Shown: positions 1-64,000 of the stretch, piece by piece
Numbering within the stretch: the stretch's first letter is position 1
Layout of the letters: every line of letters starts with the position of its first letter
Origin: Phytopythium helicoides
Lineage: Eukaryota > Oomycota > Peronosporomycetes > Pythiales > Pythiaceae
Reading direction: 5' to 3'
Assembly: GCA_024867545.1 (NCBI GenBank)
Contig: JANFNE010000050.1
Location: forward strand, 124,001-188,000
DNA length: 64,000 bases
Program-made: the position numbers and the translations under genes
The notes under the pieces: model-generated
What the model saw: the letters and a program-made list of their open reading frames with translations, nothing else
Told to the model about the DNA's origin: nothing
Databases searched by the model: none

Positions 1-1223
1 ACCATGCGCGTGAGCTGCACCAAAAGACTCCCGCCAATCTTCTCAAATTCCAAATCGAAGTTGACACTGAGCACAAGCGTCTGTCCAAACAACTTTCGTC
101 GAAGATGACCTTCTAGGTCTGGAAAGACAGCCTCCAGTGTTCGCTCCGTTACTCCCACGTGGATGCGAACTGTGGCCATCACGCGCTCTCCCTGCGAACT
201 CGATGCGACCAACGGATTGATTGCCACCAACTCCAGCCGAAAGTTCGTGAAAAGCACCGAGTAGCGCCAGAACTGCTCCAACAAGTCATTGGGACCACGT
301 AGGTCGCTGCCCAACTCGATATCACTGCTCGTGACGCATCGGATGTACGCGATCTGTTTGAGTAGCGAGAGGTTTCTCCCCGCGCGACCAACATCGATCC
401 ATTCGCCCGACTTTAGCTTTAGATCTGCATCATAGTTGGCACCTGAGAGTCCTCGACGGAGTCTCCGGAAAAAGACTGTCGTAATATGGCGTGCATATTC
501 GGATTCTGGGTACAAGTAAACACGTGCAGCGGAGCGGCGGACTTCGAGAAGGCTGATGTTCTCTCGAAGGCATGCCACTACCTCTTCGGCCCTTGCCAGC
601 TTGAGCTTCTGTCGTTCACGATAGCGCGCCTGATTTGCGCGGCATTGCTCTCGTCGCCTAGATCTCTTGGTTAATTTCAGATGTTCGATGTTGTAGTACT
701 CCGAATGAGGACTTGTGTTGTTCTTTTCCTCGAGAGTTGATGGCGTTGACTTCTCCAATGTCTTCTTGGCGTGAGGTAACGGAGGAAGCACATACTTCGA
801 TTTCAAATCACTGTCGTCGCTGACTTTCGACTGCCGACTTGGTGAAGCCGCAATCGACTCTGCAAGAAACAATGAATGGGACTGGTGCGATGTGACGTGG
901 AGCGAGCTGAACCCTCCGGTCAAACGAGGAAGCACCGGTCGAACGAGGGCATCGCTAGTAAGCGTCCAATTTCCGGGCGGAGCAGTCGACTGGTACGTTG
1001 TGTGACCTCTCGTCGCACTGAGCGTCCTCAACGGAGGCACAGCTGGCGTCACGAGCGTCGGCGATCGCATGAGCTGGTCGTGAGTCATTGGTGGAGCCTT
1101 GGAGTCGATAAAGGGAGCCAGGGAGAACGCGAGACGACGATCTCCCGTCTCGAACTCGGCCACGGGACTCAGAGACGTATAGGACATCGAGAAACCACCG
1201 AGGGGCGGCGACTGGTGGCTCAT
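1..1223 (-). CDS. bZIP transcription factor, Cys-variant (copy A, C-terminus cut by window edge)
   Basis: I read this frame by hand: it is open from the window edge to an in-frame stop at 1305, and its first Met is at 1221-1223. It is a close paralog of the gene at 5086-6426. Aligned to that copy, about 42 C-terminal residues lie outside the window. A Ser/Thr/Pro-rich N-terminus is followed by the basic region QCRANQARYRERQ and a short leucine-type helix, then the conserved C-terminal region common to all copies here. In the basic region Cys194 sits where canonical bZIP proteins have the invariant Asn (N-x7-R), a variant known from oomycetes. It presumably acts in the nucleus as a dimer, but the target is unknown. 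No frameshift or internal stop was found, so this copy looks intact. Confidence 0.85.
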   Translation of the reverse strand, partial: MSHQSPPLGGFSMSYTSLSPVAEFETGDRRLAFSLAPFIDSKAPPMTHDQLMRSPTLVTPAVPPLRTLSATRGHTTYQSTAPPGNWTLTSDALVRPVLPRLTGGFSSLHVTSHQSHSLFLAESIAASPSRQSKVSDDSDLKSKYVLPPLPHAKKTLEKSTPSTLEEKNNTSPHSEYYNIEHLKLTKRSRRREQCRANQARYRERQKLKLARAEEVVACLRENISLLEVRRSAARVYLYPESEYARHITTVFFRRLRRGLSGANYDADLKLKSGEWIDVGRAGRNLSLLKQIAYIRCVTSSDIELGSDLRGPNDLLEQFWRYSVLFTNFRLELVAINPLVASSSQGERVMATVRIHVGVTERTLEAVFPDLEGHLRRKLFGQTLVLSVNFDLEFEKIGGSLLVQLTRM

Positions 1224-1297
1224 CGGCGATGCGAGTGAGCTCGACGTTGACAACTTGGTTATATTCCGAGTGTGGTGAGGCGAGCGGTCACGGTGGG

Positions 1298-1308
1298 CAC
1301 GTGATCAC
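1298..1308. promoter_or_regulatory. CACGTG E-box overlapping palindrome GTGATCAC upstream of bZIP copy A
   Basis: CACGTGATCAC lies about 75 bp upstream of the Met of copy A. The same string occurs at the equivalent place before copy B (6492-6502). CACGTG is the classic core bound by many bZIP and bHLH factors, so autoregulation is conceivable but not shown. Part of the conservation is simply due to the recent duplication. Confidence 0.35.
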
Positions 1309-1889
1309 AATGAGTGGGAGACAGTGTCGCCCAAGTCGATCGATTGGGTGCACCACAGTGTACGCCGCGCTAATCGTGGTGTAGCGGTGATTACGGTACG
1401 GTGTGCAAGGACAGGATGGAGCTTTGGGGTCTTGGACCGGATGGCCGTCGCAGCCGCTGATCATGCTAACCTTCGCATCATCACCACTTGACAAGCGTCA
1501 ACAAGCCTGTTGTGTGGGCTTGAAGAGCACTAGTCCAAGTAAATAAGCATGTTTGAAAGCACAAACTTTTGTCGGAATCCCGACAACACAATGCTATCTT
1601 TTGCAGTATAGTCTACTGTACAGAGCAGATCTGACCCTCAGATAATCGTTATTCGAGTTCTAGTCTTACTATTCGCAACTGGGACCTCCGACCGACGACA
1701 ACGGCTCTCCATACGTATCGACTCTTCACCCTTAGAACGTTTGGACAAACAATACAGTGTTATTGCGGCGACGGTGTGATCATCGAGCGGCCTTCCTTCT
1801 CACAGCTCGTCAATGATGCGTCAATGAGAAGGCCGGTAGTCGATCGGTACAACTGCATAGCGTAGATACTGGCGCTGCGTACAGTGCCT
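1309..1889. other. Intergenic, duplicated upstream region of bZIP copy A
   Basis: No gene is recognised. Up to about 1500 the sequence is recognisably homologous to 6503-6740 upstream of bZIP copy B (shared stretch ATGGCCGTCGCAGCCGCTGA). From 1500 to 1889 I see nothing more. Confidence 0.5.
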
Positions 1890-2090
1890 GCACTGCGTGC
1901 GTGCTCTCTTGGGCTAGTAGACATATTCGTAGATGATGCGCAGTATTGTATTAGAGCACTTCCAGCCCACCCTTCCAGTAGTTGCTCTGGTGCTGTGGAG
2001 GCGACGAATCTTGCTGTGGTTGGATCCTATAGACGACTTGGGTTCTTTTTACCGCGCGGGCTGCTAGATTGTCTAATTGACATTTTAAGG
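1890..2090 (-). pseudogene. Relic of the last exon of the EF-hand/coiled-coil gene
   Basis: On the minus strand this stretch can be aligned with the last exon of the intact gene at 7084-8883. It carries a peptide resembling KRGPELS...QQQQDSPTPQHQH of that gene (here QPQQDSSPPQHQ), followed by a recognisable but frame-broken copy of the coiled-coil start. No flanking exons can be traced with confidence. The order (bZIP, then this gene) is the same in both blocks, so the relic marks the left copy of a larger duplication in which this partner decayed. Confidence 0.6.
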
Positions 2091-3070
2091 GAAGAAGCAA
2101 ACAAACAAACAAAACGATGAGTGAGGGCAAAGAATCGTGTTGATATCGTGCAGCATGAAGATATAACCTGCCGGTGACGTGGTAGCTTTTGAGAAGGGGA
2201 GTGATCCATTGTGTACCTTGTACACTGTCGCGCAACTTGATACTACCAAGTGACAACAGATTACGGTAAAACGTCATCAAAATCAGTTGACGCTTATCAC
2301 GCAGCACTAGAGGGTGGTGCATCGGATTCGACCCGTAGTCTGGCTCTTTCGCATTCACAGTCAACAGAACAGCTCATCTGCGACGCGATGGTGCATGGAA
2401 GCCTCTCGCAGAAGGACTGTGTACGATGAATCAACGACACCAGTATTCGCGAGGGTCCACAATCAAGTTTCTAAGTGACACAGATGCTTAGATCATCGTC
2501 AGTCACCATCGTCAGCATGCACCGCGGTATTGTGTTGCTTGCATGGTTTTGCAACAATTCTGAGACTCGGGGATTTTCAATCAAAGCAATAGTATTCTTC
2601 TAGATGTCCTAGATGCTAATCCGCGTGTGGTGATGCGGCGAGCAAGTCCGGCGCGAATGGAAACGTCGTCGCTGCCGCCATGATCGGCAACTGCTGCTGC
2701 TCCTGTGCTGCTCGCAATACCTTATCTAATTGGCAGCTTTGAGCGACGTGGTGATGACATGACAAAAGGTGTCATGCCATCACGCTGTTGAATTGCCGTA
2801 CGATACTGTAGCAGTGCTAGCAGGTACAGCAGGTCCGTATACGGGTCAGTGCAGTGCGGGTTGGAGCCAACGCCGCCAGTTTGGTCGCAGTTCCATCGGC
2901 AGTACCCCACCATCTGTCTATGAATTGCAGCCTGTCGCCACCAAGTGGGCGACGCGTGTGTTTGGTGGTCCTTCGTCAAGCGGCACTTCTCTGGCGCAGG
3001 GCAATGTCCAAGCGCGTCAGCCGCATCTTCAAAACCATCCACGGAAGCAGTGCCTACAACACCAATGCTG
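2091..3070. other. Unassigned region, no convincing gene
   Basis: It contains only short open frames. One on the minus strand (2722-3042, 106 residues) ends with a weakly ankyrin-like string (LLALLQYRTAIQQRDGMTP). That is too little to call a gene. Confidence 0.3.
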
Positions 3071-3133
3071 CACTAGAACTCCACGTAGCTGTCAATGCTG
3101 TTACAGCTTTGACAGCGACGTGGAGTTTTAGTG
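3071..3133. repeat. 63-bp near-perfect palindrome, possible foldback/MITE remnant
   Basis: Arms of about 30 nt (left CACTAGAACTCCACGT..., right reverse complement CACTAAAACTCCACGT...) differ at three positions around a TA centre. The ends begin CACTA, as CACTA-class DNA transposons do, but I see no target-site duplication. A 16-nt part of the arm recurs with one mismatch at 49132-49147. Confidence 0.6.
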
Positions 3134-4631
3134 TGGATCGGTGGAAAACGCGAGCGCAGCGCATGGCGAGGGATGTGACGGTGAGCGGAGGGCTTTCGAC
3201 CAGTTTGATTGGTGGTCCAAACTCTGGGACGAACGCCGAGGCCCATTGTGATCTCTGCGCACGGTGCTGCGAGTAGTAACAGTAGCTGCACCTAGCGCCA
3301 GCGTGACTGCGACGAGGGGCGACTAGCGTGTCGAGTCGGTGCCTCTGCATTGGGTTATCAACATCGTTCTGTGGCTGACAGCCTTAAGGTCACGAGCGGC
3401 CCTTCCGTGAATGGCAGCGGCGCGTAAATCTCAATGTCAAGTGCTCCGTCATACTAAGGAGTAGGCGGTAGCATAAGCGTCATGAGCAGTGCAAGCGAGG
3501 TGATGGAAAGTGTGGGCGTGGGCTCGAGCGGTGTGATGAACGCAATGGAGAGCGAAGCGGCGATGAGAGGCGGTGTGTTCGTGTCAAGCGCGACACCTTC
3601 GAGCTCTGGCGCGTTAACGCTGCCGAATGGATTGTGTCAGTGAGATCGTCCGTCGTGGACGATTCTCGCGTTGCTGTGTCGGACGGATCCAGCTCGACGG
3701 GCGCCGCCGGAGGAGTCTTGATCTCTGATGGCGTGACCTGTGTGAGCACAACGTCGGCAGGAACGGGGTCTGTTAAGCGATACCGCGTCCCAAGTTTGCT
3801 CAAGCTGTTCCTCGTCACCATGATAGGATGCGCTGATCTGTGGACGCGGCGTAAAGAGGCAACGGACTGATCATCAGCGACCCCTGTGCATCTGAAGCTC
3901 CATATCAAATGTCAGTGCTATCGAGTACTTTTGGCGACTGCGTGAGTGAATACCGGTGGTTGAGCGGCGCAAGCTAGAGTCTTGAGGTGGTGCACAGTAA
4001 TCACAAGTGCGATGAGAGCTCGTTATGAGTCCAAGCGAACAGTTCATGCAGTATGTTGGTTGTCTATCTGTACCCGTAGATAGTGTTGGCGTCGTTATCA
4101 AGCCGAAGGAGATTTTTCAAGTCGAGCACCAGCGGTTGTCTATATCTACTAGATGCGCGCGATTGGGTCTAGGCAATTACAAGAGACTGTTTGTTTAGTT
4201 TAGAACTTGTCGCCTGATGCGGGGGGCAAAAGTTGTTCGATGATTCATTAGTTACCAAGGCCTTACTCTTAGCGCCACTACTTCTCCATGCTGTGATTGT
4301 TACAGTATCTATCGTAGCAAGCCTCTTTATTGGCATGGTTTTTGGTGTCCTTGTATTGTTTGGGTGATAGAATGGAAAACGATTGATTAACTGTAGACAT
4401 TTGGTTAGCCTCTCCTATCTCCTATGTGTCAAAGTTGTTACCGATGATAGCAGCAGGTAGATCTGGAATGTTCTCTAGCTCTTACGGAACTCATCACTTT
4501 CACCAGTATCTTCAGCCAGTTGCTCATGACGCAGTCTCGAAAGTTCGAGAACGTCTAGCACTTCAACACCTTGGAAGCTAGTTTCATGCTCATTTGATGG
4601 CGCCTTCACCTGCTGTGCTCATCAGTCGCCA
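3134..4631. other. Unassigned region
   Basis: No recognisable gene. An open frame of 142 residues lies on the minus strand (3480-3908). It is Ser/Thr/Arg-rich and low in complexity, has no domain I recognise, and is opposed by an equally plausible plus-strand reading, so I do not call it. Confidence 0.3.
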
Positions 4632-4756
4632 TTGGCTATGGTGTATGTTGTGCAGGAGTTCTCGGATTCTGTGCTGCGTCTCCCGGAGTGGCTGAGTAGT
4701 CCTATTGAGTCTTTCCAACGCTACTTCTTTGTGTTCTCCTCTTCCTCTTCTTCCTC

Positions 4757-4788
<32 letters not shown>

Positions 4789-5036
4789 TGCAACGCGATG
4801 TTTTCAGTCCTGCTGCGGCAGCTCACTACATCGAGCATCGAGTGACGAACATGAATTTCATGAAGGAGCTGGATGTGGGAGCTGTGATTGCAAGCTACAA
4901 GCCAGAAGCTTCCATTCCGCCAAGTCCAATCCACCTGCCGATTGCGTCGTCTCGCGCCACGACTCGATGCATCATTACTAGCTCGTTCAGCGTCCAGTAC
5001 AATAATGGCATCGACTGTTTATTACGAAATATATAA
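4632..5036 (+). CDS. Possible small hypothetical protein with Asp repeat
   Basis: Open frame of 134 residues with a run of Ser followed by ten Asp, then an ordinary-looking segment (NMNFMKELDVGAVIASYKP). There is no domain I recognise, no homolog in the window, and the Asp run is a GAT microsatellite. It ends 50 bp before the convergent bZIP copy B. It may be a real short gene, the tail of a longer one, or chance. Confidence 0.2.
4758..4787. repeat. (GAT)10 microsatellite
   Basis: Ten uninterrupted GAT triplets. In the plus frame they encode ten Asp residues; on the minus strand they give ATC repeats (Ile). Length polymorphism is likely. Confidence 0.95.
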
Positions 5037-5085
5037 AGATTGTCCATCAAAAGAAAAATGGCGGCCTCCGATCTCTCCCTCCACT

Positions 5086-6426
5086 TCAGGGAAACCTCGA
5101 CACCCCGCGGATCCAACCGGCCGCAGTAAACTGTGCACAACGCAACACTTCCTCGACATCACGTAGACTGTGGAGGTGGCCCATCAATGCCTCGGCCAAG
5201 TCCGTTTGCGGAACCATGCGCGTGAGCTGCATCAAAAGACTCCCGCCAATCTTCTCAAATTCCAAATCGAAGTTGACACTGAGCACGAGCGTCTGTCCAA
5301 ACAACTTTCGTCGAAGATGACCTTCTAGGTCTGGAAAGACAGCCTCCAGTGTTCGCTCCGTTACTCCCACGTGGATGCGAACTGTGGCCATCACGCGCTC
5401 TCCCTGCGAACTCGATGCGACCAACGGATTGATTGCCACCAACTCCAGCCGAAAGTTCGTGAAAAGCACCGAGTAGCGCCAGAACTGCTCCAACAAGTCA
5501 TTGGGACCACGTAGGTCGCTGCCCAACTCGATATCACTGCTCGTGACGCATCGGATGTACGCGATCTGTTTGAGTAGCGAGAGGTTTCTCCCCGCGCGAC
5601 CAACATCGATCCATTCGCCCGATGTTAGCTTCAGCTCTGTATCATAGTTAGCACCTGAGAGTCCTCGACGGAGTCTCCGGAAAAGGCTTGTCGTAATGTG
5701 GCGCGCGTATCCGGGTTCTGGATAGAAATATGCCCGCGCAGCCGAACGCTGGACTTCGAGAAGGCCGATGGTTTCTCGAAGACACGCCACCTCCTCTTCG
5801 GCCCTTGCCAACTTGAGCTTCTGTCGTTCACGATAGCGCGCCTGGTTTGCGCGGCATTGCTCTCGTCGCCTAGCAGTCTTGGTTGGTTTGAAATGATCGC
5901 TGTTGTTGTACTCCGAATGAGGACTTGTGTTGATCGTTTCGTCGGGCAAGGATGGAGACGACGTATAGGTGAGCGACAGCGGGGGCTGTGTGTGGCTTGT
6001 CTTCAAACCACGGTTGTAGTCGATTTTCGACCGTCTACTGGAGCGTGGGGACGGAACCGACTCTGCATGACGCGACGGAGGAGACTGGTGCGACGTGACG
6101 TGGAGCGAGCTGAGTCCTCCAGCCAGACGAGGAAGCACCGGTCGAACGAGGGCATCGCTAGTAAGCGTCCAATTTCCGGGCGGAGCAGTCGACTGGTACG
6201 CTGTGTGGCCTCTCGTCGCACTGAGCGTCCTCAACGGAGGCACAGCTGGCGTCGCGAGCGTCGGCGATCGCATGAGCTGGTTGTGAGTCATTGGTGGTGC
6301 CTTGGAGCTGATAAAGGGAGCCAGGGGGAACGCGGACTGACGATCTTCGGTCTCGGCTTCTTCTTCGCGCTTCAGAGACGTAGAGGGCATGGAGAAACCA
6401 CCGAGGGATTGCGACTGGTGGCTCAT
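5086..6426 (-). CDS. bZIP transcription factor, Cys-variant (copy B, complete)
   Basis: A 446-residue protein if translation starts at the Met at 6424-6426 (MSHQSQS). That start is preferred because copy A has a Met at the same place and none upstream. An extra in-frame ATG at 6486 would add 20 residues. The N-terminal half is Ser/Thr/Pro-rich. The basic region is TARRREQCRANQARYRERQ with Cys191 at the position of the canonical Asn, followed by a short zipper (LARAEEEVACLRETIGLLE). A C-terminal region of about 200 residues (motifs VGRAGRNLSLLKQ, LLEQFWRYS, VFPDL, DLEFEK) is shared with all copies in the window; I know no Pfam name for it. No intron is evident. A nuclear regulator is inferred. 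Confidence 0.9.
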   Translation of the reverse strand: MSHQSQSLGGFSMPSTSLKREEEAETEDRQSAFPLAPFISSKAPPMTHNQLMRSPTLATPAVPPLRTLSATRGHTAYQSTAPPGNWTLTSDALVRPVLPRLAGGLSSLHVTSHQSPPSRHAESVPSPRSSRRSKIDYNRGLKTSHTQPPLSLTYTSSPSLPDETINTSPHSEYNNSDHFKPTKTARRREQCRANQARYRERQKLKLARAEEEVACLRETIGLLEVQRSAARAYFYPEPGYARHITTSLFRRLRRGLSGANYDTELKLTSGEWIDVGRAGRNLSLLKQIAYIRCVTSSDIELGSDLRGPNDLLEQFWRYSVLFTNFRLELVAINPLVASSSQGERVMATVRIHVGVTERTLEAVFPDLEGHLRRKLFGQTLVLSVNFDLEFEKIGGSLLMQLTRMVPQTDLAEALMGHLHSLRDVEEVLRCAQFTAAGWIRGVSRFP

Positions 6427-6491
6427 CGACGGCGCGAGTGAGCTCGTCGGGGCTGAGTTATATTTTCGAGTGAGGCGAGTGGTCACGGGGG

Positions 6492-6502
6492 CACGTGATC
6501 AC
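6492..6502. promoter_or_regulatory. CACGTG E-box upstream of bZIP copy B
   Basis: CACGTGATCAC lies 66 bp upstream of the chosen Met and matches the element before copy A. See 1298-1308. Confidence 0.35.
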
Positions 6503-7083
6503 AACTCGTGTGCGACACAATGCGTTCAAAGTCCCAGAGTGGCGTAAAGGCTTGGTGCCGACCAGCAAGTGATGAGGGTGAGCTCCTCAATACATACGGT
6601 ACGGCGCGCTAATCGTGGGTGACGTGTTGTCGCGGCGATTATGAGAGAACAGGATGGAGTGATGGTCGGTGTGTCGTGAACATGATGGCCGTCGCAGCCG
6701 CTGATCACGCTCACCACCCGTTGCCACCACCACTTGACTTGCCTTCAAGATCTGCATACTGTACTGCACACGTTGAGCTTGCACGACATTCGAGGCGCGA
6801 GGCAAAAAATGGTGTCCGTCTACGATAGAAGGCCCCGCTGGTGTTTTCTCGCGATTTCGACTTGAGCTGGCTCTCTTGCATCATTTCACACGCACCTGAC
6901 GGGTTCTCCATTTCTGCAACATCCAACAGCACGATTCAATTGGCGACACTGATCGACAAGACGACCCAACGATATTGCCTGGCATCTCGTGATAACTGAT
7001 ACCATGGCCGCGGCATCCTGACGAGCAACCTGGTGAGTGCATTCCAGTCTAAAGCCTTTTTCATTTACTATCCATGATTCTAT
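6503..7083. other. Intergenic between bZIP B and the EF-hand gene
   Basis: Partly homologous to 1309-1500. It serves as upstream sequence of bZIP B and downstream sequence of the EF-hand gene. I see no gene. Confidence 0.5.
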
Positions 7084-8883
7084 CTACACAGCGCGGCTGG
7101 AAGAGCGGCGTGGGATCGGCAATTGAGATCGTAAGCGCTCGATCTCGTCCTGCATCTCGTCCGTGAGCTGTGCCCACTTCTGCATTTCCTGCGAGCTCAC
7201 CGTGCTCAGCGTCTTGAGGTACGACTCCATAGCGGACTTGTCGCGTCGCATCGCAGCACGCTCTTGGAGTAGCTGGTAGATCATTTGGTCTTTGATGCGC
7301 AGCAGTTCCTCTAGCTCCCGCTCTCGGTGGTTATGCTGGTGCTGCGGTGTTGGCGAATCCTGCTGTTGTTGGTTCCCAGGCGACAGCTCGGGTCCTCTTT
7401 TGTCGCGCGGATAGCTATGTCAAGATGAATTCATCAGCGAGTGAACATTTGGGTAAAACAAAAACTAACCAAAGTATCCCACCTTGGCGTGGACGGTGGT
7501 GATACCGATAAAGGCGAAGGATCTCCTGAGTTTGGTGACTCGGCCCGCCGATGTTGCTGCCATTCGTATAGCTCATAGTTTTTCATCGCCAAAAATTGTG
7601 CTTCTTCTTTTGCTACTGGTGCGTGCGCCAAGAACTTTTTCATCTCTTGAGACGTCACCTCGTTACCTATAAACCAATCGCTCGGTTAACGTCCAATCAT
7701 GGGATAACCAAATCTGCACGAGCAGCAACTGCCTACCCATGCGATGATATCGACGCAAAAACCGCGTAATTTCATCTATGTGGTCTAGATCAGCCTCGAG
7801 CATCTCGTAAAGCGTGCTCATTTCATTAAAACCGCGATACGAGATCTCGTCATCTTCGTCGCTGGAATAGTCTCCTCTCTGGCGTCGAGTACTTCGAGGG
7901 AGATGAAGGAATTGCACACTTCGCTTTTCGCCAATCTCGCCTCGAACTGAGCGTGATCGCTGATGCCGGGCCAACTCACTTCGAATTGCTGACATCTAGG
8001 TATTTTGCAGTGGTAAGCTTTACAGTAACATGTGCGCGCATCGTTTGTTTTCCGCACCTGATCAGTGATGCGCTTGCGTTGAGCATCAAGCTCACCTCGG
8101 CATAGCTTATGCAGCTCCCAGATTGCCGCTTGGTATTGTCTCTTTAGACTGTCTGGTGCGTCTTCCTTGCCCTTGTTATCGTCCGCCTTGTTCAGCTGGT
8201 CGTACAAATGAATCGACTACTGTCAGGGTTCAATACTTGAGTTGCATGCGCCTCTACAGACATCGTACCAGTTGCTGCTGGCGAACTGGAGATGGTGATC
8301 GCTCATTGGATTCCTGAATGGGTTCGGCTTGTGCGGGCTTCTTGTAAGGGCCAACTGACGCCTGCTCCTGCGGCGGTACCGTCAATGGCGTGACGGGCAC
8401 GCCAAAGTAGCCCGCGTCCTGCACGAAGGCGGTCAGCTGTGGCCGAAAGTCGGCGAAGAACTGCGTGAACTTGTCGAGCGAGAGTGCGCCGGAGCGGTCG
8501 GCGTCGTAGCGCTCGAACAGCTGCCCGGCCTCGAACTCGGAGTTGCGGTCCGCGCGCGCGTAGCCCAGCGGTACGCCGCGCGAGTCTGTCAGCGACAGCG
8601 GCGGGCGCGAGGCCCAGCGTCCGAAGGCCGCGGCCGCGCTGGGGTCCGGCGGGCTCGCGTAGTCGCGCACGAGCTGCAGGAAGTCCACGCGCGAGAGCAG
8701 CCCGAGCCGCGACCGGTCGTAGCGCCGGAAGAGCTGCACGGCGTCGGGGTCGGCAGCCGGCGCTGGAACTGGCGCTGGCGCAGCCTTGGGCTTGTCCCTG
8801 CTCCTCCTGGGCCGCTCCTTGGGCTCGCCCTTCTCCTTCTTGGGCTTCTTCCTGTCCGCCGCGCTCTTCTTGTCGCCGGGCAT
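7084..8883 (-). CDS. EF-hand plus coiled-coil protein, five exons
   Basis: Exons by splice consensus and frame: 8883-8269, 8216-8058, 7995-7737, 7666-7483, 7414-7084. The introns are 52, 62, 70 and 68 nt, each GT-AG. The predicted protein is about 515 residues. It starts with a Lys/Arg/Pro-rich segment (MPGDKKSAADRKKPKKEKG). Two EF-hand-like units follow: DAVQLFRRYDRSRLGLLS is degenerate, while FERYDADRSGALSLDKF is good at loop positions 1, 3, 5 and 6 but has Lys instead of the usual Glu at position 12. Calcium binding is therefore uncertain. The C-terminus is a coiled coil (RERELEELLRIKDQMIYQLL onward). I do not recognise a named family. The start lies 521 bp from the divergent mucin-like gene. 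A decayed copy of its last exon sits at 1890-2090. Confidence 0.75.
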
Positions 8884-9404
8884 CGCGCGCCGCTAGCGCA
8901 GCCCCCGCGAGCTTTCAGCGCTCGAAACTCGCGCGGCGGCCGGGCGGGCGTTTCCTCCAGCGCTCAGCGGTCGCGGCGTCCGCACTCGGCGCCCCGCGGC
9001 GTCTCCACACGCATCGGCGCGGCGCCTCTCGGCGTCCCGGCGCGCTCCATGTTGACGTCGCGAGTGTCGCTTCGGAAAGGCAACGCGCGTCACTGAAGCG
9101 AACAGTGACGTGGATCGGCGTGGAGTGCTGAACTCTACCACCTGGCCCACGAGAAATGACTGGTGCGGGGCTTGACTCGCCTCCCGCTCAGGTTGCAAGC
9201 CGACCAACCGACGTGTGTTGGAGTGAGAGATCACAACCTAAGCGGGGTGCGTCGGCCGGTTGTAGCCGGTCCGACTCCCTGCGGAACCTCCGATATCCGA
9301 TGCGCGACCCGCGAGACCGCATCGCCGCGTTGACCGCGGCGCGACACCCCGTCTGCCTCGCATTGCCGCCTTCCCCGCCCTGCACTTGAGTCGAGCGGCG
9401 CCGC
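8884..9404. promoter_or_regulatory. Divergent intergenic promoter region
   Basis: 521 bp of GC-rich sequence separates the starts of the EF-hand gene (minus) and the mucin-like gene (plus). It must hold both promoters. I could not pin individual elements. Confidence 0.4.
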
Positions 9405-12158
9405 ATGACGCCGCGTCGCTGGCTGCTGGCGGCCGCGCTGTGCGCTGCGCTTGCGGATGCGACGGCGGAGGCGACGGCGGGCGACGAGGCGCGCGCGCTG
9501 CTCTCGTTCGGCGACTCGGGCGGCGTCGAGGGATCGCTGAGCGTCGGCGAGGACGGCGCGGCGCTCTCCGTGTCGGCGCTCGGTGTCAGCGTGAGCGCGC
9601 GGCTGTCGACGGCGACTGGCGACGAGAGCAGCGACGGCAGCAGCAGCAGCAGCTCCAAGGACGGCAGCAAGGGCAGCAGCAGCGACAGCAGCGCCAAGGA
9701 CAGCAGCAAGGACGGCGACAGCGATACCAGCGGCAGCTCCGGAGATAGCGACGGCACCAACAGCGGCAAGGCAGCGGACAGCAAGGACGACTCGAGCGCG
9801 AGCAAGGCGACGACAGACAGCCCCGCGACCAGCACCCCCGCGACGGGACTGACCATCTCGACGTCCATCGGAGGCGCCAGCGCGACCTTCTCGATCGGAT
9901 TCAATGCAGGGACAGGCAGCACGTCGAGCCCGACGACCACCTCGCCGTCGAGCAATGGAAGCAGCAAGGACTCGAGCTCGTCCAAAGCCAACAGTGATGG
10001 GTCAAAGGACTCGACGACTGCGCCGAGCCCGCCGTCGTCGACGACGGGCAGCACGTCGAGCTACTCCGGCGACCAAGCAACACCCACGCCGAGCACCTCT
10101 AACAACTCGGATGGTAGCAGCAACACGAGCGGAGCGCCGTCACCAAGTACCGAAGACAACAACAGCAACAACTCCCCATCAGCAGATACCTCCCCATCAC
10201 CGACCTCACAGTCGCCGTCCACATCCTCAGATGGTCTCAACAACTTGGGTGTGTCGATTGACATAACGTTGAGCCCATCCGGTGTTGGCGTTTCGGCGTC
10301 CACATCACCAGCCACTGCCTCAATTACGACTGGAAGTACCGCCGGCACACCGCAACCACAAGATGAGAGCACGACTTCGCCATCAATTGACGCCCCCGTG
10401 ACAGCAACCGACACCCCCGTGACAGCAACCGACGCACCAGTGACAGCAACCGACGCACCAGTGACAGCAACTGATGCACCAGTGACAGCAACAGCAACGG
10501 ACATCCCTGTGACAACAACCGACGCACCCGTGACAGCAACTGATGCGCCAGCTACAGATGGGTTTCTTTCCTTGGGATCATCGGCAGAAAACGCGCCAGC
10601 AAGCACTACTGCCGCTCCCGATGTCACAGATACTGCTACGGGAGATGCGAGTACCAGTGGTAGCGGGAGTGCTGGCGTGGCAACCGCTATCCCCGTTGAA
10701 ACGTCCGCTACGTCCACCGAGACGGCGGTTCCAACTGATCCAGCCACAGGGGGTGGAGATCAGGCTTCATCGACTATGGACGATGACATTTCTTTTGGCG
10801 ACGTCGGATCAAACGAGACGACAACGGAAGCTCCTGGGGCTGATACGGGGTCCCAAGACACTTCGACTACGATCACGTTGCCGACAAATACCAACCAAAC
10901 GGCGACTGTGCCTTTAAAGAACTCAACTGCAACTGCAAAGCCGTCCACAAATTCTTCATCATCCACGTCGGATGATGATTCCTCTTCGGACGAATCTTCG
11001 TCTTACAAGGGCAAGACATCGAACAAAAATAAGCAGAAGCGCTGGAGCGGCAGTGGTTCGTTCCACTCCTCGCGAAATGGCAACAACGTACACGATGGGT
11101 CGGCAAGTCTAAGCTCTGATGTGAGCAGCCTGGCAGGCAACAGTGGTGGCAGTGATGGAAACTCCAAGTCAGAAACGTCAGGCAGCGAAATCAAGGGCTC
11201 CCAGCTTGTTCCTGGCGCTTCGGACGTGTCCACAGCGACAGGCTCGTTCTACGCCGTCAGCACTGGGTCGATCATGGCGGTCGTTGGTGTCATCGGGGGC
11301 ATTGTCGGGATCTTGGCCATGTTTGCGGTCATCGGTCGGAGACAGTACGGCCGTGACGACAACGACAGCCCACTTCCACCTGCATTCAACATGGACGGCA
11401 GCGATTCCCTCGCGCGGCTGTCTCCGACCTTCTTGCAAGACAATTCGATATCAGGTATCCTGTCAAGCAACCGATCCAACACTGCATACCAAGACGCAGT
11501 CCTGTGCTCTCAGCGAAGTGGAATCAGCATCGCAGCTGTGTTGGGGTCAAGCACAGTCTCAGGGTGGGGACGCGGAGCTGATGGTGGCGGTGGTGCCGCT
11601 GCTGCTAGCGCATCAAACGTTGGCGCATCGAGAGCTCAATCGGGCGGCTTGACGACCAGCGCCGCGTGGGCTGCAGCGCTGGAAGCGAGCGGCATGGCCG
11701 CGACCGATGAGGCGCGCAACACGAGTCTCTCGGCGGTGCTGTCGTCGGTGGGCAGCGAAAGCAGCGACGAGAGCGACTCGTGGAGCTCGGTGCTGGTCTC
11801 GGACTGCGAGCGCGACCGTGGTATGTCCCGCAACACCCGAGATACGACGCTGAGCGCGCTAACAGTCGGCATGCTGTCGGACACGAACAGCAGCCGGCTG
11901 TACGGCAGCAGCGGGTACAGCGCCAGGTACGCGGACGACGCCATGTCCGCGGCACTCTCGGCGCCCGACAGCGCGAGCCGCATCGCGCGCGCCAACACCC
12001 GGTTCATGAGCGCGGGGTCGACGTACCAGCCGAGCGTGCTGCCGGTCGACAACGAGCGCCGAGAGGACTCGCTGCTCGCGCCGCGGTCGCCGTCGGCGTC
12101 GTCGACGTTCGCAGACAGCAGTGCGTCGGCCTTCAGCTCGCGCTCGAGCGCCGCGTGA
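9405..12158 (+). CDS. Mucin-like secreted/type I membrane protein
   Basis: 917 residues in one exon. The N-terminal signal peptide (RRWLLAAALCAALADATA) is followed by about 590 residues dominated by Ser, Thr, Asp, Gly and Pro, expected to be heavily O-glycosylated. They include a heptad-type repeat around APVTATD (about residues 330-385). A single transmembrane helix at about 622-646 (IMAVVGVIGGIVGILAMFAV) is followed by a basic stop-transfer (GRRQYGR). A roughly 270-residue Ser-rich tail would be cytoplasmic. Three short beta-like segments (LGVSVSARLS, LTISTSIGG, LGVSIDITLSPSG) recur in the ectodomain. Such proteins are common at the oomycete cell surface. The role here is unknown; adhesion or wall contact is an inference. 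Confidence 0.8.
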   Translation: MTPRRWLLAAALCAALADATAEATAGDEARALLSFGDSGGVEGSLSVGEDGAALSVSALGVSVSARLSTATGDESSDGSSSSSSKDGSKGSSSDSSAKDSSKDGDSDTSGSSGDSDGTNSGKAADSKDDSSASKATTDSPATSTPATGLTISTSIGGASATFSIGFNAGTGSTSSPTTTSPSSNGSSKDSSSSKANSDGSKDSTTAPSPPSSTTGSTSSYSGDQATPTPSTSNNSDGSSNTSGAPSPSTEDNNSNNSPSADTSPSPTSQSPSTSSDGLNNLGVSIDITLSPSGVGVSASTSPATASITTGSTAGTPQPQDESTTSPSIDAPVTATDTPVTATDAPVTATDAPVTATDAPVTATATDIPVTTTDAPVTATDAPATDGFLSLGSSAENAPASTTAAPDVTDTATGDASTSGSGSAGVATAIPVETSATSTETAVPTDPATGGGDQASSTMDDDISFGDVGSNETTTEAPGADTGSQDTSTTITLPTNTNQTATVPLKNSTATAKPSTNSSSSTSDDDSSSDESSSYKGKTSNKNKQKRWSGSGSFHSSRNGNNVHDGSASLSSDVSSLAGNSGGSDGNSKSETSGSEIKGSQLVPGASDVSTATGSFYAVSTGSIMAVVGVIGGIVGILAMFAVIGRRQYGRDDNDSPLPPAFNMDGSDSLARLSPTFLQDNSISGILSSNRSNTAYQDAVLCSQRSGISIAAVLGSSTVSGWGRGADGGGGAAAASASNVGASRAQSGGLTTSAAWAAALEASGMAATDEARNTSLSAVLSSVGSESSDESDSWSSVLVSDCERDRGMSRNTRDTTLSALTVGMLSDTNSSRLYGSSGYSARYADDAMSAALSAPDSASRIARANTRFMSAGSTYQPSVLPVDNERREDSLLAPRSPSASSTFADSSASAFSSRSSAA
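10388..10552 (+). repeat. 21-nt tandem repeat encoding APVTATD units
   Basis: About eight imperfect units (GACGCACCAGTGACAGCAAC type) inside the mucin-like gene, encoding Thr-rich heptads. One unit carries an extra ACAGCA. Typical of length-variable mucin repeats. Confidence 0.9.
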
Positions 12159-12534
12159 CGGGCGGCGCGCGTGCAAGTCGCGTCTTGGTGTAGCCATCTA
12201 TCTATTGATCCAAGAATCTAGACGAGTGACGTACGTGTGAGACGATGGATCCAACTCATGTTCGCGTCGTTTGGCCGCTGGGATCTTTCGACCACCATGA
12301 TTTTTTTAGAACTCTAGTCCGTGGATGGCGCAGAGCTGTCTGGGCGAGTGCTGGTGGCAACCTGTAGGCGCTGCCGCTGCAGGTGACCGAGGGCGAGCAG
12401 CATGAGTCATGACTGTAAGTTCCGTAAGTGATATTATTGCTACCGCATATGCTTTGGTCGTAGTATCCCATCGTCTCCTCTCGCGCCCCTCCCCCAGTCG
12501 TTCGCCACGCTGGGTCGGCAGGGAGCGCAGTGCC
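12159..12534. other. Convergent intergenic region
   Basis: 376 bp between the 3' ends of the mucin-like and kinase genes. I see no feature beyond presumed 3' untranslated regions. Confidence 0.4.
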
Positions 12535-13669
12535 CTAAAACTCGTCAAACACGTCAAACGCGGCCTTGTCCTCGCCAAAGAGCACCACCGAGTCGTCCAT
12601 GGGCGAGTCCGGGTACTCGTCAAAGTTCTGGTGGTCGCCCGGGCCACCAATGTGCGGCAGGTACGGCGCCGGCACAGTGCAGTTGAGCACCGCGTCCCAA
12701 TCCACCTTGCTGAAGTATTTGTGCCGCTTCACGTCCTCCGAGCCGCCGCGTAAGCAGCCTGCAAGTTGCGCGAACAAGTCAGTGAGACACAGCAATCTTG
12801 CCGTGAGCAAGGGAAACAAACTTACCGAGGCGCTTGGTCCGGTCCTGCGCGAGCAATTTCTTGATGAGGTCCTTGGCCTTGGCGTCTATGTGCTTGGGGA
12901 ACTCGACCTTGCCGTTCAGGATCTTCTGGTAGATGCCGAACGGGTTCTCGTCGTAGAAGGGCGGGTAGCCCGCGAGCATCTCGTATATGAGGATGCCGAG
13001 CGCCCACCAGTCGACCGACTTTCCGTGGCCCTTGCTCTGGATGATCTCTGGGGCGAGGTACTCTGGGGTGCCGCATAGCGTCCACGTGCGGTCCTCGACG
13101 ATCTTGGCGAAGCCGAAGTCTGTGATCTTGAGCGAGCCCTGCGCCGTAATGAGCAGGTTCTCTGGCTTGAGGTCTCGGTATATGATGTGCTGGGCGTGCA
13201 GGTACGAGAGCGCAAGCACGAGCTGCGATGCGTAGAAGCACGCGACGTGGTCTGCGAAGCGTCCCTGCCTGCGCAGGAAGGAGAACAGCTCTCCGCCCTG
13301 CACGTACTCTAGCACGAGGTATAGTCTCCGCTCGTCCTGGAAGTGTCCAAGGTAGCTGATGATGAACGGGTGCTGGATCTTGCTGAGGATCTCGACCTCG
13401 CACTTGATGTGGTGCAGCTGCTGCAGGCGCAGGATCTCGCTCTTCTTGAGGATCTTGAGCGCGTGGAAGGCTCCTGCCGCGCCGCGCAGCTGCACGAGCC
13501 GCACGCGTCCGAAGGTGCCGGTGCCGAGCGTGGCCAGCAGCTCAAAGTCGTCGAGCGAGAAGCGCGCGCGTTCGCGTTCGCGTTCGCGTTCGGCGCTCAC
13601 AGGCGCAGCAGGCTGCACCATCTCCTCTGGCGCGTCCTTGTCCTCTGGCGCCGCCTTCTTGCGGAACAT
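12535..13669 (-). CDS. cAMP-dependent protein kinase catalytic subunit-like (AGC kinase)
   Basis: Two exons, 13669-12826 and 12758-12535, with a 67-nt intron (GTAAG...TTGCAG), give about 355 residues. All key kinase motifs are present: Gly-loop GTGTFGRV (about residue 48), Lys in HALKILKK, YRDLKPEN with catalytic Asp166, DFG, activation loop TWTLCGTPEYLAPE and the AGC C-tail (NFDEYPDS). The protein ends in FDEF, like the FTEF hydrophobic motif of PKA-C. Without splicing the frame would end early in exon 1 read-through and lose the AGC tail. The N-terminus carries an ERERERER run from a hexanucleotide repeat. It is expected to phosphorylate Ser/Thr under cAMP control in the cytosol. It faces bZIP copy C across a divergent promoter. 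Confidence 0.92.
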
Positions 13670-14521
13670 GGCGGGGGTTCGTCAGTCTGCGAGACGGGCC
13701 GGCAGTAAACAGCGAGGCGCGGGCCTGTGGGCGCGCGAGGCAGCGCCGGCGGGCAACGCAACGGGCGGCGCGACGCCTGCAGCGCGGGGGTTTCGCACTG
13801 GCGCGGCCTCGATATAGAAGCTCCGTGGGGCGCGGTTCAACTTGCCAGCGGGGAGGAGTGTGGACCACGCCACGGAAAAGATCATGCAACATTCGAGCAA
13901 CATGCTAGGCACAAACTGGGCGATGCACAAAAAAAGGGCCTCTGTTCCGCGAACGTGCTTCATGTCAGCGACATTAAGGATTTTCAGAGGTATACACATA
14001 CGTTTTCGGAGGCATTAATTCTCGAGCGTGATTGGTTAGGTTTTGGACCAATCCTCGTGCAAGTACACGCCAGCCGAGACCGGTATGTACAGGTACTGTA
14101 CCGGTGGCTCACATCAACTCACCAATACCAACCAACATCAACACGGCCGCAACCCTACGTACCTGTGATGCATCCATCGCCACCAGAGCACTCTTCGGAC
14201 CATGGAGCGTATCTAGTAGCTAGTCGTCTGCAACGTGATTGACAGCGGCGTCTGGGGAGCAGTCGATTAATCTCGCTCCGCATTGAACACGACGAGCCGG
14301 GCAGTGCTCGGCGAGTTTGCGGTGGCACCTGTAATCACTCTTGCTGGCCGTGATCGACTTTCCGGCGGATTTCGCGTATTCTTGTACTTGTTAGAGTAAA
14401 CTCCTCTCGCACAATCACAGTTCGTTCGCGTCATCGCGGGATTAGCGCATCGACTTGCTATTGAGGAACAAATCGTGTGATAACGTCCGCGCCACAACGT
14501 AATTCGCCACTCCGCGACAAG
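13670..14521. promoter_or_regulatory. Divergent region between kinase and bZIP copy C
   Basis: 850 bp holding both promoters. Parts are distantly similar to 16991-17439 upstream of copy E: GTGTGGACCACGC near 13858 and 16991, an ACCGGTATGT element, and GATTGACAG-TGGC. The match becomes near-perfect only from about 14460. An ATTGGTT/ACCAATCC pair at about 14030-14055 is an inverted CCAAT-type motif. Confidence 0.45.
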
Positions 14522-15781
14522 ATGACACTTCAGGGCTTCCGTCTCCCCTCGCCAGCCTCTCTGATCGATCCCACGACCAGAGACCGCCCAGCGGCGCTTC
14601 CCTCCGCTTCGTTTCTCGAATCGAAGGGTCCTTCGACGCACCAAGAACAAATCATGCGCTCGCCGTCTCTCGCGACCTCCTCAATATCATCCGTGCCGCC
14701 TTTGAGAACATTCGGCGCCATGAGAGATCACGTAAATCGCTTCACAAACAGACCGATCGACAGCGACGCTCTCATCCGACCAGTGCAGGCTAGTGGACTC
14801 AGTTGGCGTCATGTTCAGTCGGAGGACGGATTGTCCCCTGTACGTGGATGGACGATGACCGAGTCCGATCGCAGCAGCTTCGACGCGCGCTACTCGACTG
14901 GTGAGAGCCGCGTGTCGCCACCAACCTACCCATTCAAGTCGATGCAAAAGAATCTGGAGCGAGTCAAACCCGTCAAGACTGCTCGTCGGAAAGAGCAATG
15001 CCGCAACAATCAGGCTCGATACCGCGAGCGCCAAAAACTCAAGATGGTGAGGAGTGAGGAAAAAGTGGCTGTTCTGCGGGAGCTTGTTGGTCTTCTCGAG
15101 GCCCAGCGCACGGCACTGAGGTCTTGCAAGTTTCCTGGCCCCGAATATGTTCGCCATGTTGTCTTGGGTTTCTTTCGTCGCTTTCGTCGAGGTCTCTCGG
15201 GTGCCAGCTTTGAGGATCTGGTAGCTGAGTCAGTTCCCGAATGGACGGGTGTTGGTCGTGCTGGGCGAAACCTCGCGCTGCTCAAGCAAATCGCGTTTGT
15301 TCGATGTATCGTGAGCGAGGATGCCTACCTACCAGGAGGTCAGCGGGGTCCCGAAGCTCTACTGGAACAAATCTGGCGCTACTCGGCTCTCTACACGAAC
15401 ACTCGACTGGAATTGTCAGCAATCCGCCAACTTCCAGCTTCGCATGCCGAAGCAGAGCGCGTCTTGGCAGTTGGCCGTCTCTGCGTCAGGGTGTCGGAGC
15501 CAGCTCTGGACGTCGTGTTTCCGGGTCTACGAGCACCTCTGCGACGCAGGCTGCTTGGCCGAACGCTTTTGTATGGGATGAACCTTGACTTGGAGTTTGA
15601 GAAGGTGGACGGCAGTCTATTGCTACAAATCACACGGCTGGACGTGCAAATGAATGTCATCGAGGCGCTGATGAACGTGCTGTTCGATTCGGTTGCGGTC
15701 GAGGAGGTACTCCAGCACGCCCAGATGGAGATCAGCGGGTGGATTTGTGCGATCTCGAGAGCCTCAGACCGAGAGCAGTAG
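14522..15781 (+). CDS. bZIP transcription factor, Cys-variant (copy C)
   Basis: 419 residues from the first ATG (MTLQGFRLPSPASL); upstream the frame offers only a GTG. Basic region TARRKEQCRNNQARYRERQ has Cys160 in place of the canonical Asn. The conserved C-terminal region (TGVGRAGRNLALLKQ, LLEQIWRYSALY, VVFPGL, DLEFEKVDGSLLLQ) covers about residues 235-415. It is identical to copy E over residues ~1-75 and from ~235 to the end, but differs in discrete patches between (near 76-90, 137-155 and 205-222). It has no introns and no stops and is presumably functional. Confidence 0.9.
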   Translation: MTLQGFRLPSPASLIDPTTRDRPAALPSASFLESKGPSTHQEQIMRSPSLATSSISSVPPLRTFGAMRDHVNRFTNRPIDSDALIRPVQASGLSWRHVQSEDGLSPVRGWTMTESDRSSFDARYSTGESRVSPPTYPFKSMQKNLERVKPVKTARRKEQCRNNQARYRERQKLKMVRSEEKVAVLRELVGLLEAQRTALRSCKFPGPEYVRHVVLGFFRRFRRGLSGASFEDLVAESVPEWTGVGRAGRNLALLKQIAFVRCIVSEDAYLPGGQRGPEALLEQIWRYSALYTNTRLELSAIRQLPASHAEAERVLAVGRLCVRVSEPALDVVFPGLRAPLRRRLLGRTLLYGMNLDLEFEKVDGSLLLQITRLDVQMNVIEALMNVLFDSVAVEEVLQHAQMEISGWICAISRASDREQ

Positions 15782-15960
15782 CTGGAAAAACGTCCCCACG
15801 ACCCGACCACCACTCTGTTTGACACCCCACATAATCACGCCACGCACATCAACCATGCATCTACTACTACTGGTCGGTTTCTCATCGTAGATCACGAGTC
15901 ACTGACTGTTCTCCGTACCACTCACCTCAAGGAATTCCACGAATTAACGTCGTCCTCGCG
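15782..15960. other. Short intergenic spacer, identical in both duplication units
   Basis: 179 bp between bZIP C and pseudogene D. It is repeated unchanged at 18700-18878. It must contain the old promoter of D, since D begins directly after it. No specific element is called. Confidence 0.4.
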
Positions 15961-16989
15961 ATGAGTCAGTCGCCTCCCCTCGGCGTTGGTCTCCCACAGC
16001 GCCTCCTCGAGGTCGAGATGAATCCCCGTCGGTCCAAGTCCCCGTTGGTGCCGTACTTCGATCCCCGGCGTCAGCTTGTGCGCTCGCCGATCCTCGCAGC
16101 TCCCGTCGCGGAGGAGTCAAGGACTTTCTGTGGAGTGTGGACCCGCTCGCACCATTCAACTGGTAGACCGCTGGACAGCGAGGCTTTGGTCCGCCCAGTG
16201 CTTCCTCGGCAGACGAGCTCCCTCCATGCCCGAGCCTTGTTGGAAGTGAAGCCTCCCTCTCGTGAAAGGATCCGATCAAGCGTGGGTGACGGCAAGGACT
16301 TTGGCAACTGTGCGCCCCCAAGGTCACGCACGCAGCTCTCGTACCTGCTCAATGACGAGGAGGAGGAAGAGTAAGTGAAAGAGATCGAAGCTCCCAAACG
16401 TCTCAAGACGACTCGTCGAAGAGAGCAGTGTCGCGCGAATCAAGCACGGTATCGCGAACGTCAAAAACTCAAGGTGGCGATGGCCGAGGAAGACGCGGCT
16501 TGTCTTCGCGAGCTCGTCAATCTTCTCCAAGCCCAGCGATCGTTCAAGCGAGGTTACTACTCTCCCGACAACGCATATGCTCACTATGTCGTAACAAGTC
16601 TCTTCGAGCAGTTCAGAGCTGGGATCTCGAGGATCAACTTCGACGTCCCAGTCGTTGAGCTAACTCAAATGCCTGTGGCATGGACGAGCGTCGGGTGCGC
16701 AGGAAGAAATCTGTCGCTACTCAAGCAAATCGGGCTCCATAGATGCGTCATGAGCGAGCAAGTTGACCTGGGCGACGGTCTGAGTGGTTCCGATGCGCTG
16801 TTGGAGCAATTTTGGAGATACTCGGTGCTCTACAAAAGCTTTCGCCTCGAGCTTGTGAGACTCGACCAACTTCCCACGTCAGATGTCGAGGTGGAGCGAG
16901 TCTTGGCGGTGGACAGTATCCACGTTGAGGTGACGGAGCAAACGCTTGTGGAGCATGGGTTCATCAGTTCTTGCAGATGGAGTTGCTAG
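15961..16989 (+). pseudogene. Broken bZIP gene (copy D), premature stop and lost C-terminus
   Basis: The frame starts at ATG 15961 (MSQSPPLGVGLPQ) and runs to an acidic stretch DEEEEE, then TAA at 16372-16374. It continues in the same frame with a good basic region (TTRRREQCRANQARYRERQ, Cys variant) and the bZIP C-terminal region. TAAGTG resembles a splice donor, but no acceptor exists before the basic region is already coding. At 16946 homology to copy F ends and the last ~75 residues are replaced by unrelated sequence. It could be expressed only by read-through or internal initiation, so pseudogene is the best call. Confidence 0.75.
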
Positions 16990-17439
16990 ATGTGTGGACC
17001 ACGCTATGATAGTCAATATTTATAATATTGTGCAACATGCGCGCAACATAGGTGGAACTCGACTCTCAATACCGGTAGATCGCAGTTATTGACTGTTTTC
17101 ACTGGTACCGGTATGTTGAGCGTGACCGACAAGAAGACGATGGCTTGTCTTCAGTTTGCCGCGATGCGATGCGCCAGTAGAGACCGTTTGGGACGACGGA
17201 AGTTATCTAGGACTACAATCCCATACTGTAGTTGACGTTGGCAACGCGATTGACAGTGGCAACTGGTTATCGTTTCGCTGGAGTACATATGTGTTGGCAC
17301 GACTAATTGTTGTTGTTGGAGTAAGCATTGCGTCATCCCACGGATTACTTAATGAGGGATCAGCCCTTGGACTCGTTATTGAGGAACAAATCGTGTGATA
17401 ACGTCCGCGCCACAACGTAATTCGCCACTCCGCGACAAG
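16990..17439. promoter_or_regulatory. Upstream region of bZIP copy E / duplication junction
   Basis: Begins with GTGTGGACCACGC, matching 13858 at the start of the first unit, then diverges with AT-rich sequence. It regains near-identity to the first unit at about 17378. It is an older, unconverted part of the tandem unit and must hold the promoter of copy E. Confidence 0.4.
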
Positions 17440-19894
17440 ATGACACTTCAGGGCTTCCGTCTCCCCTCGCCAGCCTCTCTGATCGATCCCACGACCAGAG
17501 ACCGCCCAGCGGCGCTTCCCTCCGCTTCGTTTCTCGAATCGAAGGGTCCTTCGACGCACCAAGAACAAATCATGCGCTCGCCGTCTCTCGCGACCTCCTC
17601 AATATCATCTGTGCCGCCTTCGAGAACATTTGGTTCCATGAGAGATCACGTATATTGGCTCGCAAACAGACCGATCGACAGCGACGCTCTCATCCGACCA
17701 GTGCAGGCTAGTGGACTCAGTTGGCGTCATGTTCAGTCGGAGGACGGATTGTCCCCTGTACGTGGATGGACGACGACCGAGTCCGATCGCAGCAGCTTCG
17801 ACGCGCGTCAGCCCGTCGGCAGTAAGTGGCTCTCGTTTGCCGAGTACCCATTCGGGTCGACGCAGAAGAAACATAAGCGAGTCAATCCCGTCAAGACTGC
17901 TCGTCGGAAAGAGCAATGCCGCAACAATCAGGCTCGATACCGCGAGCGCCAAAAACTCAAGATGGCGAGGAGTGAGGAAAAAGTGGCTGTTCTGCGGGAG
18001 CTTGTTGGTCTTCTCGAAGTTCAACGCACAGCCTCACGCTCGTGTAAGCCTCCTGGCCAAGAGCTTGTTTACCATATCGTCATGAGTCTCTTTCGTCGCT
18101 TTCGTCGAGGTCTCTCGGGTGCCAGCTTTGAGGATCTGGTAGCTGAGTCAGTTCCCGAATGGACGGGTGTTGGTCGTGCTGGGCGAAACCTCGCGCTGCT
18201 CAAGCAAATCGCGTTTGTTCGATGTATCGTGAGCGAGGATGCCTACCTACCAGGAGGTCAGCGGGGTCCCGAAGCTCTACTGGAACAAATCTGGCGCTAC
18301 TCGGCTCTCTACACGAACACTCGACTGGAATTGTCAGCAATCCGCCAACTTCCAGCTTCGCATGCCGAAGCAGAGCGCGTCTTGGCAGTTGGCCGTCTCT
18401 GCGTCAGGGTGTCGGAGCCAGCTCTGGACGTCGTGTTTCCGGGTCTACGAGCACCTCTGCGACGCAGGCTGCTTGGCCGAACGCTTTTGTATGGGATGAA
18501 CCTTGACTTGGAGTTTGAGAAGGTGGACGGCAGTCTATTGCTACAAATCACACGGCTGGACGTGCAAATGAATGTCATCGAGGCGCTGATGAACGTGCTG
18601 TTCGATTCGGTTGCGGTCGAGGAGGTACTCCAGCACGCCCAGATGGAGATCAGCGGGTGGATTTGTGCGATCTCGAGAGCCTCAGACCGAGAGCAGTAGC
18701 TGGAAAAACGTCCCCACGACCCGACCACCACTCTGTTTGACACCCCACATAATCACGCCACGCACATCAACCATGCATCTACTACTACTGGTCGGTTTCT
18801 CATCGTAGATCACGAGTCACTGACTGTTCTCCGTACCACTCACCTCAAGGAATTCCACGAATTAACGTCGTCCTCGCGATGAGTCAGTCGCCTCCCCTCG
18901 GCGTTGGTCTCCCACAGCTCCTCCTCGAGGTCGAGATGAATTCCCATCGGTCCGAGTCCCCGTTGGTGCCGTATTTCGATCCCCAGCGTCAGCTTGTGCG
19001 CTCGCCGATCCTCGCAGCTTCCGTCGCGGAGGAGTCAAGGACTTTCTGTGGAGTGTGGATCCGCTCGCACCATTCAACTGGTAGACCGCTGGACAGCGAG
19101 GCTTTGATCCGCCCAGTGCTTCCTCGGCAGACGAGCTCCCTCCATGCCCGAGCCTTGTTGGAGGTGACACCTCCCTCTTATGAATGGATCCGATCAAGCA
19201 TGGGTGACGGCAAGGACTTTGGCAACTGTGCGCCCCCAAGGTCACGCACGCAGCTCTCGTACCTGCTCGATGACGAGGAGGAGGAAGTTGAAGAGGAGGA
19301 GGAAGTCGAAGAGGAAGAGTAAGTGAAAGAGATCGAAGCTCCCAAACGTCTCAAGACGACTCGTCGAAGAGAGCAGTGTCGCGCGAATCAAGCACGGTAT
19401 CGCGAACGTCAAAAACTCAAGGTGGCGATGGCCGAGGAAGATGCGGCTTGTCTTCGCGAGCTCGTCAGTCTTCTCCAAGCCCAGCGATCGTTCAAGTGAG
19501 GTTACTACTCTCCCGACAACGCATATGCTCAATATGTCGTAACAAGTCTCTTCGAGCAGTTCAGAGCTGGGATCTCGAGGATCAACTTCGACGTCCCAGT
19601 CGTTGAGCTAACTCAAATGCCTGTGGCATGGACGAGCGTCGGGTGCGCAGGAAGAAATCTGTCGCTACTCAAGCAAATCGGGCTCCTTAGATGCGTCATG
19701 AGCGAGCAAGTTGACCTGGGCGACGGTCTGAGTGGTTCCGATGCGCTGTTGGAGCAATTTTGGAGATACTCGGTGCTCTACAAAAGCTTTCGCCTCGAGC
19801 TTGTGAGACTCGACCAACTTCCCACGTCGGATGTCGAGGTGGAGCGAGTCTTGGCGGTGGACAGTATCCACGTCTAGGTGACGGAGCAAACGCT
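17378..19894. repeat. Tandem duplication, second unit (bZIP E + pseudogene F)
   Basis: Second copy of 14460-16946. It contains a 30-nt insertion that lengthens the acidic run in pseudogene F, and two stops not present in D. F continues past the breakpoint of D into a normal bZIP C-terminus, so this unit preserves the ancestral 3' end. Confidence 0.95.
17440..18699 (+). CDS. bZIP transcription factor, Cys-variant (copy E)
   Basis: 419 residues, the tandem twin of copy C. Basic region TARRKEQCRNNQARYRERQ with Cys160. Differences from C are patchy: around residues 76-90 (SRTFGSMRDHVYWLA), 138-155 (QPVGSKWLSFAEYPFGST) and after the zipper (SRSCKPPGQELVYHIVMSLF). The remainder is identical, including about 185 C-terminal residues and the downstream spacer. 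The patchiness suggests gene conversion rather than uniform divergence. Intact, so probably a functional factor with a shifted N-terminal region. Confidence 0.9.
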   Translation: MTLQGFRLPSPASLIDPTTRDRPAALPSASFLESKGPSTHQEQIMRSPSLATSSISSVPPSRTFGSMRDHVYWLANRPIDSDALIRPVQASGLSWRHVQSEDGLSPVRGWTTTESDRSSFDARQPVGSKWLSFAEYPFGSTQKKHKRVNPVKTARRKEQCRNNQARYRERQKLKMARSEEKVAVLRELVGLLEVQRTASRSCKPPGQELVYHIVMSLFRRFRRGLSGASFEDLVAESVPEWTGVGRAGRNLALLKQIAFVRCIVSEDAYLPGGQRGPEALLEQIWRYSALYTNTRLELSAIRQLPASHAEAERVLAVGRLCVRVSEPALDVVFPGLRAPLRRRLLGRTLLYGMNLDLEFEKVDGSLLLQITRLDVQMNVIEALMNVLFDSVAVEEVLQHAQMEISGWICAISRASDREQ

Positions 19895-20168
19895 GGACGT
19901 CGTCTTTCCGGGACTGGGTCATCCCCTGCGATCCAAGCTACAAAGTCGAGCAGTCATGTACAGAGTCAGCTTAGACTTGGCGTTTGAGAACATCAACTCG
20001 AGTCTGGTGCCACAAATTACACGGGTGGGGCTGCAGATGGGCATTCCCGCGGCACTCGTGGGCCATCTGCATGATGCATACGAGGTCGAGGAGGTTCTTC
20101 GGTGCGCGCAGATGACAAGAAGCGGATGGATCTGCGGCGACTCAAGCCCTGAAACGTTACAGTCATGA
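18879..20168 (+). pseudogene. Broken bZIP gene (copy F), three in-frame stops
   Basis: Read in a single frame from ATG 18879 to the stop at 20166-20168, this gives a full bZIP protein interrupted by TAA (19320-19322, shared with copy D), TGA (19497-19499, just after the zipper) and TAG (19875-19877). The acidic run before the first stop is expanded (EEEEVEEEEEVEEEE). The basic region and C-terminal region are otherwise well preserved. No compensating frameshift is seen. The shared first stop shows that the gene was already broken before, or became homogenised after, the duplication. Confidence 0.85.
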
Positions 20169-20280
20169 ATGGAGAGGACGCCGAGACGGCTCTAGGGATG
20201 GAAAGCGACGGGGAGTAGCGGCGTAGCTTTCGGTTGCATGTTGCCTTTTATATTTCATATCAACGTGTGCACACTTGGGT

Positions 20281-20360
20281 CCGCCAATTCCCGCTCGCTG
20301 CACTAGTTCCGGGTCGTATTTTCGCCCAATCCCGCTCGCCGCCTCCCTTTTCAGCCAATC
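20281..20360 (+). promoter_or_regulatory. Three CCAAT boxes upstream of the NVL-type ATPase
   Basis: CCAAT at 20284, 20326 and 20355, each followed by a TCCCGC-type string (CCAATTCCCGC, CCAATCCCGC, CCAATCCCGC), 55-130 bp before the ATG. CCAAT boxes bind NF-Y type factors in eukaryotes. The repeated spacing and context make chance less likely. Confidence 0.55.
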
Positions 20361-20413
20361 CCGCGTGTCCATCGCGCCGTTTCCCTTCGAGACCAGTCAC
20401 TTCCGGCGGCGCC

Positions 20414-22921
20414 ATGGAGGCCAAGGTGAGCTTCCACGTGCGGCAGTTCCTGCGCGAGTGCGAGCAGCGCGGCGTGCGGCCGAGCGAGGATTCGGTCACG
20501 AGCCACTTGCGCGAGGCGCACGCCGAGTATCAGCGCAAGCCGCAGGTTCGTCCTTTCTCTGTGGCGCGCGGCGGGGGCGGACGACTGACGGGCTGCAAAC
20601 GGCAGGGAGCGCTCAAGAAGGTGGTGGCCAAGGTGTTGAGGAAGGCGCAGAGGCGCGCGGGCGGGCAGCAGGCGGACGCAGGAAGCAAACGCGTGAGGTC
20701 CGAGTCGTCGGACGAGGACGAGCGCGCCGCGCAGGAGCTGGAAGCGCAGGCAGCCGCGGCGGGAGCTGGCAATACGCTCAACCAGTCCATCCGCCAGGGC
20801 TACGCCGCCAACGGCAGCGCCGCCAGCAATGCCGCAGACGCCAAGCCCGCAGACGCTGACGCCAAGCCCGCGGTCAAGAAGGTCAAGGTGAGGCAGCGAG
20901 CAGACAGCGGCAAGAGCGCAGCCAAGCGCCGAGACGCGGCTGAGGACGCGCCGGACGCAGACGGAGAGGGCAGCGGCTTCGTCGTCTCGCGACCCAACAC
21001 GCGCTACTCGGACTTTGGCGGTATTCAGACCATCCTGCAGGAGGTCAAGGAACTCATCGAGTACCCGCTCACGCACCCAGAGGTGTACCAGCACCTCGGC
21101 GTTGAGCCACCGCGCGGCATCCTGCTGCACGGACCGCCGGGAACGGGCAAGACGATGCTCGCCAACGCCATCGCGGGCGAGTCGGGTGCATGTTTCCTGC
21201 GCATATCGGCGCCCGAGATCGTGTCGGGCATGTCGGGCGAGTCGGAGCAGAAGCTGCGCGAGCTGTTCGAGGAGGCGATCGCAAAGGCGCCGTCTATCAT
21301 ATTTATCGACGAGATCGACGCCATCACGCCCAAACGAGAGACCTCCCAGCGCGGGATGGAGAAGCGCATTGTAGCGCAGCTGCTGACGTCTACCGACTCG
21401 CTGAGCCTCGAGAACACGGGTGGCAAGCCGGTTCTGATCATCGGTGCCACGAACCGCCCAGACGCGCTCGACTCGGCGCTGCGCCGCGCCGGACGCTTTG
21501 ACCGCGAGATATGCCTCGGCATCCCTGACGAGGACGCGCGCGAGCGCATCCTCCAGGTGCTCTCACAGAAGATGAAGTTAGACGGTGCATTCGACTTCCG
21601 TGCGCTTGCTCGCCGCACTCCTGGTTTTGTTGGAGCTGACCTCGTGTCGCTGACAAAGGAGGCCGCGGTGATTGCGGTCAACCGTATTTTCTCGTCGATG
21701 CTGAGTTCGTCGCCATCCACCCCTGTTGAGTCATCCAGTGGTGGTAACCAGAGTGATGCCACCGACGGTGATGTCGACATGACTGCCTCTGCTGACCAAA
21801 CTGTGGAGACAGACGCCGAGTCTGCTGCTGCAGCAGCTGCTGCGGCCGACTCGATTCGATCGCGCACAACGCCATTTACTCCAGAGCAACTTGCTCCGCT
21901 AAGTATCACGATGGACGACTTTGTGGCAGCTATTGCCAAGGTGCAGCCGAGCTCCAAGCGTGAAGGATTCGCAACCATCCCTGATGTCTCATGGGACGAT
22001 ATCGGCGCTCTCTCGAGTGTCCGGGACGAGTTGGTGCTATCGATCTTGCATCCAATCCAGCACCCCGAACGATTTGAAGCTCTTGGGCTCAAGATGCCAG
22101 CAGGCGTGCTTTTGTACGGTCCGCCTGGCTGTGGTAAGACTCTTCTGGCAAAGGCCATTGCAAACGAAAGTGGCGCAAACTTCATCAGTATCAAGGGCCC
22201 AGAACTGCTTGACAAATACGTCGGCGAGTCCGAGCGTGCTGTTCGCCAGGTGTTCCAGCGTGCACGCGCGTCATCTCCGTGCGTCGTCTTCTTTGATGAG
22301 TTGGATGCGCTGGCTCCTCGTCGTTCGGGTGGCGCAGGTGGTGATAGCGGCGGCAACGGTGTGAGCGAGCGCGTCGTGAACCAGCTTCTAACCGAAATGG
22401 ATGGGCTCGATGCTCGAAAGAATGTGTTTGTGATCGCTGCCACAAACCGCCCAGACATCATCGACCCGGCGATGCTCCGTCCTGGTCGATTGGACAAGCT
22501 GCTTTACGTCCCATTGCCAGAGCCGAGTGAGCGCCTGCAAATCCTGCTCACAGTGACCAAGAAGTGCCGCATGGATCCGTCCGTGAACCTGGAAGCCATC
22601 GCACTTGACTCACGCTGCAACGGTTTTAGCGGTGCTGATCTCAGTGCACTTGTGCGAGAAGCCGGCATTGCCGCACTGCGAGCCACAGACCTGTCGGATG
22701 TGACGCAGCCGCTGTCGATTTGCCAGCATCACTTCTACGCCGCGTTCGACTCGGTGTTTCCCTCGGTCTCGCGCGCAGACCAGCGCATGTTCGATAAGAT
22801 GAAGAAGAACCTACGAAAGACGCGATCGGCTCTTGCTAAGGACTCATCCACCAAGGCCACAGAGCACCCAAATGCAGGCGAAACTGGAAATGAGGACATA
22901 CCAGCAGTAGCTACCACCTAG
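20414..22921 (+). CDS. NVL: Nuclear VCP-like double AAA ATPase (NVL/Rix7 type)
   Basis: 835 residues unspliced, about 815 if the in-frame 60-nt segment 20546-20605 is an intron (CAG|GTTCGT ... GGCAG|GGAGCG); splicing is favoured. Start ATG 20414 sits in GGCGCCATGG. The N-terminal helix-rich domain (SFHVRQFLRECEQRGVRPSE) resembles that of NVL proteins, followed by a Lys/Ser/Asp-rich nuclear-type linker. The first AAA module has Walker A GPPGTGKT and Walker B IIFIDEID; the second has GPPGCGKT and VVFFDELD. Both carry arginine fingers in the usual segments (RPDALD...RAGRFD, RPDIIDPAMLRPGRLD). NVL/Rix7 remodels pre-60S ribosomal particles in the nucleolus and nucleoplasm. CDC48 itself is excluded by the N-terminal domain and linker. 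It ends 74 bp from the convergent channel gene. Confidence 0.88.
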   Translation: MEAKVSFHVRQFLRECEQRGVRPSEDSVTSHLREAHAEYQRKPQVRPFSVARGGGGRLTGCKRQGALKKVVAKVLRKAQRRAGGQQADAGSKRVRSESSDEDERAAQELEAQAAAAGAGNTLNQSIRQGYAANGSAASNAADAKPADADAKPAVKKVKVRQRADSGKSAAKRRDAAEDAPDADGEGSGFVVSRPNTRYSDFGGIQTILQEVKELIEYPLTHPEVYQHLGVEPPRGILLHGPPGTGKTMLANAIAGESGACFLRISAPEIVSGMSGESEQKLRELFEEAIAKAPSIIFIDEIDAITPKRETSQRGMEKRIVAQLLTSTDSLSLENTGGKPVLIIGATNRPDALDSALRRAGRFDREICLGIPDEDARERILQVLSQKMKLDGAFDFRALARRTPGFVGADLVSLTKEAAVIAVNRIFSSMLSSSPSTPVESSSGGNQSDATDGDVDMTASADQTVETDAESAAAAAAAADSIRSRTTPFTPEQLAPLSITMDDFVAAIAKVQPSSKREGFATIPDVSWDDIGALSSVRDELVLSILHPIQHPERFEALGLKMPAGVLLYGPPGCGKTLLAKAIANESGANFISIKGPELLDKYVGESERAVRQVFQRARASSPCVVFFDELDALAPRRSGGAGGDSGGNGVSERVVNQLLTEMDGLDARKNVFVIAATNRPDIIDPAMLRPGRLDKLLYVPLPEPSERLQILLTVTKKCRMDPSVNLEAIALDSRCNGFSGADLSALVREAGIAALRATDLSDVTQPLSICQHHFYAAFDSVFPSVSRADQRMFDKMKKNLRKTRSALAKDSSTKATEHPNAGETGNEDIPAVATT

Positions 22922-22995
22922 CGTGTGCATAATACAACATGTCAAACGCTTTCTTACCCTCGATTACCTCTCCACCACAAAACTGCCAAAGCTTG

Positions 22996-25900
22996 TCAAA
23001 TCGCAGCCCGAACGTCATCGTCGTTGTCATCGTCACTGTCTTCCTCGTTCCCACTGGGCTTGTCGTCCAACCCGGCATCGTGGTAACTTTCGCTCAGCAT
23101 ATCGTGAAGCTGGGGGCCCTTGGACGTGCGAGTCAGCAGCTCTAACCGACGTGCGCTCGAAGTCCTTGGCATCCGCGGTGATGATGGACCGCTTCTTGGA
23201 GTTGGTACCGAATAAGTAGTGACAGAGAACTTGCGCACACCATTATCATTGTCGAGAGGTGGTAAATCATCTGCCTTGGCACTATCTCGTCCATCTAAAG
23301 CCGATGACAAAGCGCGCTGCTCGTTCTTCACGCGAGCGCTCGCAATCGTCACGCCAACAGCCTTGCGAAGGTGCCTTCGAGCCCCGACTCGACCACTTGC
23401 CAAAATGTGCTTGGCCTCGAGTGAATCTAGTTGGCTCAAGCTAGAAAGTAGCGTCATAGTGGCGTGATACACGTAAGAGTGAGGAACCTCCTTCTCCACG
23501 ACTTCCGAGTCTATAGCAGCATCGATATTGCTGTCCACCTCAGTCTTGCGACTCGACCCAATAGCTGCCGCCACTGTCACCGAGATGGTTGATTCGAGCG
23601 AAAGTGGAGGAACAACAGGTGACACCCCAAGAACTGCAGACAGCCTCCGAGCCTCCACGTTGTTACTTTGAGCGACAACACTTCCGGATCGATCGACTCG
23701 AGTCTTGTCCATCCGAGTGCGCAAGAATCGTTGGAGCGCATTGGCCAATGGAGGTGGCTTGGCATCCGTCGTCCACTCCAGCTTGTTGCGTGCACGGTAG
23801 TCAGGAAAATCCATGAGAACACGCTCATATGGCTCGTGGTCAAGGCGGTACAGCTCAGCTACCGTCAGCGCAACGCATGTCTCCTGACGTGCAATGCCAT
23901 ACAAAAGTGCAAGTTCTCCAAAGAATTCGCCCTTCTCGCGTGTGCTCTCAGCGAGCTCTTGCTTGACAAGAACGCGACCGTTTGCAATAAAGTACATGCT
24001 ACGATCAACGTCGCCAATCATCACTATCTCTTCGCCTTCCGAGCATACGACGTACTGCAAAGCTACAAGCAAGGCTTGCAGGAAGTACACGTCCATGGAG
24101 TGGAAAATTCCAACCTGCCAAGCAAACCGTCGCAGCGTCGTGTACACGACGTCTCGATACAGCGAGCGGGAGAGCTGCTCGATTGCGCTGAACTCCCCTT
24201 CTCCCTGCCATCGGCGCCACATTCTTGCGTAGTACTGCTTAATCTGTTTTTTTAGCTTCTTTGGAATGTCGTTTTGAACAAGGTAGTGCTGCATCTCGAA
24301 CAGGTTCTGCTCGAATGTTGCTCGTTTGCGGGAATGCTCTTGTAGCAGACGCCCATGCGCACCCACCAGGGAGCCATAGATGTAGATACTCCATACGTTG
24401 ATCAACATCTCTGCAATCACCTCTGGCAAATTCATCGCGTAGATATCACCGTAGAATACTGTTGTAATAGACTGGAGTGCATAATCAAGCGAACGCAAAT
24501 ACTTTCGCAGAACCGATACATGATCCAAGTCGATACTGGAGCTGGAGCTGTGGCCACTGGATGAAGTCTCGCTTGTAGTCAGCATCCCTGATGTCGACAG
24601 CCATGAGTACCCGTACACGTTGTAAGAGCGCTCAGAGATTATGAACCAACAGCATGCGATAAAGTGACCCAGCACGATGTACGTGATGATTGAACGCGCG
24701 AACACGAGAGCATCCTCACTCACTGGCAACTTGATATCATATACTATGAACTGGAAGAGTTGGTCAGTCAAGTGATTAATTCGCATTGAAAACAGTGTGC
24801 GGTTTAGCCGCAGAAGCCATAGTAACTGCCACTCATTTGGGAATCTTTCGTGTCGCGCTGGGGCAAGCACGAGCGCGAGGATTTCTAGCGGCAGCAACGC
24901 AACAACATCGAACCAAAATGCTGGATATGCTGCTACAGCAAGATTTATCTTGACCATCATCGTATAAGGACTCCAAGGAATACGCTTTTTCTCTCGGTTC
25001 TTTTGGTGTTCTTGCATTTGACGCTGGATTCCGAGTGCATGGGACGCTTGAATCGACCGTCGCACCTTGTAGCCAATGTCAAGAAGGCAAATAATGTCCA
25101 GAAAGTATTCCCATGCGGCCCAAGCGTCCAACTGAACTGATGGAATCTTAACTAAACCGCTCGAAAAGCACACTTTGAATGGTGTGACGAGGAAGTGATA
25201 CAGAGAGATTGAAAGCATGATCAGATCCCAGATTTTCCCCAGTCGTGTCATCAGCTGCTGGAACTCGTGTGTGCGGTATTCACCTTCACTATCTAAGGCG
25301 CTAGAGCTCGCGAAAACATTTGTACTTGACGACCAACGTCTGATAGATGCAGCTGATAGCTTACTCAGAGCTCCACGAGGCGAAAAATGATTTCCTCTCT
25401 CTACGGACTTTTTGTTTAGCAGACCCCGTTGACTTGTCCAATTCACCAGAGCTCTTATTGAACTAGTTCGAGGACTCAAACCGCCTCGAGGACTTGGCAT
25501 CACGACAGACCCATCTTTTTTGCGGTTCCGGCGCCAAGTGTAGTATGTGCGATATAAACGAAAGAGCGCGGCGAATTTTGGTCTCTGAGCTCGCTGTAAG
25601 ATCTCAAAGTTCACTCCAGGTGCTTCGTGTAGGGCACCTTGAATTCCATGCGCAAGACTGCGCCTAATACTCATTTGTTGCTCTTCCTCGTGCTTGACAG
25701 AGCGAAAGTACGAAGTGTTGAATTCAGGCAGCGAGTATCGGCGGTGGATGTGCTCGATCTCATTGGCAATCCTTTTGTTTGCTGCAAGCCGCCTCACATT
25801 TGCATCCATCAGTCTCGAAAACCTCCTAGCTCGATCGCCCCCGCGAACGTCGAACATTCCTGTCATTGCACCATCGGCACGAGCAGTAGATTTGTGGCCA

Positions 25901-28900
25901 GCATCATTTCCTATATTTCCATGTGTCTCCATCGCAAGCAAGTTGGCCTGCATTTTTAGTGCATTCATAGCACCTTCGGGTCCAAGGTCGTTACCAGCAA
26001 ATGAACTCACTTTGACTATCTGAGTGATCCGAACCCCAGCTTTTCGTCGGGCAGCAACTGATCGTGTCCGTCGAATCGCAGAAGGCCGACGCATTGTCGA
26101 ATGAACATTAGATGACGCAGTTTCTTTGCTGTATGTAGAAGAAGGCACTGCTGTCAAGATATCGGAGCTAAGAGCCTTCATGACGTTATCAGCAACTTCA
26201 TGAACGGCTCCTAGATACTTGAACCGAGACCAACACTCATTTTCAAGGTTGCGAACTGCATTGTCGTCCATTGAATCGCGCAAATGGCGGTTGATAGGGT
26301 TGACCATCACGATGAACTGCTGGATGAATAATCTGTACGTTGCTGAAGAAGACGTTGATGAGTGAGCTGCATTCGAAGTATTAGCAGCGGCTCGTGAAGT
26401 AGTATATCTACCACTCATGTTAAAGGATGGTCGTCTTCCAGTCAACTCACTTCCGCTTCGCCGCTGGCTTTCACGGAAGCTTCGTGATAAACGTCGTCTA
26501 CTCTGGATAGTTCCAACGAGCATAGCCTCGTACTTTTTGGCCAGCATGTCGCTCTTCGCAAGTAAGTATCGCGCTTTTTTCTCAAGTAAGTGCGTTGCTG
26601 GCGATGCCGCCATGGTGAAAGACGAGCGTCTTTTCTCTGGGAAGCTTCGGGTGGGGTGCCATGAGCTTTTACCATCGCGTGCATCTCCAGGTTTTGAAAG
26701 TTCGTTTGGTGCTACCGATCGCGAGGTTACAGCTCCAAACAAATGCAAGTGATGGTGCTGCTTTGAGTTGTTTGTAGTGTTTGCAGTTGCGGCTGACCGA
26801 GTAGCGAGCAGATGTTTCGCCTTGTGTGCTATGCGCAATGCGCACTGTTGATAACCATGCAGTCTCTCCATGAGCCACTCAATAATGGAGTGCTGGGCGT
26901 ATTTCTGAACCTGGTTGTCTGATGCATCACCATTGAACATCCATAATTCCTGCCAGTCACTCTTGGAAACATAAAGTACATCGCACGATGTGGTAGCCTT
27001 GACTGTCGCTATGCGCCTCTGGTCTTGTAGGAAAAAAGACACTTCTCCGAATAAGCACCCTTCCAACAGCACTGCCACAGGCGTCGCAGACTGAGTCCAG
27101 AAGACAGCTGCAGTCCCGCGCTTTAAGATACACAGCCGACTCCCTAGCGTGTCTTCTGTTACAATGCTGTCTCCAGGCACAAATAGTTCATCTTGAAGGC
27201 GAAGTGCGAGGTTGTTGATTTGAGAATGCGTCAAGAGACGGCTGATCGGCATGGCTAGTAGTGATGCGCCATAAATTTCGTGCATGAGCTTGAGTTTGAG
27301 ATTGGCAGAAAGATCATGAATCGTTTCGTGGAGGTCACGTCCCTCCGTTTGCTTGAACTGAATATCCAAAAATGCTGTAACTCGCGTGTGCAGTGCATCA
27401 GGGAGCTGGTGTTCTTTGGCAAACCGCTCAAAGCCATCGATGCGGCGCTTATGCTCCTTGACTTCCTTGTCCACATCCATAATGAGAGTTGACAACTCAT
27501 CGAGGACATGCCCCATGATGAAAGTACAAGCTAGACAAGTTAACGTTGCCCATAATGTGCCAACCATGCGGCGAGGCACAATGTCATACGACCCCACTAG
27601 AGTCAGTGTAGTGAGTGCCCAGTAGAACGAGCGGATGTACAGCGAGGGTAGCGACTCGTGATAAGTATGGATGAGATGATCGCTCTCAATCCAGCAGTAG
27701 TCATCATCATGACACTCCCACTCGGAGATGAGAAAGAAAATACATCCAGCGTAGTGCGCAATGAGAACAAATATGATTGCGAGCTTCAGTGGGCTCAGAT
27801 ATGACGATACGTTACGCGACGCAAACCGTTGCTGAATCAAGACAATCCACTCATCGAGCAGCACCCACAGATCTGTGATTCGGAGTAACCGAGGTATTCT
27901 ACACAGACTCGAAACGAGAGGAAGTGAGTTACTAAATACAAGAAATGGTAGTGATGCCATTACATCTCGCTTGAAACGCCTGCTGTAGCGGTAGTGCAGC
28001 GCGATCTCTTTTCGCTGGCGTAGGTTCTCCCATGCAGCGCTCGGGTCTACAACATCGAAATAATACAATCGAAGATAGATGTCAAGCGCAAAGCAAATAT
28101 CGCAAAATATATCGGTGACCGCAATGCCTGCGTATGTTGTAGCCGAAAAGTGGAGATGCGAGTGGAAGCAGATACGAAATACGATGAAGAAGGCGTTGTA
28201 AATGTTCAAAGCAGCGAATAATGAGTTCCACGCGCTAGCGACTCGGGTACGGACTGCCTCGGGAGATTCGTGAACAGTTTGCGTTGAAGACTTTCCATCG
28301 CCGTTGGCAACCACAAGTTGGTCACGAGTGTAGAATAAGGATGGTGTGTGCATTACGTGTGTCTGAAGCTTCAGGCGCTCAAGGTTGACAAGTACGCGCT
28401 TCAGTCGAGCTTGGTCTTCGACCCAAATCTGCAGCGCTTCGTCGCGAATGTCCTTATAATCATCCTCAAATTTGCGCTGGACAACGTCGAACTGATCTCG
28501 AGTCATTACAGAAGCCTCAATCGCCGATGCAGCGACAAGAGTCACGGAATGCGCTCGTTTCGTGAGGAACTCGCTCACGCCGTAGCAGTCACCGTCATGG
28601 AGGGCACGCACCGGTACCTTTCTACCTTGGGCGTACAGATTGATTCGCCCGTACAACAGCACAATGAACTCCCTGCACACATCCCCTTCGATGCAGATGG
28701 TCTCGCCGTTTTGGTAAGTCCGGTGGCGAAACTTCCCCGTCACTTCTTCAAGAAATTCTAGACTTGCCGAGTCGAATAATGGAACTCGTTTAGTTGCGTC
28801 CGCATGAAGCAACGTCGAAATCTCGTAACATAGCTGCTCTGGTAAATGGGAGAGTAACTGCGACTCATACGCCTTTTTGCGTCGATGAAACTGATGCTGA

Positions 28901-31900
28901 TAGAACTGCCGTATCTCGCGCCGCAAGTCCTCCGAGATTGCTAAGTGCTCCATAATAGTGTTTAGCGCGTTGATTTTCTCAACATGATGATGTTGGCTGG
29001 CCGTCAGGGAAGTCAAAGTGCTCGACATTGCCCCAATAACCCCGAAGTTGACTAATGCTCCAACGAAAATCCAGAGCGCGGCGAAGTATGTCTCAGCTGT
29101 TGAGAATGCCAAAATATCGCCGTAGCCGACACCCGTAAGAGCAACTACAGCCCAGTAGACTGAGCGAAGGTACGCAAACGGACCGCGATAGTGGGTATTG
29201 GTCTCGTTGTACACCGGAAACTCGGATCGAACTTGCCCGTAGCAGTCGAAAATGACCCATGAACAGTTCTGGAATAAAGTAGCCATTTCTAGGCAATGAG
29301 CTCGAGAAAGAGCACTATTTGCGTCGTGGTGAAGGTCTGCATTTGGCTGAAAAATCCAAGCCATCTCAAACCAAATACACCCGACTGCATGCAGCATCAA
29401 CCCGACCCCAAGCATCAGTAGCAGAACAAAATGGAACTTGGAGCTCATGCCATGATACTCGACAAGATCCTTGAGAAGCGATGGTACTCTTCGCAGTCGC
29501 AAAAGTCTAGTAAGTCGAAACCACCACGAGTAGCTTCGAGCGAGACTGTCCACACTTTCTAAAATGAGTCCAACAGGAAGCCATGCAATCATATCAATCC
29601 AGAATCCCCCATCGTACTTGTACGCCGTAAATATCATCTCAGGATCGGTCACTGGAAGCATCACTATCGGATCAACATAAGCGAAAAATCGAGCTCGCAG
29701 GATAATATCTACTCCAAAGAGGAGCTCTATGAGTAAAGTGATGACATATCGCACACCCAATTGCTGATGAACCGTGAAAACATGCGCAGCATGACGACTT
29801 GAAATGAAAGCAGCAAAGTATGGTACCTCAAATGCGACATATAAAGTACCAAGAAGCCCCAAGAGGTTCCATCGCATGCGAACAACGGAACCCGGTAGGT
29901 ACCATGCGATGGCAGCTGGTCTGTTTTTTGTAGCTAATGCTGCACCAGAATCTGCCCCGCGACCAACATCATGAGATGATAGCATAAATCCACTACTACG
30001 AGCACTCTCGCCGCCGCCGCCGCCGCCACCACCACCACCACCACCACCACGTAGACCAAGAAGCTGTTTAGTTTTACGCAACTGTGTGGCGTACTTATCA
30101 AGTACTTCAGTCATACGAGCCCGTGCTTCGCCCTCATTTCCCCGGTAGAAATGTGCCAGTACTTCATCAAAATGTGTTTTCTCTAGCACATAAAGCTCGC
30201 AAAACGTTTTTGCGATCGCTTTTTCTTCATACGCCTCTGGTGCGAGTAGACAGCTATCAGCAAAAAAATCGCCAGTCTGACATTCTTTGCTGTTGGATCC
30301 ATCAAAAGCACACAATAGCACGGTGCCATTGATAACGAAGAACATCTTTGCGTTGATTTTGGGCTCAATAATGTGATCGTTCGGAGAATACACTCGTCTG
30401 CGCAGTGATAACGCTAACAAATTGATGAACTCGGTGCTCTCTTTCATGAGGAAGCAGACTTGTTTGACTCGACTGGCTTTTAGTGTTGCAACAATTTTTG
30501 ACTGTAAGTGCTTGGGCAGATGATGAAGTGCCTCCTCACTGTCGAGACTATGGTGTGTTTGCCATGTGTAGTTAAAAAAGGCGGCAACTTTTTGACGAAG
30601 CTCCCGTGGCAAGCTCTGGGACTTCATATACTCGCGCGCATTGTCAACATGTGCTAAGAACGTTGAATGTCGAGCGCTTCGATGCCGAAAGATAAACAGG
30701 AACAGTGCGAGGATTGATGAGCTAAACACTGCTCCGATTATCTGGACAACGATAACATACAGCGTCTCCACGCTCGACACTGGCGTCACGTCACTGTAGC
30801 CTAGGAGCACGAATGTACGAGACGCCCAATAGAGTGCGCGAGCATACTTTCTTGTTGTCCATGCCCCCACAAGATGATCTCGAATGACCCAGCTCGTTTC
30901 TTCGTTTGGATTGCATAGCTCAAATGCAACCCCACAGCGGAAGTGGGCCAGCATCATATATCCGCACGCAATCCAGTGCACTAAGCCAACACCAACGCCT
31001 ATATTCCGCACGAGTGTCGAGATACCGGTGTGAGAGAGTCGTCTTGCCCACCAGTGTTCTGAATAAATACGTAGAAATCGCTCGACGCAGTTGATAAGAC
31101 GATACACACGCACGATCTTGACGATGCGCGCAAGATGAAGTGCGTTGTAGTTTCTCGATGCCAACGGAACTATTTCAAATGGAATGATCGCGACAGCTTC
31201 AAGCCCCACAACAAGCATTCTCTTCGTGCGTTTGATTACTTGAGCCCAGTGTACTTCATGGTCGTGACCACGACGTGATCTTGACCCTGCACTATTTTCT
31301 ACAGTCGCCCCGGTATTCGCACCAATAGTTGCTAGTGTCCATTGTGGCTTTAGTGCTACAGAATGGCTGCCACCCATCATTTTGCTGCTTGCCCTTGTTT
31401 TGACCGTCTCTCTCCACATTTTCTTGCCCAGCTCAAAGTCAACTGATGCAGCAAGCTGTGAGAAAGAGTCACGATAGAGCCGGAGTAGTTCGTAAAATTC
31501 GTAGACACCAACGATGTCTGCCAGCACGTCTAAAGCTGAGAATACGGTGAGATCTTCTGTCCAATTGTGGTGGTGCGATGCAAATGGACTATACAGGAAC
31601 CCGATGCGGAATGGGACACTGAAAAACACGTACAAAGCTGCAAAAAAGCGAATTGCCACCGCGATTGTTTGTCGAGTTGACCAAGAGACCTGGCGCTCGT
31701 ACTGTTTCTTGAGTGGATAGAGTATCCAGCGTCGTAGACTCATATATGGCAGCCGTACCACCTTCATCCATCGCCGCTTCCGAGTTTTTGGAAAAAATTC
31801 TACGCGCTTAATTGGCACGAAAGCTGCTCCCGGCCCTCGAGATCGCGGTGATGCATTTTCAACTAGTTTTGCAGACGGCCCGGCTCCTGTTGACTCGGCA

Positions 31901-32196
31901 TCAGTCACGTACACTTTGTTGCTGTGAGTACGCCCAAATGTCATTGTCTGTGGAGTAGGTTCAAGCGGCAAAACTGCGGCTTTATGGCGCGACGCTCGAC
32001 GCAGCCACTTTTCCGCCGCCCTGCTAGCGTGAGCAGATCGCTCCCGGTCGGACCCCAGAGAGGGGTGAGCGCCTTCACTCGTGGGCTCCCTGGGGGCGGC
32101 AGCCACTTCGTTGCCTCGACGATTGCTCTCGCAGGTAGCAAAGAAACCCTGAGCGCCTGTTTGGCCGGGGGTTTCAGGCACAACTGCAGCTGGCAT
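22996..32196 (-). CDS. Four-repeat cyclic-nucleotide-gated-like cation channel, 3066 residues
   Basis: One uninterrupted 9.2-kb exon. Four units of six transmembrane helices plus pore loop plus C-linker/cyclic-nucleotide-binding-like fold follow one another at about residues 157-690, 775-1260, 1319-1760 and 2320-2810. Pore signatures are LLGYSDV (~465), GVGYGDI (~1025), LVGSYDI (~1535) and TVFYGDI (~2582). S4-like helices carry spaced Arg (RLTRLLRLRRVPSLL in II; RIVKIVRVYRL in I). CNBD IV keeps a full phosphate-binding cassette (FFGELALLYGIARQET) and CNBD III a good one (LFGEVSFFLQDQRRIAT). CNBDs I and II have lost the key Gly-Glu. A Gly13 run joins I to II, a 550-residue basic linker joins III to IV, and an acidic tail ends the protein. 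One chain could form a pseudo-tetramer in a membrane; ion and ligand are unknown. Confidence 0.9.
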   Translation of the reverse strand: MPAAVVPETPGQTGAQGFFATCESNRRGNEVAAAPREPTSEGAHPSLGSDRERSAHASRAAEKWLRRASRHKAAVLPLEPTPQTMTFGRTHSNKVYVTDAESTGAGPSAKLVENASPRSRGPGAAFVPIKRVEFFPKTRKRRWMKVVRLPYMSLRRWILYPLKKQYERQVSWSTRQTIAVAIRFFAALYVFFSVPFRIGFLYSPFASHHHNWTEDLTVFSALDVLADIVGVYEFYELLRLYRDSFSQLAASVDFELGKKMWRETVKTRASSKMMGGSHSVALKPQWTLATIGANTGATVENSAGSRSRRGHDHEVHWAQVIKRTKRMLVVGLEAVAIIPFEIVPLASRNYNALHLARIVKIVRVYRLINCVERFLRIYSEHWWARRLSHTGISTLVRNIGVGVGLVHWIACGYMMLAHFRCGVAFELCNPNEETSWVIRDHLVGAWTTRKYARALYWASRTFVLLGYSDVTPVSSVETLYVIVVQIIGAVFSSSILALFLFIFRHRSARHSTFLAHVDNAREYMKSQSLPRELRQKVAAFFNYTWQTHHSLDSEEALHHLPKHLQSKIVATLKASRVKQVCFLMKESTEFINLLALSLRRRVYSPNDHIIEPKINAKMFFVINGTVLLCAFDGSNSKECQTGDFFADSCLLAPEAYEEKAIAKTFCELYVLEKTHFDEVLAHFYRGNEGEARARMTEVLDKYATQLRKTKQLLGLRGGGGGGGGGGGGGESARSSGFMLSSHDVGRGADSGAALATKNRPAAIAWYLPGSVVRMRWNLLGLLGTLYVAFEVPYFAAFISSRHAAHVFTVHQQLGVRYVITLLIELLFGVDIILRARFFAYVDPIVMLPVTDPEMIFTAYKYDGGFWIDMIAWLPVGLILESVDSLARSYSWWFRLTRLLRLRRVPSLLKDLVEYHGMSSKFHFVLLLMLGVGLMLHAVGCIWFEMAWIFQPNADLHHDANSALSRAHCLEMATLFQNCSWVIFDCYGQVRSEFPVYNETNTHYRGPFAYLRSVYWAVVALTGVGYGDILAFSTAETYFAALWIFVGALVNFGVIGAMSSTLTSLTASQHHHVEKINALNTIMEHLAISEDLRREIRQFYQHQFHRRKKAYESQLLSHLPEQLCYEISTLLHADATKRVPLFDSASLEFLEEVTGKFRHRTYQNGETICIEGDVCREFIVLLYGRINLYAQGRKVPVRALHDGDCYGVSEFLTKRAHSVTLVAASAIEASVMTRDQFDVVQRKFEDDYKDIRDEALQIWVEDQARLKRVLVNLERLKLQTHVMHTPSLFYTRDQLVVANGDGKSSTQTVHESPEAVRTRVASAWNSLFAALNIYNAFFIVFRICFHSHLHFSATTYAGIAVTDIFCDICFALDIYLRLYYFDVVDPSAAWENLRQRKEIALHYRYSRRFKRDVMASLPFLVFSNSLPLVSSLCRIPRLLRITDLWVLLDEWIVLIQQRFASRNVSSYLSPLKLAIIFVLIAHYAGCIFFLISEWECHDDDYCWIESDHLIHTYHESLPSLYIRSFYWALTTLTLVGSYDIVPRRMVGTLWATLTCLACTFIMGHVLDELSTLIMDVDKEVKEHKRRIDGFERFAKEHQLPDALHTRVTAFLDIQFKQTEGRDLHETIHDLSANLKLKLMHEIYGASLLAMPISRLLTHSQINNLALRLQDELFVPGDSIVTEDTLGSRLCILKRGTAAVFWTQSATPVAVLLEGCLFGEVSFFLQDQRRIATVKATTSCDVLYVSKSDWQELWMFNGDASDNQVQKYAQHSIIEWLMERLHGYQQCALRIAHKAKHLLATRSAATANTTNNSKQHHHLHLFGAVTSRSVAPNELSKPGDARDGKSSWHPTRSFPEKRRSSFTMAASPATHLLEKKARYLLAKSDMLAKKYEAMLVGTIQSRRRLSRSFRESQRRSGSELTGRRPSFNMSGRYTTSRAAANTSNAAHSSTSSSATYRLFIQQFIVMVNPINRHLRDSMDDNAVRNLENECWSRFKYLGAVHEVADNVMKALSSDILTAVPSSTYSKETASSNVHSTMRRPSAIRRTRSVAARRKAGVRITQIVKVSSFAGNDLGPEGAMNALKMQANLLAMETHGNIGNDAGHKSTARADGAMTGMFDVRGGDRARRFSRLMDANVRRLAANKRIANEIEHIHRRYSLPEFNTSYFRSVKHEEEQQMSIRRSLAHGIQGALHEAPGVNFEILQRAQRPKFAALFRLYRTYYTWRRNRKKDGSVVMPSPRGGLSPRTSSIRALVNWTSQRGLLNKKSVERGNHFSPRGALSKLSAASIRRWSSSTNVFASSSALDSEGEYRTHEFQQLMTRLGKIWDLIMLSISLYHFLVTPFKVCFSSGLVKIPSVQLDAWAAWEYFLDIICLLDIGYKVRRSIQASHALGIQRQMQEHQKNREKKRIPWSPYTMMVKINLAVAAYPAFWFDVVALLPLEILALVLAPARHERFPNEWQLLWLLRLNRTLFSMRINHLTDQLFQFIVYDIKLPVSEDALVFARSIITYIVLGHFIACCWFIISERSYNVYGYSWLSTSGMLTTSETSSSGHSSSSSIDLDHVSVLRKYLRSLDYALQSITTVFYGDIYAMNLPEVIAEMLINVWSIYIYGSLVGAHGRLLQEHSRKRATFEQNLFEMQHYLVQNDIPKKLKKQIKQYYARMWRRWQGEGEFSAIEQLSRSLYRDVVYTTLRRFAWQVGIFHSMDVYFLQALLVALQYVVCSEGEEIVMIGDVDRSMYFIANGRVLVKQELAESTREKGEFFGELALLYGIARQETCVALTVAELYRLDHEPYERVLMDFPDYRARNKLEWTTDAKPPPLANALQRFLRTRMDKTRVDRSGSVVAQSNNVEARRLSAVLGVSPVVPPLSLESTISVTVAAAIGSSRKTEVDSNIDAAIDSEVVEKEVPHSYVYHATMTLLSSLSQLDSLEAKHILASGRVGARRHLRKAVGVTIASARVKNEQRALSSALDGRDSAKADDLPPLDNDNGVRKFSVTTYSVPTPRSGPSSPRMPRTSSARRLELLTRTSKGPQLHDMLSESYHDAGLDDKPSGNEEDSDDDNDDDVRAAI
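30011..30049 (-). repeat. GGN trinucleotide run encoding 13 Gly in the channel
   Basis: Eight GGT-type and five GGC-type codons in a row (CCA and CCG on the plus strand) between repeats I and II of the channel. It is a flexible linker and a likely length polymorphism. Confidence 0.95.
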
Positions 32197-32477
32197 GACG
32201 CTGTGACGGCGTCACTCTGCGCACAAACCGACAGGCTTGAAAATGGTGCGGCGCCGCTTCAAGCGCATTTGAGTGTTGTACATTCCTGAACCATGTCCAA
32301 GAATACTGTGGCCGTCCCATGTGCAACCGAAACCCCGCACTGCGTATCATGTGATCATGAGCAACTTGCTCAACATCCAACATCGATTAAGCGCACTCCG
32401 ATAAAAGTGAACCTGACCCGGTACTGCGAGCCACCGAATTGAGGACGAAGTTTGTTTGTCAATTACAAGAAATTGTA
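32197..32477. other. Upstream region of the channel gene
   Basis: 281 bp between the start of the channel (minus strand) and the outer end of the tannase inverted repeat. It must hold the channel promoter. I could not assign elements. Confidence 0.35.
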
Positions 32478-32534
32478 TGCATTGACGAAACAACATTAAA
32501 CGAGGCAAAATGCATCTCGCACCACTCACACACT

Positions 32535-34433
32535 CTAACCCTCGATCGGCGTGTACGGGTTGAAGAAGTCCTGGCCCAGCCAGTACGCCGTCTTGTTGGT
32601 GTACAGCGCGTCGCCGGCCTCGAAGTTGGCGGCATCGTTGATATCGCCCGTGCCAATGTACTTGGCCACCTTCGGGTACGGGTACAAGGGACGAGTGACC
32701 GTCGAGTCCGACGATCCCGACGATCCGCTTGCCTCATCGCTCTCAAGGCGACGGGCAGACGGGGCACCAGATCCACTCGTGCTCACCCACTGACCGAAAC
32801 CCGCTGCCGAGTCCGAGGTCGACGCCGTACTGGCGATGACCTCGTATGGAGCCACCCCAGCCTCCACCCACTGCATCATCGCCGTCACAAAGTCAACAGC
32901 TGACGGGCCTTCACCACCGTTGCAGTGGTAAACGCCAGGGAGGAGGTACAGACGCTCAAAGTCATCAACAATATCCTCGCCCATCGTCGCCTGCAAGGCC
33001 TCGTGGAACGCGATCGACGTGCGGGGAGAGATATGAGGGTCAGCCCATCCGTGCCACAGGATAAGCTTGCGGCCAGCTTCGTAGAACGCCGACAGGTCGG
33101 GGCTAACAGCATCGAAGAGTGGGTGACGGGGACGCAGAAGCTCGATGGTAGCATTGTCGAAGACGAAGTCGCTCAGCGTGAAGTTGTCACCAGGGTAGTC
33201 CTCGAAGATGAGGTACTTGATCGCAGCCAGCGATGCTGTCGTACTCAGTAGGTTCGCCGGACTTGAGCCCCCAACAAAAACACCGGACCAGCCGAGCTCC
33301 GAGCCGTACTGCTCCTCGCCAACTGTGAGGTGGTAGCCACTATCCGGATCAATTGGGCCAGTGTAAAACTTGGTGATGGCTTCCACCTCGGCAGTCGTCA
33401 GACACGTCGAGTTGTCCGTCACATCCGAGGCACACTCGATGCTCGAGACATCAAAGCTGCAAAGGCGAGGGTCGCTCAGTAAACCGTCCTCCAGTCCATC
33501 GAGAGCATCGCACGCACTCACGACGGCCTCGTGAATGATCGTAAGGCGATCAGCCGCCACGATCAGTTCGCCCTCGTCGTTGGTATTGCTAAGGGAGAGC
33601 CACGCGTGGTGGAAACTGTTCTGGAACGTGAACAGCATGGCAGGAGCACCAGCAATGATACCATCAAAGTCATCGGGGTACCGAAGCGCTTCCATGACGG
33701 CCTCGCGACCACCATCGGAGCAGCCGTTGAAGTACGCGTACTCCTGCTCCTGACCGTAGTAGGCGAGGATGAGCTTCTTGGCGACCTGAGCCGTCTGGTG
33801 TTGCGCGAGGTACGCAAACGCGATGCGCTTGTCTTCTTCGAGACCGAACACACCGTCGGTGTTACCATCCATGTCCGTGCCACCGAAGGCGAAGTTGCCA
33901 TTAGCGACTTCCTCATTCCCTTCAGCAGCACCAGGACTAAGACTGATGCTGCCACAGAGGCCGCTGCATCCGACTTGCATGTAACGTTGGGTCCAGGTAG
34001 ACACCGGCAGCATGATCTGCCAACCAACGGCGGGAGGGAGTTCGCCCGTCACCGAGCAGTAGCTGATACCGTCGCTCGTGGTGACCTCAGCGGCCGTGAT
34101 GTTGCTGCCGCTTCCACCGATGTCTGTGAGGTCGACGGTAAGAAGGTCGGCACAGTCTATGACGGGTTCGACGACTGCAAGAGTCGTGGCGGAACCGCCG
34201 TCCGTGGAGGTCGATCCGGCGACAGAGGCAGCGGTGCTGTCGGCGGTGCTGGCGGCAGTGCTGTCGGTAGTGCTGGCAGCGGCATCGGAAACATCTGCGT
34301 CGGCGCCAGTGGATGCCGACGTGCCGGAGCTGAACTGACTGTCACAGTCCACGGCACGACGGGCGTCCACGAGGCTGTTGGCGATGGCGAATGCCGCAAG
34401 CGCGGCCACGAGTGTCGGCTTGATTACGAGCAT
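32535..34433 (-). CDS. Secreted tannase/feruloyl esterase family protein, copy 1
   Basis: 632 residues, single exon, with an N-terminal signal peptide (MLVIKPTLVAALAAFAIANS) and then a Ser/Thr/Asp-rich linker of about 60 residues. The catalytic domain belongs to the tannase/feruloyl esterase family (alpha/beta hydrolase): nucleophile in GCSDGGRE (Ser239), acid in GWADPHIS (Asp465), His503 in GVYHC. The Cys next to Ser and the Cys after His fit the CS-D-HC pattern of this family. It would hydrolyse ester-linked phenolics such as gallates or hydroxycinnamates outside the cell; the true substrate is not predictable. Near-identical to copy 2 (differences include Ala-Asp/Ala-Asn in the linker and Thr/Ser in LLTVDL). 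Divergent from copy 2 across the palindrome centre. Confidence 0.9.
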   Translation of the reverse strand: MLVIKPTLVAALAAFAIANSLVDARRAVDCDSQFSSGTSASTGADADVSDAAASTTDSTAASTADSTAASVAGSTSTDGGSATTLAVVEPVIDCADLLTVDLTDIGGSGSNITAAEVTTSDGISYCSVTGELPPAVGWQIMLPVSTWTQRYMQVGCSGLCGSISLSPGAAEGNEEVANGNFAFGGTDMDGNTDGVFGLEEDKRIAFAYLAQHQTAQVAKKLILAYYGQEQEYAYFNGCSDGGREAVMEALRYPDDFDGIIAGAPAMLFTFQNSFHHAWLSLSNTNDEGELIVAADRLTIIHEAVVSACDALDGLEDGLLSDPRLCSFDVSSIECASDVTDNSTCLTTAEVEAITKFYTGPIDPDSGYHLTVGEEQYGSELGWSGVFVGGSSPANLLSTTASLAAIKYLIFEDYPGDNFTLSDFVFDNATIELLRPRHPLFDAVSPDLSAFYEAGRKLILWHGWADPHISPRTSIAFHEALQATMGEDIVDDFERLYLLPGVYHCNGGEGPSAVDFVTAMMQWVEAGVAPYEVIASTASTSDSAAGFGQWVSTSGSGAPSARRLESDEASGSSGSSDSTVTRPLYPYPKVAKYIGTGDINDAANFEAGDALYTNKTAYWLGQDFFNPYTPIEG

Positions 34434-34499
34434 CGATCACCGAGAGAGCTTGAGAGCTGGAGATCTTGAGTGAGTGGTGTGCAGAGGTAGGAGAAAAGC

Positions 34500-34506
34500 G
34501 GAATGG
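34500..34506 (-). promoter_or_regulatory. Oomycete initiator-like motif CCATTCC for tannase copy 1
   Basis: CCATTCC followed by GCTTTTCTCC on the minus strand, 67 bp before the ATG. It fits the oomycete initiator YCAYTYY with a pyrimidine-rich flanking element. The surrounding ~36 nt (CAAGTCCTGCCACGTTACCA and following) are conserved in copies 1, 2 and 4. Confidence 0.6.
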
Positions 34507-34604
34507 TAACGTGGCAGGACTTGCGAGAACGTTGCAGTGATCGGGCGGACGCTGCGGAAAGGCCTTTGCGACGATTACGTGGTCGTAAAGTGGATTTCGT
34601 AGAC

Positions 34605-35871
34605 AGATCCCAGCCCGAGCAAGGACTACATTGCTGCAAAAGCATGGTGAACATGCAATCACGATCTCACGGCTATCCTAAATGTCCAACGCAGCGTGTC
34701 GTTGAGTGTGGTGTTGTTTGTCTTGCTCTGTTGTACGATGGCCTTCTCGTCGGCGGTGGTATGCAGTTACTGCCTCGAAAGGGTATCTATTCCATTATCA
34801 CTTGTCACGAGCTGAGAGTACATATGACGCCGAGCGAAACAAAGGACTTCTCCTTTGAGACAACGTAGATAGAGGTTTTAGGACTTACATTCGCAGCTCC
34901 ATCTATCAATTACCCGCAGGATCTAAGGTTTTTAGGGTACAAGGGAACGTTTGGAAACCAAGTCAAGACTTTCTGAGCCTGGGCATCCGTACATTTAGCT
35001 ACAAATTATATGCTGAGTACTTTGAGTGCTGACGCTCGTTCTCCTTTGATCGTGCTTTTCAGCACGCCCGACAGTGCCAGCTAGGAGATCCTTGGGCGAG
35101 CCCTTCAACTAGGACCGAAATACCCCTCCCCATCTTGGCGGAAGGGATCCATTCAGAGTCTGCGTGCACATGATAGAGTCGGTTTCTGCTGCAGAGCCTT
35201 TGTAGGATCCAGACTCACTCACTATCGTATTTGCGGGTGTCAACAGTTGGAGTATTTGATTATAGCCCTCGATCCGAAGCTATCCGTTCTCGTTGAGGAC
35301 AACTTCGGTGGCAGCGAGACATACCGTGTTAAAGCCGGTTTGCCGTCTGCAATGTCGTGCCACGAATATCTGGTACTAACTAACTCTGTCCAACCTGAGC
35401 GTTTTGCTTTTGTGGTCAGAGTTGCTGTCTGAATAAGCGTTCATGGAGCGAGGATAACCTTGTGTGCGTAGAATCTACAGCAGAGTTCGGCACTGGTGCG
35501 ACAGAATGACCGACACTGATAGACAAAGCGAACGAGACCGGTGTAGTCTACCTACACCGTGTAGACAAGTTCGTAAGATCAATCCCGGACAAGGTCTCCG
35601 TACAGCATTGCAGATGCAGAGCCGTACACCATTCAATGTCTCAATTTGACACAATCCGCTGAGATAGGGGTGGAACCTCACTGTACACTACGTTGGTGGT
35701 GTAATACAGCATCGTAGAAGTAACGAATTGATGGGATGGGCCTTCAAGGCCCATCCCATCAATTCGTTACTTTCTACAATGCTGCGTTAGACAGTTCGGA
35801 TGCAGCAAGATCAGGAACTCGACTGCTCATATGCTTATCATGCACCGGTAGGCAACTCCGACGCGGTGCCT
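34605..35871. other. Spacer of the tannase palindrome
   Basis: 1.27 kb of unique sequence between the arms with no convincing gene. It contains a foldback element (35707-35784). Short open frames of about 60-70 residues look random. Confidence 0.5.
35707..35784. repeat. Hairpin/foldback element with 27-nt perfect arms
   Basis: Arms 35718-35744 and 35746-35772 are perfectly complementary around a single C (centre GGGCCTTCAAGGCCC). The pairing continues outward with one bulge to CAGCAT...ATGCTG. Total span is 78 bp, compatible with a miniature foldback element or a strong RNA hairpin. No target duplication is evident. Confidence 0.85.
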
Positions 35872-35969
35872 ATCTACAAAATCCACTTTACGACCACGTA
35901 ATCGTCGCAAAGGCCTTTCCGCAGCGTCCGCCCGATCACTGCAACGTTCTCGCAAGTCCTGCCACGTTA

Positions 35970-35976
35970 CCATTCC
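35970..35976 (+). promoter_or_regulatory. Oomycete initiator-like motif CCATTCC for tannase copy 2
   Basis: Mirror of the element at 34500-34506: CCATTCC then GCTTTTCTCC, 67 bp before the ATG at 36043. Confidence 0.6.
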
Positions 35977-36042
35977 GCTTTTCTCCTACCTCTGCACACC
36001 ACTCACTCAAGATCTCCAGCTCTCAAGCTCTCTCGGTGATCG

Positions 36043-37941
36043 ATGCTCGTAATCAAGCCGACACTCGTGGCCGCGCTTGCGGCATTCGCCATCGCCAACA
36101 GCCTCGTGGACGCCCGTCGTGCCGTGGACTGTGACAGTCAGTTCAGCTCCGGCACGTCGGCATCCACTGGCGCCAACGCAGATGTTTCCGATGCCGCTGC
36201 CAGCACTACCGACAGCACTGCCGCCAGCACCGCCGACAGCACCGCTGCCTCTGTCGCCGGATCGACCTCCACGGACGGCAGTTCCGCCACGACTCTTGCA
36301 GTCGTCGAACCCGTCATCGACTGTGCCGACCTTCTTTCCGTCGACCTCACAGACATCGGTGGAAGCGGCAGCAACATCACGGCCGCTGAGGTCACCACGA
36401 GCGACGGTATCAGCTACTGCTCGGTGACGGGCGAACTCCCTCCCGCCGTTGGTTGGCAGATCATGCTGCCGGTGTCTACCTGGACCCAACGTTACATGCA
36501 AGTCGGATGCAGCGGCCTCTGTGGCAGCATCAGTCTTAGTCCTGGTGCTGCTGAAGGGAATGAGGAAGTCGCTAATGGCAACTTCGCCTTCGGTGGCACG
36601 GACATGGATGGTAACACCGACGGTGTGTTCGGTCTCGAAGAAGACAAGCGCATCGCGTTTGCGTACCTCGCGCAACACCAGACGGCTCAGGTCGCCAAGA
36701 AGCTCATCCTCGCCTACTACGGTCAGGAGCAGGAGTACGCGTACTTCAACGGCTGCTCCGATGGTGGTCGCGAGGCCGTCATGGAAGCGCTTCGGTACCC
36801 CGATGACTTTGATGGTATCATTGCTGGTGCTCCTGCCATGCTGTTCACGTTCCAGAACAGTTTCCACCACGCGTGGCTCTCCCTTAGCAATACCAACGAC
36901 GAGGGCGAACTGATCGTGGCGGCTGATCGCCTTACGATCATTCACGAGGCCGTCGTGAGTGCGTGCGATGCTCTCGATGGACTGGAGGACGGTTTACTGA
37001 GCGACCCTCGCCTTTGCAGCTTTGATGTCTCGAGCATCGAGTGTGCCTCGGATGTGACGGACAACTCGACGTGTCTGACGACTGCCGAGGTGGAAGCCAT
37101 CACCAAGTTTTACACTGGCCCAATTGATCCGGATAGTGGCTACCACCTCACAGTTGGCGAGGAGCAGTACGGCTCGGAGCTCGGCTGGTCCGGTGTTTTT
37201 GTTGGGGGCTCAAGTCCGGCGAACCTACTGAGTACGACAGCATCGCTGGCTGCGATCAAGTACCTCATCTTCGAGGACTACCCTGGTGACAACTTCACGC
37301 TGAGCGACTTCGTCTTCGACAATGCTACCATCGAGCTTCTGCGTCCCCGTCACCCACTCTTCGATGCTGTTAGCCCCGACCTGTCGGCGTTCTACGAAGC
37401 TGGCCGCAAGCTTATCCTGTGGCACGGATGGGCTGACCCTCATATCTCTCCCCGCACGTCGATCGCGTTCCACGAGGCCTTGCAGGCGACGATGGGCGAG
37501 GATATTGTTGATGACTTTGAGCGTCTGTACCTCCTCCCTGGCGTTTACCACTGCAACGGTGGTGAAGGCCCGTCAGCTGTTGACTTTGTGACGGCGATGA
37601 TGCAGTGGGTGGAGGCTGGGGTGGCTCCATACGAGGTCATCGCCAGTACGGCGTCGACCTCGGACTCGGCAGCGGGTTTCGGTCAGTGGGTGAGCACGAG
37701 TGGATCTGGTGCCCCGTCTGCCCGTCGCCTTGAGAGCGATGAGGCAAGCGGATCGTCGGGATCGTCGGACTCGACGGTCACTCGTCCCTTGTACCCGTAC
37801 CCGAAGGTGGCCAAGTACATTGGCACGGGCGATATCAACGATGCCGCCAACTTCGAGGCCGGCGACGCGCTGTACACCAACAAGACGGCGTACTGGCTGG
37901 GCCAGGACTTCTTCAACCCGTACACGCCGATCGAGGGTTAG
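36043..37941 (+). CDS. Secreted tannase/feruloyl esterase family protein, copy 2
   Basis: 632 residues, the mirror copy of copy 1, with the same signal peptide, linker and triad (Ser239, Asp465, His503). Only a handful of residues differ (GANAD, GSSATT, LLSVDL). Both copies keep full frames, so both are probably active. Either the inversion-duplication is very recent or the arms exchange sequence by conversion. The C-terminal portion is Ser/Gly-rich before the conserved end FFNPYTPIEG. Confidence 0.9.
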   Translation: MLVIKPTLVAALAAFAIANSLVDARRAVDCDSQFSSGTSASTGANADVSDAAASTTDSTAASTADSTAASVAGSTSTDGSSATTLAVVEPVIDCADLLSVDLTDIGGSGSNITAAEVTTSDGISYCSVTGELPPAVGWQIMLPVSTWTQRYMQVGCSGLCGSISLSPGAAEGNEEVANGNFAFGGTDMDGNTDGVFGLEEDKRIAFAYLAQHQTAQVAKKLILAYYGQEQEYAYFNGCSDGGREAVMEALRYPDDFDGIIAGAPAMLFTFQNSFHHAWLSLSNTNDEGELIVAADRLTIIHEAVVSACDALDGLEDGLLSDPRLCSFDVSSIECASDVTDNSTCLTTAEVEAITKFYTGPIDPDSGYHLTVGEEQYGSELGWSGVFVGGSSPANLLSTTASLAAIKYLIFEDYPGDNFTLSDFVFDNATIELLRPRHPLFDAVSPDLSAFYEAGRKLILWHGWADPHISPRTSIAFHEALQATMGEDIVDDFERLYLLPGVYHCNGGEGPSAVDFVTAMMQWVEAGVAPYEVIASTASTSDSAAGFGQWVSTSGSGAPSARRLESDEASGSSGSSDSTVTRPLYPYPKVAKYIGTGDINDAANFEAGDALYTNKTAYWLGQDFFNPYTPIEG

Positions 37942-37998
37942 AGTGTGTGAGTGGTGCGAGATGCATTTTGCCTCGTTTAATGTTGTTTCGTCAATGCA

Positions 37999-38293
37999 AA
38001 TACATCGTTCTGGTCACGAATCCTGGTAAGACATACGTGTCATTCCAGGTACTATTGGCGCAAGAGGTTTGTGTTTTGAGTGCTCCTCTCACTAGGTTGG
38101 GTTGGCGCTAGGCTCTTGCTTCTCAGGGTATGATCAAACTGAGCTTTAATCAAGTGCGCTTGGAGACTACAGCAGAAGTTTGATAGCGGTGTGTTCGCTC
38201 CAAGCTCTTGCTTGGGTGGTTCAACGGAAAGATCTCCGGATCATAATATGACCAAAACGATCCATTTGCACTGACGAAGCGATAGCATTATTT
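37999..38293. other. Convergent spacer between tannase copies 2 and 3
   Basis: About 300 bp; I see nothing in it beyond presumed 3' flanks. Confidence 0.4.
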
Positions 38294-40375
38294 CTAGCTC
38301 TCGATCGGCGTGTATGGATTGAAAAAGTCTTGCCCAAGCCAATATGGCGTCTTCTTCGAGTACAATGCATCACCGGCTTGGAAGTTGGCGGCATCTTTCA
38401 CATCGCCCGTGCCAATGTACTTGGCAATCTTTGGGTACGGGTACACCGGGCGAGTGACTGTTGCCTGGGCTGTACTCGGAGATGCAAGTGGAGGCGGACC
38501 TGGCGGACCACCTGACGCAAACGCCGGAGGCCCATGCGGTCCGTGAGGGCCATGAGAGCCACGAGGTCCATGAGGACCATGAGAGCCATGAGAGCCATGA
38601 GAGCCATGAGAGCCATGAGAGCCATGAGAGCCATGAGAGCCATGAGAGCCACTGAGACTTGGACCAGTTCCGCGCGGCCACTGACCGAAATCAGATTTTA
38701 TCGACTCGGAGCTTGTAATGATCTCGTTGGGAGCGATACCATCTTCCACCCACCGCATCATTGGCGTCACAAGGTCGATGGCTGAAGGACCCTCGCCTCG
38801 ACCGCAGTGATACACTCCTGGGAGCAAGTACAAGCGCTCGAATTCATTGACTGCAGCCTCCCCCATGGTCGTTTGCATGGCTTCGTGGAACGCGATAGTA
38901 GTGCGCGCCGAAATGTGGGAGTCAGCCCATCCATGCCACAAGATTAGTTTGCGACCAGCTTGGTGGAATGCGGAGAGGTCCGGACTGACTGCGTCAAGAA
39001 GCGGATGGCGCGCACGAAGGAGATTGATTGTGGCCTTGTTGAAGGCGAAGTCTTTCAGCGTGTAATCATCTCCTGGATACTCTTCGAGGATGAGATTCTT
39101 GATCGCGGTTAGAGCGATACCAGAGCTCATGAATGGTGATGTCGGGTTTTTCCCGACGAACACTCCTGCCCACGCGAGCTCGGAGCCATATTCCTCATCA
39201 CCAAGTGTCAAATGCTGGCTGGTTTCATGGTCGATAGGGCCAGCATATATCTTCCTTACGGCTTCAACTTCAGCTGCAGTTAAACACGCCGACGTATCTC
39301 CCGCTCCTCCAGCACATTGAATTGTCGACGGGTCAAAGTTGCAGAGGCGAGGATCGCTCAGCAAGCCGTCTTTGAGTCCGTCGAGAGCATCGCAAGCATC
39401 CACGACGGCGTCATGGAGAATCGGCAAACGATCGGCGACCAAGATATGGGTTCCATCTTCGTTGGTATTGCTGGCTGCAAGCCATCCGTGATGGAAGCTG
39501 TTCTGGAACGTAAATAACATCGCGGGGGCGCCTGCGATGATTCCATCGAAGTCGTCGGGGTATCGCATTGCTTCCATCACACCTTCACGCCCACCATCGG
39601 AGCAGCCGTTGAAGTACGAATATGCCTGCTCCTGGGCGTAGTAGACTTTGATAAGCTTCTTGGCGACCAGAGCAGTCTGATGTTGCGCGAGATACGCAAA
39701 GGCAGCACGCTTGTCCTTCTCGAGCCCAAACTTGCCATCTCTGCCACCGCTCATATCGGTGGCAGCGAGCACAAAGTTGCCATTCGCCGCCTCCTCATTT
39801 CCATCGGCGGCTCCCAGCTTGATCATGATCATGCCACATAGCCCGCCGCAGCCGACCTGCATGTATCGCTGCGTCCAAGTAAAGACTGGAAGCAGGACCT
39901 GCCATCCCACTGCGGGAGGGAGCTCGCCCGTGACCGAACAGTAGGTGACGCCGTCGCGCACTGTGAGCTCGGCCGCAGTGACTCGACTCCCGACTCCGCC
40001 GATGTCGTCCAGGTCCACGCCGAGGAGCTCGCTGCAGTCGACCGCGGGCTCGACGACCGCGAGCGAGACTCCGGCACTGTGCTGGACCAAAGTAGATGGC
40101 TCATTCTGTCTCACAGAGGCTACTGGCGCGCCGCCGGTGCTCAGACGGCTGGTGTGGGCCTCAGAGGAGCTGGAAGCCCCAGTCTTGACGGAGTCAGTCG
40201 TGTCATTGCCGTTTGATGCTCGCTCGATGGCCACGTCACTCCGGAGGACGCCGGTGTCGAGCAGTCCGAGGTCCAGTCTGTCGATCGCGAGGCAAGTGGC
40301 GTCGAGAGTCGGAGCTGCCGCCGTCGAGGCGACGAGCAGCAGCGGAGCGAGCGCCAGGCTCCAGTTAAGCCGCAT
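38294..40375 (-). CDS. Secreted tannase/feruloyl esterase family protein, copy 3 (GSH-repeat variant)
   Basis: 693 residues, the most diverged of the four clustered neighbours. Signal peptide MRLNWSLALAPLLLVASTAA; catalytic Ser259 in GCSDGGRE, Asp in GWADSHIS, His in GVYHC. The middle domain tracks the other copies closely. Near the C-terminus a low-complexity block of GSH, GPH and GPP units (about residues 575-625) replaces the Ser-rich linker of copies 1, 2 and 4, before the common ending KIAKYIGTGDV...FFNPYTPIE. His-rich repeats could bind metal or wall polymers; that is speculation. Divergent from copy 4 with a 697-bp gap. Confidence 0.88.
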   Translation of the reverse strand: MRLNWSLALAPLLLVASTAAAPTLDATCLAIDRLDLGLLDTGVLRSDVAIERASNGNDTTDSVKTGASSSSEAHTSRLSTGGAPVASVRQNEPSTLVQHSAGVSLAVVEPAVDCSELLGVDLDDIGGVGSRVTAAELTVRDGVTYCSVTGELPPAVGWQVLLPVFTWTQRYMQVGCGGLCGMIMIKLGAADGNEEAANGNFVLAATDMSGGRDGKFGLEKDKRAAFAYLAQHQTALVAKKLIKVYYAQEQAYSYFNGCSDGGREGVMEAMRYPDDFDGIIAGAPAMLFTFQNSFHHGWLAASNTNEDGTHILVADRLPILHDAVVDACDALDGLKDGLLSDPRLCNFDPSTIQCAGGAGDTSACLTAAEVEAVRKIYAGPIDHETSQHLTLGDEEYGSELAWAGVFVGKNPTSPFMSSGIALTAIKNLILEEYPGDDYTLKDFAFNKATINLLRARHPLLDAVSPDLSAFHQAGRKLILWHGWADSHISARTTIAFHEAMQTTMGEAAVNEFERLYLLPGVYHCGRGEGPSAIDLVTPMMRWVEDGIAPNEIITSSESIKSDFGQWPRGTGPSLSGSHGSHGSHGSHGSHGSHGSHGSHGPHGPRGSHGPHGPHGPPAFASGGPPGPPPLASPSTAQATVTRPVYPYPKIAKYIGTGDVKDAANFQAGDALYSKKTPYWLGQDFFNPYTPIES
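38560..38652 (-). repeat. 9-nt tandem repeat encoding Gly-Ser-His
   Basis: About eight near-perfect copies of CATGAGAGC (plus strand), preceded by variant units, inside tannase copy 3. The perfect sequence identity of units suggests recent slippage. Confidence 0.95.
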
Positions 40376-41072
40376 GGGTGGGGTGACACACGGGAATGGC
40401 GGCGACTGACACGGTCTCGTCCAGCGTTGCGCTTGCAGATATGATCGGTCTCAGCTGGTTTATCTACAATAATAGACTAAGTTACCATCGGAAATCACCG
40501 ATCCAGACGCGCGGATGATAGCTATGGATCGGGGCTGTAATCGGTCGCGGGGAGTGTTGATGCGCGCGGGCTGTCGCATCAACTTCCCAGCTTCAGGATG
40601 ACGATACCAAGAGCCAGAAATCCACCGGCTAGTGCAACAGATGAGCACCAGAGTGGGACGACGCCCGCCGGCCGATGCGGAGTCAGCTCTGCGATCTCCT
40701 CGCTCCAGTCCGTCAGGATGGGACGGCACTAGTCGCACGGGCTCACTGCTGGTGACTGCATTAATCCCACGGATTCGTTAATAGTGCCGACGAGCGGGCG
40801 ACGGACACTGCGTTGGACAGGGCGGCGGCTGCCCGTGAGCTCGAGAGCTCAACTGCTTGCATACTTGTCAAGCAGCGAGCGTTGTGCAATATGTAGAGGC
40901 GGCTCCAGATTAGCGTCTGGTTCAGCGTCAACACCGAAACACATGAGAGTCAGGACACACCTCCCGCCCGATCCTCGCGGCTTCATCGCAAGTCCTGCCA
41001 CGTTACCATTCCGCTTTTCTCCTCCTTCCACGCGCATCGCTTACTCCAGATCTCAAGCTCTCCTCGTAATCG
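40376..41072. promoter_or_regulatory. Divergent promoter region of tannase copies 3 and 4
   Basis: 697 bp. The side of copy 4 carries the conserved CAAGTCCTGCCACGTTACCA box and initiator (41006-41012). The side of copy 3 lacks it, so regulation of the two may differ. Confidence 0.45.
41006..41012 (+). promoter_or_regulatory. Oomycete initiator-like motif CCATTCC for tannase copy 4
   Basis: Same box as before copies 1 and 2, again with GCTTTTCTCC downstream, 67 bp before the ATG. Confidence 0.6.
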
Positions 41073-43007
41073 ATGCTCGTAATCAAGCCGACACTCGTGG
41101 CCGCGCTTGCGGCACTCGCCATCGCCAACAGCCTCGTGGACGCCCGTCGTGCCGTGGACTGTGACAGCCAGTTCAGCTCCGACACGTCGGCATCCACTGG
41201 CGCCGACGCAGATGTTTCCGATGCCGCTCCCAGCACTACCGACAGCACCGCCGCCAGCACTGCCGACAGCACCGCTGCCTCTGTCGCCGGATCGACCTCC
41301 ACGGACGGCAGTTCCGCCACGACTCTTGCAGTTGTCGAACCCGTCATCGACTGTGCCGACCTTCTTTCCGTCGACCTCACAGACATCGGTGGAAGCGGCA
41401 GCAACATCACGGCCGCTGAGGTCACCACGAGCGACGGTATCAGCTACTGCTCGGTGACGGGCGAACTCCCTCCCGCCGTTGGTTGGCAGGTCATGCTTCC
41501 GGTGTCTACCTGGACCCAACGTTACATGCAAGTCGGATGTGGTGGCCTCTGTGGCAGCATCAGTCTTAGTCCTGGTGCTGCTGACGGCAACGAGGAAGTT
41601 GCTAATGGCAACTTTGTGCTCGGTTCGACGGATATGGATGGTGGCACCGATGGTGTGTTCGGTCTCGAAGAAGACAAGCGCATCGCGTTTGCGTACCTCG
41701 CGCAACACCAGACGGCTCAGGTCGCCAAGAAGCTCATCCTCGCCTACTACGGTCAGGAGCAGGAGTACGCGTACTTCAATGGCTGCTCCGATGGTGGTCG
41801 CGAGGCCGTCATGGAAGCGCTTCGGTACCCCGATGACTTTGATGGCATCATTGCTGGCGCTCCTGCCATGCTGTTCACGTTCCAGAACAGTTTCCACCAT
41901 GGATGGCTTTCAGTCAGCAACACCAACGACGAGGGTGAGCTGATTGTATTGGCTGACCGGCTATCAATCATTCACGAGGCCGTCGTGAGTGCGTGTGACG
42001 CTCTCGATGGACTGGAGGACGGTTTACTGAGCGACCCTCGCCTTTGCAGCTTTGATGTCTCGAGCATCGAGTGCGCTTCGGATGCGGACAATTCGACGTG
42101 TCTGACGACTGCCGAGGTGGAAGCTATCACCAAGTTTTACTCTGGCGCGGTCGACCCAGACAGTGGGTACCACCTTACGGTCGGAGAAGATATGTACGGC
42201 TCGGAGCTCGCCTGGTCTGGTGTTTTCGTGGGAGACTCAGCTACATCGAGCATCATGAGCACAAACGCGGCGTTGGCTGCGATCAAGTACCTCATCTTCG
42301 AGGATTACCCTGGTGATGACTACACACTGAGCGACTTCGTCTTCGACAATGCTACCATCGAGCTTCTGCGTCCCCGCCACGCACTACTCGATGCTGTTAG
42401 TCCCGACCTATCGGCGTTCTACGAAGCTGGCCGCAAGCTTATCCTATGGCACGGCTGGGCTGACCCTCATATCTCTCCCCGCACGACGATTGCCTTCCAT
42501 GAGGCGCTGCAGACGACGATGGGCGAGGACGTTGTTGACGACTTTGAGCGTCTGTACCTCCTCCCTGGCGTTTACCACTGTGGTGATGGCGAAGGTCCGT
42601 CGGCCATTGACCTTGTGACGCCGATGATGCAGTGGGTGGAGGCTGGAGTTGCTCCGGATGAAGTCATCACCAGCTCTGCGTCGACCACCAGCTCGTCGGG
42701 CTTTGGTCAGTGGGCAAGTGGAACTGGTTCGGGAATGGGAGGTGGCTCTGGCATGATCTCAGGCTCATACTCTGGTGGCCTGTCGGTCCGCCGCCTTGAG
42801 AGCGATGAGGCAAGCGGGTCGTCGGGATCGTCGGACTCGACGGTCACTCGCCCTGTGTACCCGTACCCGAAGGTGGCCAAGTACATTGGCACGGGCGATG
42901 TCAATGATGCCGCCAACTTCGAGGCTGGAGACGCGCTGTACACCAACAAGACGGCGTACTGGCTGGGCCAGGACTTCTTCAACCCGTACACGCCGATCGA
43001 GGGTTAG
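41073..43007 (+). CDS. Secreted tannase/feruloyl esterase family protein, copy 4
   Basis: 644 residues. Signal peptide as in copies 1 and 2; Ser239 in GCSDGGRE, Asp464 in GWADPHIS, His502 in GVYHC. It is very similar to copies 1 and 2 in promoter, first half and 3' flank (the shared 3' sequence ends at about 43061). It is more diverged in the second half, with a Gly/Ser/Met insertion (SGMGGGSGMISGSYSGG) before the shared end. Closer to copies 1 and 2 than to its divergent partner, copy 3. Confidence 0.9.
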   Translation: MLVIKPTLVAALAALAIANSLVDARRAVDCDSQFSSDTSASTGADADVSDAAPSTTDSTAASTADSTAASVAGSTSTDGSSATTLAVVEPVIDCADLLSVDLTDIGGSGSNITAAEVTTSDGISYCSVTGELPPAVGWQVMLPVSTWTQRYMQVGCGGLCGSISLSPGAADGNEEVANGNFVLGSTDMDGGTDGVFGLEEDKRIAFAYLAQHQTAQVAKKLILAYYGQEQEYAYFNGCSDGGREAVMEALRYPDDFDGIIAGAPAMLFTFQNSFHHGWLSVSNTNDEGELIVLADRLSIIHEAVVSACDALDGLEDGLLSDPRLCSFDVSSIECASDADNSTCLTTAEVEAITKFYSGAVDPDSGYHLTVGEDMYGSELAWSGVFVGDSATSSIMSTNAALAAIKYLIFEDYPGDDYTLSDFVFDNATIELLRPRHALLDAVSPDLSAFYEAGRKLILWHGWADPHISPRTTIAFHEALQTTMGEDVVDDFERLYLLPGVYHCGDGEGPSAIDLVTPMMQWVEAGVAPDEVITSSASTTSSSGFGQWASGTGSGMGGGSGMISGSYSGGLSVRRLESDEASGSSGSSDSTVTRPVYPYPKVAKYIGTGDVNDAANFEAGDALYTNKTAYWLGQDFFNPYTPIEG

Positions 43008-44068
43008 AGTGTGTGAGTGGTGCGAGATGCATTTTGCCTCGTTTAATGTTGTTTCGTCAATTCCAATAGATCATTGTTGGTCATGATGTGACGAATCCAT
43101 TCGAGCCGGAAATCGCTATTCTACGTCCTACGACCTGCCTTGATCCTTGGCTCAGGTGCGCGGTCTTGTGTGAAGATCTCCTACCCACTACAACACAGTC
43201 TTGAGCATTTTCATTCTGGGATAGCAGGAGCCGTGAGGCTGCTGTGGCCAGTCCAATCGGGTTAATTGCGTGGTAGTGTAGCAGGTCCCGGTTTGGGATA
43301 GCGGTATACCGATATTGAATCGCATCGGAGAAAGCCAAGAAAGCTGATCGAGAATGGGCGGGGAACCCGACAGATCGGCTCCCCTGGACTAGTTAGTATT
43401 GAGAGCGATGTTAGCCCCACTCCACACCCTCCAAACGCACGCTAGAAGTTTGCGGAAATCGAACCAAACGGTTATTGACGCTGAGAGATCTCGCGTCGAA
43501 GAAGCACGACGCGCGCCACTGTTGTGTCAAGTTGAGGTGTTCTTGTTCATGTGCGATACCATTCAGAGTTGTGTACTCTACGACACCCAGCATCAGCAGA
43601 GCAACTATTCCTCCACATGCAGTAGCCAAGCACATTTGCGTGTGAGCATCTAGACGATTGTACATCGATCTACGCTCATGTGGAAGCGGGTCGGGGACCC
43701 CGACCAACAGCGTGCCGCTAGTAACACGAAATTTTATCAGTATCAACTGATGCCACTTTCATACCGGGAAAGCTATCCCAGCCTTCGCGAAGCACTAGTC
43801 TTTATCTGCATTGTTTCGAAGCAATACCCATCGATTTCATTCTGGCGCCTCGGCCAGCAAACTCTCTGGCGTCCGATGTAGACCAAACAGCCTCACATCT
43901 TATTCGTGATGACAAAGTGGCTAGTACTACAAAGAGCTGTACAAACGAATCTTCTCAACAATCTCGTGTTATCAACAACAACTCAACACTACGAAGAAGC
44001 TGCTTATTGTTCGATCCCCTGATTGTTGAGCATGAGGAGGCCTGGTGATTGTCGGTCACCCTGCCAAG
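43008..44068. other. Convergent spacer between tannase copies 4 and 5
   Basis: 1.06 kb. The first ~55 bp are the 3' flank shared with copies 1 and 2. The rest holds only short open frames and no recognisable element. Confidence 0.4.
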
Positions 44069-45826
44069 TTACGGTTCTTCGATAGGCGTGAAAGGGTCGA
44101 AGAAAAACTCTCCTAGCCACGGAGCCGTCAGGTTTGTGTACAGCGCGTCACCAGCAGTGTAGCTAGAAGCGTTGTTCTCGTCACCGCTCCCCGAGTACAA
44201 CGGGAGCGCTGGGTACGGGTAGATGGCTCGCGTGCGGTTCACAGTCGAGTACGCCGAGTCGGAACTCGCCACAATCTCGTTCGGTGCCTCACCCGACTCG
44301 ATCCAGTTGAGCATCGGCGTGAGCAGGTCAAAGTCAGGGAAACCTTCGCCCTCGCCACAATGCCACACACCAGGGAACAGGTAGAAGCGGTTGAAATCCT
44401 CAACGACGTCGGAGCCCATCTGGTCCACCAACTTCTCGTGGAAGGCGATCGTCGTGCGTGGCGAAATGTGCTGGTCAGCCCAGCCGTGCCACAAAATAAG
44501 TTTGCCGCCAGCTTCCTTGAACGGCGTCAGGTCCGGGCTGACAGCGTCAATAAACGGGTGGTGCGGCTCCAGCAACGCAATCGTCGAGTTCGCAAACACA
44601 AACTCATCCAGCGTGTAGTTTGCACCGGGTGCGTCCTCAAAGATGATGTAGCGAAGAGCCGAGAGTGCAATAGCTTCGCTCGCAACCGAGCCGCCATCCT
44701 CTGCAGGCACACCAACTCCCACCCACGCCATCTCTGATCCATACTGAAGCTCGCCCACTGTCAAATGCTCGCCGAGCTCCTCGTCGACTGGTCCCGTGTA
44801 GAAGGCGTGTGCAACAGCAGCTTCCGCAGACGTGAGGCAAGTCGAGTTGTCGGCATCGTCCGCACACGTAATAGTCGATACGTCAAAGCTGCAGAGACGT
44901 GGGTCGGCGATGAGACCATCTTCCTGTCCGTCAAGCGAGTCGCAAGCTGCGATCACAGCGTCGTAGAGAATAGGGACGCGCGACGGGTTCAGGATCGGGT
45001 TGTGGTCGGCATCCAAGTTGTTGCGAGCGATCCACGCGTGGTGGAAGCTGTTCTGAAACTGGAACAGGAACGCCGGAGCACCCGCGACAATCCCGTTGAA
45101 ATCCTCGGGGTATCGCAGGGCAGTCATGACAGCTTCACGTCCTCCGTCGGAGCAACCGCTGAAGTAGGCGTACTTGTGCGCTTGGCCGTAGTACTGCAAG
45201 ATGAGCTCCTTGGCGATCTGCGCCGTGTTGTGCACGGCCAGGTAGGCAAAATTGACAAAGGCGCCTTCGTCCAGAGCAAACGAGCCGTCCGTACCGCCGT
45301 TCATGTTGGTCGTTCCGTGTGCAAAGTTGCCGTTGGTCAACTCATCCGAGCCCGTTGATGCAGGCACGTCAAGGTTGAACACGGCCGAGTTGTCACCGCA
45401 CAAGCCACCGCAGCCGTTCTGCAGGTAGCGCTGCGTCCACGTCTCCATCGGGAGCTCCACCTCCCATGTCGCATTAGGCGGCAGCGTGCCAACCACGAAG
45501 CAGTACTTAATCCCGTCCGTCTCGGTCTCGGTAGCCGAGTCGATGGTGGTACCTTCTTCAATCGAGGACAAGTCGACTGACAGCAAATCCGAGCACGAAA
45601 GCACGGGTTCCACGACTGCCAGTGACTCGCCTGATCCAGCCGACGCCGAAGAAGCTGTCACGGCTGACGATCCGGTCGAGGCTGCCGGTGCTCCAGTTGC
45701 AGTTGGTGAGTCCGTCGCCGTAGCGTCAATGCATCCGTCGGTAGCTCGAACATTCGCAGGGGCGGAGATAACGAGCACAGCGGCCAGTAGAGCTGCGCAC
45801 CCGAGTGGCTGGGAGAAGATCTTCAT
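44069..45826 (-). CDS. Secreted tannase/feruloyl esterase family protein, copy 5
   Basis: 585 residues from the ATG at 45824-45826, which begins a clean signal peptide (MKIFSQPLGCAALLAAVLVI). An upstream in-frame ATG at 45901 would put 25 unlikely residues before it. Triad: Ser226 in GCSDGGRE, Asp in GWADQHIS, His in GVWHC. It is the most distant member, lacks the long Ser/His C-terminal insert, and ends in FFFDPFTPIEE. It keeps the family mark SLAVVEPVLSCSDLL after the linker. It extends the alternating orientation (-,+,-,+,-) of the cluster. Confidence 0.9.
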   Translation of the reverse strand: MKIFSQPLGCAALLAAVLVISAPANVRATDGCIDATATDSPTATGAPAASTGSSAVTASSASAGSGESLAVVEPVLSCSDLLSVDLSSIEEGTTIDSATETETDGIKYCFVVGTLPPNATWEVELPMETWTQRYLQNGCGGLCGDNSAVFNLDVPASTGSDELTNGNFAHGTTNMNGGTDGSFALDEGAFVNFAYLAVHNTAQIAKELILQYYGQAHKYAYFSGCSDGGREAVMTALRYPEDFNGIVAGAPAFLFQFQNSFHHAWIARNNLDADHNPILNPSRVPILYDAVIAACDSLDGQEDGLIADPRLCSFDVSTITCADDADNSTCLTSAEAAVAHAFYTGPVDEELGEHLTVGELQYGSEMAWVGVGVPAEDGGSVASEAIALSALRYIIFEDAPGANYTLDEFVFANSTIALLEPHHPFIDAVSPDLTPFKEAGGKLILWHGWADQHISPRTTIAFHEKLVDQMGSDVVEDFNRFYLFPGVWHCGEGEGFPDFDLLTPMLNWIESGEAPNEIVASSDSAYSTVNRTRAIYPYPALPLYSGSGDENNASSYTAGDALYTNLTAPWLGEFFFDPFTPIEEP

Positions 45827-46888
45827 GGCTTGACACGAAAACAGAGGAAAGGCTTCGTGCGAGCTGGCAAATGAAGAAGTGAGCGGCAACGGCGGATGCA
45901 CGCTCTCAAGTCGAGTCAGAGCTCAGCTCACTGCGATTGAAGAAACGCATTGCGCCGCAGCACGAGTCTCACGATGTATGGATGCGCTTCTGGCGTCAGC
46001 GGTCGAGTTGACACTGCTATGCTCATTGATCTCGTTGCACCAAGTTGAGAACGTAATCTGCACGGCAAATCGCTTACTCTCCGTTCCCATCTGCTTGAAG
46101 CTGCATGTCCACCACGCCACGAGACACTTGATTTATCATGCTGTTGAGTGATCTAGTTCAACCACTGGTGGCGAGCAAGTACTGCAACGGAACCGCTGCA
46201 AATCGTGGAGTGATGGGGATCGAAGATCCTCTTCAGTTATCATTGACGACGTGGCGAATAAATCAAGGGGGATAGTTGAAATGAAGACGCAGCGGTGCCA
46301 TTCCCATCGATCGCATCACCGAGACTTGCAGCGCTCATCACCGCTGCTCTGCACGGTTGAACCTTGGTTCATCTCGGTTGTGAGTCACGTGGAAGAGCTG
46401 CCACAAGTACTGTACTGTTTAGTGCGGCTCTTCCATCCGCACCATCCATCAAGCCCATGGGGCATAGAGTATCCCTCGAGAGCGCTTCGAGCGAGTGGCA
46501 CACGCCACGGTTCAGCCAGAGGAGAGAAGACTCTCGTGCCCAACAAAATGTACCGTCGTTAGGGCTTTGCCAGCATGCAAGGCAGCATCCATGCCAATAT
46601 CGGAGCCCTGCTGGTTTCTTGAGCCCCAACAGCTTCTAGTCCACGTAGTAGATTTGCAGCAAAAAATGATCGATACATGAGGTTCATCGGCGCTGAAGAG
46701 CTCGATATGTCGAGCCAGATGATAAGGCACGAAACCACAACTCCAGTAGATGCCGGGCACAAGAAACCAGCGTGTCGTCGACCCATTTTCTCGCGAGGCG
46801 TAGCGCTTGATGTTGAAGTCATCGAAGCTGGTCCCCAATCCGCACTTAGCCGAGCATATACAAGCGCCAAGTCCGGAGGCAGGAGCTC
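45827..46888. promoter_or_regulatory. Divergent region between tannase copy 5 and CCZ1
   Basis: 1.06 kb with no recognisable gene. It must include both promoters. Open frames of about 100 residues on both strands show no coding character that I trust. Confidence 0.35.
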
Positions 46889-49245
46889 ATGGAGCTGCTG
46901 GTGTGGCATGACGCGCTGGGCTGTGACGACGAGCGGGCGGGCGACGCGGAGGTGGCGCAGCGCCTGCTCTACCACGCGCGCTCCACGTCTGCCGCTGCTG
47001 CCGCGGAGTGTGGGCGGCCGCTGGACGCGCTGCGCTTCCTGCAGGGCGTCGTGGCGTTCGCTCGTTCGCTAGGAAGTGCGAGCGACTGTGAGTGGACGAG
47101 CGTGCGGCTGGACGGACTCGCGTTCCTGGTGGCAGAGGTCGAGTCGCGGGTCTGCGTGGCGCTGGTGCGGTCGCTGCGGAGTTTTTGGCTCAGGGGGAGG
47201 AAGTGACTGGTGGAGCGCTGCAACAGGGGGCGCCGATCTCGAGCGAGCTGGTGCGCGCGTCGGTGTTGGGCGAAGCGGTTAGCTGTGAGGCGTGCTGACA
47301 GATGGACAGGGAGAGCACCGCGTGGCGTTCCAAGCGCTTGTGCGCGGCTTGCACGACGTGTTTCGGCTTTTCCATGGATCCATCGACAGGTGCGTGGCGA
47401 CTCCAGCGAGCGAGGAGAATCGTTGCTAGTGGTAATCGTGGCCGCAGCAACCTGCGTTTCGTAGTCGGTGGCAATGGCAGCGACGTCACGGAGTCCATGC
47501 AGCATTGCGACGGGATGGACGTGCTGTTTGCCATCCAGGCGGCGATGAAACGGGTCCGGAAGCTCCGACAACGGATCGAGGTTGATGACTCCGTAGAAGA
47601 TGCTCAAGATGGATTCGTGAAGGAATTGGGGGAAGCTGAAGAGGAGCTTCGCGTTTTGGAGACCAGGTCACCAATTCCGCGCCTGCGCAGGCTTTTTGAC
47701 CAACTCTTCCCAACGATACTCGAGACCCTCGAAGCACAGAGTCCGAGTTGCTTCTCTGAACTCAACGGATTTGGATACTTCCCAATGGACCAACCGCTCT
47801 TCCTCGATGTCCAAACGTTTATCAGCGGGCTTCGCATGCACTTAGAAGACGATGGTATGGATTCTTGTGCTCTCTTTTACCGAGGCAACTTGCTGTGGAG
47901 CTCGGAAGATTTGGAAACTGTTCGAGGATTGTACATGTTTCTTCGACTGAGAGAGGAAGCCGGTATGAGGAGAAATCCGAATCGTGAAGCAACGACCCAA
48001 TCCGACGACATTGAATCTGAACAAGCAAGCGGAACCGTCGAGGACAGTATTTGGCTGGAGGAGCGCTATCGAGACACATTCCTTCCTGTGTGGTCTAGCA
48101 AAGCATCCTACACCGAGTGTGAAGTCGCGTGCACGAGCGCAAATACCGCGCGCAAGACGGCGCGGTCAATCCATAAGCTGGCGCCTCGTTCGCTTGCCGG
48201 GTTGTTAGGGAATGAATCAGGTTCTCCCTTGACGGCTTCGTTGCGTTCCAAGATTGCGATTTCCGCTGATGAAAAGCCTCCTCCACCTCCTTTGACGGCA
48301 TTGAAGGCGCGACTGACCTCTGTGTCCTTCCGTAACAGCGGGCTGCTCCTTCAGAACGGATATTTTGCAAGACCAAGCGAGCTACCGAGACCGAAGCGTT
48401 CACATGGAGATCTGTCGAGTCTTGGTAAAACTCCTGACGTTGTCTGGAACCCGACAGTATTCCCCTTATCGAGTGCTACTTCACCTATATCGTCGACCCC
48501 AAAGCTCCTCCAACCAGCACCTCCTCGGCGCGTTATCATGTGGCACGAGTCAGGTCTGACAATCCTTGTACTATTCCGAAGCAAAGAACGGTTGTCGGAG
48601 CGGCAAGCTGTACCTCGAGTTAGTCTTTCGACTCTGGATAAGCTTGACGACTACCTCAACACCAACGACCGGTTCAGCCATCTCGCGTCACTCATTCTAT
48701 CGCGCTACTTGGACACGGTGACCCGCGCGTCAAGGTACAATTAGTGATTTCTGTTGCTGACGCGCATGATATGTTTAACGAGTCTACTACGCAGTGGTGG
48801 GCTACCAAGGCAGTCGAACGCCCCGCCATTCATCTACCTGAATCGCGTCAACATGGCATTCAAGCTCCAGCAGGTTCCGCGGCTGCTCCGTACGAGTGAG
48901 GACGACCTGTTCCCGGCCCCTGTCGGGCTAGTCGCGCACTACTTCCCCCAGCACTCGCTGGAGCTGGTGAATCAACTACACTCGCTGCTGGAGCAGTCGG
49001 CCGGGAACCACGACTTGTGCGTACGCACGCGGCGGGACGGCTGGGTGTACGCCAAGAAGTCGCGCACGAGCCACCGCGACCTTTTCGTGTTCCTGGACTC
49101 GCGCGTGCCCTCGGTGGCCGATTTAACACGTACGTGGAGCTTTAGTGGTGGTGGTGGTGGTGAAGTGGTGTCTGACGAGTTCCATGAGTTCATAGACGCT
49201 CTGAACGCCTTTCTCAACGAGCAGTTCGGCAACGTGTTCTTCTAG
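46889..49245 (+). CDS. CCZ1: CCZ1-like vacuolar fusion protein, about five exons
   Basis: Exons estimated as 46889-47149, 47194-47262, 47310-47389, 47481-48734 and 48795-49245; introns 2 and 3 are the least certain. Longin-type CCZ1 marks appear in order. The start is ELLVWHDALGCDDERAGDAE with LLYHAR and LRFLQGVVAFARS. Next come AFQALVRGLHDVFRLFHGS and SELNGFGYFPMDQPLFLDVQ, then ALFYRGNLLWSSEDLETVRGL. FIYLNRVNMAFK follows, and the C-terminal longin domain ends DGWVYAKKSRTSHRDLFVFL...LNEQFGNVFF. CCZ1 pairs with MON1 as the exchange factor for Rab7 on late endosomes and vacuoles. The identification rests on my memory of the family's motif order. The insert TRTWSFSGGGGGE in the last exon includes a piece shared with the palindrome at 3071-3133. 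Confidence 0.78.
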
Positions 49246-49492
49246 ACCTGCCTGGTGCCTCGAGTCGGTCGAGGTGGGGCGTGTTCCGATTGCATCGGCG
49301 GAATGACTCGTCCACACGTCGCAGAGACGCTCTTGTACCGCATATACCTTTATGTTCTGATTTCTCTCCGTACTGCATTCGTCGCTACAGCTGAGTTTAA
49401 TAGTGCCATTGTGCGCTGCGACCTCCATAAAATGGCGCTGCCACCGGCCAGTCGCGCTTTCGCCACCTCACTCCCGGACCCCCTCGAGCATC
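49246..49492. promoter_or_regulatory. Upstream region of MTHFR
   Basis: 247 bp between the CCZ1 stop and the MTHFR start. An in-frame ATG at 49430 lies within it, but MGKIID fits the enzyme's usual start better. Confidence 0.35.
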
Positions 49493-51659
49493 ATGGGCAA
49501 GATCATCGACTCGATCCAGGCGACGTACGCTGCGAACGGCAATGGCAGCGGCAGCGCGTCGCGGCCCACGGTGTCGTTCGAGTTCTTCCCTGCCAAGACG
49601 GACGCGGGCGTGTTCAACCTGCTGGCGCGCGTGGAGGAGATGGGGCTGGCGCTGCAGCCGACGTTCGTGACGCTCACGTGGCGCTCGGCCTTCAAGGACG
49701 AGAAGCTCTGGCTGCGCATCGGCGCGCACATCCAGCGCGAGTTCCAGCTCGACGTGCTGCTGCACCTTACGTGCCACCTGCCGCGCGACCAGATCCTGCG
49801 CATCCTCGCGGCCGCGCGCGCCGCCGGCATCCGCAACATCCTGGCGCTGCGTGGCGACCCGCCGATCGGCGCCGAGCGCTGGAAGCCCGTGCCCGGCGGG
49901 CTCAACAACGCCGTCGACCTCATCCGCCTCATCCGCGAGGAGCACGGCGACTACTTCTGCGTCGCGTGCGCAGGCTACGCCGAGGTGCACACCGAGTCCT
50001 GGAACCACCCGGAGCTCCCGCCGTCCGCCGAGGCGCGCGCGCTCGACATCGAGCGCCTGCGCATGAAGCAGGACGCCGGCGCAGACTTTATCATCACGCA
50101 GTTCTTCTTCGACGTCGACAACATGCTGCAGTGGATTGCCGACTGCCGCGCCGCCGGCATCTCCATCCCCATTTTGCCCGGCTACCTGCCCATCCAGAAC
50201 TACAGCTCCTTCTGCAAGTTCACGAGCTGGTGCAAGACGCGCGTGCCGCCCGAGGTGCTTGACGCGCTCGAGCGCATCAAGAACGACGACGCCGCTGTGC
50301 GCCGCTACGGCACGCAGCTCGCCGTCGACACCTGCCGCCGCCTGCTCGACAGTGGGCTCGTGCGCTCGCTGCACTTCTACACCATGAACCTCGCGTCTAC
50401 CGTCACGGGCGTGCTCGAGCAGCTCGACCTCGTGCCGTCGCGCAGCCAGCGCGAGCTGCCGTGGCAGTCGACGCTGCCGCGCCGCATCGGCAACGGTGTC
50501 AGCAGTGGCGTGGCCGCCAACGGCAACGGCTCGAGCCCGATGAACGGCAGCAGCGCCGAGCAGGTGCGGCCGATCTTCTGGTCCAACCGCCAGGCGAGCT
50601 ACATCGCGCGCACGGCTGCGTGGGACGAGTTCCCGAATGGCCGCTGGGGAGACCGCACGAGCCCCGCGTACGGCGAGCTGTCCGAGTACTATCTGGCGTT
50701 CAAGCGGCCCAAGTCAGACCGGCAGCTGTGGGGCACGCCGCAGTCCCCTGCGGACGTGCAGGACGTGTTCGTGCGGTTCCTGGACGGCCAGGTCAAGCAG
50801 CTGCCGTGGTGCGAGCAGGCGTTGTCGCTCGAGAGCGCGGCCATCCGCGAGCACCTCAAGTGGCTGAACGCGAACGGGTTCATGACGATCAACAGCCAGC
50901 CGCGCGTGAACGGCGTGCCGTCGAGCGACCCGTCCTTCGGCTGGGGCGGCGACGACGGCTACGTGTTCCAGAAGGCGTACGTGGAGTTCTTCGTGGCGCC
51001 GGAGCTGCTGGCCAAGCTGCTGGCGGCCATCGAGCGCGACTTCCCGCAGCTGTCGTACCACGCGCTCAACCGCGCGGGACAGGAGTTCCGCAACACGCCG
51101 GCGCGCAGCGTGAACGCCGTGACGTGGGGCGTGTTCCCGGGTCGCGAGATCATCCAGCCCACGATCGTCGACTCGGACTCGTTCGCCGCGTGGAAGGACG
51201 AGGCGTTCGAGCTGTGGCTGACCCAGTGGGCGTCTGCTTACTCCGCGGACTCACCCTCGGCCACCGTCATCCAGCACATCTGCGACTCGTACTTCCTCGT
51301 CAACATCGTCGACAACGACTACGCCAACGGTGCGTGGTGCGCGGAGGGGTCTTTGTATCTGCTGGCTGACTGACCTGACGTTCTTTGTGCTCCCAGACGC
51401 GTCCGACATCTTCGCCGTGTTCACGCGCGTCATCACGGAGGGCATGAGCCACGCCGACCTGCGCGCGCGCGTGATGGAGCTCGAGGGCAAGAACGAGGCG
51501 CTGCACGAGGCGCTGGCCAAGCTCGAGGGCCTGCGCGGCGACATGGAGCGCGACCTGCGCGCCACGCACGACGAGCTGGCGCGCTCGCGCGAGGACGCGC
51601 TGCAGCTGCGCGCGACGGTGCGCCAACTGCAGGCGCAGCTGGCGCGCCAGGCGCTCTAG
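49493..51659 (+). CDS. MTHFR: Methylenetetrahydrofolate reductase with C-terminal coiled coil
   Basis: Two exons, 49493-51329 and 51397-51659, separated by a 67-nt intron (G|GTGCGT...CCCAG); about 699 residues. The N-terminal FAD/folate barrel shows FEFFPAKTDAGVFNLLARVE, THLTCHLPRDQI-like LHLTCHLPRDQ, NILALRGDPP and GADFIITQFFFD. The second half matches the eukaryotic regulatory domain (FWSNRQASYIARTAAWDEFP, GRWGDRTSPAYGELSEYYL, NSQPRVNGVPSSDP). It reduces 5,10-methylene-THF to 5-methyl-THF for methionine synthesis in the cytosol. After NDYANDASDIFAVFTRVI, exon 2 adds a helical tail of about 75 residues with heptads (LRARVMELEGKNEALHEAL), not usual for MTHFR. Without the intron the protein would end in an unrelated short tail. 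Confidence 0.93.
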
Positions 51660-52159
51660 CGCGGCCCGCGCCGACCGTAGACGCTGACCGTAGACGCTGA
51701 CCGTAGACGCGGGGCGAGGCCGGCGGGAGAACCGGGCGCTCCGCTCCGCCCCCGCTTCGACCCGCCGCCCTCGCCCCGCCTCGCCGTAAAGAGCCGACAA
51801 GACCTCGCTTTTGCACGCTCGCTCGTCTACAGCCCGCACCTTCACTGCCGCGCAGCAGCCTCCTCGTCTCACGCCACGCGCATGTTCGCCGCGGGATCTT
51901 GCGGTCGGCGCCGCGCCATTTGCCCCGCTTGTTTTTTACCGCGGGCGGCATCCAAGCAGCAATCCTGGAAGCGCTGCGTTTCAGCCAATGAGCGCCGCGT
52001 GACGTGGTTTCTGGCCAATCGGCGCGCGCGATCCTGCCGGCGCATGAGGGCGACGCCCCGCCGGTGAATCCTCGCACCTAGCGCAGCACGCACAGTACGC
52101 GCGCGGCGCATTGCGTGGCAGCAGGGGGGCAAAGAGAAATCGGCTCGGAAGCGCGCAGC
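51660..52159. promoter_or_regulatory. Upstream region of threonyl-tRNA synthetase with two CCAAT boxes
   Basis: 500 bp, GC-rich. CCAAT at 51985 and 52015, both in GCCAAT context, 140-175 bp before the ATG, like the CCAAT boxes before the NVL gene. Confidence 0.5.
51672..51710. repeat. 13-nt direct repeat, three copies
   Basis: Three consecutive units of (CT)GACCGTAGACG directly after the MTHFR stop. It lies in the 3' region; no function is evident. Confidence 0.85.
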
Positions 52160-54391
52160 ATGAGCGAGCAGAAGGCGGAGCGCGTCAAGACGCGGCTGAC
52201 GCAGGCCAGCGGGCCGGCCATCGCCGACAGCGCCAAGATCGGGGGGCCGTTCACGCTGACGCCCAACCCGCCGTTCCTGGCGACGCGCGCGGCCGTGTAC
52301 GACCGCGTGATGGCGCGGCAGCAGGCCGAGATCGCGGCGCTGGCCGCCAAGGCCACGCCCATTCAGGTGACGCTGCCCGACGGCGCCGTCAAGGAGGGCG
52401 TCGCCTGGCAGACCACGCCGCTGGACATCGCGCTCGCCATCTCGCAGGGACTCGCCGACCAGGTCGTCGTCGCGCGCGTCACCTACAAGGGAACGCCAGA
52501 GGACCCCTTCCGCGTCTCGGCCGCCGACGTGGACGGCAACGAGAGCGCAGAGGCAGCGGGCGACTCGTGTTGCGCAGCTGTCGCGGCCGACAAGGCCGAG
52601 CTCTGGGACGTCTTCCGACCCCTCATCGGCGACTGCCGCCTCGAGCTGCTCAAGTTCGACTCGCGCGAGGGAAAGATGGTCTTCTGGCACTCGAGCGCGC
52701 ACATCCTCGGCGAGAGCCTCGAAAACCTCAAGGGCGCGCACCTCACCATCGGACCCCCGGTCGAGGGCGGCTTCTACTACGACTCGTACATGGGCAAGGA
52801 GACGGTGCCCGAGAGCGACCTGGCCGTCATCGAGAAGGCCTGCCTTAAGGTCGTCAAGGACAAGCAAAAGTTCGAGCGCATCGTGCTCACCAAGGAGGAG
52901 GCGCTCGAGATGTTCGCCGACAACGTCTTCAAGACGCAGATCATCTCGACCAAGATTCCGGACGGCGGCAAGACCACCGCCTACCGCTGCGGACCTCTCA
53001 TTGATCTATGCCGCGGACCGCACGTGCCGCACACGGGCAAGATCAAGGCGTTTGCCGTCACGCGTACCTCTAGTACCTACTGGCTTGGCAAGACGACCAA
53101 CGACAGCCTGCAGCGCGTGTACGGCATCTCGTTCCCGGACAAGCACCAGATGAAGGAGTGGAAGCACTTCCAGGAGGAAGCGGCCAAGCGCGACCACCGT
53201 CGCCTGGGTCTGAGCGAGGAGCTGTTCTTCTTCCACCAACTGAGTCCCGGCAGTGGTTTCTGGCTGCCGCACGGTGCGGCCGTCTACTTCAAGCTGCTCA
53301 AGTTCATCCGTGAGCAGTACCGTGAGCGCGGATACACGGAGGTCATCACGCCCAACGTGTTCAACATGGAGCTGTGGAACATCTCGGGTCATGCCCAGCA
53401 CTACAAGGAGAACATGTTTGTGTTTGACGTCGAGGGTCAGGAGTTTGCTCTAAAGCCCATGAACTGCCCGTCGCACTGTCTCATGTTCGACCACCGTCAG
53501 CGCTCGTACCGTGAGCTGCCGGTGCGCTACGCCGACTGCGGTGTTCTTCACCGTAACGAGCTGAGCGGCGCCCTCACGGGCCTTACGCGCGTGCGCCGAT
53601 TCCAGCAGGATGATGCCCATATTTTCTGCCGTGACGACCAGATCAAGACCGAGGTGCTCGACTTCCTCAAGTTCATGAAGTACGTGTACGACATTTTCGG
53701 CATCTCGTTCCAGCTAGAGCTTTCGACCCGCCCGGAGAAGGCCATGGGCGAGAAGGAGCAGTGGGACCGCGCCGAGGCGCAGCTTGCCGAGGCGCTCGAC
53801 GAGTTTGTCGGCGCTGGCAAGTGGGTTGTGAACCCCGGCGATGGTGCCTTCTACGGCCCAAAGATTGACATTATGATCACCGACGCTCTCAAGCGCCAGC
53901 ACCAGTGTGCTACGGTGCAGCTCGACTTCCAGCTGCCGATTCGCTTCAACCTCAAGTACCGCTCGGACGACGAGGAGCTGTTTAAGCGCCCGGTGATCAT
54001 CCACCGTGCCATCTACGGCTCTCTTGAGCGCTTTGTGGCTGTGTTGGTCGAGCACTATGCCGGAAAGTTCCCGTTCTGGCTGTCGCCGCGCCAGATCCTG
54101 ATCGTGACGGTCGGCGCGCAGTTTGTGGACTACGGGTACAAGGTCAAAGACCAGCTCTTCCGCGCGGGCTTTGACGTGGACATTGAGGACTCGGGCAAGA
54201 CGCTCAACAAGAAGATTCGCGAGGGTCAGCTGGCGCACTACAACTTTATCCTCGTGGTCGGCGCCCAGGAGCAGGAGACCAATTCGGTGAACATTCGCAC
54301 CCGCGACAACAAGGTGCACGGCACCAAGACGGTCGAGGAGGCCATCGCCATGTTCAAGCGTCTTGAGGAGACCAAGTCGTCGGAGGAGTAA
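52160..54391 (+). CDS. Threonyl-tRNA synthetase
   Basis: 743 residues from ATG 52160 (MSEQKAERVKTRLTQ), single exon. Order of domains: N-terminal extension; TGS-like domain (PIQVTLPDGAVKEGVAWQTT) with a ~25-residue Ala/Cys-rich insert; editing domain with HSSAH (His177, His181) and the second zinc-site-like element (CRGPHVPHTGKI). The class II catalytic core has zinc ligand Cys436 in MNCPSHC, motif 2 RNELSGALTGLTRVRRF with QDDAHIF, and PVIIHRAIYGSLERF. The anticodon-binding domain ends with VHGTKTVEEAIAMFK. It charges tRNA-Thr with threonine. No mitochondrial presequence is obvious, although upstream non-ATG starts could produce one, so I infer a cytosolic or dual role. All catalytic residues that I can check are present. 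Confidence 0.95.
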   Translation: MSEQKAERVKTRLTQASGPAIADSAKIGGPFTLTPNPPFLATRAAVYDRVMARQQAEIAALAAKATPIQVTLPDGAVKEGVAWQTTPLDIALAISQGLADQVVVARVTYKGTPEDPFRVSAADVDGNESAEAAGDSCCAAVAADKAELWDVFRPLIGDCRLELLKFDSREGKMVFWHSSAHILGESLENLKGAHLTIGPPVEGGFYYDSYMGKETVPESDLAVIEKACLKVVKDKQKFERIVLTKEEALEMFADNVFKTQIISTKIPDGGKTTAYRCGPLIDLCRGPHVPHTGKIKAFAVTRTSSTYWLGKTTNDSLQRVYGISFPDKHQMKEWKHFQEEAAKRDHRRLGLSEELFFFHQLSPGSGFWLPHGAAVYFKLLKFIREQYRERGYTEVITPNVFNMELWNISGHAQHYKENMFVFDVEGQEFALKPMNCPSHCLMFDHRQRSYRELPVRYADCGVLHRNELSGALTGLTRVRRFQQDDAHIFCRDDQIKTEVLDFLKFMKYVYDIFGISFQLELSTRPEKAMGEKEQWDRAEAQLAEALDEFVGAGKWVVNPGDGAFYGPKIDIMITDALKRQHQCATVQLDFQLPIRFNLKYRSDDEELFKRPVIIHRAIYGSLERFVAVLVEHYAGKFPFWLSPRQILIVTVGAQFVDYGYKVKDQLFRAGFDVDIEDSGKTLNKKIREGQLAHYNFILVVGAQEQETNSVNIRTRDNKVHGTKTVEEAIAMFKRLEETKSSEE

Positions 54392-55129
54392 GCAGTTCTG
54401 CTACTGCTAGCTAGCTAGCGAGGGCTACCAATCGTAGACCGTGGAGCGTTGGCGTAGTTTCAATTGCGTTCTGTCATGACACAACAACATGAAGTCGTGG
54501 GTTACGTTTCTTCACCTAAAGAACCAAAGTTCCCTTGGGTCTGTAGCGCCTGCAGGAAACCTACTGCTACTGCTGCTGCTGTAGCTGCAAAGTCCCTGCC
54601 GACAGGTCTCCGAGACAAAGGCGCGTGTGGTCGCTGGAAAGCGCCCGACAACTGGTTGCGCTGCACGTCGATGATCTTGAGCTGCGACGATCCCGCACTT
54701 GGAGAGCTTCCAGGACGAAGGCAGCGTGCTCCCGCAGTCTTTCTGTCTTGAAAGACGACTGCTCAAGTGGAAGCACAGCGCGCAGCGCATCGACCGCCGC
54801 GCGCTCCCTCATCCGCTCTCGAACTCGTGCACGTCATGAAGCCACGCGTGGCTACCTTGACTTGGATACGTCGCGCTTGACACTCTTCGTGGCCGATCAT
54901 CCCTGCCGCTGGCTTGATAGACTCCGATGTCGCCGCGGCGAAGGCCTTGGAAGTGTCTGGAGGCTGGAGGCGTGGCCCCGGGTCGTGAGCCGGGAAATGC
55001 GGCCGCTTGGACTCCATCGCGCTCGCCACAAGAAGTCTCTTCGCCCGTTCCGGACCCGCTTGACACGACTAGATCGCTAATAGAGCTCTCATCCAAACCA
55101 ATTGGGTGTTGAGGGATGACATGATGAAA
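54392..55129. other. Unassigned region with a short coiled-coil-like frame
   Basis: A minus-strand frame at 54567-54812 begins RERAAVDALRAVLPLEQSSF and LREHAAFVLEALQ, helix-like, but ends after 81 residues in low complexity. It could be the last exon of a lost gene. Nothing firmer is seen. This marks the start of the transposon-rich end of the window. Confidence 0.25.
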
Positions 55130-56060
55130 GCGGGCTTCATCCTCAAGTCATTTCCGAAGCTGTGTTTTCGTCGCGCGGACAATGCGCTCGAAATGGCCAT
55201 CTTGGATGCGGATTTTTTTCCGATGCGAACTATGTAAATGCGGCTCGCAGAACGCTTCATCGACATCAGCGTCAGCGAGTCGGAGACCGTCACCTTCGAC
55301 GACCCAATCGAACTCCTTCTCGTCATTGATATCCCCGTGAGGAGCATCGATTGTGTTCGCTTAAGGCTGCACTGGCGCTCGATCAAGCTGCTGCGTCGTC
55401 TTCATATAGAAACCTTTTGACTTTCCGAAAGCCTTTGTAGAATTCCTGGTATCCCGCAGGAGCTGCTTTGATGATGCTGTCCCATACGTCACTTGTTTGT
55501 TGATATCATTACCACCCGAACCACTTTGCTCTCGTAGGCTCTCGAAAGCTTTGTACATCGGCAATAGGCGTTTGTACTTGCTCTCACATACAGCGGCTAC
55601 TTCGATATACCGTGTTAGTGAGCGATAGCAATTCTAGAGACGAATGACACGCATCCAGATACCGCTGAAGGTCTGTCGAAACAATCAATCGGCGTTGGTC
55701 ACTTTTGCGGCAATTTCGTCCCATGCGTTCGGGACAAGCTGGCGTGAGCCTGTAGCTGAAAGCCTCGCTTCAGCTCTCTCCGCCAGCAAAACCCTCTCGA
55801 GTTCCTTCCGCCACACGACACCCCGGCGGCGGTGCGTGGGCGCGAGAGCCTCCTGCTGCTCGCCGTTGAATGTCTCCGCCTCACCCCACTGCTGTGGTAG
55901 ACTTGGCTCGTCAACTTGCGGCTCCTCGTCCTTCTCCTTCAACTCCGAAGAGGAGCTGCTCGGCGAGAGTCGCCGAGCAGCACTCGACACTTCGCCAACG
56001 CGGCGCCTCGGCGTCGTGTCTGCTTGTGTAACGGGGTTACACGGGTATGTACCCATCGGG
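55130..56060 (-). pseudogene. Myb/SANT-like (trihelix) DNA-binding gene, broken; likely Harbinger accessory ORF
   Basis: The upstream part (55685-56056) encodes an acidic, Ser-rich N-terminus, then LVPNAWDEIAAKVTNAD, followed by a stop. The frame resumes after a gap with CESKYKRLLPMYKAFESLR. A further shift leads to DEKEFDWVVEGDGLRLADAD and AFCEPHLH near 55180-55360. The W...I...V...C..KYKRLL pattern is that of SANT/trihelix proteins, which accompany PIF/Harbinger transposases. At least two frame breaks exclude a working gene, unless they hide short introns. Confidence 0.45.
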
Positions 56061-56326
56061 GTAGCTGGCTACACTGGGTTGTGTATCCATTTCCCTCCGG
56101 CTAAGTACGGCCGTGAGGTTGAGTGGCTTTCATGAGCCTTGCATACTTTAGTCAAGTAGTTTGCGAACAGTCCTTGTAGGAACCACCCATTTCGAATGGG
56201 CTGTAATGCATACAAATACACAGTCTCTATTTTACCGCCTAGCACACAAACCTTCAGGTCGTTTGGCTAGCCAGCTCGGTACTTCGTACCTACGAGCTGC
56301 AACGCTTCCTTGAAGCATAGTACTGT

Positions 56327-56970
56327 GTGACTCCGTCACACCTTGACTCCACAGCCTTTTGTTGCCGTTGGCGCATCACGGAGCGGTCATTCATTCTCGG
56401 GGCGCGAGCGCGCGCCGTGATCGCTCGCGACAACGCCGCCGGGGTCAAATTCATTCCTCGCTCCATGCCAGGGCTTGACATGAGGCTCGAGGAAAACCGG
56501 TTCATTTTTGGTATGAGGTTCGTCCAACCGGAGGCGGAATTCAAGAGCTACTTTCGCGTGACAAATCGCCAGTACGATATCCTCTACTGGCAGTGCGCGC
56601 CAAGGATCGAGCAAGGCGTTGCAAGCCGCCAAGAGGTCCTCGGGGTCGCGCTGAGCTGGCTCGCCAGCGGTTTCCCGGCCCCATGAGCTCAGCACCCATT
56701 TTCGCCTCTCGGTACCTGCTATCGCTACCGACTCCTTGGGATCCAGGCTATCACCCGTGCTCTACTCAGCAACATCCGACTGCCGACCAAAGTCCCAGTC
56801 GACTTTGTCTCCAAGTTCCCATTATTTTCGCAGGCGCTCTTTGCCATTGCCGGTGTGCTGTTCCGCGTCATGGTCATCGGCGAAAACCAGGCACTTTTAC
56901 GCTCTCGCAAAGGGTTCGCATCGACGAATGTGCTATGTGGTGAAGTGGATATCGATTTGGGGTGGTAACG
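56327..56970 (+). pseudogene. PIF/Harbinger-like transposase, N-terminal half, broken
   Basis: FKSYFRVTNRQYDILYWQCAPRIEQG...SRQEVLGVALSWLASG resembles the helix-turn-helix start of Harbinger-type transposases. In another frame downstream, ITRALLSNIRLPTKVPVDF and FPLFSQALFAIAGV continue the expected pattern up to the point where the DDE core should begin. The DDE core itself is not found. Together with the SANT-like relic next to it, this suggests the remains of one two-gene Harbinger element. I could not find its terminal repeats. Confidence 0.45.
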
Positions 56971-57026
56971 GTGAGGCCGCCGTGTGACACGTGTCAGACC
57001 CAGAATGTCGCAGCGATATCCGCCGT

Positions 57027-57049
57027 GTAACGGGCCTAAAGCCCGTTAC
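57027..57049. repeat. Hairpin GTAACGGGC/GCCCGTTAC
   Basis: 9-nt perfect arms with loop CTAAA. A second hairpin, CGGGAGGC/GCCTCCCG, lies at 57102-57121, and a wider inverted pair TGATTGGCT/AGCCAATCA at 57147-57155 and 57181-57189. Such clusters of small palindromes often lie near transposon ends. Confidence 0.6.
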
Positions 57050-57408
57050 GATACTTGCACGTTGCTCGAAGGAAGCAAATTCAACTCTGTTTCATTATCG
57101 GCGGGAGGCGGAGGCCTCCCGACCACTAAATCCCCAAAGTGGCTCGTGATTGGCTGAATGTGGGCTGCGTCCCAAATATCAGCCAATCAGAGCGAGGCAT
57201 GTCGACGCATGTCTACGCGGTGACACGCGTCACATATCCTACCTACATATGCAATAAAACGGTAGATGCTAGCTACATATGCAATATGGAAAGTGTGCGG
57301 GGAGCGCCCCGCTACACGCCGACACTGATAGTCAGTACCATTGATATCGATCACCACTGTCGGTATCTGGCACCCGATCTCGGTTGAGGCCAGGCCGGTG
57401 TGGATCAC

Positions 57409-57608
57409 AGCGACATCCAACCGTGGCAATTTTCAACCGACGATGTTCGTCTGGCGATGTTCAGCGGACAGCTTCAAGCTGGCGAAGACCGACGGACAAT
57501 GTCTTCAGACGGTGTCCACCGGCGATATTCACCAATGATTGCCAGTCAAGTATGCTCAGTCAGCGATGTCCAATTGACTATGTCCAACGAACGACGTACA
57601 CCGACAAC
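57409..57608. repeat. Degenerate 14-bp tandem array, left part
   Basis: About 13 consecutive units with consensus close to RGCGATGTTCARCN (for example GACGATGTTCGTCT, GGCGATGTTCAGCG, AGCGATGTCCAATT). The 14-bp phase is kept almost throughout, though units are diverged. The array stops at the left end of the Merlin element and resumes behind it (59175-59335). Confidence 0.75.
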
Positions 57609-59137
57609 GGCTCTCATTAAGCAGAGCCCCAATCTGTAAAACTGCACTACATATTTTGGAACGTAGTTTCGATACAAATTGAAATATCAACACTTCAACA
57701 TATATTTTGGACCATCACTCTTCGGCAACGTGTAGCTGGCGATTGATCGCAAGCACCAAGCCGTTCATGTACTGCTCACCCGTTGCCCGCGGAGGGAAGA
57801 ACCAAGAGCGCTACATGAACTCGTCGAGGTAGCCATCCAGGTATTGCTTCGACATCCCGCGCATCGACTTGATGTGCCGCTTGATGTGGATCTCCCACAG
57901 CCCTTCAATCGTGTTGTTGTGTGCACCCGCCACCGGGTCCACGAAGCTGAGGCTGTGGTTGACCCTCTCGTGCTCGTAGCGCATACTAGCCAAGTACCGG
58001 TTATTGTCCAACGTGTGGAGCTTTCCGCCTCGCTCACACACATATGTAGCATACATGTCGGAGAGGATCATGGTGCTAGTAGAGAGCATTACATCAGTCA
58101 CTATAGTCAACAAATATACAGTACAATACATACCCTGGTTTGATGAATTCTTTGATCACGGACAACAGCGTCTTCTTCGTGCGCTTGTCGAAGACAACGC
58201 GCCCAAACAACTGGCCGGTTGCACGATCAACGCCACCGAAAAGTCAATAGTCCTGGGGCTGTTTGCGTCCACGATTGTACTTACTTTTTTTCCCAAGACT
58301 TGTCTCGTCTATTTCGACCGTATGGCCGTATCCTCCGATCTGTTTACATGTATAGCCCGTCAATGCCAGCATAGCATACAGTACAAACAACATATGAACG
58401 CTTACCTGGAAGTTCGTCGCGACTAGCTCTTTCGAGCACACTGAGCGACAATACGCGTACCAGTTGGACACCGTCGGGGGCGACACCTTGGCGATCTTGG
58501 CCGCGTGCGCCTGGAAGGTCCGCATGGCCCAGGCGTGTAGCAAGCGCAGGGCTGCTGCTGCTGACAGCTTACTCTTGTAGAAGAACGAGTTGACGAAGAG
58601 GCTCGGCTCGCGCTGCTTGCCGTCGTCGTGCGCCTTGCGGTGGGTGCACCACCAGCGTCGCGAGCTGATGAGGAGTCTCATTGGCTGGCTACACACCGGG
58701 CAGAGAAGACTGGTCTCCAGCAAACCCACTCGCACGAGCCACCGTATCGCCTTCTCCTCCGACAGCGTCGCCTCCATGATGGTGTCGTAGGCGAAGGCGT
58801 AGTCGTAGGCGAAGGTATAGTGGTACGCGGCGGAGCGGTCCATATGCTCGAGCAAGCAGTGCGCGCTTGAGGGCTGGTTCTCGAATGGCCATGTCTTTGG
58901 TGGGAGAAGTTGTTTGAAAGTGGGGCTTTGCTTTACATTTATACAAAATGCCATATACTCTTTTTCGCGCCATTCGTGCGTTTGGGTGCTATTGTGGGGC
59001 TGTGCTTAATGAGTTCGCGCCAAACAGGCTCTTGGTGATGGTGGTTGTTGAAGTGGTGATATTTCAATTTGTATCGAAACTACGTTCCAAAATATGTGGT
59101 GCGGTTTTACAGAGTGGGGCTCTGCTTAATGAGAGCC
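57609..59137 (-). mobile_element. Merlin-type (IS1595/IS1016-like) DNA transposon, 1529 bp
   Basis: Terminal inverted repeats of about 93 bp (left 57609-57701, right 59045-59137) start GGCTCTCATTAAGCAGAGCC, itself a small palindrome. They differ at only a few positions. Flanking 8-mers CCGACAAC (57601-57608) and CCAACAAC (59138-59145) differ by one base and fit the 8-9 bp target duplication of Merlin. The single gene inside encodes an IS1595-type transposase. It inserted into a 14-bp tandem array. Confidence 0.85.
57811..58954 (-). pseudogene. IS1595/Merlin-type transposase, one nonsense mutation
   Basis: Exons 58954-58406, 58339-58134 and 58075-57811, with introns of 66 and 58 nt (GTAAGC...AACAG; GTATGT...ACTAG). 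N-terminal zinc-finger-like CPVCSQPM...WWCTHRK and helix-turn-helix (KIAKVSPPTVSNWY) precede the catalytic core: HTVEIDETSLGKKSKYNRGR (first Asp), TMILSDMYATYV (second Asp), SLSFVDPVAGAHNNTIEGLW (Glu/His-Asn region) and the end LDGYLDEFM. A TGA at 58244-58246 sits where the family has Trp (QDY*LFGGVDRATGQLF). That single change probably silences an otherwise complete gene. Loss is recent, given the intact splice sites and terminal repeats. Confidence 0.85.
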
Positions 59138-59174
59138 CCAACAACGGTTAACCATCAGTGTCAAATCAGTGAGC

Positions 59175-59335
59175 TCCAGCCGACGATGTTCAGTGACAAT
59201 GATTGGACACGACGATATTCAACGAGCGGCGTTCAGCTGACGATGTTCGATGAATGATGTTCAGCCAGCGATGTTCCGGTAGCGATGTTCGGGCAGCGAT
59301 GCTTGTCCAGCAATATTCGGCCTGCGATGTTCAGC
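59175..59335. repeat. Degenerate 14-bp tandem array, right part
   Basis: About 11 units such as GACGATATTCAACG, AGCGGCGTTCAGCT, AGCGATGTTCCGGT, AGCGATGTTCGGGC and TGCGATGTTCAGCG, in phase 14. Continuation of 57409-57608 beyond the transposon. Confidence 0.8.
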
Positions 59336-59669
59336 GATTCAACCACCGAGGTAGAGCCAGACCAAGTAATGATCGACGGCCATTGGTAGCCAGTACAGGG
59401 AATGGGCACAGTCTACGCTGCGCAAACAAGCAGAACCAAGGGTTGGCGACCAGTGGACTGTGGGCTAGGGCGCGTGGCATGTTTAGCGAATCAGTTGGTA
59501 ATCTCCCGTGAAGTACACAAGCCTCTGCATTCTTTGGACTTCTTCACCAGCTCATCAAGTCAACGCGCTCAAGGGGAGCGCAAGATGGTATCATAAAGCA
59601 TTTAATTGGATTGGTACTGCTCAGCTACGTTAGCAGAGCGCGCCTGGTGGCGCGTACGAGGGTGCCACC
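59336..59669. other. Unassigned region
   Basis: I see no gene or repeat in this stretch. Confidence 0.3.
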
Positions 59670-59900
59670 GAGTCAACCACACTTACCCGCGGAGTGAAGA
59701 TTTCCGCGCCGCGGTTCCCCTCGTGACCCAACTCTTCTTTTATCAGCGTGGGCACTGCCCATCCAGATCGTGACCGAGCGACACCCGCAAGCCGACGGAT
59801 ACATAACGTGAAGATTTCGACATCGGGGTAACCCCTCCGCCAGTAGGCACACGGGCGCGCATGAGATTGGCGACGTGGTCTGGTGATTCCAGATGCACGC
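59670..59900 (+). repeat. Dispersed repeat, copy R1
   Basis: Contains GGCACTGCCCATCCAGATCG, then GACGGATACATAACGTGA and GGGGTAACCCCTCCGCC. The same order occurs in reverse at 63525-63720 (R3) and, more diverged, in direct orientation at 60655-60800 (R2). Scraps of a shared peptide (RRGYP...) suggest an old transposon coding part. Confidence 0.65.
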
Positions 59901-60654
59901 TTCTCCATAGCTTATTGGGTGCGACGACTACTCCCGTGTGTGTATGTGAATGCTGACGCGGGAGGATCGGCCCATGACTCAAGTGTGTTTCGCGCCAGCA
60001 TGCTCGAGCTGCAAATCCCAGCCAATTACACGTACTCGCTGATGCATGGTACGCGCTGAGCGAGCGCGTGCTCACGCCATATCGCTGTGGCAGAGCGACC
60101 TCCGCGAGGATCGCCGAGAACGGCGAGGGGATCGCGACGGGAATGCTCTGAAGTGTGAAGACACCTCGAAGTTACCCAGATGACCCAGTTAAGTACGACT
60201 GGACGGCGATAGGACGGCGCATTTCTGAGTCTGGTTGGATTAGGCGATTTCGACTAGGGTCAGATTAGGTACTCATGCCTAGTTGGCGTGTACCACATCC
60301 AGGAGGTCACAGAGGATAGAGCCAGCGTAGGAGCGGCAGCAGGACGTGCAGTCAGCAGGGTAAATCAGTCGCGAATCTACTTTGGAGAGCTCAAGCCGTC
60401 TTCTTGGCCTACAAATCGCGTCTCAATTCAACCCACACCCAACAAGAGGGTGGAAGACAACGGTAAAGGACATTGGGATCCCTAGTGATCTACCTTTTGG
60501 GCGGCAAGGAACGACACCTGCCGCAACCCCTTTGGAGCGCTTCGACATCGCGGACGCCGAAGCCAGCTGCACCGCAGTAATCAACCGTCGCAGCGCGAGG
60601 AGTTTCCGCTGCTGCGACCCCCGCCTCGCTAAAGAACATCTCGACCACACACGC

Positions 60655-60800
60655 TTCTTCCTCCGTATCCGCGAGGATCGCGAATCGCCCACCGACGGGT
60701 ACACAACGTGACACCGTCCGCCAAACGGAGTAACCCCTCCGATAGTCGGTGTTAGGCGCGTGAGAGAGGTCGTGCGCCGATTTCGGCCAGCCACTTCTCC
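60655..60800 (+). repeat. Dispersed repeat, copy R2 (diverged)
   Basis: GACGGGTACACAACGTGA, then GGAGTAACCCCTCCGATAG and CACTTCTCCACATTGCAG, aligning with R1. Part of an open minus-strand frame (60490-60948, 152 residues) that I do not recognise. Confidence 0.55.
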
Positions 60801-61020
60801 ACATTGCAGCCTGCGATATCAGCTCCTCAAGCAGTCCAGCGATCCGAACAGGCTCCCACGAACCGCTGAGGAGTATCAATTGCACGAAAGGGCCAGAGAT
60901 TCTTCCTGGTTCGACGAGCTGCCGCCGTCGTCTGTGAACGAGCCGCAAGAGGTGCCATCGTCGAGGCGCGAGCCCGCCATGCTCGACACGGTCGAGCTGT
61001 GGCTGGAGACGGGGTTACAT
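60801..61020 (+). other. Unrecognised coding-like stretch
   Basis: A plus-strand frame reads LPRTAEEYQLHERARDSSWF and SVNEPQEVPSSRREPAMLDT before low-complexity repeats. The composition is protein-like, but there is no domain that I know and no clean start. It may be an exon of a broken gene. Confidence 0.2.
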
Positions 61021-61026
61021 GCACGA

Positions 61027-61087
61027 CGAGTTATTTTGAATCTCGGTCGAGTTATTTTGAATCCGGTCGAGTTATTTTAAGTCCGGA
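61027..61087. repeat. 20-21-nt tandem repeat, three copies
   Basis: Three units of CGAGTTATTTTGAATCYCGGT; the last is changed to TTTTAAGTCCGG. Confidence 0.9.
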
Positions 61088-61125
61088 TTCAAAAGAGAAG
61101 TGTGTTGCACACTACTGAGAAGTCA

Positions 61126-61320
61126 AGGTCCTGACGGATTTTTGCGGACACAGTATTTTGCTGCACATGCCCGGACAGCCACCCATGGCTGTCCCCAACC
61201 CTGATTGCCTGGTAGCGGGACTAACAGGCCAATCAGCGTTCTTCTTGTTGGGTGCAGCGCACGTGTCCATTGACGAGCGTCTACCACATTGCATATATTA
61301 GGTTTAGGAGGTCAGGACCT
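61126..61320. repeat. Possible 195-bp miniature inverted-repeat element
   Basis: Ends in perfect 10-nt inverted repeats AGGTCCTGAC/GTCAGGACCT and contains an inner hairpin GGACAGCC/GGCTGTCC. No target duplication was identified, so the ends may be fortuitous. Confidence 0.35.
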
Positions 61321-61534
61321 ACGCGCCAGCCTTGCGGGTCGCTAAACAGATAATTCAGTTCTCAGTTTTACCAGTCAACCGCTTCCTCCTTACACGCGCA
61401 CGTGTAAGCTTATAGCTGGGCAGCCCAGTTACGCGGGAGCTCCAGTCGGTCGATGGCTGCGTACCATATTTCATGAAACTCGGAGCTGTCCCGGTCCGCG
61501 GCACCACCATCCGAGCGGCACTCCAGCTACATCT

Positions 61535-62040
61535 CTAGCCGAGATCACGTCGCCTCTCGCCGGACCGTCTTCGGCCTAGTCTCGCGGAACTCAACCTCGC
61601 GCTCGTCTGGGAACACGCACCAATGAATGTCGGCGAGCGGCAGTTCCACGTGCATGAACTTGCACGCAAAGGCATGGTAGCTCTCCAGCACCGCTTCTCT
61701 CGCCTTGCCCTGCTCAAACTCACACACCACTCGTGAGCCTCCCACAGCTGCTTGAGTCCGCGCTTGAACACATTGCGCGCCGTGGCCAGCCAGCCTCTCT
61801 CAGCCAAAAGAGCGCGTACTCGCTCCACACACTCGGCGGTTCATCACCCACGGGGCACTCGAGCGCACGCTCAAACACACTGGTGGCGCGCCCGTACTGC
61901 CGCAGCTCGGCGTCCAGTCGTGCGTAGTGCACCCACAGCGACGCCACATCCAGCGCGATCTCGCACGCCACCATCAGCTGCGCGATGTGCGCGACGTCAC
62001 TTCCATCTCCAGCCGCTCCAAGCGTCAGCACCAGGCTTGA
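61535..62040 (-). pseudogene. HAT/TPR-like repeat protein fragment, frameshifted
   Basis: Joined over two frame changes, the minus strand reads SLWVHYARLDAELRQYGRAT, then SVFERALECPVGDEPPSVW, SEYALFWLREAGWLATARN, VFKRGLKQLWEAHEW and CEFEQGKAREAVLESYHAF. The W..YA..E....R....FERAL and FE...G....A rhythm is that of half-a-TPR repeats in RNA-processing factors. I cannot name the parent gene. The frame changes within 300 bp and the lack of the rest of the gene indicate a relic. Confidence 0.5.
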
Positions 62041-62632
62041 GTACTGCGGATAAGTGGCAAATAACCGACTGTGGGGGAGAATTGGATGCGACTCGCGTGG
62101 CCAGCCTTCCTTCCTAGGAAGCTCCTTCTAACCGGCAAGCCCTCTAAGGGACCGAGGACTCCGGCAGCGCCTTTGAGTCGCCTAGGCTGCCCTCATGGTT
62201 TCTTGCTGGGCGCCTGGCACTCCATGCTAATGAGAAACAAGCGTGTCATGCAGAGACAATCGCTCTCAGTTCATGTGCTTATATCGTAAGATACGACGTT
62301 GGAAACCAAGGGGTTATCGGTCGATGCAAGATCTGTCCCGGTACATACAAGAAATCCAAAATTACGCTAGCGGTCTTGAAAATTATAATTTTCTGCATAT
62401 GTATACTAAATCACAAGTCGCAGAGCGGTTGGATGACGGTTGCTTTTACTCATGTTTCATCAAGGTTCCTTCTCTCTGACCTTTCGACTGCAACTATACG
62501 AGACTTCCAGCTTACACTACAGTGTAGGGTGATTGTCACGCGTGGTGTTCTCTCACCACCACGAGAAATTTGCTACAATGAATACTTCCAGGAGCTGAAT
62601 GCTGGAGAACTACTGTTCTCATGTGAAGGCTG
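62041..62632. other. Unassigned region
   Basis: Short frames only; no recognisable feature. Confidence 0.3.
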
Positions 62633-63212
62633 TCATGAGACGCTATGCTCCAGCTCGAACTTGAGCATGTTCACAATCTTGATGGCTGTATTGACATCGC
62701 AGTTCCAGTAATTCGCAGTACATGGATGGTGCAGGCATCGAAGGACAGGATAGCACTGCTCCGTCACCAGTGGGATGTAGCGCCTACGCCGTATTGGCTT
62801 CTTCTCGTGCTTGTGCTGCTTTAGATATCCAAAATTCGCGTCGTAGGCAACACACGACAGCTTGTTGTGGCAGGGCGAGTAGAGCTTGCTCGTTCTAAGC
62901 TCATCCATGATAATGAGCTTCCCACGCTTTGCCAGGGCTCGATCCAACTCTTTCACCAGAACGGACACATGACCTCAGATTCCGTCGTGCTAGCACCAGT
63001 TTCCGTGAGCAACACAGATCTATTGGCTGGGTACTTGCACACACGCGGCAATTGATTGCGTCGATAGCTGTGCGAGCACAACGCATGCGGAAGAATCGCC
63101 ATTTTCGGAACGGCTTCTTCCAGAAGAAGCCCATCATAAATCTCGCGTGCCTCCAGAAGTACATCAATCGCTTCCGGGATCCCTCATAGCGGGATTTCTC
63201 GAAGGAAGACAT
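62633..63212 (-). pseudogene. Fanzor-like (eukaryotic TnpB relative) C-terminal part, broken
   Basis: The upstream segment (63212-63060) encodes PFRKWRFFRMRCARTAIDAI. After a frame change, 62968-62633 encodes SVLVKELDRALAKRGKLIIM, DELRTSKLYSPCHNKLS, then VLRCLHHPC and NYWNCDVNTAIKIVNML. The DE-RTS...C..C...C...C...WN-DVN-A order is the zinc ribbon plus last RuvC motif of Fanzor/TnpB nucleases, usually WNRDVNAA. One zinc-ribbon Cys is replaced (SKLYSPC) and Arg of WNRD is Cys. With the frame break and missing N-terminus, the copy is dead. Confidence 0.6.
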
Positions 63213-63524
63213 TTCAGTGGTGACAGCAGCGTACTCAGAATGCGTCCTTGGCTAACCCGATACTTGAAAAATCAGCAAAGTGTTGGTATTCACTGATGTG
63301 CACTTCAATGAAGTCTCGATCGACATTTCTTGCACCAGGGAGCTTGGTCCGCCAAACCCATGAGCACCTCTTCTACCTGACCGAACGCTGGCAAGCACAT
63401 TGAATAGGTGCACGAGCACGACCGTACGGCTCACTGACAGCAATACACAGATACCACGTGCCTGGGACGATACCAATCACTGTGAAGAAGCGCGTGTCTG
63501 GAATCACTAGAATACGTAGCCAAT
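63213..63524. other. Unassigned region between the Fanzor relic and repeat R3
   Basis: A minus-strand stretch reads DWLRILVIPDTRFFTVIGIV and ends soon after. It is not recognised; it could be the decayed upstream part of the neighbouring relic or of repeat R3. Confidence 0.25.
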
Positions 63525-63720
63525 CTCTCTCGCGCGCGTGTTTGCCGACTGACAGAGGGGTTACCCCAATGTCGATGTAGTGTTCACGTTGTGTACCCGT
63601 CGGCGCAGGTGACGCTCGGCCACGATCTGGATGGACAGTGCCCATGCTGATAAAGGAAGAAGGAGGCTGCGGCGTGAAAGTCTTGTGGTAGGATGAGGTG
63701 AAAAATTACCACGCTGAGCG
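63525..63720 (-). repeat. Dispersed repeat, copy R3 (inverted relative to R1)
   Basis: Reverse complement of R1 over about 190 bp, including the GGCACTG-CCATCCAGATCG and GGGGTAACCCCTC parts. R1 and R3 bracket about 3.6 kb that holds the HAT and Fanzor relics. Confidence 0.65.
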
Positions 63721-64000
63721 ACAGGACCACCGAGAGAACGTGCGACATGTTTGGAAGGCCAGAACTGGCACAACGGCGGCCTGATCGCGAAGATCATCAT
63801 CGGGAAATCCAAGATCGAGAACAATCTGGCAGTTGATCGTTGTACAAGAGTGAACACAGACAGCATTAACAAAACGGAAGCAGCGAACAGCCACAGCTGA
63901 TCGCAAACAACCTCAGATCTTTAATTCGACGCCTCGATCTCAGATTCTGCGCACGGATCTTCGGTTTTGATTCCCGATCCTCGATGTTATGCGAAGATCT
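63721..64000. other. Unassigned right end of window
   Basis: AT-richer sequence with repeated CGATCT/AGATCT-like strings near the end. No gene seen. Confidence 0.3.

What the first reader, a model, noticed from the sequence alone, without database searches (positions are those of the whole stretch)
22996..32196. Single-chain four-repeat channel built from CNG/EAG-like units
One 9.2-kb exon carries four 6-TM-plus-pore units, each followed by a cyclic-nucleotide-binding-like domain. Known CNG, HCN, EAG and KAT channels assemble from four single-unit chains. Four units in one chain is the plan of Nav/Cav channels, which lack CNBDs. Here the plan appears to have been reached from the CNG side. 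I see the repeats directly; pseudo-tetramer assembly is inference. I do not know whether such proteins have been characterised.
Basis: partly seen in the sequence, partly recalled or inferred. Interest (0 to 1): 0.9.

Follow-up and report, generated by a model that had tools for sequence, protein, structure and literature searches.

The report
Four-unit cyclic-nucleotide channel in one chain
A water mould gene encodes, in one long protein, four complete ion-channel units that other organisms usually make as four separate chains; the same plan is known from animal sperm channels, but here it seems to have arisen separately and carries an unusual lopsided pore.

Summary
In detail: window:22996-32196(-) is one 3066-residue open frame with four units, each 6TM + pore + C-linker + cyclic-nucleotide-binding domain (CNBD). 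The plan itself is not new: animal and choanoflagellate CNGK channels have it. What I found in no paper of nine literature searches: (1) oomycetes carry it, with eight four-unit loci of two families in this genome; (2) unit order is fixed within oomycetes, probably shared with unnamed protists, but not with amphioxus CNGK, whose units group together (99/99) and resist one-to-one pairing (AU p 0.011, 0.017, 0.005 for units 2-4; 0.0645 for unit 1), so the plan probably evolved more than once; (3) units are specialised: filters mostly GYDD/GYGD/GSRE/FYGD (canonical only in unit 2), and the ligand-site glutamate is kept almost only in units 3 and 4. The filter Asp of unit 1 and Arg of unit 3 were lost together three times, a weak hint that opposite units face each other in one pore. 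Best reading: a pseudo-tetrameric cation channel with an asymmetric filter, modulated through CNBDs 3 and 4. Selectivity, ligand and assembly are untested.

The parts
22996..32196 (-). uninterrupted open frame, 3066 aa, four-unit CNBD channel (family alpha)
   Evidence: 70 proteins matched
30079..31692 (-). unit 1 (residues 169-706): 6TM, pore, C-linker, CNBD
30790..30801 (-). unit 1 filter GYSD (GYDD in at least 39 of 51 homologues)
30154..30396 (-). unit 1 CNBD; ligand-site Glu absent (0 of 51)
28411..29892 (-). unit 2 (residues 769-1262): 6TM, pore, C-linker, CNBD
29116..29127 (-). unit 2 filter GYGD, canonical, 51 of 51
28486..28722 (-). unit 2 CNBD; ligand-site Glu in 2 of 51, not here
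26887..28251 (-). unit 3 (residues 1316-1770): 6TM, pore, C-linker, CNBD; not modelled
27583..27594 (-). unit 3 filter GSYD (GSRE in at least 37 of 51 homologues)
26944..27183 (-). unit 3 CNBD with phosphate-binding cassette FGE...RRIAT; Glu in 51 of 51
25252..26886 (-). long polar linker between units 3 and 4, with short conserved patches
23761..25251 (-). unit 4 (residues 2316-2812): 6TM, pore, C-linker, CNBD
24445..24456 (-). unit 4 filter FYGD (first Gly replaced; FYGD in 43 of 51)
23812..24042 (-). unit 4 CNBD with ligand-site Glu (50 of 51)

Best explanation
The gene encodes a cation channel whose whole pore is built from one chain: units 1-4 stand round the pore as a pseudo-tetramer. 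Because the order of units is fixed, each unit has specialised. Unit 2 keeps a potassium-type filter (GYGD); units 1, 3 and 4 contribute GYSD, GSYD and FYGD, giving an asymmetric filter that is unlikely to be a classical four-fold K+ filter. CNBDs 3 and 4 keep the ligand-site glutamate and probably bind a cyclic nucleotide and act on the gate through their C-linkers; CNBDs 1 and 2 are structural. Shown: one frame, four complete units, conserved order, conserved specialisation. Inferred: assembly as one pore, selectivity, ligand, gating. A role in the swimming zoospore, as CNGK has in sperm, is a guess from expression data on the whole channel class.
For: One intact 3066-aa frame with four CNBDs and four 6TM-pore units. 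Of 97 proteins (P0001-P0097, window included) 67 have exactly four unit hits of 300 residues or more; 27 have fewer, 3 have more. Units of the window, a Phytophthora, P. oligandrum and an Albugo protein group by number; unit profiles put the numbered order first of 24 for P0063 (itself in the profiles) and for P0080, P0083 and P0090 (not in them). A transcript-derived relative (P0085, EukProt Trinity ORF 'type:complete') carries four units in one ORF. Units 1, 2 and 4 model as 6TM + CNBD. In 51 main-family proteins the ligand-site Glu is present in 0, 2, 51 and 50 (units 1-4) and the unit 2 filter is GYGD in 51. Unit-1 Asp and unit-3 Arg were lost together in three lineages; random placement p 0.016 and 0.0037 with binary coding. 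P. infestans genes tied to cyclic nucleotides, CNG channels included, are nearly all expressed mainly in sporangia and zoospores (PMC5322657, passages).
Against: No electrophysiology, no RNA from this organism, no model of unit 3 or of the whole chain (limit 1200 residues). The Asp/Arg pair was noticed before it was tested; 8,562 of 378,753 between-unit column pairs score as high; the sign test on 4 independent pairs gives p 0.25; a sister paralogue group has Tyr in unit 1 with Arg/Lys in unit 3 (5 of 60), and 3 of 60 keep Asp without the base. Three of four filters depart from GYGD, so non-conduction is possible. A kept glutamate does not prove ligand binding: zebrafish CNGK has four canonical CNBDs and is gated by pH (PMC4749565), and the cassette Arg of unit 4 is missing in the Albugo protein P0063. 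The RNA-seq paper also cites a study in which cAMP and cGMP levels did not change during zoosporogenesis, and its data are for the class, not for this gene.
Confidence: 0.66

Rival explanations
1. [quoted passage not shown]
For: Same plan and CNBD in each unit; third CNBD intact here and the working one in sea urchin CNGK (paper's statement).
Against: Amphioxus CNGK units form one clade, 99/99; pairing units one-to-one is rejected for units 2, 3, 4 (p 0.011, 0.017, 0.005) though not for unit 1 (p 0.0645); the numbered order ranks 14 of 24 in profile comparison; G(Y/F)G in one of four filters of the window protein apart from GYSD. Only two CNGK proteins, both Branchiostoma, were on hand, and only one was in the trees.
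Confidence: 0.1
2. The chain does not conduct: a regulatory or scaffold protein that kept the channel fold, or a dominant partner of other channels.
For: Filters of units 1, 3 and 4 are non-canonical; in a second four-unit family of this genome the two genes whose filters I read (C38, C81) keep GYGD in none of four units.
Against: Unit 2 GYGD is invariant in 51 of 51 and the other three filters are themselves mostly conserved, which drift would not keep.
Confidence: 0.15
3. More than one chain is needed, or only some units line the pore (for example two chains, or unit 2 pairing with other subunits).
For: Two-unit tandem CNBD channel loci exist in the same genome (L016, L017, L027) and such channels are known in oomycetes (PMC7576140), so mixed assembly is conceivable.
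Against: Four units in a fixed order with unit-specific specialisation fit a self-sufficient pore; joint loss in units 1 and 3, itself weak.
Confidence: 0.13
4. Artefact: fused gene models or separate transcripts.
For: A possibly fused model exists in this family (P0003, 5352 aa, two four-unit sets).
Against: Uninterrupted frame in this assembly; homologue P0002 86% identical over all of residues 100-3000; transcript-derived relative with four units (P0085).
Confidence: 0.02

Closest known systems
CNGK channels (ApCNGK of sea urchin, DrCNGK of zebrafish, choanoflagellate SrCNGK; 'tetraKCNG' in an ascidian paper seen only as a search listing)
   Same: four 6TM-CNBD units in one chain; third CNBD intact here and reported as the active one in ApCNGK
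   Different: CNGK has GYG/GFG pores and is K+ selective (PMC4749565, passages); here only unit 2 is canonical. Units do not pair one-to-one with amphioxus CNGK (unit 1 undecided). Different host lineage.
[quoted passage not shown]
   Same: tandem CNBD units, oomycetes
   Different: two units, filters near TVGYG; the main text reports no four-unit oomycete channel
Nav/Cav four-domain channels
   Same: four 6TM units in one chain, asymmetric filter
   Different: no CNBD (recalled); different filter chemistry; none among the 60 best solved-structure matches shown per unit
Single-unit CNBD channels (SthK, CNG, HCN, KCNH, AKT1/SKOR/GORK)
   Same: fold of every unit examined
   Different: four chains per channel

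Membership tests
CNBD-channel superfamily | 6TM pore unit followed by C-linker and CNBD | tested here: met
   four times by sequence; units 1, 2, 4 also by model
CNBD-channel superfamily | TVGY/FG filter | tested here: inconclusive
   met in unit 2 only (51/51); units 1, 3, 4 depart. The superfamily tolerates departures: metazoan CNG has TIGE (PMC7576140)
CNGK | four 6TM-CNBD units in one chain | tested here: met
CNGK | G(Y/F)GD filter in each unit | tested here: not met
   the amphioxus protein P0088 has GYGD in 4 of 4
CNGK | units 1-4 orthologous to CNGK units 1-4 | tested here: not met
   AU p 0.011, 0.017, 0.005 for units 2-4, but 0.0645 for unit 1; CNGK units together 99/99. One CNGK protein in the trees
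CNGK | K+ selectivity and gating by cyclic nucleotide or pH | not testable with these tools
   needs electrophysiology
Nav/Cav (FVCC) | four 6TM units in one chain | tested here: met
Nav/Cav (FVCC) | no CNBD; EEEE/DEKA-type filter | tested here: not met
   four CNBDs; filters of GYGD type and variants
Two-repeat tandem CNBD channels | two units per chain | tested here: not met
   four units

The most novel reading that the evidence does not exclude
Four-unit CNBD channels arose at least three times (holozoan CNGK, green alga Bryopsis, and the oomycete/protist line), and in oomycetes the fixed order let a potassium-type filter turn into an asymmetric, charged ring, Asp in unit 1 against Arg in unit 3, with neutral units between. 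That would be a Nav-like asymmetric selectivity filter reached from the CNG side, a new selectivity class. In protist relatives the same chain has been doubled to eight units (P0078; P0082 as a partial relative).
Probability: 0.28. Interest if true: 0.85.

Novelty: new variant of a known kind. Interest (0 to 1): 0.6.

Why it matters
Why channels become pseudo-tetramers is usually discussed from Nav/Cav (my recollection of the field). Repeated origins among CNBD channels would give a natural experiment: what happens each time four equal subunits are tied together. Here two things happen in a conserved way: the ligand sites decay in half of the units and the filter becomes lopsided. Natural orthologues differ in the filter residues of units 1 and 3, so the idea can be tested by expression. 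No plant protein was among the four-unit matches (not a search of plants as such), and related tandem channels were already named as possible targets absent from the hosts (PMC7576140).

Tried and rejected
Artefact or separate genes: rejected (one frame, conserved). CNGK orthology: mostly rejected, see above. Oomycete-only internal duplication (8 oomycete rows in one clade): not rejected, p 0.10, and 16 oomycete plus protist rows as one clade p 0.34, so I do not claim the date of the duplication. Pairing with protist units: units 1 and 2 supported in the 68-row tree (99/93, 100/98); unit 3 not in the free tree, but the held tree was better by 4.4 log units (p 0.66); unit 4 weak (17/80). In the 38-row tree unit 2 pairs (96/86), unit 1 weakly (87/35), units 3 and 4 are unresolved and the protist unit 4 lies beside unit 2 (83/21). 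Single-protein scores rank the numbered order 1 of 24 for P0084, P0086, P0087, but 6 for P0085 and 8 for P0082. One search was asked seven tests; two were answered, the third broke off, four did not start; the CNGK ones were done on the 38-row set. My trees do not show the published pairing of CNGK units 1 with 3 and 2 with 4 (open; weakly joins 2 with 3). Fold searches: no Nav/Cav chain in the rows listed, which is not proof of absence. Organisms behind P0078, P0082, P0084-P0087, P0089, P0091, P0092 and P0094 could not be named. Saprolegniales did not appear, but those searches need shared 5-residue words.

Rows dropped before counts: single_P0126 and single_P0128 (a quarter of columns filled); 26 of 94 rows left out for the careful tree of 68; 38 rows used for most AU tests. 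The motif survey used 51 of the 97 proteins: main family, four clean units of over 380 residues; 40 carry an oomycete name, 10 come from unnamed sources, 1 is the window's. The 60-row test added 9 sets: two halves of P0003, P0022 (unit 3 found in two hits), P0024 and P0079 (unit 1 cut short), P0067, P0080, P0081, P0083.

Full report

Where else. One search returned 70 proteins; those whose name states an organism are oomycetes: Phytophthora, Nothophytophthora, Globisporangium, Pythium, Albugo. With unit 2 as query 93 proteins came back, among them two Branchiostoma proteins, the green alga Bryopsis, and proteins from unnamed or unresolved sources that I call protists by inference. I take the Branchiostoma proteins as CNGK from their plan, their GYGD filters (P0088, 4 of 4) and because the CNGK paper lists an amphioxus CNGK; no source name says so. 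Of the 97 proteins in hand 67 have exactly four unit hits of 300 residues or more; 1 has none, 1 one, 7 two, 18 three, 1 six and 2 eight. Several of the short ones are marked partial. Within the window's genome (49 Mb, unnamed; oomycete by its relatives) I looked at 20 stretches: with the window there are eight four-unit loci. Three belong to the window's family, alpha (window, L011, L014), and five to another, gamma (L009, L010, L012, L013, L015), each with the units in order. Only the window, L009 and L010 hold all four in one frame; the others lie in several frames, and introns or breaks were not worked out. Two-unit loci are L016, L017, L027. These counts are lower bounds.

Origin. In a 68-row tree the amphioxus CNGK units form one group (99/99), the Bryopsis units another (100/100), and in gamma units 1 and 3 are sisters (100/99), units 2 and 4 weakly so (83/63). 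In alpha the units of oomycetes pair with the same-numbered protist units for units 1 and 2 (99/93, 100/98), and weakly or not for 3 and 4. Profile against profile, the numbered order is the best of 24 for oomycete against protist (1682 against 1621 for the next), but 14th of 24 for oomycete against CNGK. Holding alpha and CNGK units together one by one gives AU p 0.0645, 0.0108, 0.0174 and 0.005 for units 1-4. So alpha and CNGK probably became four-unit separately. At least three origins (CNGK, Bryopsis, and alpha with or without beta and gamma) is my reading; it rests on grouping of very divergent units and, in the trees, on one CNGK and one Bryopsis protein.

How it may work. In 51 clean main-family proteins the filters are unit 1 GYDD in at least 39, unit 2 GYGD in 51, unit 3 GSRE in at least 37, unit 4 FYGD in 43 (the printed lists for units 1 and 3 are cut, hence 'at least'); one quartet accounts for 25 of 51. 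The window has GYSD, GYGD, GSYD, FYGD. The protist relatives P0084, P0085 and P0086 have GFGD, GYGD, IIGD or VIGD, and GYGD, so I infer that unit 3 departed first and units 1 and 4 later. The ligand-site Glu of the CNBD is present in 0, 2, 51 and 50 of 51; the cassette Arg was not counted, and P0063 lacks it in unit 4. In sea urchin CNGK only the third CNBD is active (PMC4749565, passage). The parallel is loose, since the two lines do not seem orthologous.

Do the units share a pore? In 60 sets the unit-1 position is acidic and the unit-3 position basic in 45, neither in 7, only the base in 5, only the acid in 3. The seven with neither fall in three separate places: the window's clade (3), three Phytophthora proteins, and one of P. 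megakarya. Units 1 and 3 would stand opposite each other. Random placement on the tree gives p 0.016 with busy branches weighted and 0.0037 with binary coding. Against it: I chose the pair after seeing it, 2.3% of between-unit pairs do as well, the sign test has too few pairs (p 0.25), and the sister paralogue has Tyr with Arg/Lys. I call it a hint.

Literature. Nine listing searches of an open-licence PMC library showed me no report of a four-unit CNBD channel in oomycetes. PMC7576140 was read in four of five parts, which hold its main text, and searched for terms: it describes CNGK as four-unit and oomycete tandem channels as two-unit; its supplements were not available. PMC4749565, PMC12223298, PMC5322657 and PMC4820453 were seen as passages only; the rest only as listings. 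Subscription papers are not covered, so priority is not shown.

Verdict. A real, conserved, well-defined channel gene; the plan is known, the lineage, its probable separate origin and the specialised filter are the news.

Noticed in passing
P0078 (4597 aa, source ena) and P0082 (3590 aa, source jgi), organisms unnamed: Eight-unit chain (P0078) and a shorter relative with six full units, 73% identical over 3600 columns in one alignment that includes the junction between the fourth and fifth unit; first half of P0078 groups with P0092/P0094 (family beta), second half with P0084-P0086, the protist relatives of the window's family.
   Followed up: partly
L009, L010, L012, L013, L015 (own genome C38, C81, C12, C12, C67): Second family of four-unit CNBD channels (gamma). 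In the two read for motifs (C38, C81) none of the four filters keeps GYGD.
   Followed up: partly
L011:4793-4800 (C47, about 100 kb from the window gene): Paralogue of the window gene lies in two adjacent frames, split inside unit 3; short intron, frameshift or assembly error not decided. Left as it is.
   Followed up: no
window 32535-43007: Four tannase/feruloyl esterase genes; 32535-34433(-) and 36043-37941(+) are an inverted pair of equal length with equal Pfam scores.
   Followed up: no
window 20234-22921: AAA ATPase gene with two AAA stretches, next to the channel gene on the other strand.
   Followed up: no
L018 (C78:92501-102500): Three tandem channel gene pieces with near-equal scores about 2635 bases apart.
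   Followed up: no
P0003 (Phytophthora citrophthora, 5352 aa): Annotated protein with two full four-unit sets; may be two neighbouring genes fused by annotation.
   Followed up: no
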